The notes below the pieces were generated by a model. It ran no database searches and had not been told where the DNA came from. It was given only the letters and a program-made list of their open reading frames with translations. A stretch of 42,195 bases of DNA from a virus, in the IMG/VR virus record IMGVR_UViG_3300021371_000037, positions 1 through 42,195 of that record; one strand, given 5' to 3'. Numbering within the stretch: position 1 is the first letter of the stretch; each line of letters begins with the position of its first letter. The translations under genes and the position numbers were made by a program. Positions 1 to 42,195 of the stretch are shown here, piece by piece.

Positions 1-927
1 AATACTTGTGAAACCAAAATTAGAGGCCCTTTACTTACTGAAAGTAAAGTAAAATCTTTATTATCTGAAGGTTTACAATATCATATAGATAAAAAAATAC
101 CATTATTTGAAACAGTATATCGTATTGGTTCAGATAAACATTTAGCTTTAATTAAAGAAGCTAGAAAAATGTATTCACGTAATGTAATCGATTTATGTGA
201 AGATGATGAAGCATTAATTAAAACACATTTAGGTGAATTTGCTTTATATGAAGGTGAATCTGTACCATTAGATTTACCTATGTTAGAAGAATCTAACATG
301 CCTTCTCAAGAAGAGGTAGATAAATTCTTTACATTAACCCAAAATGAAACACATTATTTAAATAGCAAACCAGTAGCAGGTCAAGAAAAAACATTCAATA
401 AAATGGAAGTTGAACCTTGGGATGAATATGATTTATCTAATTGGAATTCATTAGTTAGAAAAGCTAAATCTAAGGGTCAAGTAAATGAATCTAAATATGA
501 AAAAGAAGAAACTACTCAACAAACAATTGATAGATTAAAAGCAAGAATAGCCGACCCAAATGATGGTGGGAATGTGCCTTTTCTAGTTCAAAAAATAAAA
601 GATTTAGAAAAATCATTAAATGAAGCAGAACTAGATGAAGCCGAATTCAAAGGTAAAGATGTACCACTAAACAAACCAAAACGTGGTGGTTCAAAAGCAT
701 ATTATGTTTATGTACGTGATCCTAAAACTAAAAAGATTAAAAAAGTATCATTTGGATCAGGTGGTTTAAGAGCTAAAATTAAAAACAAAGAAGCACGTAA
801 CGCATTTGCAGCTAGACATAATTGCAAAAATAAAAAAGATAGAACTAAAGCAGGATATTGGTCATGTAATTTACCAAGATATGCTTCAGCATTAGGTTTA
901 GGTGCAAATATGAATACTTTTTGGTAA
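1..927 (+). CDS. Phage structural-type protein, 3' part (5' end off window)
   Basis: The frame is open from base 1, so the gene begins outside the window and the first ATG at 169 is internal. At least 308 residues are visible. The C-terminal ~80 residues (from about base 684) form a compact basic domain with a KRGGSKAYYVYV opening and an FAARHNC...AGYWSC pattern. Domains of this kind recur at the C-termini of proteins in marine T4-like phages. The paired cysteines and basic charge would suit nucleic-acid or metal binding, but the function is not known to me. The central part is charged and helical. The stop is followed one base later by the next ATG, so it is operonic. The call as a virion-associated protein rests on family resemblance and neighbours only. 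Confidence 0.6.
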   Translation, partial: NTCETKIRGPLLTESKVKSLLSEGLQYHIDKKIPLFETVYRIGSDKHLALIKEARKMYSRNVIDLCEDDEALIKTHLGEFALYEGESVPLDLPMLEESNMPSQEEVDKFFTLTQNETHYLNSKPVAGQEKTFNKMEVEPWDEYDLSNWNSLVRKAKSKGQVNESKYEKEETTQQTIDRLKARIADPNDGGNVPFLVQKIKDLEKSLNEAELDEAEFKGKDVPLNKPKRGGSKAYYVYVRDPKTKKIKKVSFGSGGLRAKIKNKEARNAFAARHNCKNKKDRTKAGYWSCNLPRYASALGLGANMNTFW

Positions 928-928
928 A

Positions 929-1177
929 ATGAATCCATACAAAAATAAAGGTAATATAAGAACGTTTTCGAAAGATGTAAATAAACTAGAACTAGTTTGG
1001 CATCAAGACGCTGAAGATAGAGATATCGAAGTATTAGAAGGTAAGGGATGGGAATTACAAATGGATAATGAATTGCCCTTTGAATTAGTAAAGGGAGATC
1101 GTATATTTATAACAGAAGGTAGAATACACCGAATATTAAAAGGTACAACCGATTTAAAAATTAGAATAAATGAATAA
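929..1177 (+). CDS. Small cupin-like conserved phage protein
   Basis: This is an 82-residue protein starting one base after the upstream stop. The ELVWHQDAEDRDIEVLEGKG stretch, followed by LPFELVKGDRIFI and IHRILKGTTDL, looks like the short beta-strand and turn pattern of a small cupin fold. Similar small proteins occur in marine T4-like phages next to structural genes. Two histidines (in VWH and IHR) could bind metal, but a complete cupin metal site cannot be shown. Its last eight bases overlap the start of the next gene, which suggests translational coupling. The enzymatic role is unknown. Confidence 0.55.
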   Translation: MNPYKNKGNIRTFSKDVNKLELVWHQDAEDRDIEVLEGKGWELQMDNELPFELVKGDRIFITEGRIHRILKGTTDLKIRINE

Positions 1178-1490
1178 CTTTGATTTAAAAAAATATTTAG
1201 CTGAAGGAAGGCTATTTAAAGAAGGAATTGACCCAAATTCCGAAATTGCTGATTATGTAGAAGCAATGTTTAATGACTCTGTAGTAGAAAAAGAAGGATT
1301 TCAATCTGATATTTGGACAAAAGCAGAATATGCTGCTACTTCAAGAGGTGAAGGATCTGTATTTATGGATTTAGCTAAACATTTAAATTCAGTAGGTGGT
1401 AAAGATGTACTAGAAGGCAACCCAGACATTCATTTAGAATTATTATCTAATGGTGATATTAAATGGAGTGCTGATGTAACATTTGATTAA
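1170..1490 (+). CDS. Short protein with capsid-targeting-like N-terminal leader (copy 1)
   Basis: This is a 106-residue acidic protein. Its first 16 residues, NNFDLKKYLAEGRLFKE after Met, are almost identical to those of the next gene, while the rest is unrelated. The LAE/G step fits the T4 prohead protease (gp21) cleavage rule, (L/I)-x-E. The leader resembles the capsid-targeting sequence of T4 internal head proteins, recalled as beginning with a MKTYQEFIAEA-type peptide. It may therefore be an internal protein packed in the prohead and trimmed after Glu. The start overlaps the previous gene by eight bases. The remaining sequence has no family I recognise. Confidence 0.6.
   Translation: MNNFDLKKYLAEGRLFKEGIDPNSEIADYVEAMFNDSVVEKEGFQSDIWTKAEYAATSRGEGSVFMDLAKHLNSVGGKDVLEGNPDIHLELLSNGDIKWSADVTFD
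1174..1207 (+). repeat. 34-bp direct repeat coding the shared leader, copy 1
   Basis: These 34 bases are identical to 1507-1540. They encode the FDLKKYLAEG leader of the first short protein. Confidence 0.9.
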
Positions 1491-1502
1491 AAATTAAAAT
1501 AA

Positions 1503-1811
1503 ATGGATAACTTTGATTTAAAAAAATATTTAGCTGAAGGTCGTTTATTAAAAGAAGACGTTGAAAAAATAAGCAACGAAGAATTTACTATCGTTTATGA
1601 TGCTGACGATATGACAGATTATAAAGTATATAATAGATTACTTTCAGATAAAGAAGCAGATGCAGCAGAAGAAGATTTTAAAGTCCTAGATGATGAAATA
1701 GAAACATTTGTTTTAGATTCTGAAACACCAGCTAGCGAAATTTTAGATTATGCTTCTTCACAAGAAGAATTAGAAGATTACGGTTTAAGTAAATATTGGA
1801 AATTTAAATAA
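1503..1811 (+). CDS. Short protein with capsid-targeting-like N-terminal leader (copy 2)
   Basis: This is a 102-residue, strongly acidic protein. Its leader, DNFDLKKYLAEGRLLKE, matches the previous gene, and the DNA coding for the leader is a perfect 34-base direct repeat (1174-1207 and 1507-1540). After the leader the two proteins diverge completely. The body (EEFTIVYDADDMTDYKVYNR...) looks like a small alpha/beta domain of unknown function. A modular tag on unrelated short proteins fits capsid-packaged internal proteins. Its stop is followed immediately by the cysteine-rich micro-ORF. Confidence 0.6.
   Translation: MDNFDLKKYLAEGRLLKEDVEKISNEEFTIVYDADDMTDYKVYNRLLSDKEADAAEEDFKVLDDEIETFVLDSETPASEILDYASSQEELEDYGLSKYWKFK
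1507..1540 (+). repeat. 34-bp direct repeat coding the shared leader, copy 2
   Basis: This is the second perfect copy of the repeat at 1174-1207, in the same position and frame within the next gene. Confidence 0.9.
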
Positions 1812-1812
1812 T

Positions 1813-1878
1813 ATGAAATGTAATTGTAAAATATGTAATTGTGGAACATCATGTGATTGTACATGCTGCGGTTGCTAA
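1813..1878 (+). CDS. 21-residue cysteine-rich micro-protein, metallothionein-like
   Basis: This short ORF starts one base after the preceding stop and encodes 21 residues, nine of them cysteine (positions 3, 5, 8, 10, 14, 16, 18, 19, 21). They are arranged as CNC, CNC, CDC and CTCCGC, which is the Cys-x-Cys spacing of metallothioneins. There are no aromatic residues and two lysines. If translated it would be a very small metal-binding peptide (Zn, Cu or Cd), acting in the cytoplasm or carried in the head with its neighbours. A chance ORF with 43% Cys in such AT-rich DNA is unlikely. Expression is not shown by the sequence. Confidence 0.6.
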   Translation: MKCNCKICNCGTSCDCTCCGC

Positions 1879-1892
1879 ATTAAAAACATACA

Positions 1893-1918
1893 GGATAGAT
1901 TCATAGCCTATCCGCTTT
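1893..1918 (+). other. Weak hairpin with short T run
   Basis: GGATAG (1893-1898) pairs with CTATCC (1908-1913) around a nine-base loop and is followed by GCTTTT. It may help end the upstream operon, but the stem is short. Confidence 0.3.
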
Positions 1919-1943
1919 TAAGAGTAAAAGTAAAAATGAGATC

Positions 1944-1970
1944 TGTGGCCTCCGTTTGGAGGCCACATTT
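1944..1970 (+). terminator. Hairpin terminator after the leader and micro-ORF genes
   Basis: TGTGGCCTCC (1944-1953) pairs perfectly with GGAGGCCACA (1958-1967) around a GTTT loop. It is the most GC-rich spot in the neighbourhood and is followed by a weak T tract. The loop also carries the TTTG of the following promoter, so the two elements overlap. Confidence 0.6.
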
Positions 1971-1984
1971 AAGTTTCGTATATT
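1955..1984 (+). promoter_or_regulatory. Bacteroidota-type promoter for the FAD oxidoreductase gene
   Basis: TTTG (1955-1958) and TATATT (1979-1984) are separated by exactly 20 bases. The element is 25 bases before the ATG at 2010. The segment TAAGTTTCGTATATT is shared exactly with the promoter at 3287-3316. Compare the known Bacteroidota pattern TTG-N19/20-TAnnTTTG. Confidence 0.55.
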
Positions 1985-2009
1985 AACGCGTTAAAAATAG
2001 GAATACAAT

Positions 2010-3299
2010 ATGAGTAAAAACATAGTAATGATTGGAGCAGGTGTAGCAAATGTAAATGCTGCTACTAAGCTAGTTGATAATGGATTTAAAGGTAAAATCA
2101 CTATTATTGATATGGGTAAAGACCCATATTTAAGACCATATGAAGAGGTAATGACAGGTTTCCTAGGAGCAGGAGGTTGGTCTGATGGTAAATTAACTTA
2201 CCACACTTCAATTGGAGGGCAATTATCTAAATATTGTGGTGAAGAAAAAGCGATGGAATTATTTGATCAGGTGATAGATAATTTTAAACGTTTCCACCCT
2301 AAACCAGAGGAAGTACAATGTTCAAATCCAGTAGCAGAACCAGAATTTATTAAACCATATTTTGGATTAAGATTATTTCCAGTATGGCACGTTGGTACAG
2401 ATTATTTACATGAAATAGGTAAAAATTGGTATGATTTCTTAGTTGATGGTGGTGTTGAATTTATTTGGGAAACTAAAGTAACAGATATCGATTTTGAAGA
2501 TCAAATTGTATCTATAGGAGCAGTAGATGAAATGAAATATGATGAACTTATATTTGGTGTAGGTAAATCAGGTATTGACTTTGGTAAGGTATTAGCTGAA
2601 AAATATGATTTACCAACTGAACCTAAACCAGTACAAATAGGTGTTAGATTTGAAGCACCACAAAAACACTTCCAAAAATTAATTGATGTAAGCTATGATT
2701 TCAAATTGTATCGTAAATTCAAAGACAAAGGAGTATCATTACGTTCATTCTGTACAAACAACAACGCAGCTTATGTTGCCGTTGAGGAAACGTATGGAGA
2801 TCATTCGTACAATGGACACGCTAAAAAAGATGAAGCATTCCGAAATGACATGACCAATTTTGGTATTCTAATGGAAGTTCAAGGTATTGATAAACCATTT
2901 GATTGGTCTAGAGATGTAGTTAAAAAATTACAGATAGATGGTACAGGATTATATTATAGTCCAAGTAGAAAACCATCAACAACATCTGAAGGTATAAATG
3001 TATCAGCTATCCAAGTAGATACATTACATAAAATATCAAAAGCAATGCAACCCTACTTTATGTATGTGTATGATTTTATTGAAGACATGAAAAAAGTTTT
3101 CCCAACACTTAAAGATGATTGGGGTATTTATGTACCTGAAGTAAAATATCTATCACCTGAGCCACTTGTCGATTATACCAATTTAGCACTCACTAAGTAT
3201 CCTAACGTACACTTCGTAGGAGATGCTTTATCAGCTAGAGGTATAACGGTAAGTGGTGCACAAGGGACATATGTTGCTGAATCACTTTTGGAGAATTAA
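2010..3299 (+). CDS. FAD-dependent oxidoreductase (COG2509-like)
   Basis: This is a 429-residue flavoprotein. It begins with a dinucleotide-binding beta-alpha-beta motif, IVMIGAGVANVNAATKL (GxGxxN, residues 8-13). It ends with a second FAD-contacting motif, VHFVGDALSARGITVSGAQG. The general pattern matches uncharacterised FAD/NAD-utilising dehydrogenases. The reaction and substrate cannot be read from sequence. There is no signal peptide, so it is cytoplasmic. It sits between a terminator and two other non-structural genes, with its own promoter, so it is an auxiliary metabolic gene rather than a virion gene. It is full length, with no frameshift. Confidence 0.8.
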   Translation: MSKNIVMIGAGVANVNAATKLVDNGFKGKITIIDMGKDPYLRPYEEVMTGFLGAGGWSDGKLTYHTSIGGQLSKYCGEEKAMELFDQVIDNFKRFHPKPEEVQCSNPVAEPEFIKPYFGLRLFPVWHVGTDYLHEIGKNWYDFLVDGGVEFIWETKVTDIDFEDQIVSIGAVDEMKYDELIFGVGKSGIDFGKVLAEKYDLPTEPKPVQIGVRFEAPQKHFQKLIDVSYDFKLYRKFKDKGVSLRSFCTNNNAAYVAVEETYGDHSYNGHAKKDEAFRNDMTNFGILMEVQGIDKPFDWSRDVVKKLQIDGTGLYYSPSRKPSTTSEGINVSAIQVDTLHKISKAMQPYFMYVYDFIEDMKKVFPTLKDDWGIYVPEVKYLSPEPLVDYTNLALTKYPNVHFVGDALSARGITVSGAQGTYVAESLLEN

Positions 3300-3316
3300 A
3301 ATAAGTTTCGTATATT
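3287..3316 (+). promoter_or_regulatory. Bacteroidota-type promoter for the 3334 gene
   Basis: TTTG (3287-3290), a 20-base spacer and TATATT (3311-3316) start inside the end of the FAD gene. The -10 region TAAGTTTCGTATATT is identical to that at 1970-1984. The following ATG is at 3334. Confidence 0.55.
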
Positions 3317-3333
3317 TAAAATAAACAAAAATT

Positions 3334-3600
3334 ATGGCAAAATCAGAAAAAACACCGTTTCCACAAAGTAAAAGATTAAAAAAAGCAGATGGTACTATCG
3401 CTTATGTATGGGATAATAAACTCCATAACTGGGAGGGACATGCTTTAATTCCTGAAGGTAAAGAAAAATTAGGTGAATATCATTTATATGGTATTAAACA
3501 TACTAAAGAAGAATGGAGTGAAGCTAGAAAACAAAGAGAAGGGTTACCTTATTATAAAAATCAATCAATGAAAGCACACCTTTCAGATTATAGAAACTAG
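3334..3600 (+). CDS. Conserved small phage protein of unknown function
   Basis: This is an 88-residue basic protein with two notable stretches, YVWDNKLHNWEGHALIPEG and EYHLYGIKHTKEEW followed by REGLPYYKN. I recall similar proteins from marine phages but not a function. No membrane segment or catalytic motif is visible. It has its own promoter-like element and ends three bases before the P-loop ATPase gene, with which it probably forms a two-gene unit. That pairing suggests a metabolic or takeover role rather than a structural one. Confidence 0.5.
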   Translation: MAKSEKTPFPQSKRLKKADGTIAYVWDNKLHNWEGHALIPEGKEKLGEYHLYGIKHTKEEWSEARKQREGLPYYKNQSMKAHLSDYRN

Positions 3601-3603
3601 GAT

Positions 3604-4134
3604 ATGAAAATAGGTTTATGTGGTACAATGAGTGTAGGTAAAACTACATTAGTAAATGCTTTAAAGGAAACAAAGCAATTTAAAGATTATATGTTTAGAA
3701 CAGAGCGTTCTAAATATTTGATGGAACAAGGTATTCCACTTAATACAGATTCAACATTAAAAGGTCAAACTATATTCTTAGCTGAACGTTGTGCTGAATT
3801 AATTCAAACGGATATTATAACAGATAGAACAGTTCTTGATGTTATGGCATTTACTTTAAATGCAAAATCAATACCCCATCAAGATAAAGAAGCATTTGAA
3901 ACATATGCTAGTGAATTTGTTAGAGAATATGATTATATTTTTTACATATCTCCTTATGGAATAGATATTGAAGATAATGGAGTACGTGAAACAGATGAAC
4001 ATTATAGAGATTTAATTGATTTTACTATTACTACTCTTATTAAAAGACATGGCCATAAAGCAGGCAAAATAGAAAAAATATCTGGATCTACAGAGGAACG
4101 TATTCAACAAATTTTGAATATTACTGGTCTTTAA
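3604..4134 (+). CDS. P-loop ATPase / kinase-like protein (AAA_28, NadR-like)
   Basis: The 176-residue protein has a Walker A loop, GTMSVGKTT (residues 7-15), and a central TDRTVLDVMAFT segment typical of the AAA_28 and deoxynucleoside-kinase-like P-loop family (NadR C-terminal domain type). A lid-like region with Arg (NGVRETDEHYRDLID) follows. Members phosphorylate small nucleoside-like molecules, so a nucleotide or NAD salvage step is plausible, but the substrate is not identifiable. It starts three bases after the previous stop. A late-type promoter follows directly, so the operon ends here. Confidence 0.7.
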   Translation: MKIGLCGTMSVGKTTLVNALKETKQFKDYMFRTERSKYLMEQGIPLNTDSTLKGQTIFLAERCAELIQTDIITDRTVLDVMAFTLNAKSIPHQDKEAFETYASEFVREYDYIFYISPYGIDIEDNGVRETDEHYRDLIDFTITTLIKRHGHKAGKIEKISGSTEERIQQILNITGL

Positions 4135-4135
4135 C

Positions 4136-4149
4136 ATATTTATAATAAA
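4136..4149 (+). promoter_or_regulatory. Late promoter element (exact ATATTTATAATAAA)
   Basis: This is an exact copy of the repeated element, 11 bases before the ATG at 4161. It contains a TATAATAA core comparable to the T4 late box TATAAATA. Confidence 0.65.
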
Positions 4150-4160
4150 ACCTTATTATA

Positions 4161-4718
4161 ATGAAAAAATCTGAATTAAAAAATTATATCAGAGAAAATA
4201 TCATCTCTACATTATCTGAAGATACTGATGCAGAAATTGAAAAAACTAAAGAATTAACTGCTGCTATTAAAGATTTAGAAGTAGCTAAAAAAGAAGCAGG
4301 CATTGAAGAAGATGCTACCCCAAAAGGTGAAGACTTCTTTTATGATTATTTAGATATTGGTATGTCTTATTTAGAAGGATTTGGTAAAAAACATTCTTTA
4401 GATGATAACCAGTTAGAAAAATTAGGTAAAAAAATAGTAGATCAATTATATAAAGGTGATGTTGGTAAGGCATATGATGCCATTGTTAAAAGAGGTTCGA
4501 TGAAAGAAAATGAAGATAAAGAACCATCTAAAGCAGATCTTAAAAAAACCAAAGGTTTAGCTAAAGCAAAAGAAGAATTAGCTTTATTAACTCGTGAAAT
4601 GAAATCATTAGCTAAAAAATATTCTAAAGCTGAAGGTGAAGAAAAAGAAAAACTAGTAGCTGATCTTAAGAAAAAAACAAAACTTAAAAAAGAATTAGAA
4701 AAGATTTTAGATAAATAA
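4161..4718 (+). CDS. Coiled-coil protein, possible internal head protein
   Basis: This is a 185-residue, Lys/Glu-rich, mostly helical protein. It opens with KKSELKNYIRENIISTLSED, an amphipathic N-terminus similar to leaders common on phage structural proteins, and LSE/D would fit a prohead-protease site. The last ~60 residues (KADLKKTKGLAKAKEELALL...KELEKILDK) form a strong coiled coil. The middle contains a short folded part (GEDFFYDYLDIGMSYLEGFGKK). It has its own late promoter, so it is expressed with virion genes. No family is recognised. Confidence 0.5.
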   Translation: MKKSELKNYIRENIISTLSEDTDAEIEKTKELTAAIKDLEVAKKEAGIEEDATPKGEDFFYDYLDIGMSYLEGFGKKHSLDDNQLEKLGKKIVDQLYKGDVGKAYDAIVKRGSMKENEDKEPSKADLKKTKGLAKAKEELALLTREMKSLAKKYSKAEGEEKEKLVADLKKKTKLKKELEKILDK

Positions 4719-4719
4719 A

Positions 4720-5103
4720 ATGGAGTCTAAAGAAAGGGTTATCTACATATTAAAAATTATAGTACTATTCTGTATAATATTCTGGTTATTATTCTCAGAT
4801 AAGGAAGAGTATGTTGAGGATTATAATGCTAAAATTATAGCATTAGAACAAAAAGTTGATTCGTTGCATAGTGAAAATGATGAATTGACTTTTAAAATCG
4901 ATACCTTAAATGGACAAATAACACAATTAGACCAACAAATAAATCTTAAAGATAACAGAATAAATAGCTTGAAATATGAAATTAGTACTAAAGTGGATGC
5001 TGTTGATAACTTTAACGATGACGAGCTTGAAAAGTTTTTCACAGAACGTTACAGACAGTACATCGATTCAGTTAAAAAAACCGATAGCGAAGTTAGTAAT
5101 TAA
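4720..5103 (+). CDS. Inner-membrane coiled-coil protein, i-spanin-like
   Basis: The 127-residue protein has one N-terminal membrane segment (about residues 8-24, YILKIIVLFCIIFWLLF) and a long periplasmic coiled coil (KIIALEQKVDSLHSENDEL...). This is the topology of Rz-type inner-membrane spanins. The start lies one base after the previous stop. The final 128 bases overlap, in another frame, the signal-peptide-bearing gene at 4976. Nested or overlapping pairs of this type are typical of phage spanins, which fuse inner and outer membranes at lysis. No endolysin is beside it, so the lysis role is an inference. Confidence 0.55.
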   Translation: MESKERVIYILKIIVLFCIIFWLLFSDKEEYVEDYNAKIIALEQKVDSLHSENDELTFKIDTLNGQITQLDQQINLKDNRINSLKYEISTKVDAVDNFNDDELEKFFTERYRQYIDSVKKTDSEVSN

Positions 5104-5389
5104 AGATTTAATTACAGGAGATGGAGCTAAAAAAGAGTTAGCTTTAACATTAGATAAAATTAATTTTTTAGAACAAAAAATAGTTCTAAAAGATAGTATT
5201 ATTTTTAGTCTTAATTCCCAAGTAGGGAATTTTGAATCTATAATGCTTACTAAAAGTGATCAGTTAGCTATATCCCAAGAGCTATCTAAAAGACTACAAT
5301 CTGATCTTAAAAAACAAAAACTTAAAACTAAATTAATGGGGGGTGCAGGTTTAGTAGCTATTGCAGGAGTAATCTTTATATTAAAATAA
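4976..5389 (+). CDS. Exported coiled-coil protein overlapping the previous gene (spanin partner candidate)
   Basis: The 137-residue protein begins with a signal peptide (KLVLKWMLLITLTMTSLKSFSQ), and the SFSQ end is characteristic of Bacteroidota exported proteins. It continues with LKKPIAKLVIKDLITGDGAK and a coiled coil, and ends in a hydrophobic segment (about residues 119-136). The pattern of PIAKLVIKDLI plus coiled coil recurs in Bacteroidota phages. There is no lipobox cysteine, so it is not a classical lipoprotein o-spanin. The C-terminal membrane segment would instead leave it anchored after export. Overlap with the previous gene is 128 bases in a different frame. Confidence 0.6.
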   Translation: MKLVLKWMLLITLTMTSLKSFSQNVTDSTSIQLKKPIAKLVIKDLITGDGAKKELALTLDKINFLEQKIVLKDSIIFSLNSQVGNFESIMLTKSDQLAISQELSKRLQSDLKKQKLKTKLMGGAGLVAIAGVIFILK

Positions 5390-5392
5390 TAT

Positions 5393-6964
5393 ATGTCAGA
5401 TTTAAAAAAAGTAATACGCTCAGAATATTTAAGGTGTGCTAAAGATCCAGTGCATTTTATGCGTAAATACTGTTATATACAACACCCACAAAGGGGGCGC
5501 ATACAATTTAATTTATATCCGTTTCAAGAAAAGGTATTAACGTTGATGCGCGATAATCCTTATTCGATTATCCTAAAATCTAGACAGCTAGGTATTTCAA
5601 CACTATCAGCAGGTTATTCTTTATGGTTAATGATATTCCATAAGGATAAAAATATTTTATGTATAGCAACAAAGCAAGAAACAGCTAAAAATATGGTTAC
5701 AAAGGTAAAATTTATGTATGAAAATTTACCTTCATGGCTTAAAGTAGATGCAGCTGAAAATAATAAATTAACTTTAAGATTAAATAATGGATCCCAAATT
5801 AAAGCCACTTCAGCAAGTTCAGATGCAGGTAGATCAGAAGCAGTATCTTTACTACTAATAGATGAGGCAGCATTTATTGATAACATTGGAGAGATTTGGG
5901 CTTCAGCTCAACAAACATTAGCAACTGGAGGTGGATGTATAGCATTATCTACTCCTTATGGTACTGGTAATTGGTTTCATCAAACTTGGGTTAGAGCAGA
6001 AAATAGAGAAAATCAATTTTTACCAATTAAATTGCCTTGGTACGTACACCCAGAAAGAGACCAAAAATGGAGAGACTCACAAGATGAATTATTAGGTGAT
6101 CCTAGAATGGCAGCACAAGAATGTGATTGTGATTTTAGTACCTCAGGTGATATTGTATTTTATCCTGAATATATAGACTTTTATGAAAAAACATATATAA
6201 AAGATCCTATGGAAAGAAGAGGAGCTGATCAAAATTTATGGGTTTGGGAATCACCTGATTATACAAGAGATTATGTTGTAGTAGCTGATGTTGCTCGTGG
6301 AGATGGAAAAGATTATTCTGCATGTCATGTAATTGATGTTGCTAATAATGTACAAGTAGCTGAATATAAAGGACAATTAGGTACAAAAGAATATGGGCAT
6401 TTATTAGTAGGTTTAGCCACTGAATATAATGAAGCAATGTTAGTAATAGAAAATGCTAATATTGGTTGGGCAACCATACAAGTTGCTTTAGATAGACAAT
6501 ATCCTAATCTTTATTATTCACAAAAGAGTGACTCCCCAACAGCTAATTCGTATTTTGACAAATACCAAGACCATTCAAAAATGGTAGCGGGTTTTACTAT
6601 GTCATCAAGAACAAGACCTATGATTATAGGTAAATTTCAAGAATATATTAGTGATAAAGGAGTAACAATACAATCAAAAAGATTAATAGAGGAAATGAAA
6701 ACCTTTATATGGAAAAATAATAGAGCAGAAGCACAAAGTGGGTATAATGATGATTTAGTTATGTCATTTGGTATTGCAATGTATATTAGAGATACAGCAT
6801 TAAAAATGAGACAAAGAGGTTTGGATGCGACTAAAAATGCTTTAGGCAATATGTCTGTAAATAGAACACCTTATCAAGGAGGATATGGTTTTTCTAAAGG
6901 AACAGATAATCCTTATCATATCAATACTGCAGATGGTAAAGAAAACATTAGATGGCTTCTTTAA
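5393..6964 (+). CDS. terL: Terminase large subunit (gp17-like)
   Basis: This 523-residue packaging motor has an N-terminal ATPase and a C-terminal nuclease. The Walker A-like loop is KSRQLGIST (about residues 62-70), Walker B is LLLIDEAA (153-160), and the coupling motif is LSTPYGTGN (185-193). The RNase H-like nuclease carries acidic residues in VVVADVARGDGKDYSA (Asp299), VIENANIGWA (Glu353) and YNDDLVMSF (Asp453 or Asp454). It cuts concatemeric DNA and pumps it into the prohead through the portal encoded next. The start is three bases after the preceding stop. No small terminase is recognisable in this window. Confidence 0.95.
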   Translation: MSDLKKVIRSEYLRCAKDPVHFMRKYCYIQHPQRGRIQFNLYPFQEKVLTLMRDNPYSIILKSRQLGISTLSAGYSLWLMIFHKDKNILCIATKQETAKNMVTKVKFMYENLPSWLKVDAAENNKLTLRLNNGSQIKATSASSDAGRSEAVSLLLIDEAAFIDNIGEIWASAQQTLATGGGCIALSTPYGTGNWFHQTWVRAENRENQFLPIKLPWYVHPERDQKWRDSQDELLGDPRMAAQECDCDFSTSGDIVFYPEYIDFYEKTYIKDPMERRGADQNLWVWESPDYTRDYVVVADVARGDGKDYSACHVIDVANNVQVAEYKGQLGTKEYGHLLVGLATEYNEAMLVIENANIGWATIQVALDRQYPNLYYSQKSDSPTANSYFDKYQDHSKMVAGFTMSSRTRPMIIGKFQEYISDKGVTIQSKRLIEEMKTFIWKNNRAEAQSGYNDDLVMSFGIAMYIRDTALKMRQRGLDATKNALGNMSVNRTPYQGGYGFSKGTDNPYHINTADGKENIRWLL

Positions 6965-6966
6965 TA

Positions 6967-6980
6967 ATATTTATAATAAT
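6967..6980 (+). promoter_or_regulatory. Late promoter element (one mismatch)
   Basis: The sequence ATATTTATAATAAT lies 11 bases before the portal ATG. Confidence 0.6.
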
Positions 6981-6991
6981 AATAATATACT

Positions 6992-8914
6992 ATGGCTGAT
7001 AAAAGCGTATTTTCAAGATTAAAAAGACTATTTTCAACTGATGTAGTTATCAGAAACGTTGGGGGTAATCAAATAAAAGTAATAGATAGTGCTAAAATTC
7101 AATCAACTGGTGAATTAGAAACTAATTCATTAATGGATAGATATAATAGAGTATTTTCTACAAGTCCTTCTTCTTTATATGGGGCTCAATTTAATATTAA
7201 TTATCAATACCTTAGACCTCAGTTATATTCAGAATATGATTTAATGGATAATGATGCAATTATTGCATCTGCTCTAGATGTATTAGCTGATGAATCAACT
7301 TTAAAAAATGATATGGGTGAAGTACTTCAAATTAGAAGTGCTAATGAAGATATACAAAAAATATTATATAATCTATTTTATGATGTATTAAATGTAGAAT
7401 TTAATCTTTGGATGTGGGTTAGACAAATGTGTAAATATGGTGATTTTTTCTTAAAATTAGAAATTGCTGAGAAATATGGTGTTTATAATGTAATACCTTA
7501 CACAGCTTATCACATCGAAAGACAAGAAGGATATGACCCAGATAACCCAGCAGCTGTAAGATATAGATATGCACCTGATGGTATGGATAATTTAAGTTCA
7601 GGTATGTACCCCGTTCCTGGAGCTTCTGCTGGTAATTTAATGAATGAGCAAGGTATTTTCTTTGATAATTATGAAATGGCTCACTTTAGACTTCTTTCAG
7701 ATGTTAATTATTTACCTTATGGTAGAGCATATATTGAACCAGCTCGTAAATTATATAAACAATATGTTTTAATGGAAGATGCAATGTTAATCCATAGAAT
7801 TGCTCGCGCCCCAGAAAAACGTATTTTTTACATGAATGTTGGATCTATTCCCCCAAATGAAATAGATGCATTTATGCAAAAAACAATTGGTAATCTAAAA
7901 CGTACTCCATTCCAAGATAATAAAACAGGAGAATATAATCTAAAGTATAACATGCAAAATATGTTAGAAGACTTTTATATTCCTGTTCGTGGTAATGATC
8001 AAACTACAAAAATAGATACTACCCCAGGACTACAATATGATGGTATTCAAGATGTAGAATATTTAAGAGGTAAATTATTTGCTGCACTTAAAATTCCTAA
8101 AGCATTTTTAGGATATGAAGAAGGAGTAGAAGGTAAAGCTACATTAGCTCAACAAGATATTAGATTTGCTCGTACAATTGAAAGAATCCAAAGAATATTA
8201 TTATCTGAATTAAATAAAATTGCTTTAGTACATTTATATACTCAAGGTTATACAGATGAAACATTAACTAATTTTACATTAGATATGGCTAGCCCATCTA
8301 TAGTATTAGAACAAGAAAAAATTGAATTACTTAAATCTAAAACAGAATTAGCACAATCAATGCTAGAACAAAAGTTAGTTCCATCTGATTGGATTTATGA
8401 TAATGTATATCAATTTAGTGAAGATCAATATGATGAGTATAGAGAATTAACTAGAGAAGATGCTAAACGACAATTTAGATTAGCGCAAATTGAAGCTGAA
8501 GGAAATGACCCAGTTGAAACAGGTAAATCTTATGGTACACCTCATGATTTAGCATCATTATATGGTAAAGGTAGAATGTACTCAGACCCAGGTGGAGTTC
8601 CAGATCCTGAAAAATATGCAGCAGATGATCCTAAATTAGGTAGACCAAAAGATACTAATGTAAAACGTAATACACAAGGAGATAATTTTGGAAAAGATCG
8701 TTTAGGAGTTAAACGTATGAAAGATACAGATAAAAATGATTCTAATAGTATTAAAAATAAGTTTAAAGGAGGTAGCCCTTTAGCACTTGAAAGTGCCAAA
8801 TCTACTTATATGAAAAACTTAGATATGTTTAAACAAATGAATAAAAAACAATTAATATTTGAAGAAGATATAGATACATCTTCACTATTAGATGAAAACC
8901 AATTAAAGAAGTAA
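6992..8914 (+). CDS. Portal vertex protein (gp20-like)
   Basis: This 640-residue protein forms the dodecameric ring through which DNA enters the head. The hallmark of T4-type portals is clear at about residues 365-405: ALKIPKAFLGYEEGVEGKAT followed by QQDIRFARTIERIQRILL. The N-terminal part contains DNDAIIASALDVLADE and an aromatic-rich WMWVRQMCKYGDFFLK core. The C-terminal ~120 residues are charged and low in hydrophobics. The gene lies directly after terL and has its own late promoter. Length is somewhat above the ~524 residues of T4 gp20, mainly in the C-terminal tail. Confidence 0.95.
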   Translation: MADKSVFSRLKRLFSTDVVIRNVGGNQIKVIDSAKIQSTGELETNSLMDRYNRVFSTSPSSLYGAQFNINYQYLRPQLYSEYDLMDNDAIIASALDVLADESTLKNDMGEVLQIRSANEDIQKILYNLFYDVLNVEFNLWMWVRQMCKYGDFFLKLEIAEKYGVYNVIPYTAYHIERQEGYDPDNPAAVRYRYAPDGMDNLSSGMYPVPGASAGNLMNEQGIFFDNYEMAHFRLLSDVNYLPYGRAYIEPARKLYKQYVLMEDAMLIHRIARAPEKRIFYMNVGSIPPNEIDAFMQKTIGNLKRTPFQDNKTGEYNLKYNMQNMLEDFYIPVRGNDQTTKIDTTPGLQYDGIQDVEYLRGKLFAALKIPKAFLGYEEGVEGKATLAQQDIRFARTIERIQRILLSELNKIALVHLYTQGYTDETLTNFTLDMASPSIVLEQEKIELLKSKTELAQSMLEQKLVPSDWIYDNVYQFSEDQYDEYRELTREDAKRQFRLAQIEAEGNDPVETGKSYGTPHDLASLYGKGRMYSDPGGVPDPEKYAADDPKLGRPKDTNVKRNTQGDNFGKDRLGVKRMKDTDKNDSNSIKNKFKGGSPLALESAKSTYMKNLDMFKQMNKKQLIFEEDIDTSSLLDENQLKK

Positions 8915-8924
8915 AATACTTTAC

Positions 8925-8939
8925 ATATTTATAAATAAA
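8925..8939 (+). promoter_or_regulatory. Late promoter element containing TATAAATA
   Basis: The sequence ATATTTATAAATAAA contains the exact T4 late consensus TATAAATA (8930-8937) and lies 11 bases before the ATG at 8951. Confidence 0.65.
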
Positions 8940-8950
8940 TATATTTTTTG

Positions 8951-9814
8951 ATGAAAATAAAACACTCAAAGTACAAAAATACAGGAATATTATTTGAACT
9001 GTTAGTACGTCAAATTACTGCTGATACACTTAAAGGTGGTAATTCACCAGCTATAGATATATTAAAAGAATATTTTGTTAATACTTCTTTAGGTAAAGAA
9101 TATAAATTATATGAATCTATACTTAAATCCAAAGTAGTAACTGAAGGTAGAGCTACATTAGTAATTGATACTATATTAGAAGCTTCTACTAAATTTAACA
9201 GAAAATCTTTAAAGAAGCAAAAATATAATTTGATTAATGAAATTAAAAAACATTATAATTTAGAATCTTTCTTTGGTTCTAAAATTACAAATTATAAGGA
9301 ATTAGCTGCTTTATATACTTTAATAGAAAACGTTAATTCTAAATCTATATCAAATCCTACTCAATTAGTAGATAATAAAGTTACTTTACTAGAACATTTG
9401 ACCAAAAAAGAAATTACTCAAGACTCAAAACAAACAGTACTTGAAGAATTTTCTACATATGATAAAGATGTTAGAACACTTACTTATAAAGTACTATTAG
9501 AAAAATTTAACAATAAATATGATTCATTAACTAATGATCAAAAACAAGTACTTAAAGAATATATTAATTCAGTAGATTCTACTCCCGATTTAAGAAACTT
9601 TTATAATACTAAAATTAGCGAATTAAAAAATATTTTAGTTAAAGAAACTAAAAATATTAAAGATAAAGCTACCCAAATAAAAATTACTGAAGTATCTAAA
9701 TTTTTAACCGAATTAAAGAAAACTGATAAAGTTGGAGATGATAATTTAGTTGATTTGTTACGTTATTATCAATTAATAAATGAAATACAAGTAGCAAATG
9801 AAGTACAAGTATAA
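8951..9814 (+). CDS. Conserved head-module protein between portal and protease
   Basis: This is a 287-residue, highly Lys/Glu/Leu-rich helical protein. I chose the ATG at 8951 over the in-frame TTG just upstream because the 11-base spacing from the late promoter then equals that at other genes. It opens KIKHSKYKNTGILFELLVRQITADTLKGG, a conserved-looking start that I recall from other marine T4-like phages in this position. No catalytic motif is seen. The position corresponds to prohead core and assembly genes (67/68) in T4, so a core or assembly role is plausible but unproven. The end overlaps the next gene by 17 bases. Confidence 0.65.
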   Translation: MKIKHSKYKNTGILFELLVRQITADTLKGGNSPAIDILKEYFVNTSLGKEYKLYESILKSKVVTEGRATLVIDTILEASTKFNRKSLKKQKYNLINEIKKHYNLESFFGSKITNYKELAALYTLIENVNSKSISNPTQLVDNKVTLLEHLTKKEITQDSKQTVLEEFSTYDKDVRTLTYKVLLEKFNNKYDSLTNDQKQVLKEYINSVDSTPDLRNFYNTKISELKNILVKETKNIKDKATQIKITEVSKFLTELKKTDKVGDDNLVDLLRYYQLINEIQVANEVQV

Positions 9815-10460
9815 ACTTAGCGAAGCACCCTCCCCTAATTTAGCAAAACAAACTGGGGCAAAGGTTGGTGATATATCTTATTCTAAAGATGGAGATACTA
9901 AATTTGTTGTTGATAAAGTAGATAGCGAAACTGGTCAAGTATCTTGGAAAGTAGTTAATCTTCCAGCATTTGATAAATTAAATGATGATGTAGATTCATT
10001 AGTTTCTACAGCTAAAGGAGTTTACACCAAAACTAAAGATGATGAAAAGTTTAGAGAAATCTATGAAGAAGCTAGACTTCTAAGAAATAAAATTAGAAAA
10101 CATCTTAGAAACGAATATCCAGACGAATATAAAAGAATGACTATGGAAGGGGAAGTAGAAGAAATCTCTACCTCAGGTGCAGCTGGTGCTTATAATACTC
10201 CTTATGCTTTTAAAAAAAAGAAAAAAAAAAGTAAATATAAAATGAAAATGCCATCTGGTATGGTAAGTTCTTTAGGTTATACTATGGATGAAGGTAAATT
10301 AGGTGATGGCGCAGATTTAGGTCCTGGACCAAAAGCAGGTCCTGATGGAGTTACTGACAGTGCTTATACGAAACAATTTAAATATAAATTAGTTCCTAAA
10401 AATAAAAATGGTACTTATGTGCAAAAAGGAGCAGGGATGATAGTTAAAAAACTTTATTAA
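9798..10460 (+). CDS. Head-module protein with basic central patch
   Basis: The 220-residue protein overlaps the previous gene by 17 bases. A helical middle (KFREIYEEARLLRNKIRKHLR) is followed by an EEISTSGAAGAYNTPYAF segment and then a KKKKKKSKYKMK basic run. The STSGAAGAYNTPYAF type of motif recurs in structural proteins of T4-like marine phages. Position among portal, protease and scaffold genes suggests a prohead core or assembly role. The Lys-rich run could contact DNA. Function is otherwise unknown. Confidence 0.55.
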   Translation: MKYKYKLSEAPSPNLAKQTGAKVGDISYSKDGDTKFVVDKVDSETGQVSWKVVNLPAFDKLNDDVDSLVSTAKGVYTKTKDDEKFREIYEEARLLRNKIRKHLRNEYPDEYKRMTMEGEVEEISTSGAAGAYNTPYAFKKKKKKSKYKMKMPSGMVSSLGYTMDEGKLGDGADLGPGPKAGPDGVTDSAYTKQFKYKLVPKNKNGTYVQKGAGMIVKKLY

Positions 10461-10461
10461 T

Positions 10462-10695
10462 ATGTATAATCGTAATATTAATGAACAAGAAGATAAAGCA
10501 TCTAAATTCCATAAGGAACGTATAGAAGCTTTTGATAAATTAGAAGCCAGATTTGAAGATATTAAAAAAGCAATCAAACTAGGTAAAATAGAAACAATTA
10601 AATATTACAGAGATAATCCAAAAAGCTTTGATGTCGTAATAGGCACAGATATGATTAACGATTATTTTAACGATATAGAAACATTATTACAATAA
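10462..10695 (+). CDS. Small charged helical head-module protein
   Basis: The 77-residue protein starts one base after the previous stop. It is mainly amphipathic helix (KFHKERIEAFDKLEARFEDIKKAIKLG) with no membrane segment or cysteine. Size and place, between portal and protease, are like those of T4 gene 67/68 core proteins, but similarity cannot be shown by eye. It is probably co-translated with the flanking genes. Confidence 0.5.
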   Translation: MYNRNINEQEDKASKFHKERIEAFDKLEARFEDIKKAIKLGKIETIKYYRDNPKSFDVVIGTDMINDYFNDIETLLQ

Positions 10696-10702
10696 TATAA
10701 TT

Positions 10703-12355
10703 ATGAAACAAACACCAAATCAATTATTCGAACAACTTTCTAAAGAATTTGCTCCAAAAAAAGATAAGGAGCTAATTAATGAAGAATTAGGTCAAGTAGT
10801 AACATTAAAACCTATTAATACTATTGAGGCAAGTAATAAAGACCCATTTTGGACTAAATTTGAAAACTTTTTAGCTGAAGGTGGTACATTAGAACCTCTT
10901 GTTAATAATGAGGATAAAGTTAAATATAACTCTAAAGAACAAGACGAAAAAATAAAAGCAGATCCTAAATTAAAGTTCGAAATGGACAATAAGTTAGGTG
11001 GTTCTTATAAAGTATCGGATGCTGTTGAAAATATAGATTCTCATAATTATGATTATGATCCTAAAGTAGAGAATATTAATAATGTTAATGCTCAAGAAGT
11101 ATTAAGTGGTGTTCAATTAGAAATTAACTATAATAAAGAATTATCTTTAGATGAAGCAATGGAATTAGCTGTTAAAAACTTAGCTAAAGACCCATTACAT
11201 TATGTAAAAGAAGGACAATTTGGAGTTCAAGGTCTAGGATATAAAGAAGCTAAACAACAACAAAGCGATGGTGAAAGTTATGGTGGTAGTGGATTTAGTA
11301 CTAAATTAAAAGATGGGGGTGATTCTATGGAATTGGTAAAAGAATCTAAAGAATTAGTTTTAGAGGCATTTGGTCAAGTAGTAACCTCAGGAAACCCAAA
11401 TTCATTAGCAGCTCAATCAGGAAATATTATTCGTCAGATGATGGCTGAAAAAGAAGAAGAGAAAAAGTTACCTATGGATGAAATGGAAGATGAAGGTACA
11501 GCAGTATCCTATTCTGATACTACTATGGAAGCTAAAGGTAAAGATCATGATGGTGATGGCGATATAGATTCAGATGATTATATGGCAGCTAAAGATAAAG
11601 CTATTAAATCTGCTAAAGCTAAAAAACCTAAAAAAGAATCAATCGATTCTAAATTAGCTGAAATTGGTAAAGCAGGTGATATTACTAAAATGGAAGCTCA
11701 ATTAGAATTTTTATCTAATCATATTGATGAAAAAATTCAAAGAGTAAGTTCAATTAATGAAGATGATAATCTTAAAGAATTAATTGATAAAAAGAAAATG
11801 AAAGACATGCAAAAAGAAATTAAGCTTTTAGAAAAAAGAAAAGCTGGGATGGAAAAAATGTATGAAAAAATGTGTGGTAAAAAATACCAAAAAGCTGAAA
11901 TGGTAGACGAAATGGATGAAGTAAGTTGGAATGAAAAAAATAACCCAACTCGAGGAGCTACCAAACGGGAATTAGATCCTAAAAAAGTAGGACAATCAAC
12001 ATCTGCTTATGCTATCAATGAAGGACTTGATGGTAGCGTTTATGAAATCCCAAAAGATGTATCTGATGAGGCTTTAAAACCATATATAGGTAAATTTTTA
12101 AAACCAACCGATGCTAAAAATGATATGGTAAGTAATGCTACTGAATATGATAAAGAAGGAGGTTTCTTTAAAGTAGGTCAAAAAATTGAACTTAAACCAG
12201 CAGTATCTTTAAGTTCTTTTGGTAAATCATTAGGAAAACCTGAAAAAGCAAAAGATGATAATGAAAAACCTGCTGAATACAGAGATGAAAGTGGTAAAAG
12301 GGTAAAAAACCCAGATTTTAATATTAAAAAAGTTTCTTATAAACTAGTTAAATAA
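10703..12355 (+). CDS. Large acidic head-module protein with EF-hand-like loop
   Basis: The 550-residue, Lys/Glu/Asp-rich protein is probably an internal or core head protein. Around residue 57 it has FLAEGG, matching the (L/I)-x-E prohead protease cleavage rule and the leaders at 1170 and 1503. Residues 281-292 (DHDGDGDIDSDD) form a canonical EF-hand calcium loop with acidic residues at positions 1, 3, 5, 9 and 12. Lys-rich repeats such as KSAKAKKPKKES follow. GQVVT occurs twice (about residues 30 and 224), hinting at an internal duplication. It ends one base before the protease start. The function is inferred from context. Confidence 0.55.
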   Translation: MKQTPNQLFEQLSKEFAPKKDKELINEELGQVVTLKPINTIEASNKDPFWTKFENFLAEGGTLEPLVNNEDKVKYNSKEQDEKIKADPKLKFEMDNKLGGSYKVSDAVENIDSHNYDYDPKVENINNVNAQEVLSGVQLEINYNKELSLDEAMELAVKNLAKDPLHYVKEGQFGVQGLGYKEAKQQQSDGESYGGSGFSTKLKDGGDSMELVKESKELVLEAFGQVVTSGNPNSLAAQSGNIIRQMMAEKEEEKKLPMDEMEDEGTAVSYSDTTMEAKGKDHDGDGDIDSDDYMAAKDKAIKSAKAKKPKKESIDSKLAEIGKAGDITKMEAQLEFLSNHIDEKIQRVSSINEDDNLKELIDKKKMKDMQKEIKLLEKRKAGMEKMYEKMCGKKYQKAEMVDEMDEVSWNEKNNPTRGATKRELDPKKVGQSTSAYAINEGLDGSVYEIPKDVSDEALKPYIGKFLKPTDAKNDMVSNATEYDKEGGFFKVGQKIELKPAVSLSSFGKSLGKPEKAKDDNEKPAEYRDESGKRVKNPDFNIKKVSYKLVK

Positions 12356-12356
12356 T

Positions 12357-12962
12357 ATGAGTAAATCACTCTTAATAGAAACAAATACCTTTAAAATTAA
12401 CCCTCTCCAGTTAACAGAAAATGTTAACAAGGAGACGGGTAATTTAATGGTTGAGGGAATTTTAGCTACTGCTGAAGTTAAAAACGGAAATGGTAGATAC
12501 TATTCAAAAGATCTATGGAATAGAGAAATGGATAAATATAATGAACTTATTGAACAAAGACGTTCAATGGGAGAATTAGATCATCCTGAATCAACTGTTA
12601 TAAATTTAAAAAATGTATCACATCTAATATCAGATTATTGGTGGGATGGTGATAATGTAATGGGTAAAATAGAAATTTTACCTACTCCCTCAGGTCAAAT
12701 ACTTAAAGAATTAATTAAAGCAGGTGTAACAGTAGGTGTTTCATCTCGTGGTATGGGATCATTAGAACAAAATGGTGGTGTAATGGAAGTACAAGATGAC
12801 TTTGAATTATTATGTTGGGATTTTGTTTCAACACCTTCTAATCCTGGTTCTTATATGCATACTTTAAATGAAGGAAAACAAGTTATTACTTATGATTATA
12901 CAAATGTTAATAAAGTAGTACATGAAATCCTTTGTTCTAAAGGCTCTTGTCCTATTTTTTAA
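12357..12962 (+). CDS. Prohead core protease (gp21-like)
   Basis: This 201-residue serine protease of the T4 gp21 / herpes assemblin-like clan matures the prohead by cleaving scaffold and capsid proteins after Glu. The catalytic His lies in MGELDHPEST (His76) and the catalytic Ser in GVTVGVSSRGMGS (Ser129 or Ser130). The ...NGNGRYYSKDLW and FELLCWDFVSTPSNPGS segments are family signatures. It is located directly upstream of scaffold and capsid genes as in T4. It follows the previous gene by one base. Confidence 0.92.
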   Translation: MSKSLLIETNTFKINPLQLTENVNKETGNLMVEGILATAEVKNGNGRYYSKDLWNREMDKYNELIEQRRSMGELDHPESTVINLKNVSHLISDYWWDGDNVMGKIEILPTPSGQILKELIKAGVTVGVSSRGMGSLEQNGGVMEVQDDFELLCWDFVSTPSNPGSYMHTLNEGKQVITYDYTNVNKVVHEILCSKGSCPIF

Positions 12963-12979
12963 TTTTTACTTAATCTACA

Positions 12980-13063
12980 TATACGTATAACCGCAATGTG
13001 TCATGAGTATCTAGATATGACACCAATATATATTACTCCCTATTACGATTCTTAATAATCGTA
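12980..13063 (+). other. Structured intergenic region before the scaffold gene
   Basis: This 125-base gap holds a TATACGTATA palindrome (12980-12989). It also holds a hairpin GTGTCAT/ATGACAC (12998-13004 with 13017-13023) and a hairpin TACGATT/AATCGTA (13044-13050 with 13057-13063). No late-box copy is present. It probably forms the leader or control region of the scaffold and capsid transcript. No T tract follows either hairpin, so they are not clear terminators. Confidence 0.4.
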
Positions 13064-13087
13064 TTTCACAAAAAAAATTTTGAGATT

Positions 13088-14230
13088 ATGGCAAACAATG
13101 ATTTGTTAAAAGAAGCAATCGCTGATGCTAAAGCTGTTAAAGAAACTGCTATTGCAAACGCAAAACTTGCTCTTGAAGAAGCATTTACACCACATCTAAA
13201 ATCTATGCTTTCAGCAAAATTAGAAGAAATGGACAAAGAAGACGTTGACGAAGGATACGGTAAGTATGAAGAAGACGACGTTAAAGCAGAAATGGAATCT
13301 AAGGATGAAATGAAAGAAGAGAAAGAAGATATGGATGAAGCTAAAGAAGAGCTTGACGAGATTAACCTTGACGAATTACTTGCTGAACTTGAATTGGATG
13401 AAGACAAACGTACAGATGCTGAACAAGAAGGCTATAAGGACGGATTCGAAGACGCTAAAGACGACATCGAAAAAGAACTTAAATCTATGAAAGTATCAGA
13501 AGAAGTATCCGAAGAAATTACTGAAGATGCTAGAACTGATGCTGAAGAAGAAGGCTACCTTGATGGTATGAAAGACGAAAAAGAAGACGAAGAAGACAAA
13601 ATCGACGATGAAGAAATTGATCTAGAAGATATGTCAGAAGACGACTTAAAAGGATTCATTGAGGATGTTATTAAAGATTTAGTAGCAGACGGAACAATTG
13701 AAGCTGGTGAGGATTTTGAAGAGGAAGATGTTGAAGACGTTGTAGACGTAGAAGATGTTGAAGATGTAGATGTTGATGTAGAAATCGACGAAGCAAAAGA
13801 CATGGATAAAGGTGAAAAAGGTGTCGGAAACGAGGATGGAGACAAAGATGACTCTAAAATCGAAAAAGAAACTGAAAAAATGAGATTTAAAGAAGCATTA
13901 GATGAAATCGAAGCTCTTAAAGTTGAATTGCAAGAAGTTAACCTTTTAAATGCTAAACTACTTTACACAAACAAAGTATTCAAATCTAAAAACTTAACTG
14001 AAGACAAAAAAGTTAGAGTGCTTAAAGCATTTGACAAAGCGTCAACAGTAAAAGAAGCTAAAGTTATTTTTGAAACATTAAACGAAGGTTTAGTATCAAA
14101 AACAGAATCTAAAGCAAGACCACAAGGTAGTGCTTCTAAGGCAACTGGAACAATAACTGAAGCTAAAAAACCAATTATTGAAAGCAATGATGTATATAAC
14201 CGTATGCGTAAACTTGCTGGATTAATTTAA
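13088..14230 (+). CDS. Prohead scaffold core protein (gp22-like)
   Basis: The 380-residue, extremely Asp/Glu-rich protein is the internal scaffold around which the capsid assembles before the protease degrades it. Two imperfect repeats begin with RTDAEQEGYKDGFEDAKDD and RTDAEEEGYLDGMKDEKED (around residues 113 and 149). The C-terminal third, with helices EIEALKVELQEVNLLNAKLL and VLKAFDKASTVKEAKVIFETL and the ending SNDVYNRMRKLAGLI, is typical of gp22. It lies between the protease and capsid genes as in T4. Codons ending in C (GAC, AAC) are more frequent than in neighbours, as in the capsid gene, which suggests high expression. Confidence 0.88.
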   Translation: MANNDLLKEAIADAKAVKETAIANAKLALEEAFTPHLKSMLSAKLEEMDKEDVDEGYGKYEEDDVKAEMESKDEMKEEKEDMDEAKEELDEINLDELLAELELDEDKRTDAEQEGYKDGFEDAKDDIEKELKSMKVSEEVSEEITEDARTDAEEEGYLDGMKDEKEDEEDKIDDEEIDLEDMSEDDLKGFIEDVIKDLVADGTIEAGEDFEEEDVEDVVDVEDVEDVDVDVEIDEAKDMDKGEKGVGNEDGDKDDSKIEKETEKMRFKEALDEIEALKVELQEVNLLNAKLLYTNKVFKSKNLTEDKKVRVLKAFDKASTVKEAKVIFETLNEGLVSKTESKARPQGSASKATGTITEAKKPIIESNDVYNRMRKLAGLI

Positions 14231-14262
14231 AAAATTATTTTAACCCTAAAAAACTAAAAAAA

Positions 14263-15954
14263 ATGAGCTTAAATACTCTTTTAGAAAGCGCGAACCCATA
14301 CCAGTCTTTACAGTCTGACGCGGCTAGATTAGCTAGCAAATGGGAAAAGACAGGTTTATTAGAAGGTTTAGATGGTGCCCACAAAAATAATATGGGTATG
14401 ATCCTTGAAAACCAAGCTAAACAACTTGTTGTTGAATCATCACAAACTAGTGGTGGTGTAGGAAATGGTGGTACATTTCAGTCACAAACTGGCGTAAACG
14501 TTGGTGGACAGTGGGCTGGTGTAGCTTTACCATTAGTACGTAAGGTATTTGGTCAAATTGCTGCACAGGAATTTGTATCAGTACAACCAATGAATTTACC
14601 TTCTGGTCTTGTATTTTTCCTAGATTTCCAATATGGATCTAGCAAATCTCCATTTACAGCTGGTAATTCATTATACGGAGATAAGACATCTGCTGAAAAC
14701 CCATTCGGTAATACAAACACAGGTGGATTATATGGATCTGGTCGTTTTGGATATTCTATTCAAAATACTGAATCAAAAGTAACATCTGCAAGAACAAATG
14801 CTACTTGGGATCAATTTAACTTTAACAGTACTTACTCAGCCTCTGTTGCTGCTGGTGATTACCAAAGAGTACAAATTGATGCTGCTGACTTAGGTTTTGC
14901 AGATTTTGAAGCTGTAAAAGCATTCCAATTATTTACTGGATCTTTAACTAGTGTTGTACCAACAGGTTCAGATGGTACTGTACCAGGTGTACAAGTGTCT
15001 GAATTTACAGAATACGATGCAGTGAATGGTAAGATTAATTTCTATGCTTTAGATACTGCTATTACAACTAACGATGTATGGGTAAATTACCAACTTCAAC
15101 CAACTGATAATAACAGAGGTGATTTTGAAGCAGGTAACCCTCATCCAAACTCTTACAACGATGAGTCAGGTGCTAACTGTTGTCCAGACCAAGTTATTCC
15201 AGAAATCAACATCCAGATGCAATCATCTGCAATTGTTGCTAAAACTAGAAAACTTAAAGCTGTATGGACTCCAGAATTTGCACAGGATTTAAATGCATAC
15301 CATGCATTAGATGCTGAAGCTGAATTAACTTCAATCTTAAGTGAGTACATTTCATTAGAAATTGACTTAGAAATCTTAAGTATGTTAATTGAATCAGCTG
15401 CTGCAGGAACTGAAACTTGGTCAGTTAAAAATAACGCCCAATTAACAGGTGCAGGTGCTACAATTGCAGAAACTGATTTAGGATTCTACAATTCTCAAGG
15501 ACAGTGGTTCCAAACTTTAGGAACTAAAATCCAAAAATTGAGCAACATCATTCACCAGAAAACTCTTCGTGGTGGTGCTAACTTTATGGTTGTTTCTCCA
15601 GCTATCGCTACTATCCTAGAATCTATTCCAGGATTTGCTGCTGATACAGATGGTGATGCTGCTAAAATGAACTATGCATTTGGTGTACAAAAAGTTGGTG
15701 CTTTAAATACTCGCCAAAAAGTATACAAAAACCCTTACATGACTGCTAACACAATCCTATTAGGATACCGTGGTACTCAGTTCTTAGAAAGTGGTGCTGT
15801 ATTTGCTCCTTACATTCCGTTAATCATGACTCCACTTGTATACGATCCAGATACGTTCGTACCAAGAAAAGGTCTATTAACTAGATATGCTAAGAAAATG
15901 GTTCGTCCAGAATTCTATGGAAAAATCAATGTATCAAATTTAGATCTTTTATAA
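14263..15954 (+). CDS. Major capsid protein (gp23-like)
   Basis: The 563-residue T4-type capsid protein has the HK97 fold. Recognisable stretches are VRKVFGQIAAQEFVSVQPMNLP, the KTRKLKAVWTPEFAQDLNAY and DAEAELTSILSEYISLEIDLEIL pair that parallels T4 gp23, and the C-terminal LTRYAKKMVRPEFYGKI. The N-terminal ~58 residues are probably removed by the prohead protease, with LVVE/SSQTSG (after Glu58) the best candidate site. The start follows an A-rich stretch with no Shine-Dalgarno. A strong terminator follows. C-ending codons are frequent, as expected for the most abundant virion protein. Confidence 0.95.
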   Translation: MSLNTLLESANPYQSLQSDAARLASKWEKTGLLEGLDGAHKNNMGMILENQAKQLVVESSQTSGGVGNGGTFQSQTGVNVGGQWAGVALPLVRKVFGQIAAQEFVSVQPMNLPSGLVFFLDFQYGSSKSPFTAGNSLYGDKTSAENPFGNTNTGGLYGSGRFGYSIQNTESKVTSARTNATWDQFNFNSTYSASVAAGDYQRVQIDAADLGFADFEAVKAFQLFTGSLTSVVPTGSDGTVPGVQVSEFTEYDAVNGKINFYALDTAITTNDVWVNYQLQPTDNNRGDFEAGNPHPNSYNDESGANCCPDQVIPEINIQMQSSAIVAKTRKLKAVWTPEFAQDLNAYHALDAEAELTSILSEYISLEIDLEILSMLIESAAAGTETWSVKNNAQLTGAGATIAETDLGFYNSQGQWFQTLGTKIQKLSNIIHQKTLRGGANFMVVSPAIATILESIPGFAADTDGDAAKMNYAFGVQKVGALNTRQKVYKNPYMTANTILLGYRGTQFLESGAVFAPYIPLIMTPLVYDPDTFVPRKGLLTRYAKKMVRPEFYGKINVSNLDLL

Positions 15955-15982
15955 GAAAAGATTAATTAAATCTGAATAAATT

Positions 15983-16009
15983 AACCCGGTCTTTTGACCG
16001 GGTTTTTTT
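15983..16009 (+). terminator. Strong Rho-independent terminator after the capsid gene
   Basis: AACCCGGTC (15983-15991) and GACCGGGTT (15996-16004) form a 9-bp stem with a TTTT loop, followed by a T run. Confidence 0.92.
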
Positions 16010-16018
16010 ATGTTTTTC

Positions 16019-16032
16019 ATATGTATAATAAA
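16019..16032 (+). promoter_or_regulatory. Late promoter variant ATATGTATAATAAA
   Basis: This is the same variant as at 21301. It lies just past the capsid terminator and 119 bases before the phoH ATG, so it implies a long leader. The leader (16033-16151) holds another CGTATATTAACG box at 16088-16099 and no convincing gene. Confidence 0.45.
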
Positions 16033-16151
16033 ATGCGTTATATCAAAACTATATTTATCTCATTATATAGCTATATTAAAATTTTTACGTATATTAACGT
16101 ATTTACAACGGTTGTATTAAATCAATATGTAATCCCTAATTTCAAGAATTT

Positions 16152-16889
16152 ATGGCAAGTAAACCCCATACGGACGATGTATATCGTCCTAAGAGAATTC
16201 CTAAAAACCCAATTAAGTTCAAACTCCAACTTAATGATGAACAAAAAGACGCTAAAAAACACATCCTGGAAAATACAATTACCCTCCTGGGAGGGGGTGC
16301 AGGTAGTGGAAAAACATTACTTGCGTGTAATGTTGCATTAGATGGTCTTTTAAGAAGACAATATGACAAAATAATAATCACCAGACCTACTGTATCAAAA
16401 GAAGAAATAGGATTTCTACCTGGTGATTTAAGAGAAAAAATGGATCCTTGGGTTCAACCAATATATCAAAATTTCTTTGCATTATATGATAAGGTTAAAG
16501 TAGAAAAATTAATTGAAGATGGAAAAATAGAAATTGTACCTGTATCTTTTATGCGAGGTAGAACATTTATGGATTCAATGATTATAGTTGATGAAGCACA
16601 AAATGTTACTCATGAACAAATGGAAATGATTACTTCACGTATTGGTTTAAGAAGTAAAATGATAATATGTGGAGATGCTCACCAAACAGATTTAAAGAAA
16701 AAATCAGATTCTGGGTTTAAATTTTTATACTCTGCAGCACGAAGAATAAAAAATTTAGAAGCTATTACATTAACTACTAATCATAGAAATGAAATTGTTG
16801 AAGACTTATTAGATTATTATCAAGAAGCAGTTGATAGAGGTGTAAGTATTACTACTTCTGGTTCATATATTTATAATAATAAAAACTAA
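16152..16889 (+). CDS. phoH: PhoH-like P-loop ATPase
   Basis: This 245-residue member of the PhoH family has Walker A GGGAGSGKT (about residues 47-55), the conserved ITRPTVSKEEIGFLPGDL segment, Walker B SMIIVDEAQNVT and the sensor CGDAHQTDL. PhoH is widespread in marine phages. Its biochemical role is ATP- and possibly RNA-linked and still uncertain. The gene stands between the capsid terminator and the neck operon. The last codons (SYIYNNKN) are encoded by a copy of the late promoter element. A different-frame ORF overlapping the start is a shadow. Confidence 0.92.
   Translation: MASKPHTDDVYRPKRIPKNPIKFKLQLNDEQKDAKKHILENTITLLGGGAGSGKTLLACNVALDGLLRRQYDKIIITRPTVSKEEIGFLPGDLREKMDPWVQPIYQNFFALYDKVKVEKLIEDGKIEIVPVSFMRGRTFMDSMIIVDEAQNVTHEQMEMITSRIGLRSKMIICGDAHQTDLKKKSDSGFKFLYSAARRIKNLEAITLTTNHRNEIVEDLLDYYQEAVDRGVSITTSGSYIYNNKN
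16867..16880 (+). promoter_or_regulatory. Late promoter element inside the phoH 3' end
   Basis: ATATTTATAATAAT is identical to the copy before the portal gene. With the copy at 16894 it forms a tandem 27 bases apart upstream of the 16916 gene. Confidence 0.45.
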
Positions 16890-16893
16890 TACC

Positions 16894-16907
16894 ATATTTA
16901 TAACAAA
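16894..16907 (+). promoter_or_regulatory. Late promoter element (ATATTTATAACAAA)
   Basis: It has one mismatch to the consensus and lies eight bases before the ATG at 16916. Confidence 0.6.
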
Positions 16908-16915
16908 ATACTATT

Positions 16916-17455
16916 ATGGCATGTAACCCTACTGGTTCACTTACAGTAACAATTTCTGAAGCAATTAGATTACCTAATGGTAATATGGAAGAAGCATTGA
17001 ATATTTCTGTTATTGATGGTGTTAATCAAATAATGAGAAGAACTGATACTATAGCAACTACATTTAGTGGTAGTGGTATAGAAATTTTAAGATTTGTAGA
17101 TTCAGAAGAACAACAAACAGCAGGTTCATTTGTTAGAGATACAGTTAAGTATATGAGATTTACTAATCTTTGTAAACATAATTATATATCTCTTTACTTA
17201 ATCCAAGATAGTCCAGATGCACAAAGTCCTAATACTGGTGATGTAGGATCTGGAGATGAAACCTTATTTAAAATTGATGCAGGAAAATCAATGGTATTTT
17301 CAAATGCTCAATTTCAGGGAACGGATTATTATGATTATGTAGTAGAAGGTTATGTTGACATTCAATATTTTTCATCTTTTGCTTCATTAACTTCGATTAA
17401 AGCGAAAGCAGATGTTGAAGATGCTACAATAGAATATTTTATAGCTTCTTCTTAA
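16916..17455 (+). CDS. Putative virion structural protein
   Basis: The 179-residue, beta-rich protein (TGSLTVTISEAIRLPNG, YDYVVEGYVDIQYF) lacks membrane segments and cysteine clusters. Two late promoter elements immediately upstream and a position ahead of the neck genes imply a late structural role, perhaps a head decoration or tail-associated beta protein. The central stretch KYMRFTNLCKHNYISLYLIQ followed by an acidic loop and FKIDAGKSMVFSNAQF resembles small jelly-roll-type virion proteins. No named family is recognised. Confidence 0.6.
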   Translation: MACNPTGSLTVTISEAIRLPNGNMEEALNISVIDGVNQIMRRTDTIATTFSGSGIEILRFVDSEEQQTAGSFVRDTVKYMRFTNLCKHNYISLYLIQDSPDAQSPNTGDVGSGDETLFKIDAGKSMVFSNAQFQGTDYYDYVVEGYVDIQYFSSFASLTSIKAKADVEDATIEYFIASS

Positions 17456-17468
17456 TATTTATAATAAA
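17455..17468 (+). promoter_or_regulatory. Late promoter element (exact)
   Basis: ATATTTATAATAAA overlaps the stop of the previous gene and lies 17 bases before the ATG at 17486. Confidence 0.65.
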
Positions 17469-17485
17469 ATTAAATTTAATAAAAA

Positions 17486-18079
17486 ATGGCATTAACATTC
17501 AGAACAGGTTCAGACGGTATTGGAAGAGCTTTAACAATAAATGAGTTGGATGACAACTTTAGATATTTTACTGGGTCTCATTCAATAACAGGATCTTTAA
17601 CAATCAATGGTAATATAACCATAACAGGAAGTATTATACCTGAAGGTGTAGGGGTTCATAATATAGGATCAGTTGATAATCCTTTTAATGAAGTATTTGT
17701 ATCTAGTGATTCAATTATATTTGTAAGTGGTTCAACTACAAGCTCATTTGGGGTAGATTCATCAGGATCAATGACAGGTTCTTTTGATGGAGACTTAACT
17801 GGTTCCTTTACAGGATCAGGAGATGGTAGTTTTACAGGTTCTTTTGATGGAGACTTAACTGGTTCCTTTACAGGATCTTTTGATGGAGACTTAACTGGTT
17901 CCTTTACAGGATCAGGAGATGGTAGTTTTACAGGATCTTTTGATGGTGTCTTTACAGGATCAATAGACGGAACAGAATTTTATATTAATAACTTACCTAT
18001 TACAGAACCTGCAGAATCTGGTAGATTATGGCTATCAGGTAGTGCTGAAAATTCTAAATATTTAATGGTAAGAGATTAA
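17486..18079 (+). CDS. Repeat-containing fibre-like structural protein
   Basis: This is a 197-residue protein. The N-terminus (ALTFRTGSDGIGRALTINELDDNF) is a recurring start of phage appendage proteins. It is followed by TGSLTINGNITITGSI-type strands and then tandem GSFDGDLTGSFTGSGDGSFT units (residues ~98-160). The repeats predict a thin repetitive beta structure, possibly trimeric as in fibres. The C-terminus (AESGRLWLSGSAENSKYLMVRD) is typical of short virion-fibre proteins. It is closed by a good terminator, so it forms a single-gene late transcript. Confidence 0.6.
   Translation: MALTFRTGSDGIGRALTINELDDNFRYFTGSHSITGSLTINGNITITGSIIPEGVGVHNIGSVDNPFNEVFVSSDSIIFVSGSTTSSFGVDSSGSMTGSFDGDLTGSFTGSGDGSFTGSFDGDLTGSFTGSFDGDLTGSFTGSGDGSFTGSFDGVFTGSIDGTEFYINNLPITEPAESGRLWLSGSAENSKYLMVRD
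17775..17960 (+). repeat. Tandem coding repeats (60- and 36-base units)
   Basis: Units encoding TGSFDGDLTGSFTGSGDGSF (60 bases) and TGSFDGDLTGSF (36 bases) are repeated with almost no base changes, for example near 17776, 17836 and 17872. Identity at DNA level suggests recent expansion. Confidence 0.8.
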
Positions 18080-18108
18080 TCTTTATTTAAATATAAAATA
18101 AAATTATA

Positions 18109-18134
18109 GGGACTCAATTTGAGTCCCTTTTTTT
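18109..18134 (+). terminator. Rho-independent terminator
   Basis: GGGACTC (18109-18115) and GAGTCCC (18121-18127) pair around AATTT and are followed by seven T. Confidence 0.9.
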
Positions 18135-18135
18135 C

Positions 18136-18149
18136 ATATTTATAATAAA
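18136..18149 (+). promoter_or_regulatory. Late promoter element (exact)
   Basis: It directly follows the terminator and lies 12 bases before the ATG at 18162. Confidence 0.7.
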
Positions 18150-18161
18150 ACTAATTATATT

Positions 18162-19352
18162 ATGAATATACCCATATATGATGGTAACCCACTTTGGAAT
18201 CCTGATGCAGTACCTTTTAAATTTTATAACAGCAGCATTGATTTTCAAAAAGATTGTGTAAAAGTAGCTGAATTTTGTGCTATTAGGTTAGGTTATCCTT
18301 TAGTAGATATAGAATTACAATCAGGTTCTTTCTTTACAGCTTTTGAAGAGGCAATTACTGTATATGGTAATGAACTTTATGCTTATTTAGTAAGAGACAA
18401 TTTATTAACTTTAGAAGGATTTGAAGTTCAAGATTTTATCTTTTTAAATGAGAGCATTATTACCCCTAATCTAGGAGCAATAATCAGAATGTCAGAACAA
18501 TATGGAGCTGAGGCAGGTACTGGGGGTAATGTTCCATGGTATAAGGATTTTATTCCTTTAACTGCTAGTGTTCAAGATTATGATTTAAAAGAATGGGCTA
18601 AAGCAAAAAATATAACAGGTAGTATTGAAATAAAAAGAGTATTTTATCAAGAACCAACTCCTGCATCTGCTAGATATCTAGCTCCTTATGATGGTTTTGG
18701 GTTTGGTGGAGTAGCAGCAGCAGGATTAACAGGACTTGGAGGATTTGGAGGTGGAATGGGTTATTTAATGATGCCCCTTAATTATGATATGCAAGTAATT
18801 CAAGCTATTGAAATGAATGAAATGGTTAGAATGTCTAATTATAGTTTTGAAATGCATAATAATGTTTTAAGAGTATTCCCAATTCCAGGACCTTTTACTC
18901 ATACTAATGATGATGAAATGATTAGTGGTTCATGTGTAGGAAATATGTGGTTTGAGTATATTAAAGTAAATGAAAGAACAAGTGGAAGTGTAGACCCATC
19001 ATGTGGTAAAGTAACTAATGCTTCTAATATGCCATATGCTAATCCTGATTATGATTTAATTAATTCAATTGGTAGACAATGGATTTTTGAATACACATTA
19101 GCTTTAGTAAAAGAAATTTTAGGATATGTTCGTGGTAAATATAGTACAGTTCCTATACCTAATGCTGAAATGACTTTAAATCAAGCTGATTTATTAGCAG
19201 CAGCAACTGCAGAAAAAACTGCATTATTAGAAAGATTAAGAGCATATTTTGATGAAACTTCTCGGGCTGCTTTATTAGCTAGAAGAGCAGATGAAAAAGA
19301 AAGTAGAGATAAAGAATTAGAAGGTGTTCCAACATTTATTTATATAGGATAA
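18162..19352 (+). CDS. Neck protein (gp13-like by position)
   Basis: This is the first of three genes whose order fits T4 genes 13, 14 and 15. The 396-residue protein starts NIPIYDGNPLWNPDAVPF and has a long folded N-terminal part. A glycine-rich loop (GFGFGGVAAAGLTGLGGFGGG) sits near residues 185-206. The C-terminal helix (LAAATAEKTALLERLRAYFD...) is charged. Neck proteins close the filled head and provide the tail docking surface. Assignment rests on synteny, size and late promoter, not on a diagnostic motif. Confidence 0.55.
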   Translation: MNIPIYDGNPLWNPDAVPFKFYNSSIDFQKDCVKVAEFCAIRLGYPLVDIELQSGSFFTAFEEAITVYGNELYAYLVRDNLLTLEGFEVQDFIFLNESIITPNLGAIIRMSEQYGAEAGTGGNVPWYKDFIPLTASVQDYDLKEWAKAKNITGSIEIKRVFYQEPTPASARYLAPYDGFGFGGVAAAGLTGLGGFGGGMGYLMMPLNYDMQVIQAIEMNEMVRMSNYSFEMHNNVLRVFPIPGPFTHTNDDEMISGSCVGNMWFEYIKVNERTSGSVDPSCGKVTNASNMPYANPDYDLINSIGRQWIFEYTLALVKEILGYVRGKYSTVPIPNAEMTLNQADLLAAATAEKTALLERLRAYFDETSRAALLARRADEKESRDKELEGVPTFIYIG

Positions 19353-19353
19353 T

Positions 19354-19917
19354 ATGGCAATGTATACTGGGCTTAGAGATTGGTCTCTAATGCGACATTT
19401 AAATAGAGAAGTTATGGGTAATGTTATTACCCAACAATGTGCCTTATATCAATTTAAGTTAGAAGAAACTAAAGTTAATATTTACGGTGAAGCAGCTGAA
19501 GAAAAGTATTATAATGGTCCTTTTTTATTTAATGTTTTAATTAATAGAACAGATCAACAATATGGGGAAGATGAAGAAGGAATCCAGTATAATCAACCTA
19601 TTGATTTTTATTTTTTGTTAGATGATTTAAAAGCTGTTAGCCCAAATTACCCTTTAGGAAACCCAGCAGCAGCAGTAGTCCCAGAAGTTGGTGATATAGT
19701 TTTGTATCAAGAAGGGTATTATGGGGTACAAAGTACAGTTGCTAACCAATATTGGGGGGGAAAAAATCCTGCATACCCAAATAATGATTCTGATGGTAGA
19801 CCAAACCCATTAAACCCTGGTTTAGACCAATTTGGAAACAATGTATCATTATTAGTATCAACATACTATATTCCAGCTGATAAAGTTGCAATTTCACCTT
19901 ATAAAGAACGTTTCTAA
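19354..19917 (+). CDS. Neck protein (gp14-like)
   Basis: The 187-residue protein starts one base after the previous stop. The order QQYGEDEEGIQYNQPIDFYF, then PEVGDIVLYQEGYYGV, then KVAISPYKERF is like T4-type gp14 neck proteins, where an acidic QPI/V-type segment precedes a GDxI beta strand. It would form the head-to-tail connector ring with the preceding gene product. Its last base is the first base of the next ATG, a tight translational coupling. Confidence 0.6.
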   Translation: MAMYTGLRDWSLMRHLNREVMGNVITQQCALYQFKLEETKVNIYGEAAEEKYYNGPFLFNVLINRTDQQYGEDEEGIQYNQPIDFYFLLDDLKAVSPNYPLGNPAAAVVPEVGDIVLYQEGYYGVQSTVANQYWGGKNPAYPNNDSDGRPNPLNPGLDQFGNNVSLLVSTYYIPADKVAISPYKERF

Positions 19918-20900
19918 TGGCAATACGAAAACCAGTACCTAAAACACAAAAAGAATTATCTAATGATCAAATTAGACCGACATCGGCTAGGTATGGTAAT
20001 CCTAATATTCCTTTACCTACTAATGAAAATGAAACAGGTATACCATTTAATAGATCAGAAAAATTATCTTGGACAGGTGATACTACAAAACCATTTTCAA
20101 TTGGTATTAAAGATTTAGATGAAGCTGTATTTTATTATTTTCAAAATGTAATTAAACCTTTTGTATATCAAAATGGAGAAAGAAGAGAAGTACCTGTAAT
20201 ATATGGTTCCCCTGAAAGATGGAAATCTTTTCAAAAAGATAATTACTATAGAGATAAAAAAGGAGCTATAATGTTACCTATTATTGTACTTAAAAGAAAT
20301 TCTATAGAAAAAGATAGAACAGTATATAATAAATTAGATGCTAATAGTCCTAATTTATATGGTAGTTTCCAACGTGCTTATAATCCTAAAAACTTTTATA
20401 ATAATTTTGATGCTATTAATAATGCAATTCCCGCAAAACAATTTTATGCTGTAGCAGTTCCTGATTTTGTTAATTTAGAATATAGTTGTTTAATCCAAAC
20501 TTATTACATGGAACAATTAAATAAAATTATTGAATCATGTGAGTACGCTTCTGATGCTTATTGGGGTAATCCTGAAAGATTTAAATTTAGAGCATTTATT
20601 GATAGTTTTTCAACTGAAACATCGTTAACACCTAATAAAGATAGATTAGTAAAAGGTACATTTAATATTAGATTAAGAGGATATATTATCCCTGATACCG
20701 TGCAAAAAGATATGAATTCAATATCTAAATATAATACTAAATCTAAATTTATTATTTCAATGGAAACAACATCTAATGCTGAAATTTTCAAAGAAGGTGT
20801 AACTAAAACAAGAGATGGTAGAACTAGGAGAAGTAATGAAAATGAAGGAGGACTTACTGGTATTTATGATGTGAAGAGTGGTAAAGAATTAAAACAATAG
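19917..20900 (+). CDS. Tail completion / sheath terminator protein (gp15-like)
   Basis: The 327-residue protein has elements in the same order as T4 gp15. VYQNGERREVPVIYGSPERW parallels the T4 segment leading to VPITYAS. KGAIMLPIIVLKRNSIEKDR follows. YSCLIQTYYMEQLNKIIESC parallels a T4 helix. KFRAFIDSFS...FNIRLRGYIIPD matches the C-terminal strands. gp15 caps the tail and joins it to the neck. The protein carries a C-terminal extension rich in Arg/Asn/Glu. The gene shares one base with the previous stop. Confidence 0.65.
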   Translation: MAIRKPVPKTQKELSNDQIRPTSARYGNPNIPLPTNENETGIPFNRSEKLSWTGDTTKPFSIGIKDLDEAVFYYFQNVIKPFVYQNGERREVPVIYGSPERWKSFQKDNYYRDKKGAIMLPIIVLKRNSIEKDRTVYNKLDANSPNLYGSFQRAYNPKNFYNNFDAINNAIPAKQFYAVAVPDFVNLEYSCLIQTYYMEQLNKIIESCEYASDAYWGNPERFKFRAFIDSFSTETSLTPNKDRLVKGTFNIRLRGYIIPDTVQKDMNSISKYNTKSKFIISMETTSNAEIFKEGVTKTRDGRTRRSNENEGGLTGIYDVKSGKELKQ

Positions 20901-20904
20901 ATTA

Positions 20905-21282
20905 ATGGCTAATAATATAAGATTTGTCGATTCCTTAAAAGTAGGAGCATATAATACCCAAAATACTGGTGGTAGTGGTATTACTATTAATAATAACATC
21001 GACAACTATGTTTTAACTGCTACTGGAAATCAAGAAATAGATGGAAATTCTGGTCTTCAATTTGATGGAATAAATTTAGGAATAGGTGGCCCATCAACAG
21101 GTGCTAGGTTTGAAATTAATGATAATACTTCTAGAGATTTATTATTAATTAAAAATTCAAGTAATCAAGGAATAAAAATAAATAATGAAGGAGTTTTACA
21201 ATTATTAAATTTTAATTCATTACCTACTGCAGTAGAAGGGGGGATGGTATTTTCTTCTAATGAATTTTTTCTTGGTTTTTAA
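20905..21282 (+). CDS. Small fibre-module protein
   Basis: This 125-residue, beta-rich, Asn/Gly-rich protein starts four bases after the previous stop. It contains the unit NNNIDNYVLTATGNQEIDG followed by LQFDGINLGIGG. Closely related units occur twice in the large fibre protein at 23083 (near residues 172 and 1060), so the genes share a building block. Its end (EGGMVFSSNEFFLGF) is hydrophobic and typical of short fibre tips. It is probably a virion appendage component. Confidence 0.55.
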   Translation: MANNIRFVDSLKVGAYNTQNTGGSGITINNNIDNYVLTATGNQEIDGNSGLQFDGINLGIGGPSTGARFEINDNTSRDLLLIKNSSNQGIKINNEGVLQLLNFNSLPTAVEGGMVFSSNEFFLGF

Positions 21283-21300
21283 TTATTTGGAAATAGTATA

Positions 21301-21314
21301 ATATGTATAATAAA
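21301..21314 (+). promoter_or_regulatory. Late promoter variant ATATGTATAATAAA
   Basis: It lies 19 bases before the ATG of the first collagen-like fibre gene and is identical to the variant at 16019. Confidence 0.55.
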
Positions 21315-21333
21315 ATAAAAAAATTAATATAAA

Positions 21334-22542
21334 ATGGCAAATTGGAAAAAGGTAGTAGTTAGTGGATCTAATGCAGAATTAGCAGAATTAACTTTATCAA
21401 ACTTATCACAACAGGCAACTGAAAACACTGTATTAACTATTAATACTGCTGGAGTAGTTGGAACAAGAGAAAATGCTGCAAGTTCTGGTACTTCAGGTAC
21501 TAGTGGATCAGATGGTTCATCCGGTTCTTCAGGAACAAGTGGTGTAGATGGTAACCCAGGTTCAAGTGGTTCTTCAGGAACAAGTGGAACTAGTGGATCA
21601 GATGGTTCAAGCGGTTCTTCAGGTACAAGTGGAGACTCTGGTTCAAGTGGTTCTAGTGGTACATCAGGAACTAGCGGTGATGATGGTGCTCCAGGTTCAA
21701 GTGGTTCTTCAGGAACAAGTGGAACTAGTGGATCAGATGGTTCAAGTGGTTCTTCAGGAACAAGTGGTGTAGATGGTGATGCTGGTTCAAGTGGTTCATC
21801 AGGAACTTCTGGTACAAGTGGTGCTGACGGTGACGCTGGTTCTTCAGGTTCTAGTGGTACATCAGGCTCAAGTGGTTCAGATGGTTCTTCAGGATCAAGT
21901 GGTACAAGTGGTTCTTCTGGTTCTTCAGGTACTTCAGGTACTAGTGGATCAGATGGTTCATCAGGTTCTAGTGGAACAAGTGGTTCTTCTGGATCAAGTG
22001 GAACATCAGGCTCATCAGGTTCTAGTGGAACAAGTGGTGTAATCAATGTTACTAATTCTGGTAATAACAGAGTATTAACAGATATTGATGGTGATAGTGC
22101 CAATGCTGAACAAAATATGACTTTTGTAAGTGATGGTGGTTCTACAGTAGGTGGTTTATTAACAGTAACCGGTGATGTAGTAATTAGTCATGATTTAACA
22201 GTACAAGGTACAGCATCTTTCCAAAATTCAGAAAATTTATTAGTAGCTGATAGATTTATCTTAATGGCTTCTGGTTCTACTTCTGTAGGAGATGGTGGTA
22301 TTGTAGTACAACAAGATACTCAAGATTATGGTGATGCTTTTGCATTTGATGGTTTATCAACTGAAAGATGGGGTGTAACAAGTTCTTTCCATGCTAGTGG
22401 ATCAGGATTTACACCAGATGCTTTCATGGCAACAGTAGTAGTAGGTTCAGGTGGAGCATTACCTTCTTCTGCCCCTACTAGATACCAAGCTGAAGGTAAT
22501 ATTTTTACATCAGCTTCAGGTGATATTTATATTTACTCTTAA
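21334..22542 (+). CDS. Collagen-like Gly-Ser/Thr-rich tail fibre protein (short paralogue)
   Basis: This is a 402-residue fibre protein. Residues 1-48 form an anchor domain (ANWKKVVVSGSNAELAELTL ... VGTRENAASSG) shared with the gene at 23083. Residues ~50-235 are an uninterrupted Gly-x-y tract built from GSSGTSG, GTSGSDG and GSSGSSG units with some GVDGNPG. The C-terminal ~165 residues are beta-rich (VINVTNSGNNRVL..., LTVTGDVVISHDLTVQGTASF) and may form the receptor-binding tip. The tract has almost no proline, so it is collagen-like in periodicity only. Its Ser/Thr density makes it a candidate glycosylation substrate. Confidence 0.8.
   Translation: MANWKKVVVSGSNAELAELTLSNLSQQATENTVLTINTAGVVGTRENAASSGTSGTSGSDGSSGSSGTSGVDGNPGSSGSSGTSGTSGSDGSSGSSGTSGDSGSSGSSGTSGTSGDDGAPGSSGSSGTSGTSGSDGSSGSSGTSGVDGDAGSSGSSGTSGTSGADGDAGSSGSSGTSGSSGSDGSSGSSGTSGSSGSSGTSGTSGSDGSSGSSGTSGSSGSSGTSGSSGSSGTSGVINVTNSGNNRVLTDIDGDSANAEQNMTFVSDGGSTVGGLLTVTGDVVISHDLTVQGTASFQNSENLLVADRFILMASGSTSVGDGGIVVQQDTQDYGDAFAFDGLSTERWGVTSSFHASGSGFTPDAFMATVVVGSGGALPSSAPTRYQAEGNIFTSASGDIYIYS
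21481..22035 (+). repeat. Gly-Ser-Ser/Thr coding repeat tract
   Basis: The nine-base periodic DNA coding for (G-S/T-S)n produces long spurious ORFs in other frames and on the opposite strand. Serine codons alternate between TCA/TCT and AGT, so the repeat is degenerate at DNA level. Confidence 0.9.
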
Positions 22543-22556
22543 AAAAGTAAAAAAAA

Positions 22557-22796
22557 TTGTTATTAAAAAAATTAAAAAGGTTTATGGGATTTAAATCTAA
22601 TAAAGTTGAAATAAAAGGAGTACCTACTGATAAAGTTGGTACTCCTTTAACTCATAATATAGAATTAACAGAAAAAGAAATAGAATTATTATTACTTACT
22701 GTTAAAAATGGTTTATTTAAAGGAGAGTATGTAGAAATACTTTATAATTTAACTTTAAAAATTCAAGAAAAATATAAAGAAATTAAAAAATTATAG
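22557..22796 (+). CDS. Small basic protein of unknown function
   Basis: This is a 79-residue protein if read from the TTG at 22557, or 70 residues from the ATG at 22584. Both starts follow A-rich stretches, so the choice is open. The sequence is LLKKLKRFMGFKSNKVEIKG, then a helical LTEKEIELLLLTVKNGLFKG and a Lys-rich end. The first half encodes an 11-bp perfect hairpin (22614-22648). It lies between two fibre genes and continues directly into the next small gene, so it may be a fibre assembly helper. No family is recognised. Confidence 0.5.
   Translation: MLLKKLKRFMGFKSNKVEIKGVPTDKVGTPLTHNIELTEKEIELLLLTVKNGLFKGEYVEILYNLTLKIQEKYKEIKKL
22614..22648 (+). other. 11-bp perfect inverted repeat inside the coding region
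   Basis: AAAGGAGTACC (22614-22624) pairs with GGTACTCCTTT (22638-22648) around a 13-base loop. It is not followed by a T run beyond CTTT. Confidence 0.6.
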
Positions 22797-22798
22797 TT

Positions 22799-22996
22799 AT
22801 GGCTTATAATTTAACTAATTTGTCTTTAAGAGAATTACGTGCTCTTAGAAAGTCAACTAATTATATTCCAATTACTGGTATTGATGCTATTTTTATAGGA
22901 ACTTTACAGGTTAAATTAGATCAAAAAATTGGAAATATTGAAAACCAAATAAGAGAAGAAGAAGAAAATACAACTCCTCTTCCTCCTGGTCAATAG
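22799..22996 (+). CDS. Small helical protein of unknown function
   Basis: The 65-residue protein starts two bases after the previous stop. Helical segments (LTNLSLRELRALRKSTNY and IGTLQVKLDQKIGNIENQIREE) end in a TPLPPGQ tail. The N-terminal LSLRELRALR pattern is common in small phage helical proteins. It is in an operon with the preceding small gene. No function can be assigned. Confidence 0.45.
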   Translation: MAYNLTNLSLRELRALRKSTNYIPITGIDAIFIGTLQVKLDQKIGNIENQIREEEENTTPLPPGQ

Positions 22997-23010
22997 GAAA
23001 AATTTAAGAC

Positions 23011-23024
23011 ATATTTATAATAAA
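23011..23024 (+). promoter_or_regulatory. Late promoter element (exact)
   Basis: It lies upstream of the giant fibre gene, but 58 bases from the ATG, leaving room for a structured leader. Confidence 0.65.
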
Positions 23025-23030
23025 TATTAC

Positions 23031-23050
23031 GGCCCTTCGGGGAAGTGGGC
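23031..23050 (+). other. GC-rich leader hairpin with UUCG
   Basis: CCC-TTCG-GGG (23033-23042) can form a UUCG tetraloop hairpin. Alternatively, GCCC (23032-23035) can pair with GGGC (23047-23050). It is the only GC-rich segment in the leader between promoter and ATG, so it may regulate translation or stability of the fibre mRNA. Confidence 0.4.
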
Positions 23051-23082
23051 ACTTTGTGTAACCAACCTAATGATAAATTGAT

Positions 23083-26000
23083 ATGCCAAATTGGAAAAAA
23101 GTAATACTTAGTGGTAGTAATGCTGAGTTAAATGAACTTAAATTAACAGGTCTTTCAACCCAAGGATCTGAGAATACAACCCTTGTAATAAATAGTAGTG
23201 GTCAAGTAGGAACAAGAGAAAATGCTGCTTCCAGTGGTACTTCAGGTTCTTCAGGAAGTTCAGGTTCATCAGGTACATCAGGATCAAGTGGAAGTAGTGG
23301 TTCATCAGGTTCATCAGGTTCAAGTGGTACTTCTGGTTCATCAGGTTCAAGTGGCACTTCAGGTTCAAGTGGTTCAAATGGTAGTTCAGGGTCTTCAGGC
23401 TCATCTGGTTCTTCAGGAACAAGTGGTGTAGATGGTAACCCAGGCTCTAGTGGGTCTTCAGGTACATCGGGTTCATCAGGTTCATCAGGAAGTTCAGGTT
23501 CATCAGGTACATCAGGATCAAGTGGTTCAAGTGGTACTTCAGGTTCTAGTGGTAGTTCAGGTTCAAGTGGTTCATCTGGAACTTCGGGAGCAGCTACTAT
23601 TAATAATAATGTTGATACTTATTTATTAACAGCAACCGGAACTTCAGGTTTAATTGAAGGTGAAGCTAATTTAACATTTTCAGGATCAACTTTATTAACT
23701 GTATCAGGATCAGGTAGTACAATTTTAGATGTACAAGGATCCCAAGGTCAATTATTTTCAGTAACTGATGATTTAACTGGGATAGTATTTGCAGCATCAG
23801 ATATATCGGGTGTTCCTATTTTATCCGTAAGTGGTTCAGGTTTAACAATGATTGATGGGACTTTACAAATTCCAAATTTACCTAATATAACAACTAGTAA
23901 TGATGTATTAGTAATAGATTCAAATGGTAATATAGGATATGAAGCAAATGCTGCTTCTAGTGGTACTTCTGGTTCAAGTGGTTCATCAGGAAGTTCAGGT
24001 ACATCGGGTTCATCAGGAAGTTCAGGCTCATCCGGCTCTTCAGGTACATCAGGCTCATCCGGCTCTTCGGGTACATCAGGTTCATCTGGTTCTAATGGTT
24101 CAAGTGGCTCATCAGGTACTTCAGGAAATTCAGGTTCAAGTGGTTCTTCAGGTACAAGTGGTTCTTCAGGTTCAGATGGAACATCTGGTTCAAGTGGCTC
24201 ATCAGGTACTTCAGGTAATTCAGGCTCAAGTGGTTCAAGTGGTACTTCAGGTAATTCTGGTTCAAGTGGCTCTAGTGGCTCTTCAGGTTCATCAGGTACT
24301 TCAGGAAATTCAGGTTCAAGCGGTTCATCTGGAACTTCCGGTTCATCAGGTTCATCAGGTTCAAGTGGAAGTAGTGGCTCATCGGGTTCAAGTGGCTCAT
24401 CAGGTACTTCAGGACAAGATGGTAACTTTGGTGGTGCTACATTTGACTATACTTTTAGTACTTCTACTACAATTGCAAATCCAGGAGGAGGAAATATAAG
24501 ATTAAATAATTCAACCCAAACATCTGCAACAGTAGCTGCAATTAGTGAAACTGATGATGATGGAAATTCTGTTCAATCATTTTTTGAAACTATAGATTCA
24601 TCAACTTCAGCTGTAAAAGGTCATATGAGATTATCAGATAAAGATGATCCTTCAGATTTTATACTATTTGCCCTTGATGAATTGGTTGACCAAGGGGATT
24701 GGTGGCAATTTACAATAATATTTGAATCCCAAGGGGGTAATGCTTTAACAAACGGTGAAGATATTATAGCATCCTTTGTAACAACAGGTGATAGAGGAGA
24801 TGATGGTACATCAGGTTCATCTGGTAGTTCAGGTTCATCTGGTAGTTCAGGTTCATCTGGTAGCTCAGGCTCATCAGGTTCATCAGGTACATCAGGTAAC
24901 TCAGGCTCATCAGGTTCATCAGGTACATCAGGTAACTCAGGCTCATCTGGTTCTTCTGGAACAAGTGGTACCTCAGGTTCATCTGGTTCTTCAGGAACTT
25001 CAGGAACTTCAGGTAATTCTGGTTCAAGTGGCTCCAGTGGTTCATCAGGTTCTTCAGGTACATCAGGTTCATCAGGTTCATCAGGAACTTCGGGTAATTC
25101 TGGTTCTAGTGGTTCATCTGGTTCTAGTGGTTCATCTGGTACTAGTGGCTCTAGTGGCTCTAGTGGTACTTCAGGTCAAGATGGAGGTACAATAGCAAGA
25201 TTTAATGGATATGATAATGGTACTTTAAACACTACTAATTTTTCAACTAATGGGACAACAGCATTTTTAAAAGTTGATACTACACAATATGGTTTAGACC
25301 CATCAATTAATACAAACTATTATACATTTACTAATCAATCAGATACTATTACTATTGATAATGATGGTTATTATATAATTAATGCTAATATTGTATTTTT
25401 AGTATCAACTAGAAGCACATTAAGATCAATGATGGCAGCTTCTGTTTATATTAATGGTGTTAAACAAGAAGACACTTATGCTGATTCATACTCAAGGGGA
25501 TCTAGTTATAACGAGGATATAAACGTATCTGTTAAAGCTTATTATTTCTTATCAGCTAATGATACTATTAAAATAGAGCTTGAAACAGCTCATATGGATA
25601 CTAGTGGTAATGGTACTGTTGCAGTACAAGATGCTGTTTGGAATGTAGCATTTATAACTGGAACAGCAGCTGCAGCTGGTAATGATGGTTCATCAGGAAC
25701 AAGTGGTACATCAGGTTCATCAGGTTCATCAGGAACTTCGGGTAATTCTGGTTCTAGTGGTTCATCTGGTACTAGTGGCTCTAGTGGCTCTAGTGGTACT
25801 TCAGGTGGAACAGGCTCACCTGGTACTTCAGGAACTTCAGGCTCTTCAGGTTCATCAGGATCATCAGGTACTAGTGGTTCAAGTGGTTCTAGTGGTACAA
25901 GTGGCGGTACTGGTTCTCCAGGTACTTCAGGTACTTCAGGCTCTTCAGGCTCTTCAGGTTCATCAGGAACATCAGGCTCCTCAGGATCTTCAGGTACAAG

Positions 26001-27351
26001 TGGTGGTACCGGTTCCCCAGGTACTTCAGGTTCATCAGGTTCATCAGGTTCATCAGGTACTAGTGGTAATAGTGGTTCTTCAGGTTCTAGTGGTACTTCA
26101 GGTAACTCCGGTTCTTCAGGTTCATCAGGAACATCAGGTGGACAAGGTGACCCAGGTTCCCCAGGTACTTCAGGTTCATCCGGTTCAAGTGGTTCATCAG
26201 GTACATCAGGTTCATCAGGTTCATCAGGTACATCAGGTTCATCAGGTTCATCAGGTACTACTACTATTACAAATAATTCAAATAATAGAGTATTAACCGC
26301 TACTGGTACTTCAACAATTAATGGTGAATCTAATTTAACTTTTGATGGTACTTGTCTTGCAGGACCAATTTTACAATTTGGTTTTTGTCATACAATAGGA
26401 TCAGGATTTAGTTACCCTTCCGTTACAGGTGGAAGCCAAAATACATCATCAGCATCTTGTTCTACTATAGGTGGTGGATGTAGAAATTTTATTTGTGATA
26501 CTGGTGGTTCTTTTATAGGAGCGGGTGATAGAAATTGTATTTCTGGGTCAGGATGTTTTAATATAATTGGAGCTGGTCAAGTTAATAAAATTTGTGCACT
26601 TGGTAGTTGTACTGCTCAAGTAACAATGGCTGGAATTTTTGCTGGTGCGAATAATACAATAACTGGTGTAACAGGTGGTTGTGTGCATATTGGTTCTGGT
26701 TATTCAAACCTAATTTGTGGTAACTCTGCGTATTCAAGTATAGTTGGAGGATGGGACAATACTATTTGTTCTTCTCAAAAAGCCTCAATAGTAGCAGGAT
26801 GTAATAACTGTATTTGCAATAGTGCTAATGATAGTGTTATTTTAGGAGGGTATTCAAATTATATAAATGGTCAAACTTGTACTTTTGTTGCGGGTAATAA
26901 TATTAGTACTACAACTTCCAATTCTTTATATATGAATAATGGAATTGTTACTCAACACTTGCAAGTAGGAGGAACATCTCCTTGTAATACAACTACAGGT
27001 AGAATTGATGCAACAAATGATGTTGTAGCATATGCAACCTCAGATAGAAGATTAAAAGAAAATATTAAGCCTATTGATAGTGCTTTATGTAAAGTAATCG
27101 GAGTATCAGGTAATACATTTGATTGGAAAGAGTTAACTAAAGAAGAAAAACTAGTTATACATGGTAATGAAGGACCGGATGTTGGTGTAATTGCCCAAGA
27201 AATAGAAGAAGTATTACCTGAAGCAGTTACTACAAGAGAAAGTGGTTATAAAGCTGTTAATTATGAAAAAATTGTACCTTTATTAATTGAAGCAATTAAA
27301 GACTTAACAAATAAAGTAGAAAAATTAGAAACAAAAATAAATAAAAAATAA
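23083..27351 (+). CDS. Giant collagen-like tail fibre with C1q-like domain and S74 self-cleaving chaperone
   Basis: This is a 1422-residue fibre protein. Domains in order are: anchor 1-48 (shared with 21334); Gly-Ser-Ser/Thr tracts ~50-169, 290-445, 575-697 and 869-1057; beta spacers ~170-288, 446-573 (a sandwich-like unit, DYTFSTSTTIANPGGG... to FVTTGDRGDDG) and ~703-862. The last spacer looks like a C1q/TNF jelly roll (DTITIDNDGYYIINANIVF, SVYINGVKQ, SANDTIKIELE). Residues ~1060-1310 are a Cys-rich beta region with IGGG/IGAG-type turns. Residues ~1318-1422 are a peptidase S74 intramolecular chaperone, with predicted self-cleavage before Ser1320 in TSDRRLKENIKP. The C-terminus ends in a coiled coil that would trimerise the fibre. 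Confidence 0.9.
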   Translation: MPNWKKVILSGSNAELNELKLTGLSTQGSENTTLVINSSGQVGTRENAASSGTSGSSGSSGSSGTSGSSGSSGSSGSSGSSGTSGSSGSSGTSGSSGSNGSSGSSGSSGSSGTSGVDGNPGSSGSSGTSGSSGSSGSSGSSGTSGSSGSSGTSGSSGSSGSSGSSGTSGAATINNNVDTYLLTATGTSGLIEGEANLTFSGSTLLTVSGSGSTILDVQGSQGQLFSVTDDLTGIVFAASDISGVPILSVSGSGLTMIDGTLQIPNLPNITTSNDVLVIDSNGNIGYEANAASSGTSGSSGSSGSSGTSGSSGSSGSSGSSGTSGSSGSSGTSGSSGSNGSSGSSGTSGNSGSSGSSGTSGSSGSDGTSGSSGSSGTSGNSGSSGSSGTSGNSGSSGSSGSSGSSGTSGNSGSSGSSGTSGSSGSSGSSGSSGSSGSSGSSGTSGQDGNFGGATFDYTFSTSTTIANPGGGNIRLNNSTQTSATVAAISETDDDGNSVQSFFETIDSSTSAVKGHMRLSDKDDPSDFILFALDELVDQGDWWQFTIIFESQGGNALTNGEDIIASFVTTGDRGDDGTSGSSGSSGSSGSSGSSGSSGSSGSSGTSGNSGSSGSSGTSGNSGSSGSSGTSGTSGSSGSSGTSGTSGNSGSSGSSGSSGSSGTSGSSGSSGTSGNSGSSGSSGSSGSSGTSGSSGSSGTSGQDGGTIARFNGYDNGTLNTTNFSTNGTTAFLKVDTTQYGLDPSINTNYYTFTNQSDTITIDNDGYYIINANIVFLVSTRSTLRSMMAASVYINGVKQEDTYADSYSRGSSYNEDINVSVKAYYFLSANDTIKIELETAHMDTSGNGTVAVQDAVWNVAFITGTAAAAGNDGSSGTSGTSGSSGSSGTSGNSGSSGSSGTSGSSGSSGTSGGTGSPGTSGTSGSSGSSGSSGTSGSSGSSGTSGGTGSPGTSGTSGSSGSSGSSGTSGSSGSSGTSGGTGSPGTSGSSGSSGSSGTSGNSGSSGSSGTSGNSGSSGSSGTSGGQGDPGSPGTSGSSGSSGSSGTSGSSGSSGTSGSSGSSGTTTITNNSNNRVLTATGTSTINGESNLTFDGTCLAGPILQFGFCHTIGSGFSYPSVTGGSQNTSSASCSTIGGGCRNFICDTGGSFIGAGDRNCISGSGCFNIIGAGQVNKICALGSCTAQVTMAGIFAGANNTITGVTGGCVHIGSGYSNLICGNSAYSSIVGGWDNTICSSQKASIVAGCNNCICNSANDSVILGGYSNYINGQTCTFVAGNNISTTTSNSLYMNNGIVTQHLQVGGTSPCNTTTGRIDATNDVVAYATSDRRLKENIKPIDSALCKVIGVSGNTFDWKELTKEEKLVIHGNEGPDVGVIAQEIEEVLPEAVTTRESGYKAVNYEKIVPLLIEAIKDLTNKVEKLETKINKK
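23230..23589 (+). repeat. Gly-Ser-Ser/Thr tract 1 of the giant fibre
   Basis: It encodes about 120 residues of (G-S-S)/(G-T-S) units with single GSNG and GVDGNPG interruptions. Confidence 0.9.
23950..24420 (+). repeat. Gly-Ser-Ser/Thr tract 2 of the giant fibre
   Basis: It encodes about 155 residues, with recurrent GNSGSSGSSGTS units and one GSDGTSG. Confidence 0.9.
24806..25176 (+). repeat. Gly-Ser-Ser/Thr tract 3 of the giant fibre
   Basis: It encodes about 123 residues and shares long DNA-level identity with the start of tract 4 (GNSGSSGSS...GTSGSSG), consistent with duplication or recombination. Confidence 0.9.
25687..26255 (+). repeat. Gly-Ser-Ser/Thr tract 4 of the giant fibre
   Basis: It encodes about 189 residues. 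Three repeated GGTGSPGTSG units and one GGQGDPGSPGTSG are the only places with proline, giving short genuinely collagen-like patches. Confidence 0.9.
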
Positions 27352-27662
27352 TGACACATACTTGGGAAGTACATAATCTTGAAAGAGTTTTAGATGGAAA
27401 TGTAGTAACTAAAATTTACTTTAGAGTATACTCTGAAGAAAACGGAATTTTCAAAAATTATTTTGGTGAACATACTATAACAGGATCGGCATCAGACCCC
27501 AATTTTATTCCCTTTGAAAATCTAACTCAAAATGTAGTAGTAGAATGGTTAAAAAGTGGTGTTGATGTAACTGCTATTCAAACAATTAATGAAGATAGAA
27601 TAAACGAAGAAATTGCAGCTTACGTAGCTCCAACAACAGAAGAAGGAATACCTTGGGGATAA
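27351..27662 (+). CDS. Small fibre-associated protein, possible assembly helper
   Basis: The ATG of this 103-residue protein shares one base with the stop of the giant fibre gene, so it is translationally coupled. The pattern THTWEVHNLERVLDGNVVTKIYFRVY followed by IPFENLTQNVVVEWL and a C-terminal PWG is that of small proteins commonly next to tail fibres and other structural genes in marine phages. The function is unproven. Coupling to the fibre gene suggests a fibre chaperone or a virion subunit made in matched amounts. Confidence 0.55.
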   Translation: MTHTWEVHNLERVLDGNVVTKIYFRVYSEENGIFKNYFGEHTITGSASDPNFIPFENLTQNVVVEWLKSGVDVTAIQTINEDRINEEIAAYVAPTTEEGIPWG

Positions 27663-27692
27663 TTTGATATACTAAAATAGTTTTTGTATATT
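27663..27692 (+). promoter_or_regulatory. Bacteroidota-type promoter for the glycosylation cassette
   Basis: TTTG (27663-27666), exactly 20 bases, then TATATT (27687-27692). It is preceded by AGTTTTTG like the elements at 1955 and 3287. It is 27 bases before the ATG at 27720. No late element is present. Confidence 0.55.
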
Positions 27693-27719
27693 ATAGTTAT
27701 AAATTAAATAAAGTTATAA

Positions 27720-28598
27720 ATGAATATTATATTCCAAATCGAGGGAGGACTCGGTAAATCTATTATGGCAACTGCCATAGTAAAAGCTATTAAAAATCGT
27801 TATAAAAACGCGAAACTAATAGTAGTCACAGCATATACCGATGTATTTTTAAATAACCCCTATATACATGAAGTTTACCACATAAACTATTTAAGTGGAA
27901 TATATCCAAAATATATAAAAGATCAAAAATGTAAAATTTTTGCAAATGAGCCTTATAAAACATCAGATTTTATACTTGATAAACCAGTTCATTTATTAAA
28001 AACTTGGTGTGAACTCATTGGTATTAGATATAACAATGAACAACCTGAAATATATCTTTCAAAACCAGAAACAGAATATTTTTCTCCTTATTATTCAACT
28101 GAAAAACCTATTTTAGCTATCCAACCTAATGGGGGACCCCAAGGTATGGGTTATCAATATGCATGGACTAGAGATATACCTACTAAATTAGTAAAAGAAA
28201 TTATAGATTATTATAAAAAAGATTATACTATAATTCATATTAAAAGAGAGGATCAATTAATATATCCTGATACCTTACAAGCTTTAGATGGGTATAGAAG
28301 TATAGCTATTCTTCTTCAAAAAGCTAGTAAAAGATTATTAATAGATAGTTTTAGCCAACATATGGCTAGAGCATTAAATAGAAAATCTACAGTATGTTGG
28401 GTAAATACAAAACCAGAAATATTCGGTTATAATTTTCATGACAACATAAAAGCAAATCCTTATACTAAAGATATACCATTACATAATATAGCTTATGCTC
28501 CCTTTAATTTATCCGAAGGAATATCTAGTATGCCTTATAATGATTTAAACGAAGTATTTGATATAAATAAAATTATTACATCTATAAATAACCAATAA
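27720..28598 (+). CDS. GT9-like glycosyltransferase (heptosyltransferase fold)
   Basis: The 292-residue protein resembles the ADP-heptose:LPS heptosyltransferase family (GT-B fold). The N-terminus NIIFQIEGGLGKSIMATAIV has the GGxGK donor-loop pattern. The C-terminal half has LAIQPNGGP and LLIDSFSQHMARALNRKSTVCW, equivalent to the DS..HxA.A..K...V donor-binding stretch of GT9. No membrane segment is seen, so it is cytoplasmic. It starts a three-gene glycosyltransferase run behind its own non-late promoter and ends flush with the next ATG. The donor and acceptor are unknown. Confidence 0.75.
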   Translation: MNIIFQIEGGLGKSIMATAIVKAIKNRYKNAKLIVVTAYTDVFLNNPYIHEVYHINYLSGIYPKYIKDQKCKIFANEPYKTSDFILDKPVHLLKTWCELIGIRYNNEQPEIYLSKPETEYFSPYYSTEKPILAIQPNGGPQGMGYQYAWTRDIPTKLVKEIIDYYKKDYTIIHIKREDQLIYPDTLQALDGYRSIAILLQKASKRLLIDSFSQHMARALNRKSTVCWVNTKPEIFGYNFHDNIKANPYTKDIPLHNIAYAPFNLSEGISSMPYNDLNEVFDINKIITSINNQ

Positions 28599-31500
28599 AT
28601 GCCAGATAATACTAAAATTTTAGTTTCTAGTTGTTATATAGGAACAACAGGTTTTAATAATCATTCTCGTGATTTTTTTAGAAACCTTTCAAATTATTAT
28701 CCATTAAAAATTAGAAATTTTACGGTACCTAAATATTGGAATGGTTTAAAAGATGAACCTTTTAATGAAGAACCCTATATAACTGATTTAGATAAAAAAT
28801 TAATTTCAACTCAAACTACATTTGCTGATAATAAAAAATTACATGATACTAAAATTTATAAAAATTATCCTAATAATTTAGACCATAACTTAAACATAAT
28901 TTTAGCTGAAGTAAACCATCATTATTTTTATCAAACATATGAAGGACCTAAAATTGCTTATTTAGTGTGGGAAACAACTGAATATCCAAAACAATTTTAT
29001 AATAGAATAAAAGAATTTGACCAAATTTGGGTACCTTCCCAATGGCAAAAAGAATGTAATATAATCCAAGGTATTCCAGAAAAGAAAATTAAAGTAGTAC
29101 CTGAAGCTGTAGATGGAGAAGTATTTAAACCTAATAAAGAAGCAACATTACCTGAGTATGATGATAAAAGATTTAAATTTATTCATTTTGGAAGATGGGA
29201 TTATAGAAAATCAACTAAAGAAGTAATTGAAAGTTTTTTAAAAGAATTTGATAAAAATGAACCCGTAGATTTAATACTTTCTATTGATAATATATTTGCT
29301 AAAGATGGTTTTAAAACAACTGAAGAAAGATTAAAACATTATAAATTAATTGATCCTAGAATTAAAATCAAACATTTTCCTTCTCGAGAAGAATATATTA
29401 AATATTTACAAAAAGGGCATGTGTTTTTATCTTGTGCCCGTTCTGAAGGATGGAATTTACCTTTAATTGAAGCTATGGCTTGTGGTACTCCTTCTATTTA
29501 TTCTAATTGTAGTGCTCAACTAGAATTTGCTGAAGGAAAAGGATTACCTGTAAATGTTATAGGAACACAACCCGCTATTAGGGGAGAATATAGTACATAC
29601 TCTCAATCAGAATTATCAGGAGAATTTTACACCCCAGATTTTATCCATCTTAGAGAAGTAATGAGAGATGCTTATGAAAATTATGATTATCATAAAAAAG
29701 AAGCATTAAAAGAATCCAAAGATATTAGAGAAAAATTTACTTGGGATAATATGGCTAAAATAGCTAGTAAAGAAATAGACTCTTTTATGGCTAATCCTCC
29801 AAAAAATACAGTTGAAATTAGTTTTAATCAAGGAGCAAAAGTAGAAGTATTTGGTTCTAATAAAAATGAATATTTTGTAGAATTTATAAATGCTGATACT
29901 AATAAAGTAATACATTCTAGTACTATTAAAAATAATATGTGGACTAAATGTAATCTTGAATATTATATTCCCTGGATCATCAAAATAGATGGTGATGTAG
30001 TTCATACTTTTGATGTAACTAACCAAACAGTTAAGATATCCTTAGACTCAAAATCTGTAGGAGATACTTTAGCATGGACCCCACAAGTTTTAGAATTTCA
30101 AAAGAAACATAATTGTAAAGTTATAGTTAGTACTTTTCATAATGAATGGTTTGAAAATAATCCTGAATATAAAAACATTAAATTTGTTAAACCAGAGGAA
30201 TCTGTTAATTCATATGTACATTATAAAATAGGGTGGTTTAAAACTAATGGAAAATGGGATAAAGGTAAAAAAAATAAAAACCAAGTAAATACTATTCCTC
30301 TAATTCAAGCTGCTAGTGATGCTTTAGGATTGTCTTATAAAGAAATTAACTATGGTGTAGATTTTAAAATTGGGAAAAGACCTATTAAAGAAAAATATAT
30401 TTGTATTGGTCCTAAATCAACCTCAGGATTAAAAGAATGGCCCCATGACAGATGGAGAAGTTTAGCTAAAAAACTACATAAAAAGGGATATAAAATAGTT
30501 AATTTATCTTATGAAGGATTTTCTGGAACAAATATAATTAATAAAAAGAAACTTAATTGGGAAAAAACTTTTAATTATCTTTACCATGCTGATTTATTTA
30601 TAGGTTTAGGATCTGGTTTATCTTGGGCAAATTGGGCTTTAGACAAACCAACCTTAATGATTAATAATTTTATTCCTTTTGGTTATGAATTTACAAATAA
30701 ATTAACTAAAATAGAAAATAATACAGTATGTAATAATTGTTGGGTTAATAAAGATTTTACTTTTGATCCTGGTAATTGGGATTGGTGCCCTAAAAATGAA
30801 GGAACTCCAAAACAACATATATGTCAAAAATCTATTACAGTAGATCAAGTTTATTTAGAATGTTTAAATATATTAGAACCTAAAAACAATACAGATTTTG
30901 TTTGGGTAACAGGGGGTGATAAACCTTATTTATCTATGATAGAAGTTTTAGCTAAAAGTCTTTTAAAACATTCTAAACATAAATTACTTGTATATGGTTT
31001 TAATTGTGATCCCAAAATTAATTTACCTAATGTAATTAATAAAAGAATAGATTTTGATCCTAAACCAATAAGACATATCCCTAATGAATTTGATTTAATA
31101 GATAAAGATTATTCTTTATATTATGCTAAATATCTAACCAGTTTAGATTCTTTAAATACTGAATATCAAAATTTTGCTTGGATAGATGGTGATGCTTTTG
31201 TTACTGAACATATTGATAAATCTTTAAAGTATATTTCTAATTTAACAGATTATCCTTTATTTATGAGATATTTTGATGAAGATATGGTTCATTGGAGAAA
31301 ATATAAAAATATAAAATTAGAAGGACATTATGGGGCAGAAATATCACATATCTTAGATATTGAAAGAAACCCAAATAAAAATATTATAGCAACTGGTTTT
31401 TATTTTTATAATAAAGATTCAAAATCATTTTTCCAAAAATGTTTAGATTTAAACCAAAAATTAAATTTACAAAATTTACAAATATTTGCAGATGATAATG

Positions 31501-32342
31501 CCTTCTCAGAAGAAAGAATAACTAATGCTTTACTTTGGAAAGAAAATAAAACAAATCATTTACCTATTACATGGAATAATTATTATTCCCCTAAGGAAAA
31601 AGTTGTTGTAGATCAAAGTATATTAGATAAAGGGTTTGATATTATGTTTGATATAGCAAATAAACAACCTTATTTTGTACATGGACCGGACCCATCAGTT
31701 GTTTCTAAAAACAGTAAAACTCTGGATATAATGTACCAGGACTACCAATTAAAAAAATTAATGATAGTAGCTCATCCTGATGATGAATTGATATTTGGGG
31801 GTGCCGAATTAATAAAATATGGTCCTGAATATAAAGTTATTTGTCTTACCAATAAATCAAATAAAATTAGAAGTAAAGAATTTGAACAGGTAATGAAAAA
31901 ATTAAATGTAGGTTCTTGGGAAATTCTTGATCATAAAGACGATTTAAATAACCCTCCTGAAAAGTATAATATTGAATCAATATTACTAGGTAGACAATGG
32001 GAAAAAATAGTAACTCATAACCCTATAGGTGAATACGGACATCCACAACATAAAGCTATATTTAACTTTATTAAAGAATATATTGATAAAATTATTTTAG
32101 AAGATATATTATATGTATTTGGGAAATCTAATACTAAGTTAGATAAGAAAAACTTGAAAACTAAAAAAGAATTACTTACATTGTATAAATCTGAACAACC
32201 TATTATTAATCAGTTATTAAACAATAAGGGAAGTTGGTTTAAAAGTAGTAATAATAATACTAACTATATAGAACATGAGTCTATAAAAAAATATAATAAA
32301 AAAAAGGATAAAAATAATTATATAGCATGTTATGAAAAATAA
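28599..32342 (+). CDS. Four-domain glycosylation enzyme: GT4, TibC-like O-heptosyltransferase, GT-A transferase, PIG-L deacetylase
   Basis: This is a 1247-residue fusion. (1) Residues ~1-395 are a GT4-like GT-B enzyme with CARSEGWNLPLIEAMACGTP (Glu283 and Glu291, E-x7-E) and FIHFGRWDYRKS. (2) Residues ~399-757 match the bacterial autotransporter O-heptosyltransferase family (TibC/Aah). The matching features are SVGDTLAWTPQVLEFQKKHN, a GLGSGLSWANWALDKPT donor region, and a four-cysteine iron motif CNNCW...WCP...CQKSIT (Cys711, 714, 730, 742). (3) Residues ~764-1045 are a GT-A domain with WIDGDAF (Asp863, Asp865). (4) Residues ~1052-1230 are a PIG-L/LmbE zinc deacetylase with AHPDDE (His1059, Asp1061, Asp1062) and EYGHPQH (His1148, His1151). 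All motifs look intact. Confidence 0.85.
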   Translation: MPDNTKILVSSCYIGTTGFNNHSRDFFRNLSNYYPLKIRNFTVPKYWNGLKDEPFNEEPYITDLDKKLISTQTTFADNKKLHDTKIYKNYPNNLDHNLNIILAEVNHHYFYQTYEGPKIAYLVWETTEYPKQFYNRIKEFDQIWVPSQWQKECNIIQGIPEKKIKVVPEAVDGEVFKPNKEATLPEYDDKRFKFIHFGRWDYRKSTKEVIESFLKEFDKNEPVDLILSIDNIFAKDGFKTTEERLKHYKLIDPRIKIKHFPSREEYIKYLQKGHVFLSCARSEGWNLPLIEAMACGTPSIYSNCSAQLEFAEGKGLPVNVIGTQPAIRGEYSTYSQSELSGEFYTPDFIHLREVMRDAYENYDYHKKEALKESKDIREKFTWDNMAKIASKEIDSFMANPPKNTVEISFNQGAKVEVFGSNKNEYFVEFINADTNKVIHSSTIKNNMWTKCNLEYYIPWIIKIDGDVVHTFDVTNQTVKISLDSKSVGDTLAWTPQVLEFQKKHNCKVIVSTFHNEWFENNPEYKNIKFVKPEESVNSYVHYKIGWFKTNGKWDKGKKNKNQVNTIPLIQAASDALGLSYKEINYGVDFKIGKRPIKEKYICIGPKSTSGLKEWPHDRWRSLAKKLHKKGYKIVNLSYEGFSGTNIINKKKLNWEKTFNYLYHADLFIGLGSGLSWANWALDKPTLMINNFIPFGYEFTNKLTKIENNTVCNNCWVNKDFTFDPGNWDWCPKNEGTPKQHICQKSITVDQVYLECLNILEPKNNTDFVWVTGGDKPYLSMIEVLAKSLLKHSKHKLLVYGFNCDPKINLPNVINKRIDFDPKPIRHIPNEFDLIDKDYSLYYAKYLTSLDSLNTEYQNFAWIDGDAFVTEHIDKSLKYISNLTDYPLFMRYFDEDMVHWRKYKNIKLEGHYGAEISHILDIERNPNKNIIATGFYFYNKDSKSFFQKCLDLNQKLNLQNLQIFADDNAFSEERITNALLWKENKTNHLPITWNNYYSPKEKVVVDQSILDKGFDIMFDIANKQPYFVHGPDPSVVSKNSKTLDIMYQDYQLKKLMIVAHPDDELIFGGAELIKYGPEYKVICLTNKSNKIRSKEFEQVMKKLNVGSWEILDHKDDLNNPPEKYNIESILLGRQWEKIVTHNPIGEYGHPQHKAIFNFIKEYIDKIILEDILYVFGKSNTKLDKKNLKTKKELLTLYKSEQPIINQLLNNKGSWFKSSNNNTNYIEHESIKKYNKKKDKNNYIACYEK

Positions 32343-33309
32343 AAATTTAGTTATAATATTATGCCATTGTAATGATGATACTAAGAAAAATATTTTAAAT
32401 AAAAATATAGATAGAATTAAAAAAGAAGGATTTGATATAATGGTGTTATCTCATATTCCTGTATCTAACTCCATACAAGAAAAAATAAATTATTTTATCT
32501 ATGATAAAAGTAATCCTGTAATTGAATATCCTTATAGAGGAATGGTATTTTGGAAAAATTTAAATTTTAAAGATAAATCTATTAAATTGCAAAATATATT
32601 AAATGATTATGGGTGGACAGCATTTAACCAAATATTATTAGCTGGAAATTTAGGGGTATCATTAGATTATGATTATTTTAGTTTCATTAATTATGATGTT
32701 AAGATAACGGATAATATTATTCATGATTTAAATAATCCTATTCCTTTTTTAGTATCTAAAGTAAAAGATTTAAGATTAAAAGATATAGATTATAGATTTC
32801 CAAGTTTTATGTTAAATGTTTTATCAAAAGAAAATTTAAAATCTATACTACCCATTATAAATAAAAAATATTACATGAGTGACCAACACCCATGGAAAAA
32901 TGATGGAAAATTTAGAGATGCAGAAGAATATTGGGAACAATTAATTAAAAATTTCGAATATAGTACCCACATAGAACCAATTGCAGATCAAGTTAGTTAT
33001 TGGAGTGAAGAAACAGATGGTTTATTTAATTTTAGTAAAAATAAAGATTTTAAAATATTTTTCCAAAATTCAAATACTCATAAAAGAATTATGACCCAAG
33101 ATTTTATTCCAAGAATAATAATTTATGATAATTCTCTTCCTGAATTAATATTAGTAGTGAATTCTTTAGAAACAATTATTGATAAAGAAAACATATGCTT
33201 AGACCTTCCAGAAGAAATATCAAAAATTGGGTATATAGTAAAAGGTGAATATTATGACTTAACAAAAGTATATAATAAGTCTATTTATTCAACTATAGAT
33301 TTTAACTAA
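32332..33309 (+). CDS. Putative GT-A-type glycosyltransferase
   Basis: The 325-residue protein overlaps the end of the four-domain gene by 11 bases. The start (NLVIILCHCNDDTKKNILNKNI) is an alpha/beta strand-helix pattern, and FSFINYDVKITDN near residue 120 is an Asp-containing strand end like the metal site of GT-A enzymes. The central GNLGVSLDYDYF and the later EPIADQVSYWSEETDG fit sugar transferases only loosely. Its place at the end of a glycosyltransferase run is the main support. The substrate is unknown. Confidence 0.5.
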   Translation: MKNKNLVIILCHCNDDTKKNILNKNIDRIKKEGFDIMVLSHIPVSNSIQEKINYFIYDKSNPVIEYPYRGMVFWKNLNFKDKSIKLQNILNDYGWTAFNQILLAGNLGVSLDYDYFSFINYDVKITDNIIHDLNNPIPFLVSKVKDLRLKDIDYRFPSFMLNVLSKENLKSILPIINKKYYMSDQHPWKNDGKFRDAEEYWEQLIKNFEYSTHIEPIADQVSYWSEETDGLFNFSKNKDFKIFFQNSNTHKRIMTQDFIPRIIIYDNSLPELILVVNSLETIIDKENICLDLPEEISKIGYIVKGEYYDLTKVYNKSIYSTIDFN

Positions 33310-33316
33310 AATTTAA

Positions 33317-33330
33317 ATATGTATAATTAT
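33317..33330 (+). promoter_or_regulatory. Late promoter variant
   Basis: ATATGTATAATTAT lies 12 bases before the ATG at 33343. It is weaker than the others. Confidence 0.4.
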
Positions 33331-33342
33331 AAAAAATAAAAA

Positions 33343-33597
33343 ATGAGTAAAACAATTAAGTTATCAAAAGAAGAATTAGAAATTCTTAAAGGTTATCAAC
33401 AACAACAAAATGCAATTACCTTTGAATTAGGACAAGTTGATATTCAAAGAGCAATTTTAGAAGGACAAAGAGCATCAATTTTAGATAAATTGGGTGATTT
33501 ACAAGAAGAAACTAATAAAACAGCTAAAGAGCTACAAGAAAAATATGGAGATGGGAACATTAATTTAGATTCTGGAGAATTTACTACAACAGAATAA
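33343..33597 (+). CDS. Small prefoldin-like coiled-coil protein
   Basis: The 84-residue protein consists of two helices (LSKEELEILKGYQQQQNAIT and IQRAILEGQRASILDKLGDL) linked by a turn, then an acidic tail, GNINLDSGEFTTTE. This hairpin of helices with a conserved-looking LGQVDIQ centre recurs in phages near tail genes. It may be a small chaperone or a virion component. It is expressed alone between the glycosyltransferases and the sheath. Confidence 0.5.
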   Translation: MSKTIKLSKEELEILKGYQQQQNAITFELGQVDIQRAILEGQRASILDKLGDLQEETNKTAKELQEKYGDGNINLDSGEFTTTE

Positions 33598-33616
33598 GTT
33601 TTTGAATCTCTTCCTA

Positions 33617-33630
33617 ATATTTATAATAAA
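33617..33630 (+). promoter_or_regulatory. Late promoter element (exact)
   Basis: It lies 24 bases before the sheath ATG. Confidence 0.65.
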
Positions 33631-33654
33631 ACAATATTAAAATAATATAACAAA

Positions 33655-36003
33655 ATGGCAGAAACATTAATATCTCCAGGAGTATTAGCAAGAGAAAACG
33701 ATCAATCCCTTGTTACAGCTCAACCCCTAACTAGAGGAGCAGCAATTATAGGACCAACAGTTAAAGGACCGGTTGAAAAACCAACTTTAGTTAGTTCTTA
33801 TAGTTCATTCCAAACAATTTTTGGTTCTACTTTAGAAAGTGGTTCTCAAGATTACACTTATTTAACTTCAATTGCAGCTAATAATTATTTCCAACAAGGT
33901 GGAACTTCTTTACTTGTAACTAGAGTAACAAGTGGTAGTTTTGATCCTGCTTTATCTACAACTATCCAAAATAATGTTGAATCTACAACAGCAGGATTAG
34001 CTGGAAACCTTATAGGAGACTATACTAGTGGTGGTACAGGAGGTGATAAAGGTACTTTTACTACCGTTGCTTCAAATACTACTCCTAATAATGGAGCAAC
34101 TTTTTCAATAACAGTTGGTGAATTAACAAATTTAATAGCAACTCAAAACGTAACAGCAGATAGTGCTTTTGTAGGTGGTACTACAATAGGTGCTGTAGCA
34201 GGACCATTTACAGTTGCAATAACATCTGTATCAGGTGGTACACAACAAGATGGTACAGGAGCAACTCTTACAATTACAACAGATGGTGGTGGAGCAGCTG
34301 GTGCTTTAGTATCAGTTGTAGTAGCTGACGCAGGATCGGGTTATGTTACTGGAAATATATTAACAATTTCTGCAGCTGATTTAGTTACTGCTGGATTTAC
34401 AGCTTGTGATAAAGACTTACAATTTACTGTTGAAGATGACAATTTATTAAATGGAGTAACTGCAATTAATGTAATTGAAGATGGAGCAGGATACGCAAAA
34501 GATGACGTATTAACTATAGCAGCCGCTGCGATCGGAACTCCAACAGCTGATTTAGTAATAACTTTAACAGATAGTTCAATTGTTAATCAAAACGCTTTTG
34601 TACTAGAAACTCTTTCTGAAGGACTTATTATGAATAACACATCCCCAGTAGGAGCTGATACTGGAGGAACAGAATTACCAAATGGAGCATTAGCAAGTGG
34701 TTCTGCAGATAACTTAAGATGGGAAATTGGGGCTGTAAACACAGCATCAGGTGTATTCTCATTATTTATTAGACGTGGTAATGATAATAATAATCAAAAA
34801 GTTATTTTAGAATCATTTAATAATATCTCTTTAGATCCATTTTCTCCAAATTATATCTCAAGAGCAATTGGTGATGTTACTTCAAATGTAGTAGTAGCAG
34901 GAGATGGTTCAGGAACTTATTTACAAGAATCAGGTTCTTATCCTAATGTATCTAATTATGTAAGAGTAAAAGAAGTAAATGCACCAACCCCTTATTACTT
35001 TGATAATAATGGTGTAGCAAAAACTGAATTTACAGCATCTTTACCTCAATTAGGATCTGGTTCATTTGATCAAGGTGTAGGTTCAAACTTAAACACAGTA
35101 TCATATAACAGATTTTACGAACAAATTGATTCAGTAAATACGCAAGGAGTAATTGGAACAGATTATACTAATGCAATTAATTTATTAGCAAATCAGGATG
35201 AATATCAATACAATGTAATTTCAGCTCCAGGTTTATATTATTCAAATTATGCTGTACAGTGTAATTTAATTAAAAATATGTGTATTTCAAGAGGAGATGC
35301 AATTTATGTAATGGATTTAGTTCCTTATAATACAGCAATTGCAACTGTAAACCAAAATGCAGGAGCTATAGATTCAAGTTATGCAGCTGCATACTGGCCT
35401 TGGTTACAAACTATTGATCCAAGTAGTGGGTTACTAGTGTATGTACCAGCTTCTACAATGATTCCAGGAGTATATGCATTTACAGATGCTTCTTCAGATC
35501 CATGGTTTGCACCAGCAGGTATTACTAGGGGAGGATTAGGTGCTGTAGTAAGAGCTGAAAGAAAATTAACTTCAGCAAACAGAGATACTTTATATGAAGC
35601 AAATGTAAATCCAATTGCTACATTCCCACAACAAGGAGTAGTAGTATTTGGTCAGAAAACGCTACAAAAAGCAGCAACTGCTTTAGATAGAGTAAATGTA
35701 CGAAGATTATTGATTACACTTAAAGATTATATTTCTCAAATTGCTGACAACTTAGTATTTGAACAAAATACAATAGCAACAAGACAAAATTTCTTAACAC
35801 AAGTAAATCCATATTTAGAATCAGTACAACAAAGACAAGGATTATATGCTTTTAAAGTAGTAATGGATGAAACAAATAATACACCAGATGTTATTGATAG
35901 AAATGAGTTAATTGGACAGATTTTCTTACAACCAACTAAAACAGCTGAATTTATTATACTAGATTTCAATGTATTACCAACTGGAGCAACATTCCCAGCA
36001 TAA
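33655..36003 (+). CDS. Contractile tail sheath protein (gp18-like)
   Basis: The 782-residue sheath subunit starts with ETLISPGVLARENDQSLVTA and RGAAIIGPTVKGPVEKPTLV, and the QTIFG...YLTSIAANNYFQQGGTSLLVTRV segment follows, all typical of T4-type sheaths. The C-terminal domain is clear: TFPQQGVVVFGQKTL, DRVNVRRLLITLKDYISQIA, FLQPTKTAEFIILDFNVLPTG. The central ~250 residues (from about residue 130) are a Gly/Thr-rich insertion of beta repeats (GSGYVTGNILTI and GAGYAKDDVLTI) that probably decorate the sheath surface. Late promoter upstream, and the tube gene follows. Confidence 0.95.
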   Translation: MAETLISPGVLARENDQSLVTAQPLTRGAAIIGPTVKGPVEKPTLVSSYSSFQTIFGSTLESGSQDYTYLTSIAANNYFQQGGTSLLVTRVTSGSFDPALSTTIQNNVESTTAGLAGNLIGDYTSGGTGGDKGTFTTVASNTTPNNGATFSITVGELTNLIATQNVTADSAFVGGTTIGAVAGPFTVAITSVSGGTQQDGTGATLTITTDGGGAAGALVSVVVADAGSGYVTGNILTISAADLVTAGFTACDKDLQFTVEDDNLLNGVTAINVIEDGAGYAKDDVLTIAAAAIGTPTADLVITLTDSSIVNQNAFVLETLSEGLIMNNTSPVGADTGGTELPNGALASGSADNLRWEIGAVNTASGVFSLFIRRGNDNNNQKVILESFNNISLDPFSPNYISRAIGDVTSNVVVAGDGSGTYLQESGSYPNVSNYVRVKEVNAPTPYYFDNNGVAKTEFTASLPQLGSGSFDQGVGSNLNTVSYNRFYEQIDSVNTQGVIGTDYTNAINLLANQDEYQYNVISAPGLYYSNYAVQCNLIKNMCISRGDAIYVMDLVPYNTAIATVNQNAGAIDSSYAAAYWPWLQTIDPSSGLLVYVPASTMIPGVYAFTDASSDPWFAPAGITRGGLGAVVRAERKLTSANRDTLYEANVNPIATFPQQGVVVFGQKTLQKAATALDRVNVRRLLITLKDYISQIADNLVFEQNTIATRQNFLTQVNPYLESVQQRQGLYAFKVVMDETNNTPDVIDRNELIGQIFLQPTKTAEFIILDFNVLPTGATFPA

Positions 36004-36018
36004 AAATTAAAAAGATAA

Positions 36019-36032
36019 ATATTTATAATAAA
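36019..36032 (+). promoter_or_regulatory. Late promoter element (exact)
   Basis: It lies 13 bases before the tail tube ATG. Confidence 0.65.
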
Positions 36033-36045
36033 ATAATAAAATAAA

Positions 36046-36534
36046 ATGGCAGTATTAAACCCAAACGAAATATTTTTCACAGCATTTGAACCAAAACAAA
36101 AGAATAGATTTATCTGTTTTGTAGATGGATTCCCAGCCTATATCATGAAAGGTGTAGGAGCTGTAACTGTAGAACAAGGAACAGTAGCTTTAAATCATAT
36201 TAATGTTGAAAGATATGTAAAAGGTAAAACAAAATGGGGTACTATTCAATTTACACTATTTGATCCTATTACTCCATCTGGTGCACAATCAGTAATGGAA
36301 TGGGTTAGATTACATCATGAATCAGTAACTGGTAGAGATGGTTATAGTGATTTCTATAAGAAAGATCTTACTATCAATGTACTAGGACCTGTAGGTGATA
36401 TCGTTTCAGAATGGATTATCAAAGGAGCAATGATTACAAATGCAGAATTTGGTGATTTTAATTGGGATACAGAAAATGCTGCTCAAGAAATTACAATGAC
36501 TGTACAACCAGATTATTGTGTATTAAATTTCTAA
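36046..36534 (+). CDS. Tail tube protein (gp19-like)
   Basis: The 162-residue protein is the size of T4 gp19. Hallmarks are the N-terminal PKQKNRFICFVDGFPAYIMKG, the central WGTIQFTLFDPITPSGAQSV and the C-terminal ITNAEFGDFNWDTENAAQEI followed by MTVQPDYCVL. It builds the hexameric-ring tube inside the sheath. It is directly after the sheath gene and is ended by a strong terminator. Confidence 0.95.
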   Translation: MAVLNPNEIFFTAFEPKQKNRFICFVDGFPAYIMKGVGAVTVEQGTVALNHINVERYVKGKTKWGTIQFTLFDPITPSGAQSVMEWVRLHHESVTGRDGYSDFYKKDLTINVLGPVGDIVSEWIIKGAMITNAEFGDFNWDTENAAQEITMTVQPDYCVLNF

Positions 36535-36564
36535 AAATTTTACCCACCCCTTAATTTGAAAAAT

Positions 36565-36591
36565 AGCTTGACTTCGGTCAAGCTTTTTTTT
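36565..36591 (+). terminator. Rho-independent terminator with UUCG loop
   Basis: AGCTTGAC (36565-36572) and GTCAAGCT (36577-36584) pair around TTCG and are followed by a T run to 36591. Confidence 0.93.
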
Positions 36592-36597
36592 ATCTTA

Positions 36598-36611
36598 ATA
36601 TTTATCAACGT
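36598..36611 (+). promoter_or_regulatory. Degenerate late promoter element
   Basis: ATATTTATCAACGT keeps the first half of the consensus. It follows the terminator, as the exact copies do elsewhere, and precedes the ATG at 36638. Confidence 0.4.
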
Positions 36612-36637
36612 AAAAACGTTTTAACTAAATAAAGATT

Positions 36638-37381
36638 ATGGCCGAATTTAAATTCCCAACAGAAGAGATAGAATTACCTTCAAAAGGTTTAGTATATCCA
36701 AAAGACAATCCCCTTTCAAGTGGTAAAGTAGAAATTAAGTATATGACTGCTAAGGAAGAAGATATTTTATCTAATCAAGCATTTATAGAAAAAGGTAATG
36801 TATTAGATAAATTATTAGAATCTGTAATTGTATCTAAAATAGATTTAAAAGATTTAATTATAGGTGATAAAAATGCTATTTTAATTGCTACTCGTATTTT
36901 AGGGTATGGTAATGATTATAAAACACTAGTAAATGGTAAAGCAGAAACTATTGATCTATCAGAATTAGAAAATAAAGAATTTGACAGTTCTACTATGATT
37001 GAAGGTAAAAATGAATTTGCTTTTACACTTCCTCATAGTGGTACTAAAATTACATATAAACTATTAACAGGTCATGATGAATCTAAAATTGATAGAGAAT
37101 TAAAAGGACTAAGAAAGATAAATAAAAATGCTTCTTATGAAGCATCTACTAGATTAAAGTATTCATTAACTTCCGTTGATGGTGAAACTGAAAGAAAAGA
37201 TATTAGAGAATTTGTTGATAACTATTTTTTAGCACGAGATGCTAGAGCATTTAGAAAACATTTAAACAATACATCTCCAGATGTTGATCTTAATGTTGTT
37301 CTAGATTCGGGAGAGGAGGTAACCGTGCCCATTGGGCTTAACTTTTTTTGGCCTGACTTCGGAGACAGCTCCTCAGATTAG
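36638..37381 (+). CDS. T4_baseplate-family protein (gp26-like), probable tail assembly chaperone
   Basis: The 247-residue protein has the family signature: IELPSKGLVYPKDNPLSSGK, EIKYMTAKEEDIL, then DLIIGDKNAILIATRILGYG. In T4 the related gp26 acts in baseplate hub assembly. Here the gene stands directly upstream of the tape measure gene, the usual site of tail assembly chaperones. Near its end a run of seven T (37343-37349) follows GLN, after which the overlapping frame at 37332 is open for about 100 codons. A fraction of ribosomes may shift there to make an extended protein. Confidence 0.8.
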   Translation: MAEFKFPTEEIELPSKGLVYPKDNPLSSGKVEIKYMTAKEEDILSNQAFIEKGNVLDKLLESVIVSKIDLKDLIIGDKNAILIATRILGYGNDYKTLVNGKAETIDLSELENKEFDSSTMIEGKNEFAFTLPHSGTKITYKLLTGHDESKIDRELKGLRKINKNASYEASTRLKYSLTSVDGETERKDIREFVDNYFLARDARAFRKHLNNTSPDVDLNVVLDSGEEVTVPIGLNFFWPDFGDSSSD

Positions 37382-37643
37382 ATTAAGCATATTTAAGCAA
37401 ATACATGAAATAGTATTTCATGGTAAAGGTGGATATGATTATAATACCATCTATAATATGCCTATATGGTTACGTAAATTTACATTTAAAGAAATTAATG
37501 ATTTTTATGAAGCAAAAGCAGCAGCAGAAAAAAATGAAATGAGTACTGGTAAAAAATCATTAGTAGATTCAGAAGGTAAAATAAATACTCCTCAATTTAA
37601 ACAAGCATCTAAAGCATATGAAGGTAAAAGCAGCTATAAATAG
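37332..37643 (+). CDS. Overlapping ORF, probable frameshift extension of the preceding gene
   Basis: The frame has no ATG near its start: only a TTG at 37332, and the first ATG is at codon 43 inside the conserved-looking IYNMPIWLRKFTFKEIND stretch. The encoded part downstream of the T7 run (SETAPQIRLSIFKQIHEIVF HGKGGYDYN...) looks like a small helical baseplate or chaperone domain. It is in +1 (or -2) frame relative to the gene at 36638, while the -1 frame stops at once (TGA at 37354). It is most simply a C-terminal extension made by slippage, like the G/GT chaperones of other tailed phages. The alternative is independent TTG initiation. Confidence 0.6.
   Translation: MGLTFFGLTSETAPQIRLSIFKQIHEIVFHGKGGYDYNTIYNMPIWLRKFTFKEINDFYEAKAAAEKNEMSTGKKSLVDSEGKINTPQFKQASKAYEGKSSYK
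37343..37349 (+). other. T7 slippery run, candidate +1/-2 frameshift or transcriptional slippage site
   Basis: The 0-frame reads AAC TTT TTT TGG. A Phe tRNA moving one base forward stays on TTT and enters the downstream open frame at GGC (37350). Confidence 0.5.
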
Positions 37644-37653
37644 TTGCTTTTTT
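37630..37653 (+). terminator. Terminator overlapping the end of the frameshift ORF
   Basis: GCAGCTAT (37630-37637) pairs with ATAGTTGC (37640-37647), with one G-T pair, and is followed by six T. The TAG stop lies within the stem. Confidence 0.7.
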
Positions 37654-37655
37654 CC

Positions 37656-37669
37656 ATATTTATAATAAA
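37656..37669 (+). promoter_or_regulatory. Late promoter element (exact)
   Basis: It directly follows the terminator and lies 10 bases before the tape measure ATG. Confidence 0.7.
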
Positions 37670-37679
37670 ATAACTTTGT

Positions 37680-40262
37680 ATGGCACTCGGAGACGGAAAA
37701 GCTAAAAAAGAAGCACAAGACTTAAAACAGGAGTTAGCATTTATGTATGATGCTATTACCTCTTTGGGTGATAAATTAATTGATTCTTTTGAACAAGCAG
37801 TTGATGAAGCAGGTAATATGAATAATGCCTTTGAAATTGCTAGTAAAACATTCCAAAGAGGTTTAGCTGCTGATCTAAAACAAAGTGTAAAAAATACAGA
37901 TGCATTAATTGATTTGTATGCTAAATTAGGTAGAGATGCTATTACTCAAAAAGATATAGCTAAAGAACAAGAAAAAATAGATTCTAATCGACTTAGATTA
38001 CAAATTAAAAGAAAAGCTTTAGGTAATTCTATTACTAATAAACAAAAAGAATTTTTTACATTACAACAAAGTGAGTTAGATAAACAACAAAAAACTCTTA
38101 ACACAATAAATACTAAAAATGATCTTTTACAAAAACAAAAAGGATTTTTCCAAATAATCTCAGAAAATGCTGGTGGTTTAGCTGATAAATTAGATAAAAG
38201 TGGTACTCTATCAAAAATACTTCAAGGTAATATTTTAAAAACATTAACTCCCCTTAGATTATTTGAAATAGTAGTTTTAGGTATATTTAATGCTTTTAAA
38301 GGTCTAGATAAAACTACAAAAGATGTTGCTCAACAATTAGGAGTAAGCTATCATGAAGCACAAGGGATGAATAAAGAATTCTCCCAAATTGCACAAGATT
38401 CTAATAGTATTTTTGTTACTACCCAAGGAGTTGCAAAATCTCAAATAGAATTATCTAAAATTCTTGGAACTAATGCAATGTTTACTGCTGAGATGTTACA
38501 AACTCAAACGCAGTTAACGCACCAATTAGGGTTAAGTGCCGAAACGAGTGGAGAAATTGCTAAACTTGGTTTATTAACGGGTCAGACATCAAAAGAAATA
38601 GCATCTAATGTATTAGGCCAATCAGTAGCTATGAATGCTGCTAATGGTACTGCAATTACAGAAAAAGAAGTATTAAAAGAAGTAGCAAAACTATCCAGTG
38701 CTATACAATTAAGTATGGCTAATAATCCTATTGAATTAGCTAAAGCAGTCCAAACTGCTAAACAATTTGGTATGGAATTAAGTGCTGTTGATGGTATAGC
38801 AGGTAGTTTACTTAATTTTGAAGATTCAATTAGCAATGAATTAGAAGCAGAATTATTATTAGGTAAAAATATTAATTTAGAAAAGGCTAGACAAGCAGCC
38901 TTAAATAATGATTTAGCAACCGTTGCTCAAGAAGTTGCTAAACAGGCAGGATCAGCAGCTGATTTTGCTAAAATGAATCGCCTCCAGCAAGAAGCATTAG
39001 CTAAAGCTGTAGGAATGAATAGAGAAGATTTAGCAAAATCTTTACAAGACCAAGAAATACTATCTAAATTAGGAGGAAAAGATGTAGATACAAAAGCTGC
39101 ATATAATAGATTAGTTCAAGAAGGATACTCACAGGAACAAATAGCAGCTAAGCTAGGAGATAAAAAATTAGCAGATGCACTACACGCAGAATCTATACAA
39201 GATAGATTTAATGCTTCTATTAAAAAGGCCCAAGAATTATTTGTACAATTAGCAAATGCTTTAATGCCTATTATTGAACCCATAGCTGATGCCGTAGGTT
39301 TAATGGCTAGTTTAATTTCTAAATCTATGGGCTTCTTAAAAGTATTAGGGAGTATAATAGCAGCTTTTAAAGTTATTAAGTTTTTAGGTGACGATGTTTA
39401 TAGAAATGAATTATTGCGTAATACTGCATCTAAATTAGGTTTAGTAACTGAACAACAAAAAGTATTAAATAAGGGTAGAGAAACAGCTCTAGCAGTAGAA
39501 GGTGTGACTGTTGAAAAACTAAGTAATTTCCATAAAAACCAAGGTTTACTTACTCAAATAAAAAATAATGCTATAGAAAAATCCAATTTAGTCTTTGGAA
39601 AAGAAGGTCTAGCAATACAAGCAAAAGACTTAGTAATGGAAAAAGCAAAATTAGTCTTTGGAAAAGAAGGTCTAATAATGAAAACAGGAGAACTTGCTAT
39701 AGCAACTGCACTTAATATTAAAAAAGGTATTGCAAATACCTTATCAGCTGCAGGAGCAATGCTTGAAAATCTTAAATTATCTGCTCTTATATCACAGGGA
39801 GCAGCTATGGTAAAAAATATTGCAAAAGGGGCTGTATTTTTAGCCCAACAGTTAGCAACAGCAGCAGCTGCTTTAACAACAAATGCAGCAGCAACTTTTG
39901 GAATTGGGGCCGCTATAGCAGTAGGAGCAGCTTTAGCTGGTTATGCTGCTTTAAAAGCAATAACAGGTGATGATGTAATGTCACCTGGTTCTAACACATC
40001 AGGATATGGTAGTAGAACTTTATTAGGTCCTGAAGGAGCAATAGCATTAAATAACAAAGATACAGTTATAGCGGGTACTAAATTATTTAATCAAGGAAAC
40101 AATAATTCACCTACTTCATCAGGTCCTGTAAATGTAGTTCAAGATAATTCAAGAATGGAAAAATTGTTAGAAAGAGCAATAAACAAACCAGACCCTGTAA
40201 TTAAAATGAATGGTGATAAATTAGGTACTGCCATAGGTAAGTATTCATATTCTACTCAATAA
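37680..40262 (+). CDS. Tail tape measure protein (gp29-type)
   Basis: The 860-residue protein is mostly helical, with coiled coil in residues ~95-160 (AKEQEKIDSNRLRLQIKRKA). It has Ala/Gln-rich middle helices and hydrophobic segments near residues 525-570 (PIIEPIADAVGLMASLISKS...) and 720-765 (AATFGIGAAIAVGAALAGYAALKAI). These features, the length and the place after the baseplate/chaperone gene fit a tape measure. At ~1.5 angstrom per residue the tail would be about 130 nm. A 21-codon internal repeat is present: LVFGKEGL occurs twice, coded by identical 24-base stretches at 39588-39611 and 39651-39674. Confidence 0.85.
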   Translation: MALGDGKAKKEAQDLKQELAFMYDAITSLGDKLIDSFEQAVDEAGNMNNAFEIASKTFQRGLAADLKQSVKNTDALIDLYAKLGRDAITQKDIAKEQEKIDSNRLRLQIKRKALGNSITNKQKEFFTLQQSELDKQQKTLNTINTKNDLLQKQKGFFQIISENAGGLADKLDKSGTLSKILQGNILKTLTPLRLFEIVVLGIFNAFKGLDKTTKDVAQQLGVSYHEAQGMNKEFSQIAQDSNSIFVTTQGVAKSQIELSKILGTNAMFTAEMLQTQTQLTHQLGLSAETSGEIAKLGLLTGQTSKEIASNVLGQSVAMNAANGTAITEKEVLKEVAKLSSAIQLSMANNPIELAKAVQTAKQFGMELSAVDGIAGSLLNFEDSISNELEAELLLGKNINLEKARQAALNNDLATVAQEVAKQAGSAADFAKMNRLQQEALAKAVGMNREDLAKSLQDQEILSKLGGKDVDTKAAYNRLVQEGYSQEQIAAKLGDKKLADALHAESIQDRFNASIKKAQELFVQLANALMPIIEPIADAVGLMASLISKSMGFLKVLGSIIAAFKVIKFLGDDVYRNELLRNTASKLGLVTEQQKVLNKGRETALAVEGVTVEKLSNFHKNQGLLTQIKNNAIEKSNLVFGKEGLAIQAKDLVMEKAKLVFGKEGLIMKTGELAIATALNIKKGIANTLSAAGAMLENLKLSALISQGAAMVKNIAKGAVFLAQQLATAAAALTTNAAATFGIGAAIAVGAALAGYAALKAITGDDVMSPGSNTSGYGSRTLLGPEGAIALNNKDTVIAGTKLFNQGNNNSPTSSGPVNVVQDNSRMEKLLERAINKPDPVIKMNGDKLGTAIGKYSYSTQ
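39588..39674 (+). repeat. Two identical 24-base segments 63 bases apart in the tape measure gene
   Basis: 39588-39611 and 39651-39674 are identical and in the same frame (LVFGKEGL). They reflect a 21-residue duplication, a known way for tape measure length to change. Confidence 0.8.
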
Positions 40263-40276
40263 ACTATATTTTTACA

Positions 40277-40290
40277 ATATTTATAATAAA
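40277..40290 (+). promoter_or_regulatory. Late promoter element (exact)
   Basis: It lies 25 bases before the ATG at 40316. Confidence 0.65.
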
Positions 40291-40315
40291 TGTTTAACAA
40301 TTAAAATTTAAAATT

Positions 40316-40501
40316 ATGCCTTTACTTAAAAAATTTGAAACTGAAGGATCTACATTAACACCTTTAACAGGAAACCAACCTACAGCACCATTAAAAGGAG
40401 CAGGAACAATCCCAGTTAATAATACGTTCTCTAAAGGAACTTATGTTGATTACGTTTCAGAAACACCTAGAGCAGTAGATACTACAGGGAACGTACAATA
40501 A
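40316..40501 (+). CDS. Small protein between tape measure and baseplate gene
   Basis: The 61-residue protein is rich in Thr, Pro and Gly (STLTPLTGNQPTAPLKGAGT), with no hydrophobic segment. Small Thr/Pro-rich proteins at this position may be baseplate parts or assembly factors, but nothing specific is recognisable. It has a late promoter and ends three bases before the next ATG, with which it starts identically (MPL). Confidence 0.5.
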   Translation: MPLLKKFETEGSTLTPLTGNQPTAPLKGAGTIPVNNTFSKGTYVDYVSETPRAVDTTGNVQ

Positions 40502-40504
40502 CCT

Positions 40505-42195
40505 ATGCCTTTAGTAAATCTAAAAACCGACCTTAAATCCTTAAGGTATGGGAATGATAGACTGGATAATGGTTCAAGTAACCAACCTTATATCAAATCT
40601 TCTATACCAAGTGGATCAGGCCCTGGTTTAGGTGATACAGACTTTCTATTAAGAGGAGGTTCTTTATTACCTAGAGCTGTGGGTAGGGATGTTTCTAGAT
40701 TAACTCAAATGATGTTTGACTTTAAATCTCCTAATGGACTTTTATTTTCAGTTAAACAGAACCTTTTATCTAGAACAGGAGTTAATGTTAAAGCTCAAGG
40801 TAAAAGTTCATCATTAATTGGAGACCCTAATAGGTTACCTTTAAATAATGGTATTTATTTACCAACTTCAACTATATTACAAGCAGCTGCTAATCCTTTA
40901 GGGGGCCATTTGTTAAAACAAGGAATTAATCCCTTTATTAGTACAAATGATGTAGCTAATGGTAATATACTATCAACAGGATTTGGTCCTTCTTTTCCCT
41001 TAGCTCAACCTATCTATTTAGATACACTTGCTCAAAATGAAAGACAAAACCCTAATTTAGCCCCTACTAGTAGATTAATTCAATTTGCAAATTCTTTTAT
41101 TAAAGATGGAATACGCAAACCAGATAGCCCAGGTAGGTATATAGTGCAAGATGCAACAGAATTATATTCTTACTCTGGGGGACCAGGATCAACCTTAGGT
41201 ATAGGTAAAACAAACATTTCTATATCTAAAAATAGAACAGGAAGAAATAATCCTTTCTTAGCAGGTGATAAACAACGATCAGATCGTTTCTTTATTAACA
41301 GTAATAAAACAGTAAAACCAGCTTCATCTTCTTCTTCATTTGGCGATTCAACTCCAACATTTGGTACTTTTGGTTCTAGTGCCGCAAGTCTTAATTATGG
41401 AAGAGAAGATTATTCAGTTTTTGCTAGACCTTCAGTATATTATCAAGCAGCAAAAATCTTTAATAATACCCTAAGTAATGTTTATCAATCAGCCGGTGGT
41501 GTTGATCTTCTTCAAGGGAAATATAAACTAGTAAATAATACAAATGTTTTACAAGATTTTTCAACAAATGTATTTCAAACAGGTTCATTCCAATCTAATA
41601 AAGCAAATGTTACAGGTTTAGATACTACCTTAGATTATAACCAATTAATGGTTGCAGGTAACTCTGGGTCTGTAGATAATGCTATATTACAAGATTTTAG
41701 ACGAAGTACAAAATCTAATTCCCCTAAATCTATTAATTATACTGATCCTAACCAAAGATTAGATGGTAGAGTAAATTTAGGATCTCCTGGAAGTAATTTT
41801 GACAGAAAAAGTTATGTAATAGGTAGAGGAGAACCATTAGATAAAATTAATGCCCTAGCCTTATATCAATCCTCAGAAGTTGATACAAAAAAAGATATAA
41901 ATGATTTAGTAAAATTTAGAATAGGGGTAGTTAATAATAATGATCCTTCTTTAAAAACTTATATTCATTTTAGAGCTTATATTGATTCATTTGATGATTC
42001 ATATTCAGCTGAATGGGAATCTAGAAAATATATGGGTAGAGCAGAACCTTTATATAATTATCAAGGATTTGATAGAACTATTAATTTATCTTGGACTGTT
42101 GCCGCTCAATCAAAACAAGAATTAATCCCAATGTATCAAAAATTAAATTATCTAGCTTCAGTTTGTGCCCCAGATTATTCTGATAGCGGGTATAT
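40505..42195 (+). CDS. Baseplate / tail-tube-type structural protein, 5' part (runs off window)
   Basis: The frame is open from the ATG at 40505 to the window end, giving at least 563 residues. The N-terminal half is Gly/Pro/Asn-rich with an unusual Ser run (PASSSSSFGDSTPTFGTFGS, about residues 270-290). The visible C-terminal part, TYIHFRAYIDSFDDSYSAEW followed by KYMGRAEPLYNYQGFDRTIN and LSWTVAAQSKQELIPMYQKL, has the pattern of tube-like baseplate proteins (gp48/gp54-type or similar) of T4-like marine phages. Position after the tape measure agrees. The exact T4 equivalent is uncertain. Confidence 0.65.
   Translation, partial: MPLVNLKTDLKSLRYGNDRLDNGSSNQPYIKSSIPSGSGPGLGDTDFLLRGGSLLPRAVGRDVSRLTQMMFDFKSPNGLLFSVKQNLLSRTGVNVKAQGKSSSLIGDPNRLPLNNGIYLPTSTILQAAANPLGGHLLKQGINPFISTNDVANGNILSTGFGPSFPLAQPIYLDTLAQNERQNPNLAPTSRLIQFANSFIKDGIRKPDSPGRYIVQDATELYSYSGGPGSTLGIGKTNISISKNRTGRNNPFLAGDKQRSDRFFINSNKTVKPASSSSSFGDSTPTFGTFGSSAASLNYGREDYSVFARPSVYYQAAKIFNNTLSNVYQSAGGVDLLQGKYKLVNNTNVLQDFSTNVFQTGSFQSNKANVTGLDTTLDYNQLMVAGNSGSVDNAILQDFRRSTKSNSPKSINYTDPNQRLDGRVNLGSPGSNFDRKSYVIGRGEPLDKINALALYQSSEVDTKKDINDLVKFRIGVVNNNDPSLKTYIHFRAYIDSFDDSYSAEWESRKYMGRAEPLYNYQGFDRTINLSWTVAAQSKQELIPMYQKLNYLASVCAPDYSDSGY

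Follow-up and report, generated by a model that had tools for sequence, protein, structure and literature searches.

The window, by which we mean the whole 42,195-nucleotide stretch of DNA analysed here, is part of a contig from a T4-like phage and has a GC content of 31%. The nearest named relatives of its major capsid protein are those of Flavobacterium phage vB_FspM_immuto_2-6A (hereafter immuto; 55% identity), Microcystis phage Mel-JY01 (46%) and Rhodothermus phage RM378 (35%). These identities suggest membership of Far-T4, a group with proposed hosts among marine Bacteroidota (PMC7198788). Two long proteins encoded at 21334-22542 and 23083-27351 consist mostly of SGSSGTSG-type repeats, and the end of the second resembles a tail-fibre chaperone domain. 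The features needed for the argument are as follows.

929-1177, plus strand: upstream gene (82 aa), whose 3' end shares 8 nt with the start of cargo gene 1
1170-1490, plus strand: putative cargo gene 1 (106 aa; translation, family alignment and AlphaFold2)
1174-1207, plus strand: first copy of a 34-bp repeat (sequence identity)
1503-1811, plus strand: putative cargo gene 2 (102 aa; translation and orthologs)
1507-1540, plus strand: second copy of the 34-bp repeat (sequence identity)
1944-1967, plus strand: perfect 10-bp hairpin 3' of the cargo genes (fold z-score -6.1)
2010-3299, plus strand: conserved FAD oxidoreductase gene, the anchor of a variable cargo island (PF07992)
6992-8914, plus strand: gp20-like portal gene (beside the terminase; the immuto gene in the same place is annotated gp20)
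10703-12355, plus strand: candidate prohead core protein gene with FLAE59↓GG (directly upstream of the protease gene; ↓ marks a putative cut)
12357-12962, plus strand: gp21-like S77 prohead protease gene, encoding the putative processing enzyme (PF03420, 1.5e-29)
13088-14230, plus strand: gp22-like prohead scaffold gene (position and composition)
14263-15954, plus strand: gp23 major capsid protein gene (PF07068, 1.5e-74)

As the initial annotation had observed, the two copies of the repeat (ATAACTTTGATTTAAAAAAATATTTAGCTGAAGG) are identical over 34 bp, and a chance origin for such a match in 42 kb is negligible. The repeat encodes NFDLKKYLAEG in both open reading frames (ORFs; MNNFDLKKYLAEGRLFKEG... 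and MDNFDLKKYLAEGRLLKED...), and the identity ends within the leader. The bodies of the two proteins, likewise described at the outset as unrelated, were assigned to separate families, and neither protein had a match in Pfam or PHROGs. In cargo gene 1 the leader comprises residues 1 to 12 (1170-1205), with the first LxE↓G after E12 and a second site, FKE, after E18 (1221-1223); in cargo gene 2 it also comprises residues 1 to 12 (1503-1538), with the second site, LKE, after E18 (1554-1556). Both bodies are acidic. AlphaFold2 modelled the 1170 protein with a pLDDT of about 49 in the leader and 80-92 in the body, as would befit a flexible leader on a folded body; Foldseek returned no significant match for this model and the best VIA Z was 5.3, so that no convincing structural relative emerged. 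For the family of the 1503 protein, which has four leader-bearing orthologs (L014, L099, L126 and L137), AlphaFold2 gave no usable model (pLDDT 39.5). The gene at 929-1177 is likely to share an operon with cargo gene 1, and the hairpin at 1944-1967 is probably the operon's end. Immediately 3' of cargo gene 2 and 5' of this hairpin, a 21-residue ORF (1813-1878; MKCNCKICNCGTSCDCTCCGC) encodes a Cys-rich, metallothionein-like peptide. The exact 12-mer GTTTCGTATATT occurs at 1973-1984 and 3305-3316, just 5' of genes 2010 and 3334, and is perhaps a phage promoter element.

Related genomes, which the initial annotation had proposed to search for further carriers of the leader, contain them in number. 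With the 1170 protein as the query, some loci aligned over the first 15-26 residues only, these being other proteins that share that start. A degenerate DNA pattern scanned against IMG/VR matched at least 120 stretches; several leader residues were fixed by the pattern itself, and these were excluded from the evidence for conservation, only free leader positions being counted. At least 205 non-redundant IMG/VR proteins start with the leader, and their unrelated bodies form at least 101 clusters, 69 of them singletons; the pair in the window represents a minor part of an extensive system. Two dialects recur, MxNFDLKKYLAEGKLLKE and MxNFDLKKFLVENKLTTNSKMLNE (LAEGKLLKE as against LVENKLTTNSKMLNE). 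At positions left free by the search pattern, among the leaders listed, 203 of 205 have G, N or S at P1', 191 have K or R at P2' and 189 have L, V or I at P3'. A second LxE follows the first at +3 to +13 in 94% of leaders (weighted by body cluster) compared with 20% in a control window farther on, and lies mostly at +5 or +6 in the LAEGKLLKE dialect and at +12 in the other. Conservation past the first LxE (GKLLKE) requires either a second site or a broader recognition motif as its explanation, and the mature N-terminus may follow E18 instead of E12. A search for a conserved DNA element 5' of the leader genes gave nothing beyond an A-rich stretch ahead of the start. In a set of 50,697 phage records the leader was found in immuto genomes only and was absent from the other isolated phages, while in 257 Gb of prokaryote (bacterial and archaeal) contigs the pattern occurred at nine places, all on MAG contigs.

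A second leader type, MKELxxFRQ(F/Y)L(T/A)EG, was found on 43 ORFs, many of whose bodies are homologous to bodies under the first type. The same cargo stands behind different leaders in L107_607 and L137_2767 (87%), in L274_7850 and L023_608 (86%) and in L264_12411 and L066_359 (80%); unrelated phages encode homologs of a Cys-rich cargo, elsewhere annotated HiPIP, that lack this leader. Since one cargo can occur on two leaders and the Cys-rich cargo on none, the leader behaves as movable, in agreement with the initial reading and with its presence on at least 101 unrelated bodies. Adjacent leader genes are separated by a median intergenic gap of 12 nt, and one contig (L263) carries six second-type leader genes consecutively. 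In an actinobacterial phage (L252:259-993, OQ999401), a leaderless homolog of the Cys-rich cargo adjoins a gene annotated as a capsid maturation protease. At the start of the proteins encoded at 4161-4718 of the window, L058:6544-7530 and L041:5404-5781 stands a different motif that looks repeated (MKKSELKNYIRENI, MDKLKLRYLIREAI and MKLLELRQLIQEEL), possibly another leader type.

Leader genes often terminate 120-280 bp upstream of the FAD gene. A leader gene lies within 3 kb of the FAD gene in 58 of 67 FAD loci, a fraction that is biased, since the loci had mostly been retrieved on account of their leaders. FAD proteins 97-98% identical to that of the window were found in four contigs, three of which have wholly different cargo in the slot: L005 holds the 1170 family alone, L269 one unrelated protein, L022 three and L284 four. 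The cargo swapping suspected from the window alone is thus visible in slots whose contents differ next to nearly invariant neighbours. No leader was found within 10 kb of the capsid gene in 80 loci (0/80) because the island lies farther off (12.5 kb in the window); when 31 of those capsid contigs were scanned entire, two contained the leader.

Cargo bodies also occur as modules of longer chains. The entire 1170 cargo body (94% identical) is found in L006_998 downstream of another module, behind LYE↓GKLLKEG; L024_1609 has about five modules, and L128_339, L010_10339, L043 and L014_1116 have two or three. A systematic search yielded 39 module junctions in 33 proteins, some of these junctions being based on partial alignments. 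LxE is present at 30 of the 39 (40% expected) and missing from nine. Thirteen junctions have the strict core LxE(G/N/S)(K/R/N/Q)(L/I/V) (5.8% expected, P=1.5e-7), and only two have the FDLKKY/FRQ half. With LxE kept and FDLKKY/FRQ dropped, what would be the cutting half of the leader is therefore retained without the targeting half, the pattern to be expected if LxE were a protease signal and FDLKKY/FRQ were needed once per chain. Separately, the long leader proteins at L111:746-2422, L063:1394-2545 and L064:1813-3405 (MADNFNLRSFLTENKLTKNAQLLKE) carry another complete leader within the chain, which gives them the appearance of a fusion between two leader genes.

The window encodes an enzyme that could act at such sites. 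The 12357-12962 protein is placed in peptidase S77 by its profile match and by the His- and Ser-containing motifs LDHPE and SSRG, which are invariant in all 66 aligned S77 proteases and which we take to hold the catalytic residues. Its own sites, LTE21↓N and LNE172↓GK, are kept in 95% and 97% of orthologs, in the forms LTE↓(N/S) near the N-terminus and L(N/K)E↓GK near the C-terminus. The first 58 residues of gp23 contain four LxE↓(S/G/N) motifs (E8, E34, E49 and E58; kept in 86-100% of orthologs), the gp22-like protein has conserved LxE motifs close to both ends (E9, E31, E333 and E365), and LLDE↓(S/N)QLK is found at the extreme C-terminus of the portal-like protein (E635; kept in 78%). Sequence comparison matches the LxE↓(G/N/S) of the leader with the conserved motifs in the protease termini and the gp23 propeptide. 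The proposal that LAE/G fits a T4-type prohead protease gains from both the S77 gene and the conservation of LxE↓(G/N/S) in the phage's own head proteins; the FLAEGG noted in the 10703 protein is present (residues 56-61, E59 the putative P1), but it is patchily conserved (31/62) and gives one candidate core site only. A plain count of LxE sites in head versus non-head genes gave no significant difference, and the argument therefore rests on where the sites lie.

In two genomes (L237 and L238) a leader gene lies immediately 3' of the protease gene, and the immuto gene in this position has a diverged leader (MENNFDIHKWQAKFLKE↓S) and a body that by eye resembles the cargo L050_890. Directly upstream of the immuto protease gene, gp071 (L150:18579-19661) contains, close to its N-terminus, the sequence KEHFIAEARMQ, which strongly resembles QEFIAEARVG from the start of a T4 internal protein. 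When 31 leader records, many of them fragments, were searched whole, S77 was found in 16 and gp23 in 15, including seven of the eight records of more than 100 kb from the first pattern scan. S77 and gp23 were absent from several leader records of 98-110 kb; G034 and G062, long leader records of this kind, contain T4-type baseplate wedge genes and are therefore probably fragments.

Sequence alone shows that the tag is shared, that cargo is swapped, that polyproteins have such junctions, that head proteins carry matching motifs and that the protease is present; on each point accessible to sequence analysis the initial reading is supported. From this we infer that the cargo docks and enters the capsid, is cut free and ejected, and acts in takeover or counter-defence, the ejection and anti-defence role being drawn by analogy with T4 IPI. 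We consider it quite probable that the leader is a capsid-targeting sequence (CTS) analogous to that of the T4 internal proteins, cut by the S77 protease, and that the cargo is ejected with the DNA. In the proposed mechanism, F-D/N-L-K/R-K-Y/F (ELxxFRQF in the second type) would dock the cargo onto the prohead core, F4 and Y9 standing for the aromatic targeting residues of the T4 CTS and L10-A11-E12 for the cut. After prohead assembly, the S77 protease would cut LxE↓(G/N/S)(K/R)L...LxE↓ at the first LxE, the second or both, leaving the cargo free in the head and ready to enter a Bacteroidota host together with the DNA. Polyproteins would combine one targeting half with several cutting halves. 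A tag that works on any body would account for the fast turnover of cargo genes beside the FAD gene.

The function of the cargo is mostly unassigned, and Pfam and PADLOC gave mostly weak matches for 101 representatives; a P-loop kinase/zeta-toxin-like domain (PF06414, 1.4e-16), a DUF5872 domain and the Cys-rich family stand apart. Assignments to Tad5, HamA and ZorE were rejected as weak matches (E 0.001-0.01). The cargo is acidic, with a median pI of 4.65 compared with 5.71 for small immuto proteins (P=1e-8). Acidity is frequent among scaffolds, two close LxE sites would suit the removal of a small peptide, and leader genes are found next to gp21, all of which would be in keeping with prohead core or scaffold helpers that, like T4 gp67 and gp68, are degraded and lost during maturation without being delivered. 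We nevertheless regard this as unlikely: the great diversity and fast turnover of the bodies, their enzyme-like members such as the P-loop kinase/zeta-toxin-like domain and the few strong internal LxE sites of single-module bodies better fit a delivered payload.

At leader positions with the same residue, codon identity is 0.745 within a locus and 0.671 between loci, 0.597 being expected from codon usage, so that the leader is conserved mainly as a peptide, with some recent copying or conversion inside a genome. The slightly higher identity within loci, together with the perfect 34-base match in the window and the rapid turnover of cargo, would also suit a recombination handle, in which short homologous DNA at gene starts shuffles cargo genes and the peptide itself does nothing in the head. 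This strikes us as very unlikely, since the peptide is kept while its codons vary, the same cargo stands under two different leader peptides, and the junctions retain the LxE part and not the adjoining part of the leader; shuffling may be a by-product of a shared leader rather than its purpose. That both halves of the leader occur together in nearly all N-terminal copies might, finally, reflect a signal that sends proteins to another destination during infection (membrane, host complex or replication site) or sets their stability, with LxE inside a binding helix, a notion rendered highly improbable by the match to the head protease's own conserved sites, by leader genes that adjoin the protease gene and by junctions that have LxE without the first half.

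Under the capsid-targeting reading, T4-like phages of aquatic Bacteroidota most likely tag about a hundred unrelated small proteins for head loading and delivery with the DNA, and the tag is probably cut off from the cargo. A bolder version, whose chances we would call even, is that of a programmable payload in T4-like Bacteroidota phages: mini-effectors strung together (at most about five modules per polyprotein and six genes per array) that carry interchangeable targeting tags, are released by the prohead protease and are drawn from a dedicated fast-turnover island tracking host defences. If the reading is true, the leader identifies, from genome sequence alone, which proteins an abundant group of aquatic phages injects, such proteins being otherwise hard to find outside model phages, and it offers a natural tag for loading foreign proteins into the heads of Bacteroidota phages. 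A polyprotein would likewise load several effectors via one targeting signal, an arrangement of which we found no description in the open-access literature. Because the cargo turns over beside an anchor gene that hardly differs, a role in an arms race can be tested directly.

The principle is already known from T4. For the two-site leader, the interchangeable tags, the cargo island and the polyproteins, as for any movable leader or cargo polyprotein in such phages, no description was found in the open-access literature. Immuto has the leader on gp003, gp076, gp077 and gp092; in its record the leader proteins are annotated as hypothetical, gp077 as an adenosyltransferase, and the leader is unmentioned. 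The head and ejection propeptides of the giant phage SPN3US and of phiKZ are similar in that a prohead protease cuts after x-x-E, at several sites per propeptide, and a targeting role has been proposed (PMC5694885, PMC10052503), but they are mostly longer than 100 residues, use an A-x-E motif and share no movable tag.

The CTS of T4 IPI, IPII and IPIII is, like the leader, a short N-terminal peptide on otherwise unrelated small proteins, in which (L/I)-A-E and a small residue come after aromatic residues, in a phage with an S77 protease. IPII and IPIII start with MKTYQEFIAE↓A; a likeness to the leader of T4 internal proteins had been pointed out at the outset. In IPIII, targeting depends on residues 4 and 7 and cutting on residues 8 and 10, and a role for the CTS in packaging diverse proteins has been proposed (PMC9026906); gp21 of T4 is believed to cleave itself close to its ends, and several cuts are made in the T4 gp23 propeptide (PMC9026906, PMC5694885). 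Two marks of a T4-type system are present here, namely a short N-terminal propeptide common to unrelated proteins (at least 205, in at least 101 body clusters) and, in the window, an S77 prohead protease (PF03420, 1.5e-29). The two cargo proteins of the window belong to no Pfam or PHROGs family that would relate their mature bodies to IPI, IPII or IPIII, a relation that is not required for a CTS-like mode of working. The systems differ in that the window leader has 12 residues before its first site and T4 has 10, and in that the leader has a second LxE and comes in at least two interchangeable types. Its cargo comprises about 100 unrelated bodies, occurs also as polyproteins and is acidic, whereas T4 IPII and IPIII are basic.

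Follow-up and report, generated by a model that had tools for sequence, protein, structure and literature searches.

A conserved family of phage microproteins of about 21 residues with nine cysteines and a metallothionein-like composition

Can a reading frame of 21 codons, nine of which specify cysteine, be a gene of a phage, and what might its product do? The frame lies in a 42,195-nucleotide stretch of DNA analysed here as a whole (IMG/VR record IMGVR_UViG_3300021371_000037; hereafter the window). The window belongs to a T4-like myophage and encodes a gp20 portal, a gp21 prohead protease (Peptidase_S77), a gp23 major capsid protein, and sheath and tail-tube proteins. Its gp17 terminase has its best match in Flavobacterium phage immuto (61%), and this relationship points to a Bacteroidota host.

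Micro-gene in the window

The micro-ORF extends from an ATG to a TAA codon and specifies the peptide MKCNCKICNCGTSCDCTCCGC, in which nine of the 21 residues are cysteines with the spacing CxC-xx-CxC-xxx-CxC-x-CC-x-C. A single base separates its start from the stop of the preceding reading frame, and it is followed by a hairpin and then by a terminator-like hairpin with a run of Ts (Table 1). Reading of the ORFs confirms the original prediction of a clean, cysteine-rich frame placed one base past a stop codon and ending ahead of a terminator. The window (31% GC) was also simulated 200 times with a first-order Markov model; none of these copies gave an ORF of 15–41 residues with nine cysteines at a share of at least 40%, the maximum being seven cysteines.

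Table 1 Features of the window around the micro-gene
Feature	Position	Strand	Basis
Cupin-like protein, 82 aa	929..1177	+	Cupin_2, weak, E 0.052
106-aa protein with T4-like capsid-targeting leader MNNFDLKKYLAEG	1170..1490	+	Leader inferred from pattern
102-aa protein with leader MDNFDLKKYLAEG, gene immediately upstream of the micro-ORF (1 nt gap)	1503..1811	+	Leader pattern
Metallothionein-like microprotein MKCNCKICNCGTSCDCTCCGC, 21 aa	1813..1878, stop included	+	ORF reading and conserved family
Conserved RNA hairpin, invariant 9-nt loop ATTCATAGC, covarying stem, independent of the microprotein	1893..1913	+	Covariation
Second conserved hairpin, terminator-like (GTGGCCTCC...GGAGGCCAC, then Ts)	1944..1970	+	Fold and conservation
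FAD-dependent dehydrogenase, next gene downstream	2010..3299	+	Pyr_redox_2 / PHROG 12409

Conservation of the microprotein family

Relatives of the micro-gene were gathered from IMG/VR by a scan for the bare spacing of cysteine codons, by a stricter pattern, and by fetching loci through two neighbour genes, those of the FAD-dependent dehydrogenase and the cupin-like protein. At the nucleotide level, the family comprises at least 102 core sequences that differ from one another; they encode at least 90 different core peptides, with a total length of 20–23 residues. Every relative comes from a metagenomic contig. The common frame is M-x(0-3)-C-[ND]-C-xx-C-x-C-G-x-S-C-x-C-x-C-C-[ND]-C-stop. Throughout the at least 102 distinct sequences, the cysteine codons interchange between TGT and TGC only. 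Glycine occupies position 9 in 97 of 102 distinct core sequences, and serine or threonine position 11 in 100 of them. The other non-cysteine positions vary widely, mostly among N, D, K, E, T, S and G, with V or I also found at position 5. In all members except L091, which has one additional lysine past the last cysteine, the ATG stands 0–3 codons ahead of the first cysteine and the stop follows straight after the last. Two further variants depart from the common form: L249 has a spacer shorter by one residue and keeps all nine cysteines, and L070 encodes 36 residues with an additional N-terminal cysteine stretch and 13 cysteines overall.

Among the members found by pattern, the lack of cysteine losses is partly by construction, as the search fixes the register. 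The key test is therefore provided by the loci fetched through neighbour genes without that pattern. The micro-ORF is present in 11 of 80 loci fetched through the FAD gene and in 22 of 80 fetched through the cupin gene, and it has nine cysteines in every one of them. A scan of the neighbour-fetched loci for partial forms with 5–8 cysteines in register yielded none with 6–8. Loss of the cysteine codons or disruption of the frame in relatives had been named at the outset as the outcome that would overturn the prediction; the family keeps both cysteines and frame, and the finding stands. The same data bear on the idea that AT-rich sequence holds the cysteine codons by luck. The ORF is indeed short, and poly-cysteine frames of simple repeats exist elsewhere, but the synonymous-only change of cysteine codons in at least 102 distinct sequences, together with the set sampled through neighbour genes and the simulations, refutes a chance origin, to which we give next to no credence. 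Judged by its sequences, the microprotein is a conserved protein family that was previously uncatalogued.

Composition and putative function

The position table of the family contains few or no aromatic residues, almost no hydrophobic residues or histidines, and no hydrophobic core, and the microprotein has no signal peptide. A reduced thiolate peptide of the cytosol is therefore the natural reading. For nine thiolates in a CxC and CC arrangement in a reducing cytosol, binding of soft metal ions is the simplest interpretation. Small size, very high cysteine content, CxC motifs, scarcity of aromatic residues and the missing hydrophobic core are traits that these peptides of 20–23 residues and nine cysteines share with the broad class of metallothioneins, whose members hold d10 metals in thiolate clusters, as the phage peptides may do. 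They are metallothionein-like by composition; their similarity to known metallothioneins is insignificant and rests on cysteine content.

The β-domain of mammalian metallothionein, one part of a two-domain protein, has nine cysteines in about 30 residues and can hold three divalent metal ions or, in the case of Cu(I), about six. The phage peptide has the same number of cysteines but in a different spacing, and no homology is claimed. SmtA/BmtA (Pfam Metallothio_Pro) and MymT are small bacterial metal buffers, and the SmtA-type proteins have about 55 residues, a zinc-finger fold and histidine ligands. The N-terminal KCxCxxCxC of the phage peptide resembles SmtA; however, none of the 22 members searched matched NCBIfam or, at gathering level, Pfam, the bacterial metallothionein models included, which leaves the family outside the SmtA type. 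Profile searches led to no database entries other than plant proteins, which share a CxCGxxCxCxxC appearance with the phage peptide but have multiple domains. Two of the 22 members matched Metallothio_2 of Pfam insignificantly (best E 0.54), and the sole match in the PDB, wheat Ec metallothionein (2kak), is likewise insignificant (E 7.6); homology is not demonstrable, and the family is not assigned to the plant metallothioneins. The copper metallothioneins of the fungi Neurospora crassa and Agaricus bisporus, with 26 residues and seven cysteines in the arrangement X2-CXC-X5-CXC-X3-CXC-X2-C-X3, were once thought to be the shortest (PMC4755600). Like the phage peptide, they are very short, rich in CxC and devoid of a hydrophobic core, with cysteines making up about one third of the residues or more. 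Unlike them, the phage peptide has nine cysteines in 20–23 residues, another spacing and a terminal CxCCxC, and it does not belong to their group. What seems to set the family apart is that it fails the curated bacterial and plant profiles and has a spacing unlike that of the fungal 26-residue proteins.

We hypothesize, with a probability of about 60%, that the microprotein is a thiolate peptide of minimal size that resides in the cytosol, binds Zn(II) or Cu(I) and acts as an accessory metal or thiol buffer in infection. Judged from composition, intracellular buffering of Zn or Cu is the best-supported function. The peptide of 20–23 residues would be translated in the cytosol of the infected cell, along with an accessory gene set rich in capsid cargo. 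Its nine invariant cysteines may enclose a few clustered soft metal ions in the manner of the nine-cysteine metallothionein β-domain, with a putative load of roughly three ions in the case of Zn(II) and six in that of Cu(I). Zn, Cu and reactive thiol-seeking species could thereby be buffered or withheld during the breakdown of host proteins and the synthesis of phage proteins. Among metal-binding peptides that are genetically encoded, the microprotein would rank with the smallest. A capacity to bind metal would make it a phage-borne metallothionein family, one of the shortest encoded anywhere, and would suggest that marine T4-like phages control metals or thiols when they infect. In the literature searched, no phage metallothionein is described, which does not prove absence. 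Tentatively, and with less confidence than we place in the buffer itself, we propose that phage-specific minimal metallothioneins, among the shortest in any genome, circulate horizontally in T4-like phages as a metal-control module that would be advantageous in infection, for example through the capture of Zn or Cu that host proteins release on degradation, or by keeping these metals from metal-dependent defences.

Distribution of the family

The micro-ORF occurs once per record, on contigs of up to 210 kb; three matches in the record of L014 are a simple repeat and were not accepted as multiple copies. The pattern matched once in 84,980 prokaryotic species genomes, in a metagenome-assembled genome of Ruminococcus flavefaciens, and this match is a TGT/GGT repeat frame that was rejected as a member. 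The pattern is thus essentially missing from prokaryote genomes, which identifies the micro-gene as a phage gene. Five phage records that stem from isolates or are otherwise named, among them Flavobacterium phage immuto and Microcystis phage Mel-JY01, did not contain it, and a tblastn search of isolate phages with the 21-mer, a weak search because the query is short and of low complexity, returned nothing. The carriers are many uncultured T4-like phages whose hosts are probably marine Bacteroidota.

The family is not present in PHROGs. The original prediction also held that the micro-gene is too short for gene callers and easily overlooked. Standard callers would indeed pass over it, and none of the searched libraries of protein families contains it. 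A whole conserved family of about 21 residues can therefore go missing from the standard phage and bacterial family libraries.

Presence of the micro-ORF is patchy on a tree of the FAD protein, where it demands at least 15 changes, seven of them forced by the starred branches. Shuffled presence gives a mean of 17.8 changes versus the 15 observed, and 27 or 28 of 500 shuffles are as low, so that the distribution is close to random. The closest FAD relatives of the window among the matches listed (L122, L123 and L125, about 97%) are without the micro-ORF. Its patchy presence and its absence from near relatives characterize it as an accessory gene that has been gained and lost.

Gene neighbourhood

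In six or more genomic contexts, the micro-gene closes a run of co-directional genes or stands close to its end. It shares the strand of the upstream gene in 97 of 103 loci and that of the downstream gene in 102 of 105. The upstream gene usually overlaps it or stands within about 30 nt, with gaps to the upstream stop from -14 to more than 30 nt and all three frame relations; this variability rules out a fusion to, or a frameshift from, the upstream gene. In 25 of 108 family loci, the adjacent upstream gene encodes a homologue of the cupin-like protein. The cupin-like protein, which is common in these phages, contains the motifs HxDxEDR and GDRIFI...H. Neither metal-responsive regulation nor metal transporter genes were found near the microprotein loci.

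In the most frequent context (60 of 108 loci), the micro-gene precedes a block of FAD-dehydrogenase, kinase and terminase genes, with the FAD gene at most four genes downstream. This proximity, and the Pyr_redox_2 nucleotide-binding region of the FAD protein, could indicate that the peptide is a redox or thiol partner of the dehydrogenase, serving as a small dithiol carrier or substrate. However, the peptide is missing from 69 of 80 FAD loci, the available sequence, short in several cases, shows no FAD gene within four genes of the peptide in 48 of 108 loci, and CxC-rich peptides are unusual as dithiol carriers, which makes such a partnership improbable. Further contexts are ahead of a primase-like gene (15 of 108 loci), between gp23 with a CTS-like protein and the clamp loader (9 of 108), and several rarer ones. 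The frequent location among head and packaging genes (terminase, gp21/gp23 modules) might suggest a small structural Zn-binding piece of the virion or of a nucleic-acid complex, similar to a zinc knuckle. The peptide is nevertheless without the basic, aromatic and histidine residues of zinc knuckles, it has nine cysteines rather than four, and no partner gene is constant; we regard a structural role as no more probable than the redox partnership.

Genes with leaders resembling the T4 capsid-targeting sequence (CTS; pattern ending in [LIV]xE) are enriched near the micro-gene, reaching 31% at position -1 versus a background of 2.4%. In the window, a hypervariable island (1170-1811 and 4161-4718) consists of genes that have only an N-terminal leader in common (MDNFDLKKYLAEG, MKELxxFRQFLTEG, MKLSKIILE). 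By the resemblance of these leaders to T4 capsid-targeting sequences with LxE protease sites, the island genes are a candidate pool of injected internal proteins. In T4, the CTS directs internal proteins into the head, and these proteins are diverse anti-restriction factors with the CTS as their sole common part (PMC3012670; PMC9026906). The early suggestion that the microprotein carries metal in the head together with its leader-tagged neighbours is not supported. None of the at least 102 distinct members has a capsid-targeting leader, which in T4-type internal proteins ends in an LxE-type protease site; the tagged genes are frequent but not universal neighbours, and the peptide is not one of the T4-type capsid-targeted internal proteins.

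A fast-turnover accessory gene in an island of leader-tagged genes, whose T4 counterparts counteract restriction, could also encode a chelator for host takeover or counter-defence that withdraws Zn or Cu from one given metalloenzyme of the host, such as RNA polymerase, a nuclease or a defence protein. The analysis turned up no particular target or association, a leader is missing from the peptide itself, and a general buffer accounts for the same data. We consider a dedicated chelator unlikely, albeit less so than the redox and structural roles, and favour the general metal buffer.

RNA element downstream of the micro-gene

The region downstream of the micro-ORF folds with a z-score of -4.0 relative to dinucleotide shuffles. 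It contains an RNA element (1890-1985 of the window) that is composed of the loop hairpin, the terminator-like hairpin with a conserved CTGTGGC, and TTCGTATATT. The invariance of the loop is partly fixed by the search word. The 5-bp stem covaries: in 21 distinct hairpins, 105 of 105 stem cells are paired, with a mean of 72 and a maximum of 86 in shuffles. The element has no Rfam entry. In 106 of 113 loci, an FAD-dehydrogenase gene starts within 1.2 kb downstream of it.

This arrangement raises the alternative that the micro-ORF is an attenuator, in which ribosomes stalling at cysteine codons would control the downstream hairpin or terminator and the FAD gene, the peptide itself being irrelevant. 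In the FAD context, a mini-ORF rich in cysteine codons does stand just ahead of a conserved, terminator-like structured region, 97–137 nt ahead of the FAD gene in most loci where the two are direct neighbours. However, the element occurs without the mini-ORF in most loci, since only 6 of 94 element loci have it within 2 kb upstream, and the mini-ORF also occurs without the element: elsewhere the next gene adjoins it closely or overlaps it (gaps from -16 to about 11 nt), and no terminator lies between the two. It is placed behind coding genes and not at the start of an operon. The exact cysteine spacing is kept, as are Gly9, Ser11 and Asn/Asp, none of which an attenuator needs. The attenuator reading is largely refuted and, in our estimate, very improbable; the RNA element and the putative metal buffer appear to be neighbours independent of each other.

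A second cysteine-rich micro-ORF of 28 residues, MKEKIC..ICKITFNKVC[LI]GWC..KCC[KS], was observed in L213, L221, L238, L160, L192 and L405-L411. In several loci it occupies the same slot, about 100 nt ahead of the RNA element. The metallothionein-like ORF accompanies it in none of the seven loci examined.

Other genes of the window

Two proteins of 402 and 1422 residues, encoded at 21334-22542 and 23083-27351, contain very long repeats of the GSSGSSGTSG type, and the C-terminal part of the larger one looks like an intramolecular chaperone domain. A protein of 1247 residues (28599-32342) looks, in our own reading, like a fusion of glycosyltransferase-type domains with a C-terminal PIG-L-like deacetylase stretch.

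Follow-up and report, generated by a model that had tools for sequence, protein, structure and literature searches.

Glycosyltransferases (GTs) of phages are usually read as acting on the host surface or on DNA. The locus described here raises the question of what such enzymes modify when their genes lie directly downstream of two tail-fibre genes. The window, which is the whole stretch of DNA that was analysed, comprises 42,195 nucleotides (positions 1 to 42,195 of IMG/VR record IMGVR_UViG_3300021371_000037) from a T4-like, aquatic phage. Judged from sequence and gene order, the locus is probably a tail-fibre self-glycosylation system, in which GT and TibC-type enzymes coat the phage's own fibres with sugar.

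Locus Organization

The initial annotation had described a cassette inserted between a gp15-like gene and the tail sheath gene, and all of its open reading frames were recovered at their positions. The insertion is supported because the two border genes lie approximately 360 bp apart in two relatives (L048 and L073). The borders and the small gene that separates the fibres from the enzymes are as follows.

19917..20900, plus strand: gp15-like tail completion protein, left border; named from the initial annotation and its position, the family search having given no match
27351..27662, plus strand: DUF7936/phrog_7802 small protein, by family match (the DUF7936 search gave one match); its start overlaps the stop of fibre 2
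33655..36003, plus strand: tail sheath, bordering the cassette on the right, by annotation

Fibre Proteins and Their Repeat Tracts

Both fibres begin with the same adaptor and carry Ser/Thr-rich Gly-X-Y tracts.

21334..22542, plus strand: fibre 1, 402 aa, with N-terminal adaptor MANWKKVVVSGSNAEL, Ser/Thr Gly-X-Y tract, and small C-terminal domain
21487..22044, plus strand: fibre 1 Ser/Thr Gly-X-Y tract, residues 52-237, presumed acceptor of the sugars
23083..27351, plus strand: fibre 2, 1422 aa, with the fibre 1 adaptor, Ser/Thr Gly-X-Y spacers alternating with globular domains, and a C-terminal Peptidase_S74 domain
23236..23595, plus strand: fibre 2 Ser/Thr Gly-X-Y tract a, residues 52-171
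23962..24432, plus strand: fibre 2 Ser/Thr Gly-X-Y tract b, residues 294-450
24415..24807, plus strand: fibre 2 globular domain, also present in fibres with spacers not rich in Ser/Thr; anchor of the spacer/enzyme test
24787..25185, plus strand: fibre 2 Ser/Thr Gly-X-Y tract c, residues 569-701
25678..26262, plus strand: fibre 2 Ser/Thr Gly-X-Y tract d, five runs, residues 866-1060
27040..27231, plus strand: Peptidase_S74 intramolecular chaperone of fibre 2 (E 1.6e-14)

The Gly-X-Y sequence is uninterrupted over 186 residues in fibre 1 (87% G/S/T) and amounts to 597 residues in eight runs in fibre 2 (92-97% G/S/T), for a total of 783 residues, 456 of which are Ser or Thr. The most frequent triplets were GSS (143) and GTS (72), and GNS occurred 11 times. 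The initial estimate of about 770 residues of near-pure Gly-Ser-Ser/Thr is therefore close in length and in the predominance of GSS and GTS, but at 87% G/S/T the fibre 1 tract is not near-pure, and the tract type is corrected here to a collagen-type period-3 repeat with interruptions. Both fibres are collagen-like, having Gly at every third residue over long stretches and matches to Pfam Collagen (PF01391) far above chance (fibre 1, E=5.5e-28; fibre 2, E=1.6e-77). The X and Y positions were not rich in Pro or charged residues, which stabilise an unmodified triple helix; they were nearly all Ser or Thr, with very few Pro. When tract codons were compared at lag 9, fidelity was lowest at position 3 (0.41-0.51 vs 0.66-0.78 at position 2). 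Since third codon positions vary most, the repeat is maintained at the protein level, and DNA slippage alone is disfavoured as the origin of the tracts.

Enzyme Genes and Domain Assignment

The genes downstream of the fibres encode a GT-B enzyme, a 1247-aa protein (28599-32342) with the domain order GT4, TibC-type, GT-A, PIG-L, and a further GT-A-fold protein.

27720..28598, plus strand: putative GT-B glycosyltransferase resembling GT9, by a weak family match
28647..29765, plus strand: GT4 domain, residues 17-389 of the 1247-aa enzyme
29805..30857, plus strand: TibC-type protein O-glycosyltransferase domain, residues 403-753 (Asp489, Thr608, Lys612, Trp676; Cys711/714/730/742)
30873..31754, plus strand: GT-A domain (predicted fold), residues 759-1052, motif WIDGDAF
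31758..32081, plus strand: PIG-L/LmbE-type de-N-acetylase domain, residues 1054-1161 (E 2.9e-11)
32332..33309, plus strand: second GT-A-fold putative glycosyltransferase, overlapping the end of the 1247-aa enzyme

The GT9-like label given earlier to the first enzyme holds loosely, as PF01075 was matched by 2 of 16 family members (best 4e-8). The four-domain enzyme with a TibC-like domain was confirmed: a PDB search with that domain retrieved TibC (E=8e-31), and the PIG-L domain scored 44.4 bits against PF02585 (cut-off 28.2) with the zinc-binding motifs AHPDDE and GHPQH present. Structure models gave a GT-A fold both for the third domain and for the 32332 protein, which had been called a further GT-like protein.

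Against TIGR04414 (hepto_Aah_TibC), the whole protein scored 197.7 bits and 200.3 bits with its frame neighbours, for a cut-off of 200. The catalytic base of TibC (Asp110) and its donor residues (Thr226, Lys230, and Trp305), whose roles are taken from eLife 03714, correspond to D489, T608, K612, and W676 in the window, and the iron finger is intact (C711, C714, C730, C742). Among 73 aligned domains, the catalytic Asp was conserved in 73, Lys230 and Trp305 in 72 each, and the iron-finger cysteines in 70-71. The window domain shares with the TibC/Aah enzymes (bacterial autotransporter heptosyltransferases, BAHTs; TIGR04414) the fold family, these four residues, and the four cysteines. The acceptors of TibC/Aah are Ser/Gly/Thr-rich repetitive proteins, as is the phage tract; TibC modifies the Gly/Ser/Thr-rich peptide GGVQHVSSGGSATSSTINSGG, and known members of the fold with an iron finger act on protein Ser (eLife 03714). 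The window domain differs in being fused to GT4, GT-A, and PIG-L domains, and its partner is a collagen-like phage fibre, whereas that of TibC/Aah is an autotransporter beta-helix.

The initial annotation had named heptose as the sugar, and this is unsupported because the Arg that contacts the adenine of ADP-heptose (TibC Arg286) is replaced by Thr657, the protein lacks the beta-hairpin thumb responsible for dodecamer formation, and in the tree the domain does not group with the autotransporter enzymes. An Arg at position 286 was present in 8 of 37 phage domains vs 39 of 39 BAHTs, and the gap at 265/266 that marks the missing thumb was found in the window and 34 of 37 phage domains. The clade containing E. 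coli TibC (40 rows, SH-aLRT 100) excludes the window domain. No ADP-heptose synthase (rfaE domain II) was found above cut-off in 50 records, nearly all of them S/T-tract records, so that a phage-made heptose donor is likewise unsupported. A 'cytidylyltransferase-like' protein near the enzyme of Microcystis phage Mel-JY01 gave no match in an NCBIfam search.

Co-occurrence of Tract and Enzyme

IMG/VR phage records with a Ser/Thr Gly-X-Y tract (50) were compared with records carrying Gly-Pro-X collagen (50), among the matches listed. A TibC-family domain was present in 25 of the former and 1 of the latter (p=9e-9), a comparison whose control phages may come from other lineages and habitats and in which most records are fragments; the sole positive control also carries an S/T tract. 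GT4 accompanied the domain in 25/25 TibC-positive tract records, usually fused to it and otherwise in a neighbouring gene, and occurred in 3/25 TibC-negative tract records, like the Gly-Pro-X controls (10/50), so a generic enrichment of glycosyltransferases does not explain the pairing (all among the matches listed).

Within the clade of the window, all 14 tract records carried TibC and none of the 13 TibC-less records had a tract (p=0.002). Fibres sharing the fibre 2 globular domain were accompanied by TibC in 20 of 35 cases with S/T spacers vs 1 of 14 without (p=0.001; among the matches listed), and one record (L067), which matches fibre 2 in its adaptor and in one globular domain, has GAQGNTG spacers and lacks TibC. 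Enzyme and tract lay within 5.5 kb of each other in 12 of 18 long records, where 3.2 were expected, some at 0-40 bp (among the matches listed). In a phylogeny-corrected pair test, the differing pairs nearly all favoured pairing, their number being too small for significance. An S/T-rich ORF in another record (L384) proved to be the antisense of an acidic protein.

The association is not invariable, and the expectation that a TibC-like domain always lies near such tracts was not borne out: about half of the tract records lack TibC and 17 of 30 tract-less records of the window clade still carry it, most of these records being fragments. G016, which has TibC and no Gly-X-Y tract, has a different fibre of roughly 64% S/T in its place, and LR756501 and LR756504 have the enzyme with no tract within 10 kb.

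The pairing extends to bacteria. In the search of genome contigs, an alignment query gave matches and a single-protein query gave none. Chromosomal relatives of the TibC-type domain were found in methanotrophs and other gammaproteobacteria (Methylobacter luteus, Methylomicrobium, and others), 22-1091 bp from genes of secreted GSS/GTS-repeat proteins; 0 of 39 loci of the E. coli-type TibC clade lay near such proteins. The only isolated phage with the enzyme, among the matches listed, was Mel-JY01, in which a tract several hundred residues long lies 1.7 kb upstream of the enzyme gene. Flavobacterium phage immuto, whose sheath is the nearest among cultured phages (53%), gave no match in a TibC search, and the 33 kb examined contained no Gly-X-Y tract.

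A phage-encoded transferase is linked to its presumed structural-protein substrate here by both gene linkage and co-occurrence. The proposal that substrate and Ser/Thr glycosyltransferase form one cassette, for which co-occurrence across related genomes had been named as one test, withstood this and every other comparison able to overturn it. Because tract and enzyme are paired again in many unrelated phages, as well as in bacterial chromosomes, the phage very probably sugar-coats its own fibres.

Alternative Explanations

The enzymes might alter the host surface (LPS O-chain or capsule) against co-infection, with fibre adjacency reflecting a shared host-recognition island and the tract serving as an unmodified flexible spacer. 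This is how the GTs encoded in the host-recognition region of pelagimyophages have been interpreted (PMC7029224), the GT4, GT9, GT-A, and PIG-L domains are of types characteristic of polysaccharide pathways, and a tract is not visible in some TibC-positive records; however, the TibC fold with iron finger targets protein Ser in known members and retains those residues here, the enzyme tracks the Ser/Thr content of the spacer and not the collagen-like fibre as such, which generic GT4 does not, and the bacterial relatives are paired with secreted repeat proteins. This explanation is considered improbable. Still less probable is that the target is another virion protein (sheath, capsid, or another fibre) or phage DNA and that the tract is coincidental. 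Three records (L024, L064, L071) do carry a standalone GT and TibC pair directly between the gp15-like and sheath genes with no local tract, and glycosylation of DNA, capsid, and tail-tube proteins by phages is known (discussed in PMC12619734), but the tract association spans distant phages and also bacteria, where neither sheath nor phage DNA exists, and in G016 an S/T-rich fibre replaces the tract.

A variant of self-glycosylation, regarded as rather unlikely, is that the TibC domain adds one monosaccharide, as do TibC and Aah, and that the other GTs and the deacetylase belong to an unrelated pathway. Seven members of the window clade (L015-L018, L047, L063, L095) keep GT4-TibC alone, so the GT-A, PIG-L, and 32332 modules are dispensable; against the variant, GT4 is a constant companion of TibC in the tract records listed, and in the window the remaining modules are part of that one polypeptide.

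Proposed Mechanism and Comparison With Known Systems

In self-glycosylation of the fibres, the acceptors would be several hundred Ser/Thr in the GSS/GTS triplets of the two collagen-like fibres. While late genes are expressed, the TibC-type domain of the 28599-32342 enzyme would place the first sugar on tract Ser/Thr in the cytoplasm of the host; extension may then fall to the GT4 domain of that polypeptide and to the GT-B and GT-A enzymes encoded as separate proteins. The PIG-L domain would take an N-acetyl group off an amino sugar in the glycan, and nucleotide-sugar donors would be supplied by the host. The predicted outcome is a dense, mucin-like sugar coat that would support a Pro-poor and probably weak collagen helix and may shield or tune the fibre. 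Stiffening, protease resistance, and tuned receptor binding, the benefits suggested in the initial annotation, are conceivable consequences of such a coat.

Literature searches on TibC with phage described no system of this kind, and those on the GSSGTSG repeat gave nothing relevant. Mimivirus encodes a collagen-like protein together with its glycosylating enzyme, L230 (PMC9614988), a combination resembling the one proposed here, but L230 is unrelated, hydroxylates and glucosylates Lys, and belongs to an amoeba-infecting virus. Mycobacteriophages carry glycans on their own structural proteins, as is proposed for the present phage, although on capsid and tail-tube C-termini and not on fibre repeats (Freeman et al. 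2023, as summarised in PMC12619734). In Riftia cuticle collagen, a Gly-X-Y helix is stabilised by Thr sugars and not by hydroxyproline (Mann et al. 1996, as summarised in PMC6953826); that protein is animal and extracellular, and the analogy to the phage tract is functional only. The side tail fibres EPclA/B of E. coli prophages have collagen triple-helix spacers between globular domains, as in the present layout, but are rich in Pro and charged residues, are stable without sugars in unglycosylated recombinant form, and have no TibC partner reported in the accessible text of PMC3368898.

Implications

Here, one class of phage glycosyltransferase can be assigned to a particular virion protein as its presumed substrate, on the strength of co-occurrence, of gene adjacency, and of fibres in which the spacer has been naturally exchanged. 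The phage domains and those of methanotrophs and other gammaproteobacteria on balance appear to form a branch (or grade) of protein O-glycosyltransferases that has not been described before and that is dedicated to (Gly-Ser/Thr-Ser/Thr)n proteins. In phages it would produce sugar-coated collagen-like tail fibres whose oligosaccharide is de-N-acetylated and can be extended, and fibres of this type would be common among aquatic phages. If so, a TibC-like branch for simple (GSS)n sequences, common to phages and bacterial secreted proteins, would be defined, and it might be developed into a compact tool for the production of repeat proteins with dense glycosylation. Many aquatic phages would then wear glycoprotein fibres, with a bearing on adsorption, particle stability, and recognition.

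Fibre genes of the phage

The window comprised a complete IMG/VR record of 42,195 bases and represented part of a T4-like myovirus genome, with terminase, gp20-like portal, prohead protease, PhoH, sheath, and tube genes. The nearest cultured phage, judged by the sheath, was Flavobacterium phage immuto (53%). Both fibres (21334-22542 and 23083-27351) started with a common adaptor (MANWKKVVVSGSNAEL / MPNWKKVILSGSNAEL) and matched the Pfam collagen family (5.5e-28 and 1.6e-77, respectively), while a Peptidase_S74 chaperone formed the C-terminal end of fibre 2. Gly-X-Y repeats accounted for 783 residues in the two fibres, 456 of which were Ser/Thr (triplets GSS 143, GTS 72), and Pro was nearly absent. 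Since third codon positions were least alike at lag 9 (identity 0.41-0.51) and second positions most alike (0.66-0.78), the repeat was considered to be maintained at the protein level. The fibre genes were separated by two short ORFs (22585-23000; ~70 and 65 aa), which are under the ORF cut-off of most callers. A long, Pro/Glu/Leu-rich antisense open frame opposite the GST repeat (21324-22103, - strand) is an artefact of codon make-up, and such frames are a likely source of wrong annotations in GST-repeat phages.

Enzyme genes and cassette layout

The genes 3' of the fibres abutted or overlapped one another. A weak GT9 match was found for the 27720 protein, and the 1247-aa protein encoded at 28599-32342 comprised the following domains:

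Residues 17-389, GT4 domain
Residues 403-753, TibC-type domain (TIGR04414-related)
Residues 759-1052, third domain, GT-A by AlphaFold2 model
Residues 1054-1161, PIG-L domain

Sequence searches gave no family match for the third domain or the 32332 protein. Their AlphaFold2 models (pLDDT 89 and 90) matched GT-A enzymes including glycogenin, LH3, and the PBCV-1 capsid glycosyltransferase (E 3e-7 and 3e-5); because TM-scores were only 0.3-0.5, both are predicted to be GT-A at the level of fold and not of function. A DUF7936 protein (27351-27662), possibly an accessory fibre protein, overlapped the fibre 2 stop, and most close relatives had a similar gene between the fibre and GT9-like genes. The cassette was modular across related loci (L-numbers): GT4-TibC was present alone in L015-L018, L047, L063, and L095, was separate from GT-A-PIG-L in L038 and L042, and was divided into GT4 and TibC genes in L024, L064, and L071. 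Relatives lacking the cassette (L048, L073) had ~360 bp between the gp15-like and sheath genes.

Functional residues of E. coli TibC were taken from its structure paper (eLife 03714). Asp110, Thr226, Lys230, Trp305, and Cys339/342/358/370 (E. coli TibC numbering) were all present in the window domain and, among non-redundant phage domains, were kept in 73/73, 63/73, 72/73, 72/73, and 70-71/73, respectively. As the catalytic, donor, and Cys residues of TibC are kept, protein O-transfer is the likely activity. Arg286, which touches the donor's adenine in E. coli TibC (eLife 03714), was Thr in the window domain and was conserved as Arg in 8/37 phage domains versus 39/39 autotransporter-type enzymes. 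The dodecamer-forming thumb was absent. Among 50 records from these phages, none had an ADP-heptose synthase scoring above the cut-off, and therefore the donor would be host-supplied.

Co-occurrence of tract and enzyme

Record sets were picked by DNA pattern (Ser/Thr Gly-X-Y, with Gly-Pro-X as the control), and whole records were searched for TIGR04414. Among the matches listed, 25/50 Ser/Thr-tract records were positive versus 1/50 controls (Fisher p=9e-9), although the control collagen phages may be of another lineage; the lone positive control fitted the Ser/Thr pattern as well. The proposal of the initial annotation that fibres and a TibC-like enzyme travel as one cassette was borne out as an enrichment and not as a rule, half of the tract records listed, which were mostly fragments, having no TibC in the record. 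GT4 was found, among the matches listed, in 25/25 TibC-positive and 3/25 TibC-negative tract records and in 10/50 controls; its rarity in the latter two indicates that the tract is linked to TibC and not to glycosyltransferases in general.

Within the window's clade, a set partly collected via TibC, the enzyme was present in 14/14 tract-bearing records and a tract in 0/13 TibC-less records (p=0.002); TibC was also present in 17/30 tract-less records, most of them fragments. A spacer test, in which a single fibre 2 globular domain served as the anchor for comparing homologous fibres that differ in spacers, found TibC in 20/35 with Ser/Thr-rich spacers versus 1/14 with other spacers (p=0.001). 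Locus L067, for example, shared the adaptor and globular domain of fibre 2, yet had GAQGNTG spacers, and TibC was not found in it. After phylogenetic correction, the informative pairs pointed in the same direction and were too few for significance. Of 18 records 60 kb or longer, 12 had the enzyme at most 5.5 kb from a tract versus 3.2 expected under random enzyme placement, and the gap was 0-40 bp in L352, L355, L358, and L359; proximity is supporting evidence only, because tail genes cluster anyway.

One 77-kb record, G016, carried the enzyme, no Gly-X-Y tract, and an unrelated fibre:

L385 16239-17465, - strand, STTTTFNTS-repeat fibre-like ORF of G016, ~64% Ser/Thr

This pairing suggests that other Ser/Thr-rich fibres may act as substrates.

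Cultured and chromosomal relatives

Microcystis phage Mel-JY01 (L110, PP395634.1) was the sole isolate with the enzyme among 50,697 phage records. A fibre ORF with a long GST tract (2-3052, + strand) was followed 1.7 kb downstream by the start of a 1226-aa enzyme gene (GT4 / methyltransferase / TibC; TIGR04414 317 bits). The record overlooks this fibre ORF and annotates there the minus-strand CDS WWT39286.1 and WWT39287.1 and a truncated CDS.

In the bacterial genomes searched, the nearest clearly chromosomal relatives, such as that of Methylobacter luteus, which was surrounded by housekeeping genes, lay 22-1091 bp from GTS/GSS-repeat proteins, which were small secreted proteins or lipoproteins. 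Such pairs of repeat protein and adjoining TibC-like gene (L475 8950-11140, L477, L474, L476, L485, L487, and L492) came from Methylobacter, Methylomicrobium, and other gammaproteobacteria, and no published description of them was found in the literature searched. In the tree, the autotransporter enzymes, E. coli TibC among them, formed one clade (support 100) with a tract nearby in 0/39; outside it, a tract was nearby in 36/58. Two contigs were binned as bacterial genomes: L470 (JABDKL010000107.1, Winogradskyella MAG), a phage contig with sheath and tail genes, and L481 (JAAEPJ010000383.1), probably also phage, whose TibC domain was 75% identical to that of the window.

Proposed mechanism

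Similar pelagimyophage loci have been published as modifying the host O-chain (PMC7029224). For the TibC-type enzyme this reading appears improbable, since enzyme presence depends on the spacer type and the bacterial enzymes are paired with GTS/GSS proteins. Under fibre glycosylation, the TibC-type domain would most likely prime the tract at Ser/Thr, the glycan would be lengthened by GT4 together with the remaining transferases, and PIG-L would bare an amino group. As to a possible benefit, a published parallel is vent-worm collagen, in which glycosylated Thr, and not hydroxyproline, holds the triple helix together (as cited in PMC6953826). The collagen-like fibres of E. coli phages are described in PMC3368898 as unglycosylated and rich in Pro and charge, whereas the window tracts lack this abundance of both. 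Among viruses, Mimivirus L230 is an encoded collagen glycosylase (PMC9614988), and mycobacteriophages put glycans on capsid and tail tube (as cited in PMC12619734). From its sequence, the system would represent TibC-type chemistry, outside the autotransporter family, directed at collagen-like phage fibres.

Follow-up and report, generated by a model that had tools for sequence, protein, structure and literature searches.

A four-domain glycan-modifying protein of a large marine phage and the association of its TibC-like domain with serine-rich collagen-like repeats

Gene content and domain architecture

The window, which is the whole 42,195-base stretch of DNA that was analysed, is a piece of a large contractile-tailed marine phage. 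Its plus strand carries genes for the terminase, portal, major head protein, PhoH, neck, fibre, sheath, tube, and baseplate hub. The gene studied here encodes a 1247-aa protein with four glycan-active domains, and it is listed in Table 1 together with its domains and the surrounding genes. The gene overlapping its 3' end encodes p325, for which no family or PDB match was found.

Table 1. Features of the window discussed in the text, with their coordinates and the evidence for each.
Feature	Coordinates	Strand	Basis or remarks
Second collagen-like protein, possible second acceptor	21334..22542	+	62 GXY triplets; 80 Ser, 20 Thr
Collagen-like fibre with C-terminal S74 chaperone, probable acceptor	23083..27351	+	PF01391, PF13884, tail-fibre PHROGs
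p292, weakly GT9/heptosyltransferase-III-like, abuts the four-domain gene	27720..28598	+	TIGR02201 E 0.005 only; co-conserved
Four-domain glycan-modifying protein, 1247 aa	28599..32342	+	Single open frame from ATG
GT4 (GT-B, retaining) domain, residues 1-395; E283-x7-E291	28599..29783	+	PF00534, phrog_2170
TibC-like domain, residues 400-755	29796..30863	+	TIGR04414, PDB TibC, residue mapping, tree
GT-A domain, residues 760-1045; D863-G-D865 metal motif, H1028	30876..31733	+	AlphaFold2, VIA-align
PIG-L type zinc de-N-acetylase, residues 1050-1247; AHPDDE, HPQH	31746..32339	+	PF02585, Foldseek
p325, overlapping downstream gene, probable further glycan enzyme	32332..33309	+	INYD motif
Tail sheath gene, anchors the cassette position in relatives	33655..36003	+	phrog_23 E 7e-69

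Relatives of the four-domain protein with the same length and the same domain order were 85-88% identical to it. When the gene was compared with one of them (L001), 11.3%, 4.0%, and 23.4% of sites differed at codon positions 1, 2, and 3, respectively, corresponding to 233 synonymous and 161 nonsynonymous codons. Because relatives with this architecture exist and most of the variation falls at third codon positions, the frame is a genuine gene that has been kept by purifying selection. A fusion of the four domains by chance or during assembly was excluded by the many independent contigs with the same order, by the split versions described below, and by the purifying pattern.

The earlier note had read the protein as one polypeptide consisting of GT4, TibC-like, GT-A, and PIG-L domains, and each of these is backed by a profile or a structure. 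The GT4 domain matched PF00534 (E = 5e-11, residues 188-309, 42.8 bits against a gathering score of 26.4) and phrog_2170 (E = 3e-28, residues 17-389), and 106 of its positions were at least 98% conserved in 52 distinct rows. The PIG-L domain matched PF02585 (E = 3e-11, residues 1054-1161, 44.4 bits against a gathering score of 28.2), and Foldseek matched this part of the first structure model to 2ixd BC1534 (E = 3e-6, probability 1.00) and BshB. For the GT-A segment, a sequence search of Pfam and PDB returned zero matches. The first structure model, built from 10 rows, predicted the segment poorly; the second, an AlphaFold2 model built from 44 homologues, was good (pLDDT 92.3, pTM 0.90). Aligned with VIA-align, this model gave Z values of about 15 with the GT-A enzymes glycogenin, LgtC, GT6, and UGGT; the values for GT8, GT6, and GT24 were tied, and no sequence matches to these families were obtained. 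As judged from the predicted structure, the segment of residues 760-1045 is a GT-A fold glycosyltransferase with a DxD motif. The glycogenin, LgtC, GT6, and UGGT families are retaining and mostly use UDP-sugar donors.

The catalytic residues of all four domains were nearly invariant among about 50-64 distinct homologues. E283-x7-E291, D863-G-D865, H1059-P-D-D-E, and H1148-P-x-H1151 were each found in at least 98% of them, and the four iron-finger cysteines of the TibC-like domain were present in 61 of 64, three phage rows having none of the four. The diagnostic residues that had been listed for the domains (E-x7-E, four Cys, DGD, AHPDDE, and HPQH) were therefore borne out by the alignments, and profiles and structure prediction together support four separate enzyme folds. 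The earlier note knew of no described phage enzyme with this domain order, and a search of annotated phage records agreed: the full chain occurred in none of the 50,697 records, and neither did its GT-A-PIG-L half.

Modular organization and the TibC-like clade

Viral contigs were scanned for relatives, giving 33 and then 67; most of the contigs analysed are fragments. GT4 and TibC were either fused or, in the smallest version, encoded by neighbouring genes. GT-A and PIG-L were fused to GT4-TibC in 52 loci (some of which are the same contig counted twice), made up the following gene in about 16 contigs, and occurred without any TibC in two contigs. PIG-L was absent from five contigs, in which GT-A was fused to p325. 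One contig encoded a 2052-aa chain with the order GT-A-GT-A-PIG-L-x-TibC, and another phage record carried methyltransferase-GT-A-GT4-TibC (the methyltransferase and GT4 labels were assigned by eye). The chain is thus composed of two fused modules, a GT4-TibC core and an optional GT-A-PIG-L module that is often a separate adjacent gene. The assembly line proposed in the earlier note, with a Ser-linked glycan, further sugars, and N-deacetylation, fits these domains, but the modules are fused or split and do not form an obligatory line. In sheath-related phages, the cassette is flanked by neck or fibre genes on one side and by p84-sheath-tube on the other.

The TibC-like domain scored 197.7 bits against TIGR04414 (residues 403-753), which is 2.3 bits below the curated equivalog cut-off of 200. 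It matched the TibC structures 4rap and 4rb4 with an E value of about 1e-30; residues 403-751 cover TibC 23-379, comprising the barrel and the GT-B core, and identity was 26% along the entire domain. Like the BAHT enzymes TibC and AAH, the window enzyme has the catalytic base (D489 for TibC Asp110), the phosphate binders (T608 and K612 for T226 and K230), the tryptophan (W676 for W305), and four iron-finger cysteines (C711/C714/C730/C742) spaced like TibC C339/342/358/370. It differs from them in belonging to a sister clade, in the loss of Arg286, in being fused to other enzymes, and in being encoded by a phage. The loop of the beta-hairpin thumb is shorter; one alignment set I646-I647 opposite F265-V266, and a second one placed them in a gap.

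A bacterial genome scan for TibC gave 78 loci. The TibC tree comprised 155 domains, namely 83 classical ones (TibC included), 67 from phages, four bacterial loci (L099-L102), and L103. A split with an SH-aLRT of 99 separated the 67 phage rows, the four bacterial loci, and L103 from classical BAHT; D110, K230, and W305 were retained on both sides, and T226 mostly so. L103 is a MAG contig and possibly a phage. Judged by this tree, the phage TibC domains are a clade sister to classical BAHT and not the same clade as TibC.

In TibC, Arg286 is in contact with the adenine of ADP-heptose, and the R286A substitution removes activity altogether or greatly lowers it (eLife 2014;3:e03714). The corresponding residue of the window protein is T657. 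Arginine was present at this position in 82/83 classical rows, 1/47 phage rows, 3/20 large-phage rows, and one of the four bacterial loci. Because most members of the phage clade no longer have Arg286, ADP-heptose should not be assumed as the donor, which may be a different one in this clade. The earlier note had implied ADP-heptose as the donor; the base, Thr/Lys, and Trp305 equivalents are kept, but the arginine is a threonine here and is replaced in 46/47 phage rows. It is possible, although we consider it doubtful, that ADP-heptose is nevertheless transferred onto the fibre and that Arg286 was replaced with no change of donor. The retained active-site residues favour this alternative, whereas the near-constancy of Arg286 in classical enzymes and the effect of R286A argue against it; it concerns the donor only and is compatible with glycosylation of the fibre as proposed below. 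A 'cytidylyltransferase' of the Microcystis phage Mel-JY01 was considered as an ADP-heptose synthesis gene, and a by-eye look gave no support for this.

Serine-rich collagen-like repeats in genomes with the TibC-like domain

The collagen-like fibre of the window matched PF01391 with 255.6 bits, above the gathering score, and contains four runs of GXY triplets, 203 triplets in total, in which Ser occurs 302 times and Thr 58 times. The classical BAHT loci that were checked adjoin TIGR04415 strand-loop-strand autotransporters with up to 52 repeats; an NCBIfam scan of the window fibre gave no TIGR04415 match. TibA, the acceptor of TibC, is a beta-helix, whereas the candidate acceptor in the window is a collagen-like GXY chain. 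Three of the bacterial loci of the phage clade come from Methylobacter and Methylococcaceae (L099, which is from Methylobacter luteus, L100, and L102); directly upstream of TibC, each of them has a gene for a protein with (GTSGTSGTAG)n or related repeats of collagen-like type. In the fourth locus (L101), GSSG/GTSG repeats occur in two neighbouring genes. Among the 78 bacterial loci, a GTSG/GSSG repeat protein therefore lay beside TibC in 4/4 loci of the clade as against 0/73 others (p = 7e-7).

A similar composition was seen in the phages. Phages with TibC had GSS, GTS, and GNS collagen-like repeats, and Ser/Thr made up 75-100% of the X and Y positions in most of them and 53-55% in L236 and L242, which are the most distant. 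Sheath-related phages without TibC at that position had GAQ, GNQ, GAT, and GTT repeats with 25-34% Ser/Thr and almost no Ser. The presence of collagen alone was rejected as a marker of TibC, since some phages without TibC also have collagen; it is the composition of the repeats that separates the two groups. Mel-JY01 and a 735-kb uncultured phage, both found via TibC alone, had GTS/GSS repeats nearby. A 636-kb uncultured phage found via TibC had no such repeats within 15 kb, and one TibC-positive 77-kb record lacked a collagen match, the parts of it that were read showing no GXY run either. At several TibC loci, no collagen gene lay nearby; longer records often had one elsewhere.

The association was also examined in the reverse direction. 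Phage records were selected solely by DNA coding for GSSGTSGSSGTSG (the GSS records), and records with classical GPx repeats served as controls; one record (L266) fits both repeat patterns and was placed in the GSS set. The TibC profile was detected in 25/47 GSS records of at least 30 kb, 19/28 of at least 45 kb, and 12/13 of at least 100 kb. The remaining 22 of the 47 may be fragments or use another enzyme. None of the 36 GPx controls had the profile, and the collagen-verified controls were likewise negative (0/19, being those of at least 30 kb with a verified collagen ORF, and 0/15). The difference between GSS records and controls, which were not matched for phage type, had a p value of 1.5e-5. 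A Ser-rich GXY ORF was located at most 9 kb from TibC in 14/20 TibC-positive records, and in 7/10 of those of at least 100 kb, where 1.6 were expected. Because the GPx controls may be other types of phage, the association of TibC with GXS repeats could partly track phage lineage.

Possible role of the enzyme and its biological meaning

The association with Ser-rich GXY repeats, taken together with the homology to TibC, makes O-glycosylation of the collagen-like fibre likely. The earlier note had named no acceptor; the gene of this fibre lies a short distance upstream of the enzyme gene. We think it probable that the protein is a virion-decorating enzyme that glycosylates the phage's own fibre, with extension of the glycan and a de-N-acetylated sugar. 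The TibC-like domain would transfer the first sugar to Ser (perhaps Thr) of the Gly-Ser/Thr-Ser repeats of the fibre and perhaps of the second collagen-like protein. GT4, a near-constant partner of TibC, would extend this sugar or supply a second residue; GT-A, by its fold a retaining, metal-dependent enzyme, would add a further sugar, probably a HexNAc; and PIG-L would strip the acetyl group from that sugar, leaving a positively charged amine. The resulting sugar coat on the fibre may benefit the phage through masking, stability, or adhesion.

It is unlikely that another virion protein (neck, sheath, tube, or capsid) is the one glycosylated and that the collagen link reflects shared membership of the tail module. 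Such a target would agree with the many relatives in which a neck gene directly precedes the cassette and a collagen gene is absent from the reachable sequence, with the constant position of the cassette upstream of the sheath gene, and with glycans known on mycobacteriophage capsids and tail tubes. It leaves unexplained, however, the Ser content of GXY repeats in TibC-positive phages as against almost none in TibC-negative relatives, the reverse test in the records of at least 100 kb, and the pairing of TibC with repeats in Methylobacter chromosomes. In mycobacteriophages (Freeman et al. 2023, cited in PMC12619734), virion glycans are likewise linked to phage-encoded glycosyltransferases; the passages concerned place them on capsid and tail-tube C-termini and not on collagen-like fibres, and report no TibC-like enzyme. 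Modification of host surface glycans for superinfection exclusion or receptor change is very unlikely: GT4, GT25, and PIG-L enzymes are frequent in polysaccharide pathways and sugar-biosynthesis genes adjoin the cassette in some relatives (L008), but no membrane or polymer-export gene was seen in the cassette, which lies inside the structural module, TibC, the nearest enzyme of known activity, acts on protein serines, and the association with Ser-rich GXY repeats does not fit.

Glycosylation of the fibre has parallels in other systems. The mimivirus L230 protein is a collagen lysyl hydroxylase-glucosyltransferase (PMC9614988). Encoded by a virus, it combines several domains and glycosylates collagen-like proteins of that same virus, as is proposed for the window enzyme; it differs in its hydroxylysine target and GLT25D1-like domain, is unrelated, and belongs to a giant virus of amoebae. 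In a subset of the relatives, genes for a GT25 enzyme and for a PhyH-type dioxygenase adjoin the fibre gene, which recalls the hydroxylase-glycosyltransferase pair of L230. For exosporium proteins of the BclA kind, glycans on a bacterial collagen-like region or BclA-type protein have been described (PMC7157674; Daubenspeck 2004, cited in PMC9614988), made in other organisms by other glycosyltransferases (SgtA for C. difficile BclA3). The window enzyme may also be compared with two pairs from thiol synthesis. BshA/BshB and MshA/MshB are GT4 and PIG-L pairs in which the de-N-acetylase acts on the GlcNAc product of the transferase. These pairs make small-molecule thiols, whereas the PIG-L domain of the window is fused to a GT-A enzyme.

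No paper linking TibC-like enzymes to phages or to collagen-like fibres was found in the open-licence literature. The records compared here suggest that TibC-like enzymes and Ser-rich collagen are paired repeatedly, in many large phages as well as in a few bacteria; no description of this pairing was found in that literature. The chances seem evenly balanced that the phage enzymes constitute a distinct subfamily, sister to BAHT, with a changed nucleotide specificity and dedicated to Gly-X-Ser collagen-like proteins, common in large phages and found in a few methanotrophs, and that the lineage of the window combines three transferases and a deacetylase to coat the fibre with cationic amino sugars.

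Metagenomic phage records often contain Ser-rich (GSSGTSG)n fibres, and we found no explanation for their serines. If the proposal is correct, an enzyme-acceptor pair would explain these serines and would extend BAHT to a second type of acceptor. The phages would then join the viruses that may glycosylate their own collagen, of which mimivirus L230 is the known case. The compact enzymes would offer a means of glycosylating designed collagen-like proteins, and Mel-JY01 and Methylobacter would provide a genetic handle on the role of virion glycans in adsorption, stability, and avoidance of host defences.

TibC-like domains that depart from the cassette of the window

The four cysteines of the iron finger (C711, C714, C730 and C742 in the window) are jointly changed to N, I, D and A in one phage subgroup (L021/L090, L076 and L078), whose TibC domain retains its catalytic residues despite this loss. 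The replacement was read directly in L021; L076 and L078, the rows nearest to it, complete the count of three. This subgroup is a natural TibC without an iron finger. The four cysteines are also absent from one large-phage row, which carries P, Y, Y and a gap instead. In the contig L601, a 2052-aa open frame contains GT-A, GT-A, PIG-L and TibC matches in permuted order. No TibC was found in the 148-kb record L268, the sole such case among the tested GSS-repeat records of at least 100 kb; it may encode another enzyme serving the same fibre type.

Contigs with bacterial labels

Two contigs, L098 and L103, carry labels of bacterial MAGs (Cli_8 and Chloroflexi NAT137, respectively). As in the window, the cassette of L098 is followed by ORFs of sheath size and tube size; L098 is probably phage. 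L103 may also be phage.

Fibres and neighboring genes

At the start of the Mel-JY01 record (PP395634), an open frame of 1016 aa contains 202 GXY triplets (GTS, GSS) and is probably an unannotated fibre. The DUF7936 gene immediately following the window fibre is co-conserved in many relatives, and its product might be a fibre assembly factor. In some relatives, the interval from the fibre to p103 contains genes for a GT25 enzyme (PF01755, E 2e-22) and for a 2OG dioxygenase of the PhyH type, a pair that recalls mimivirus L230, a collagen hydroxylase-glucosyltransferase. The interval between p325 and the sheath gene of the relative L008 holds sugar-biosynthesis genes (a C-methyltransferase and a Polysacc_synt_2 dehydratase); some phages may therefore produce an unusual NDP-sugar themselves.

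Locations of features in the window and its relatives
Feature	Location	Strand	Remark
Permuted domain chain	L601:1-6156		
GXY open frame of Mel-JY01	L035:14-2176	+	beneath genes annotated on the - strand
DUF7936 gene	window 27351-27662		PF25590, E 8e-18
GT25 and PhyH-type 2OG dioxygenase genes	L002:5028-8125		similar ORFs in L003, L004, L010 and L013
Sugar-biosynthesis genes	L008:15725-17859		genes of like size in L012 and others
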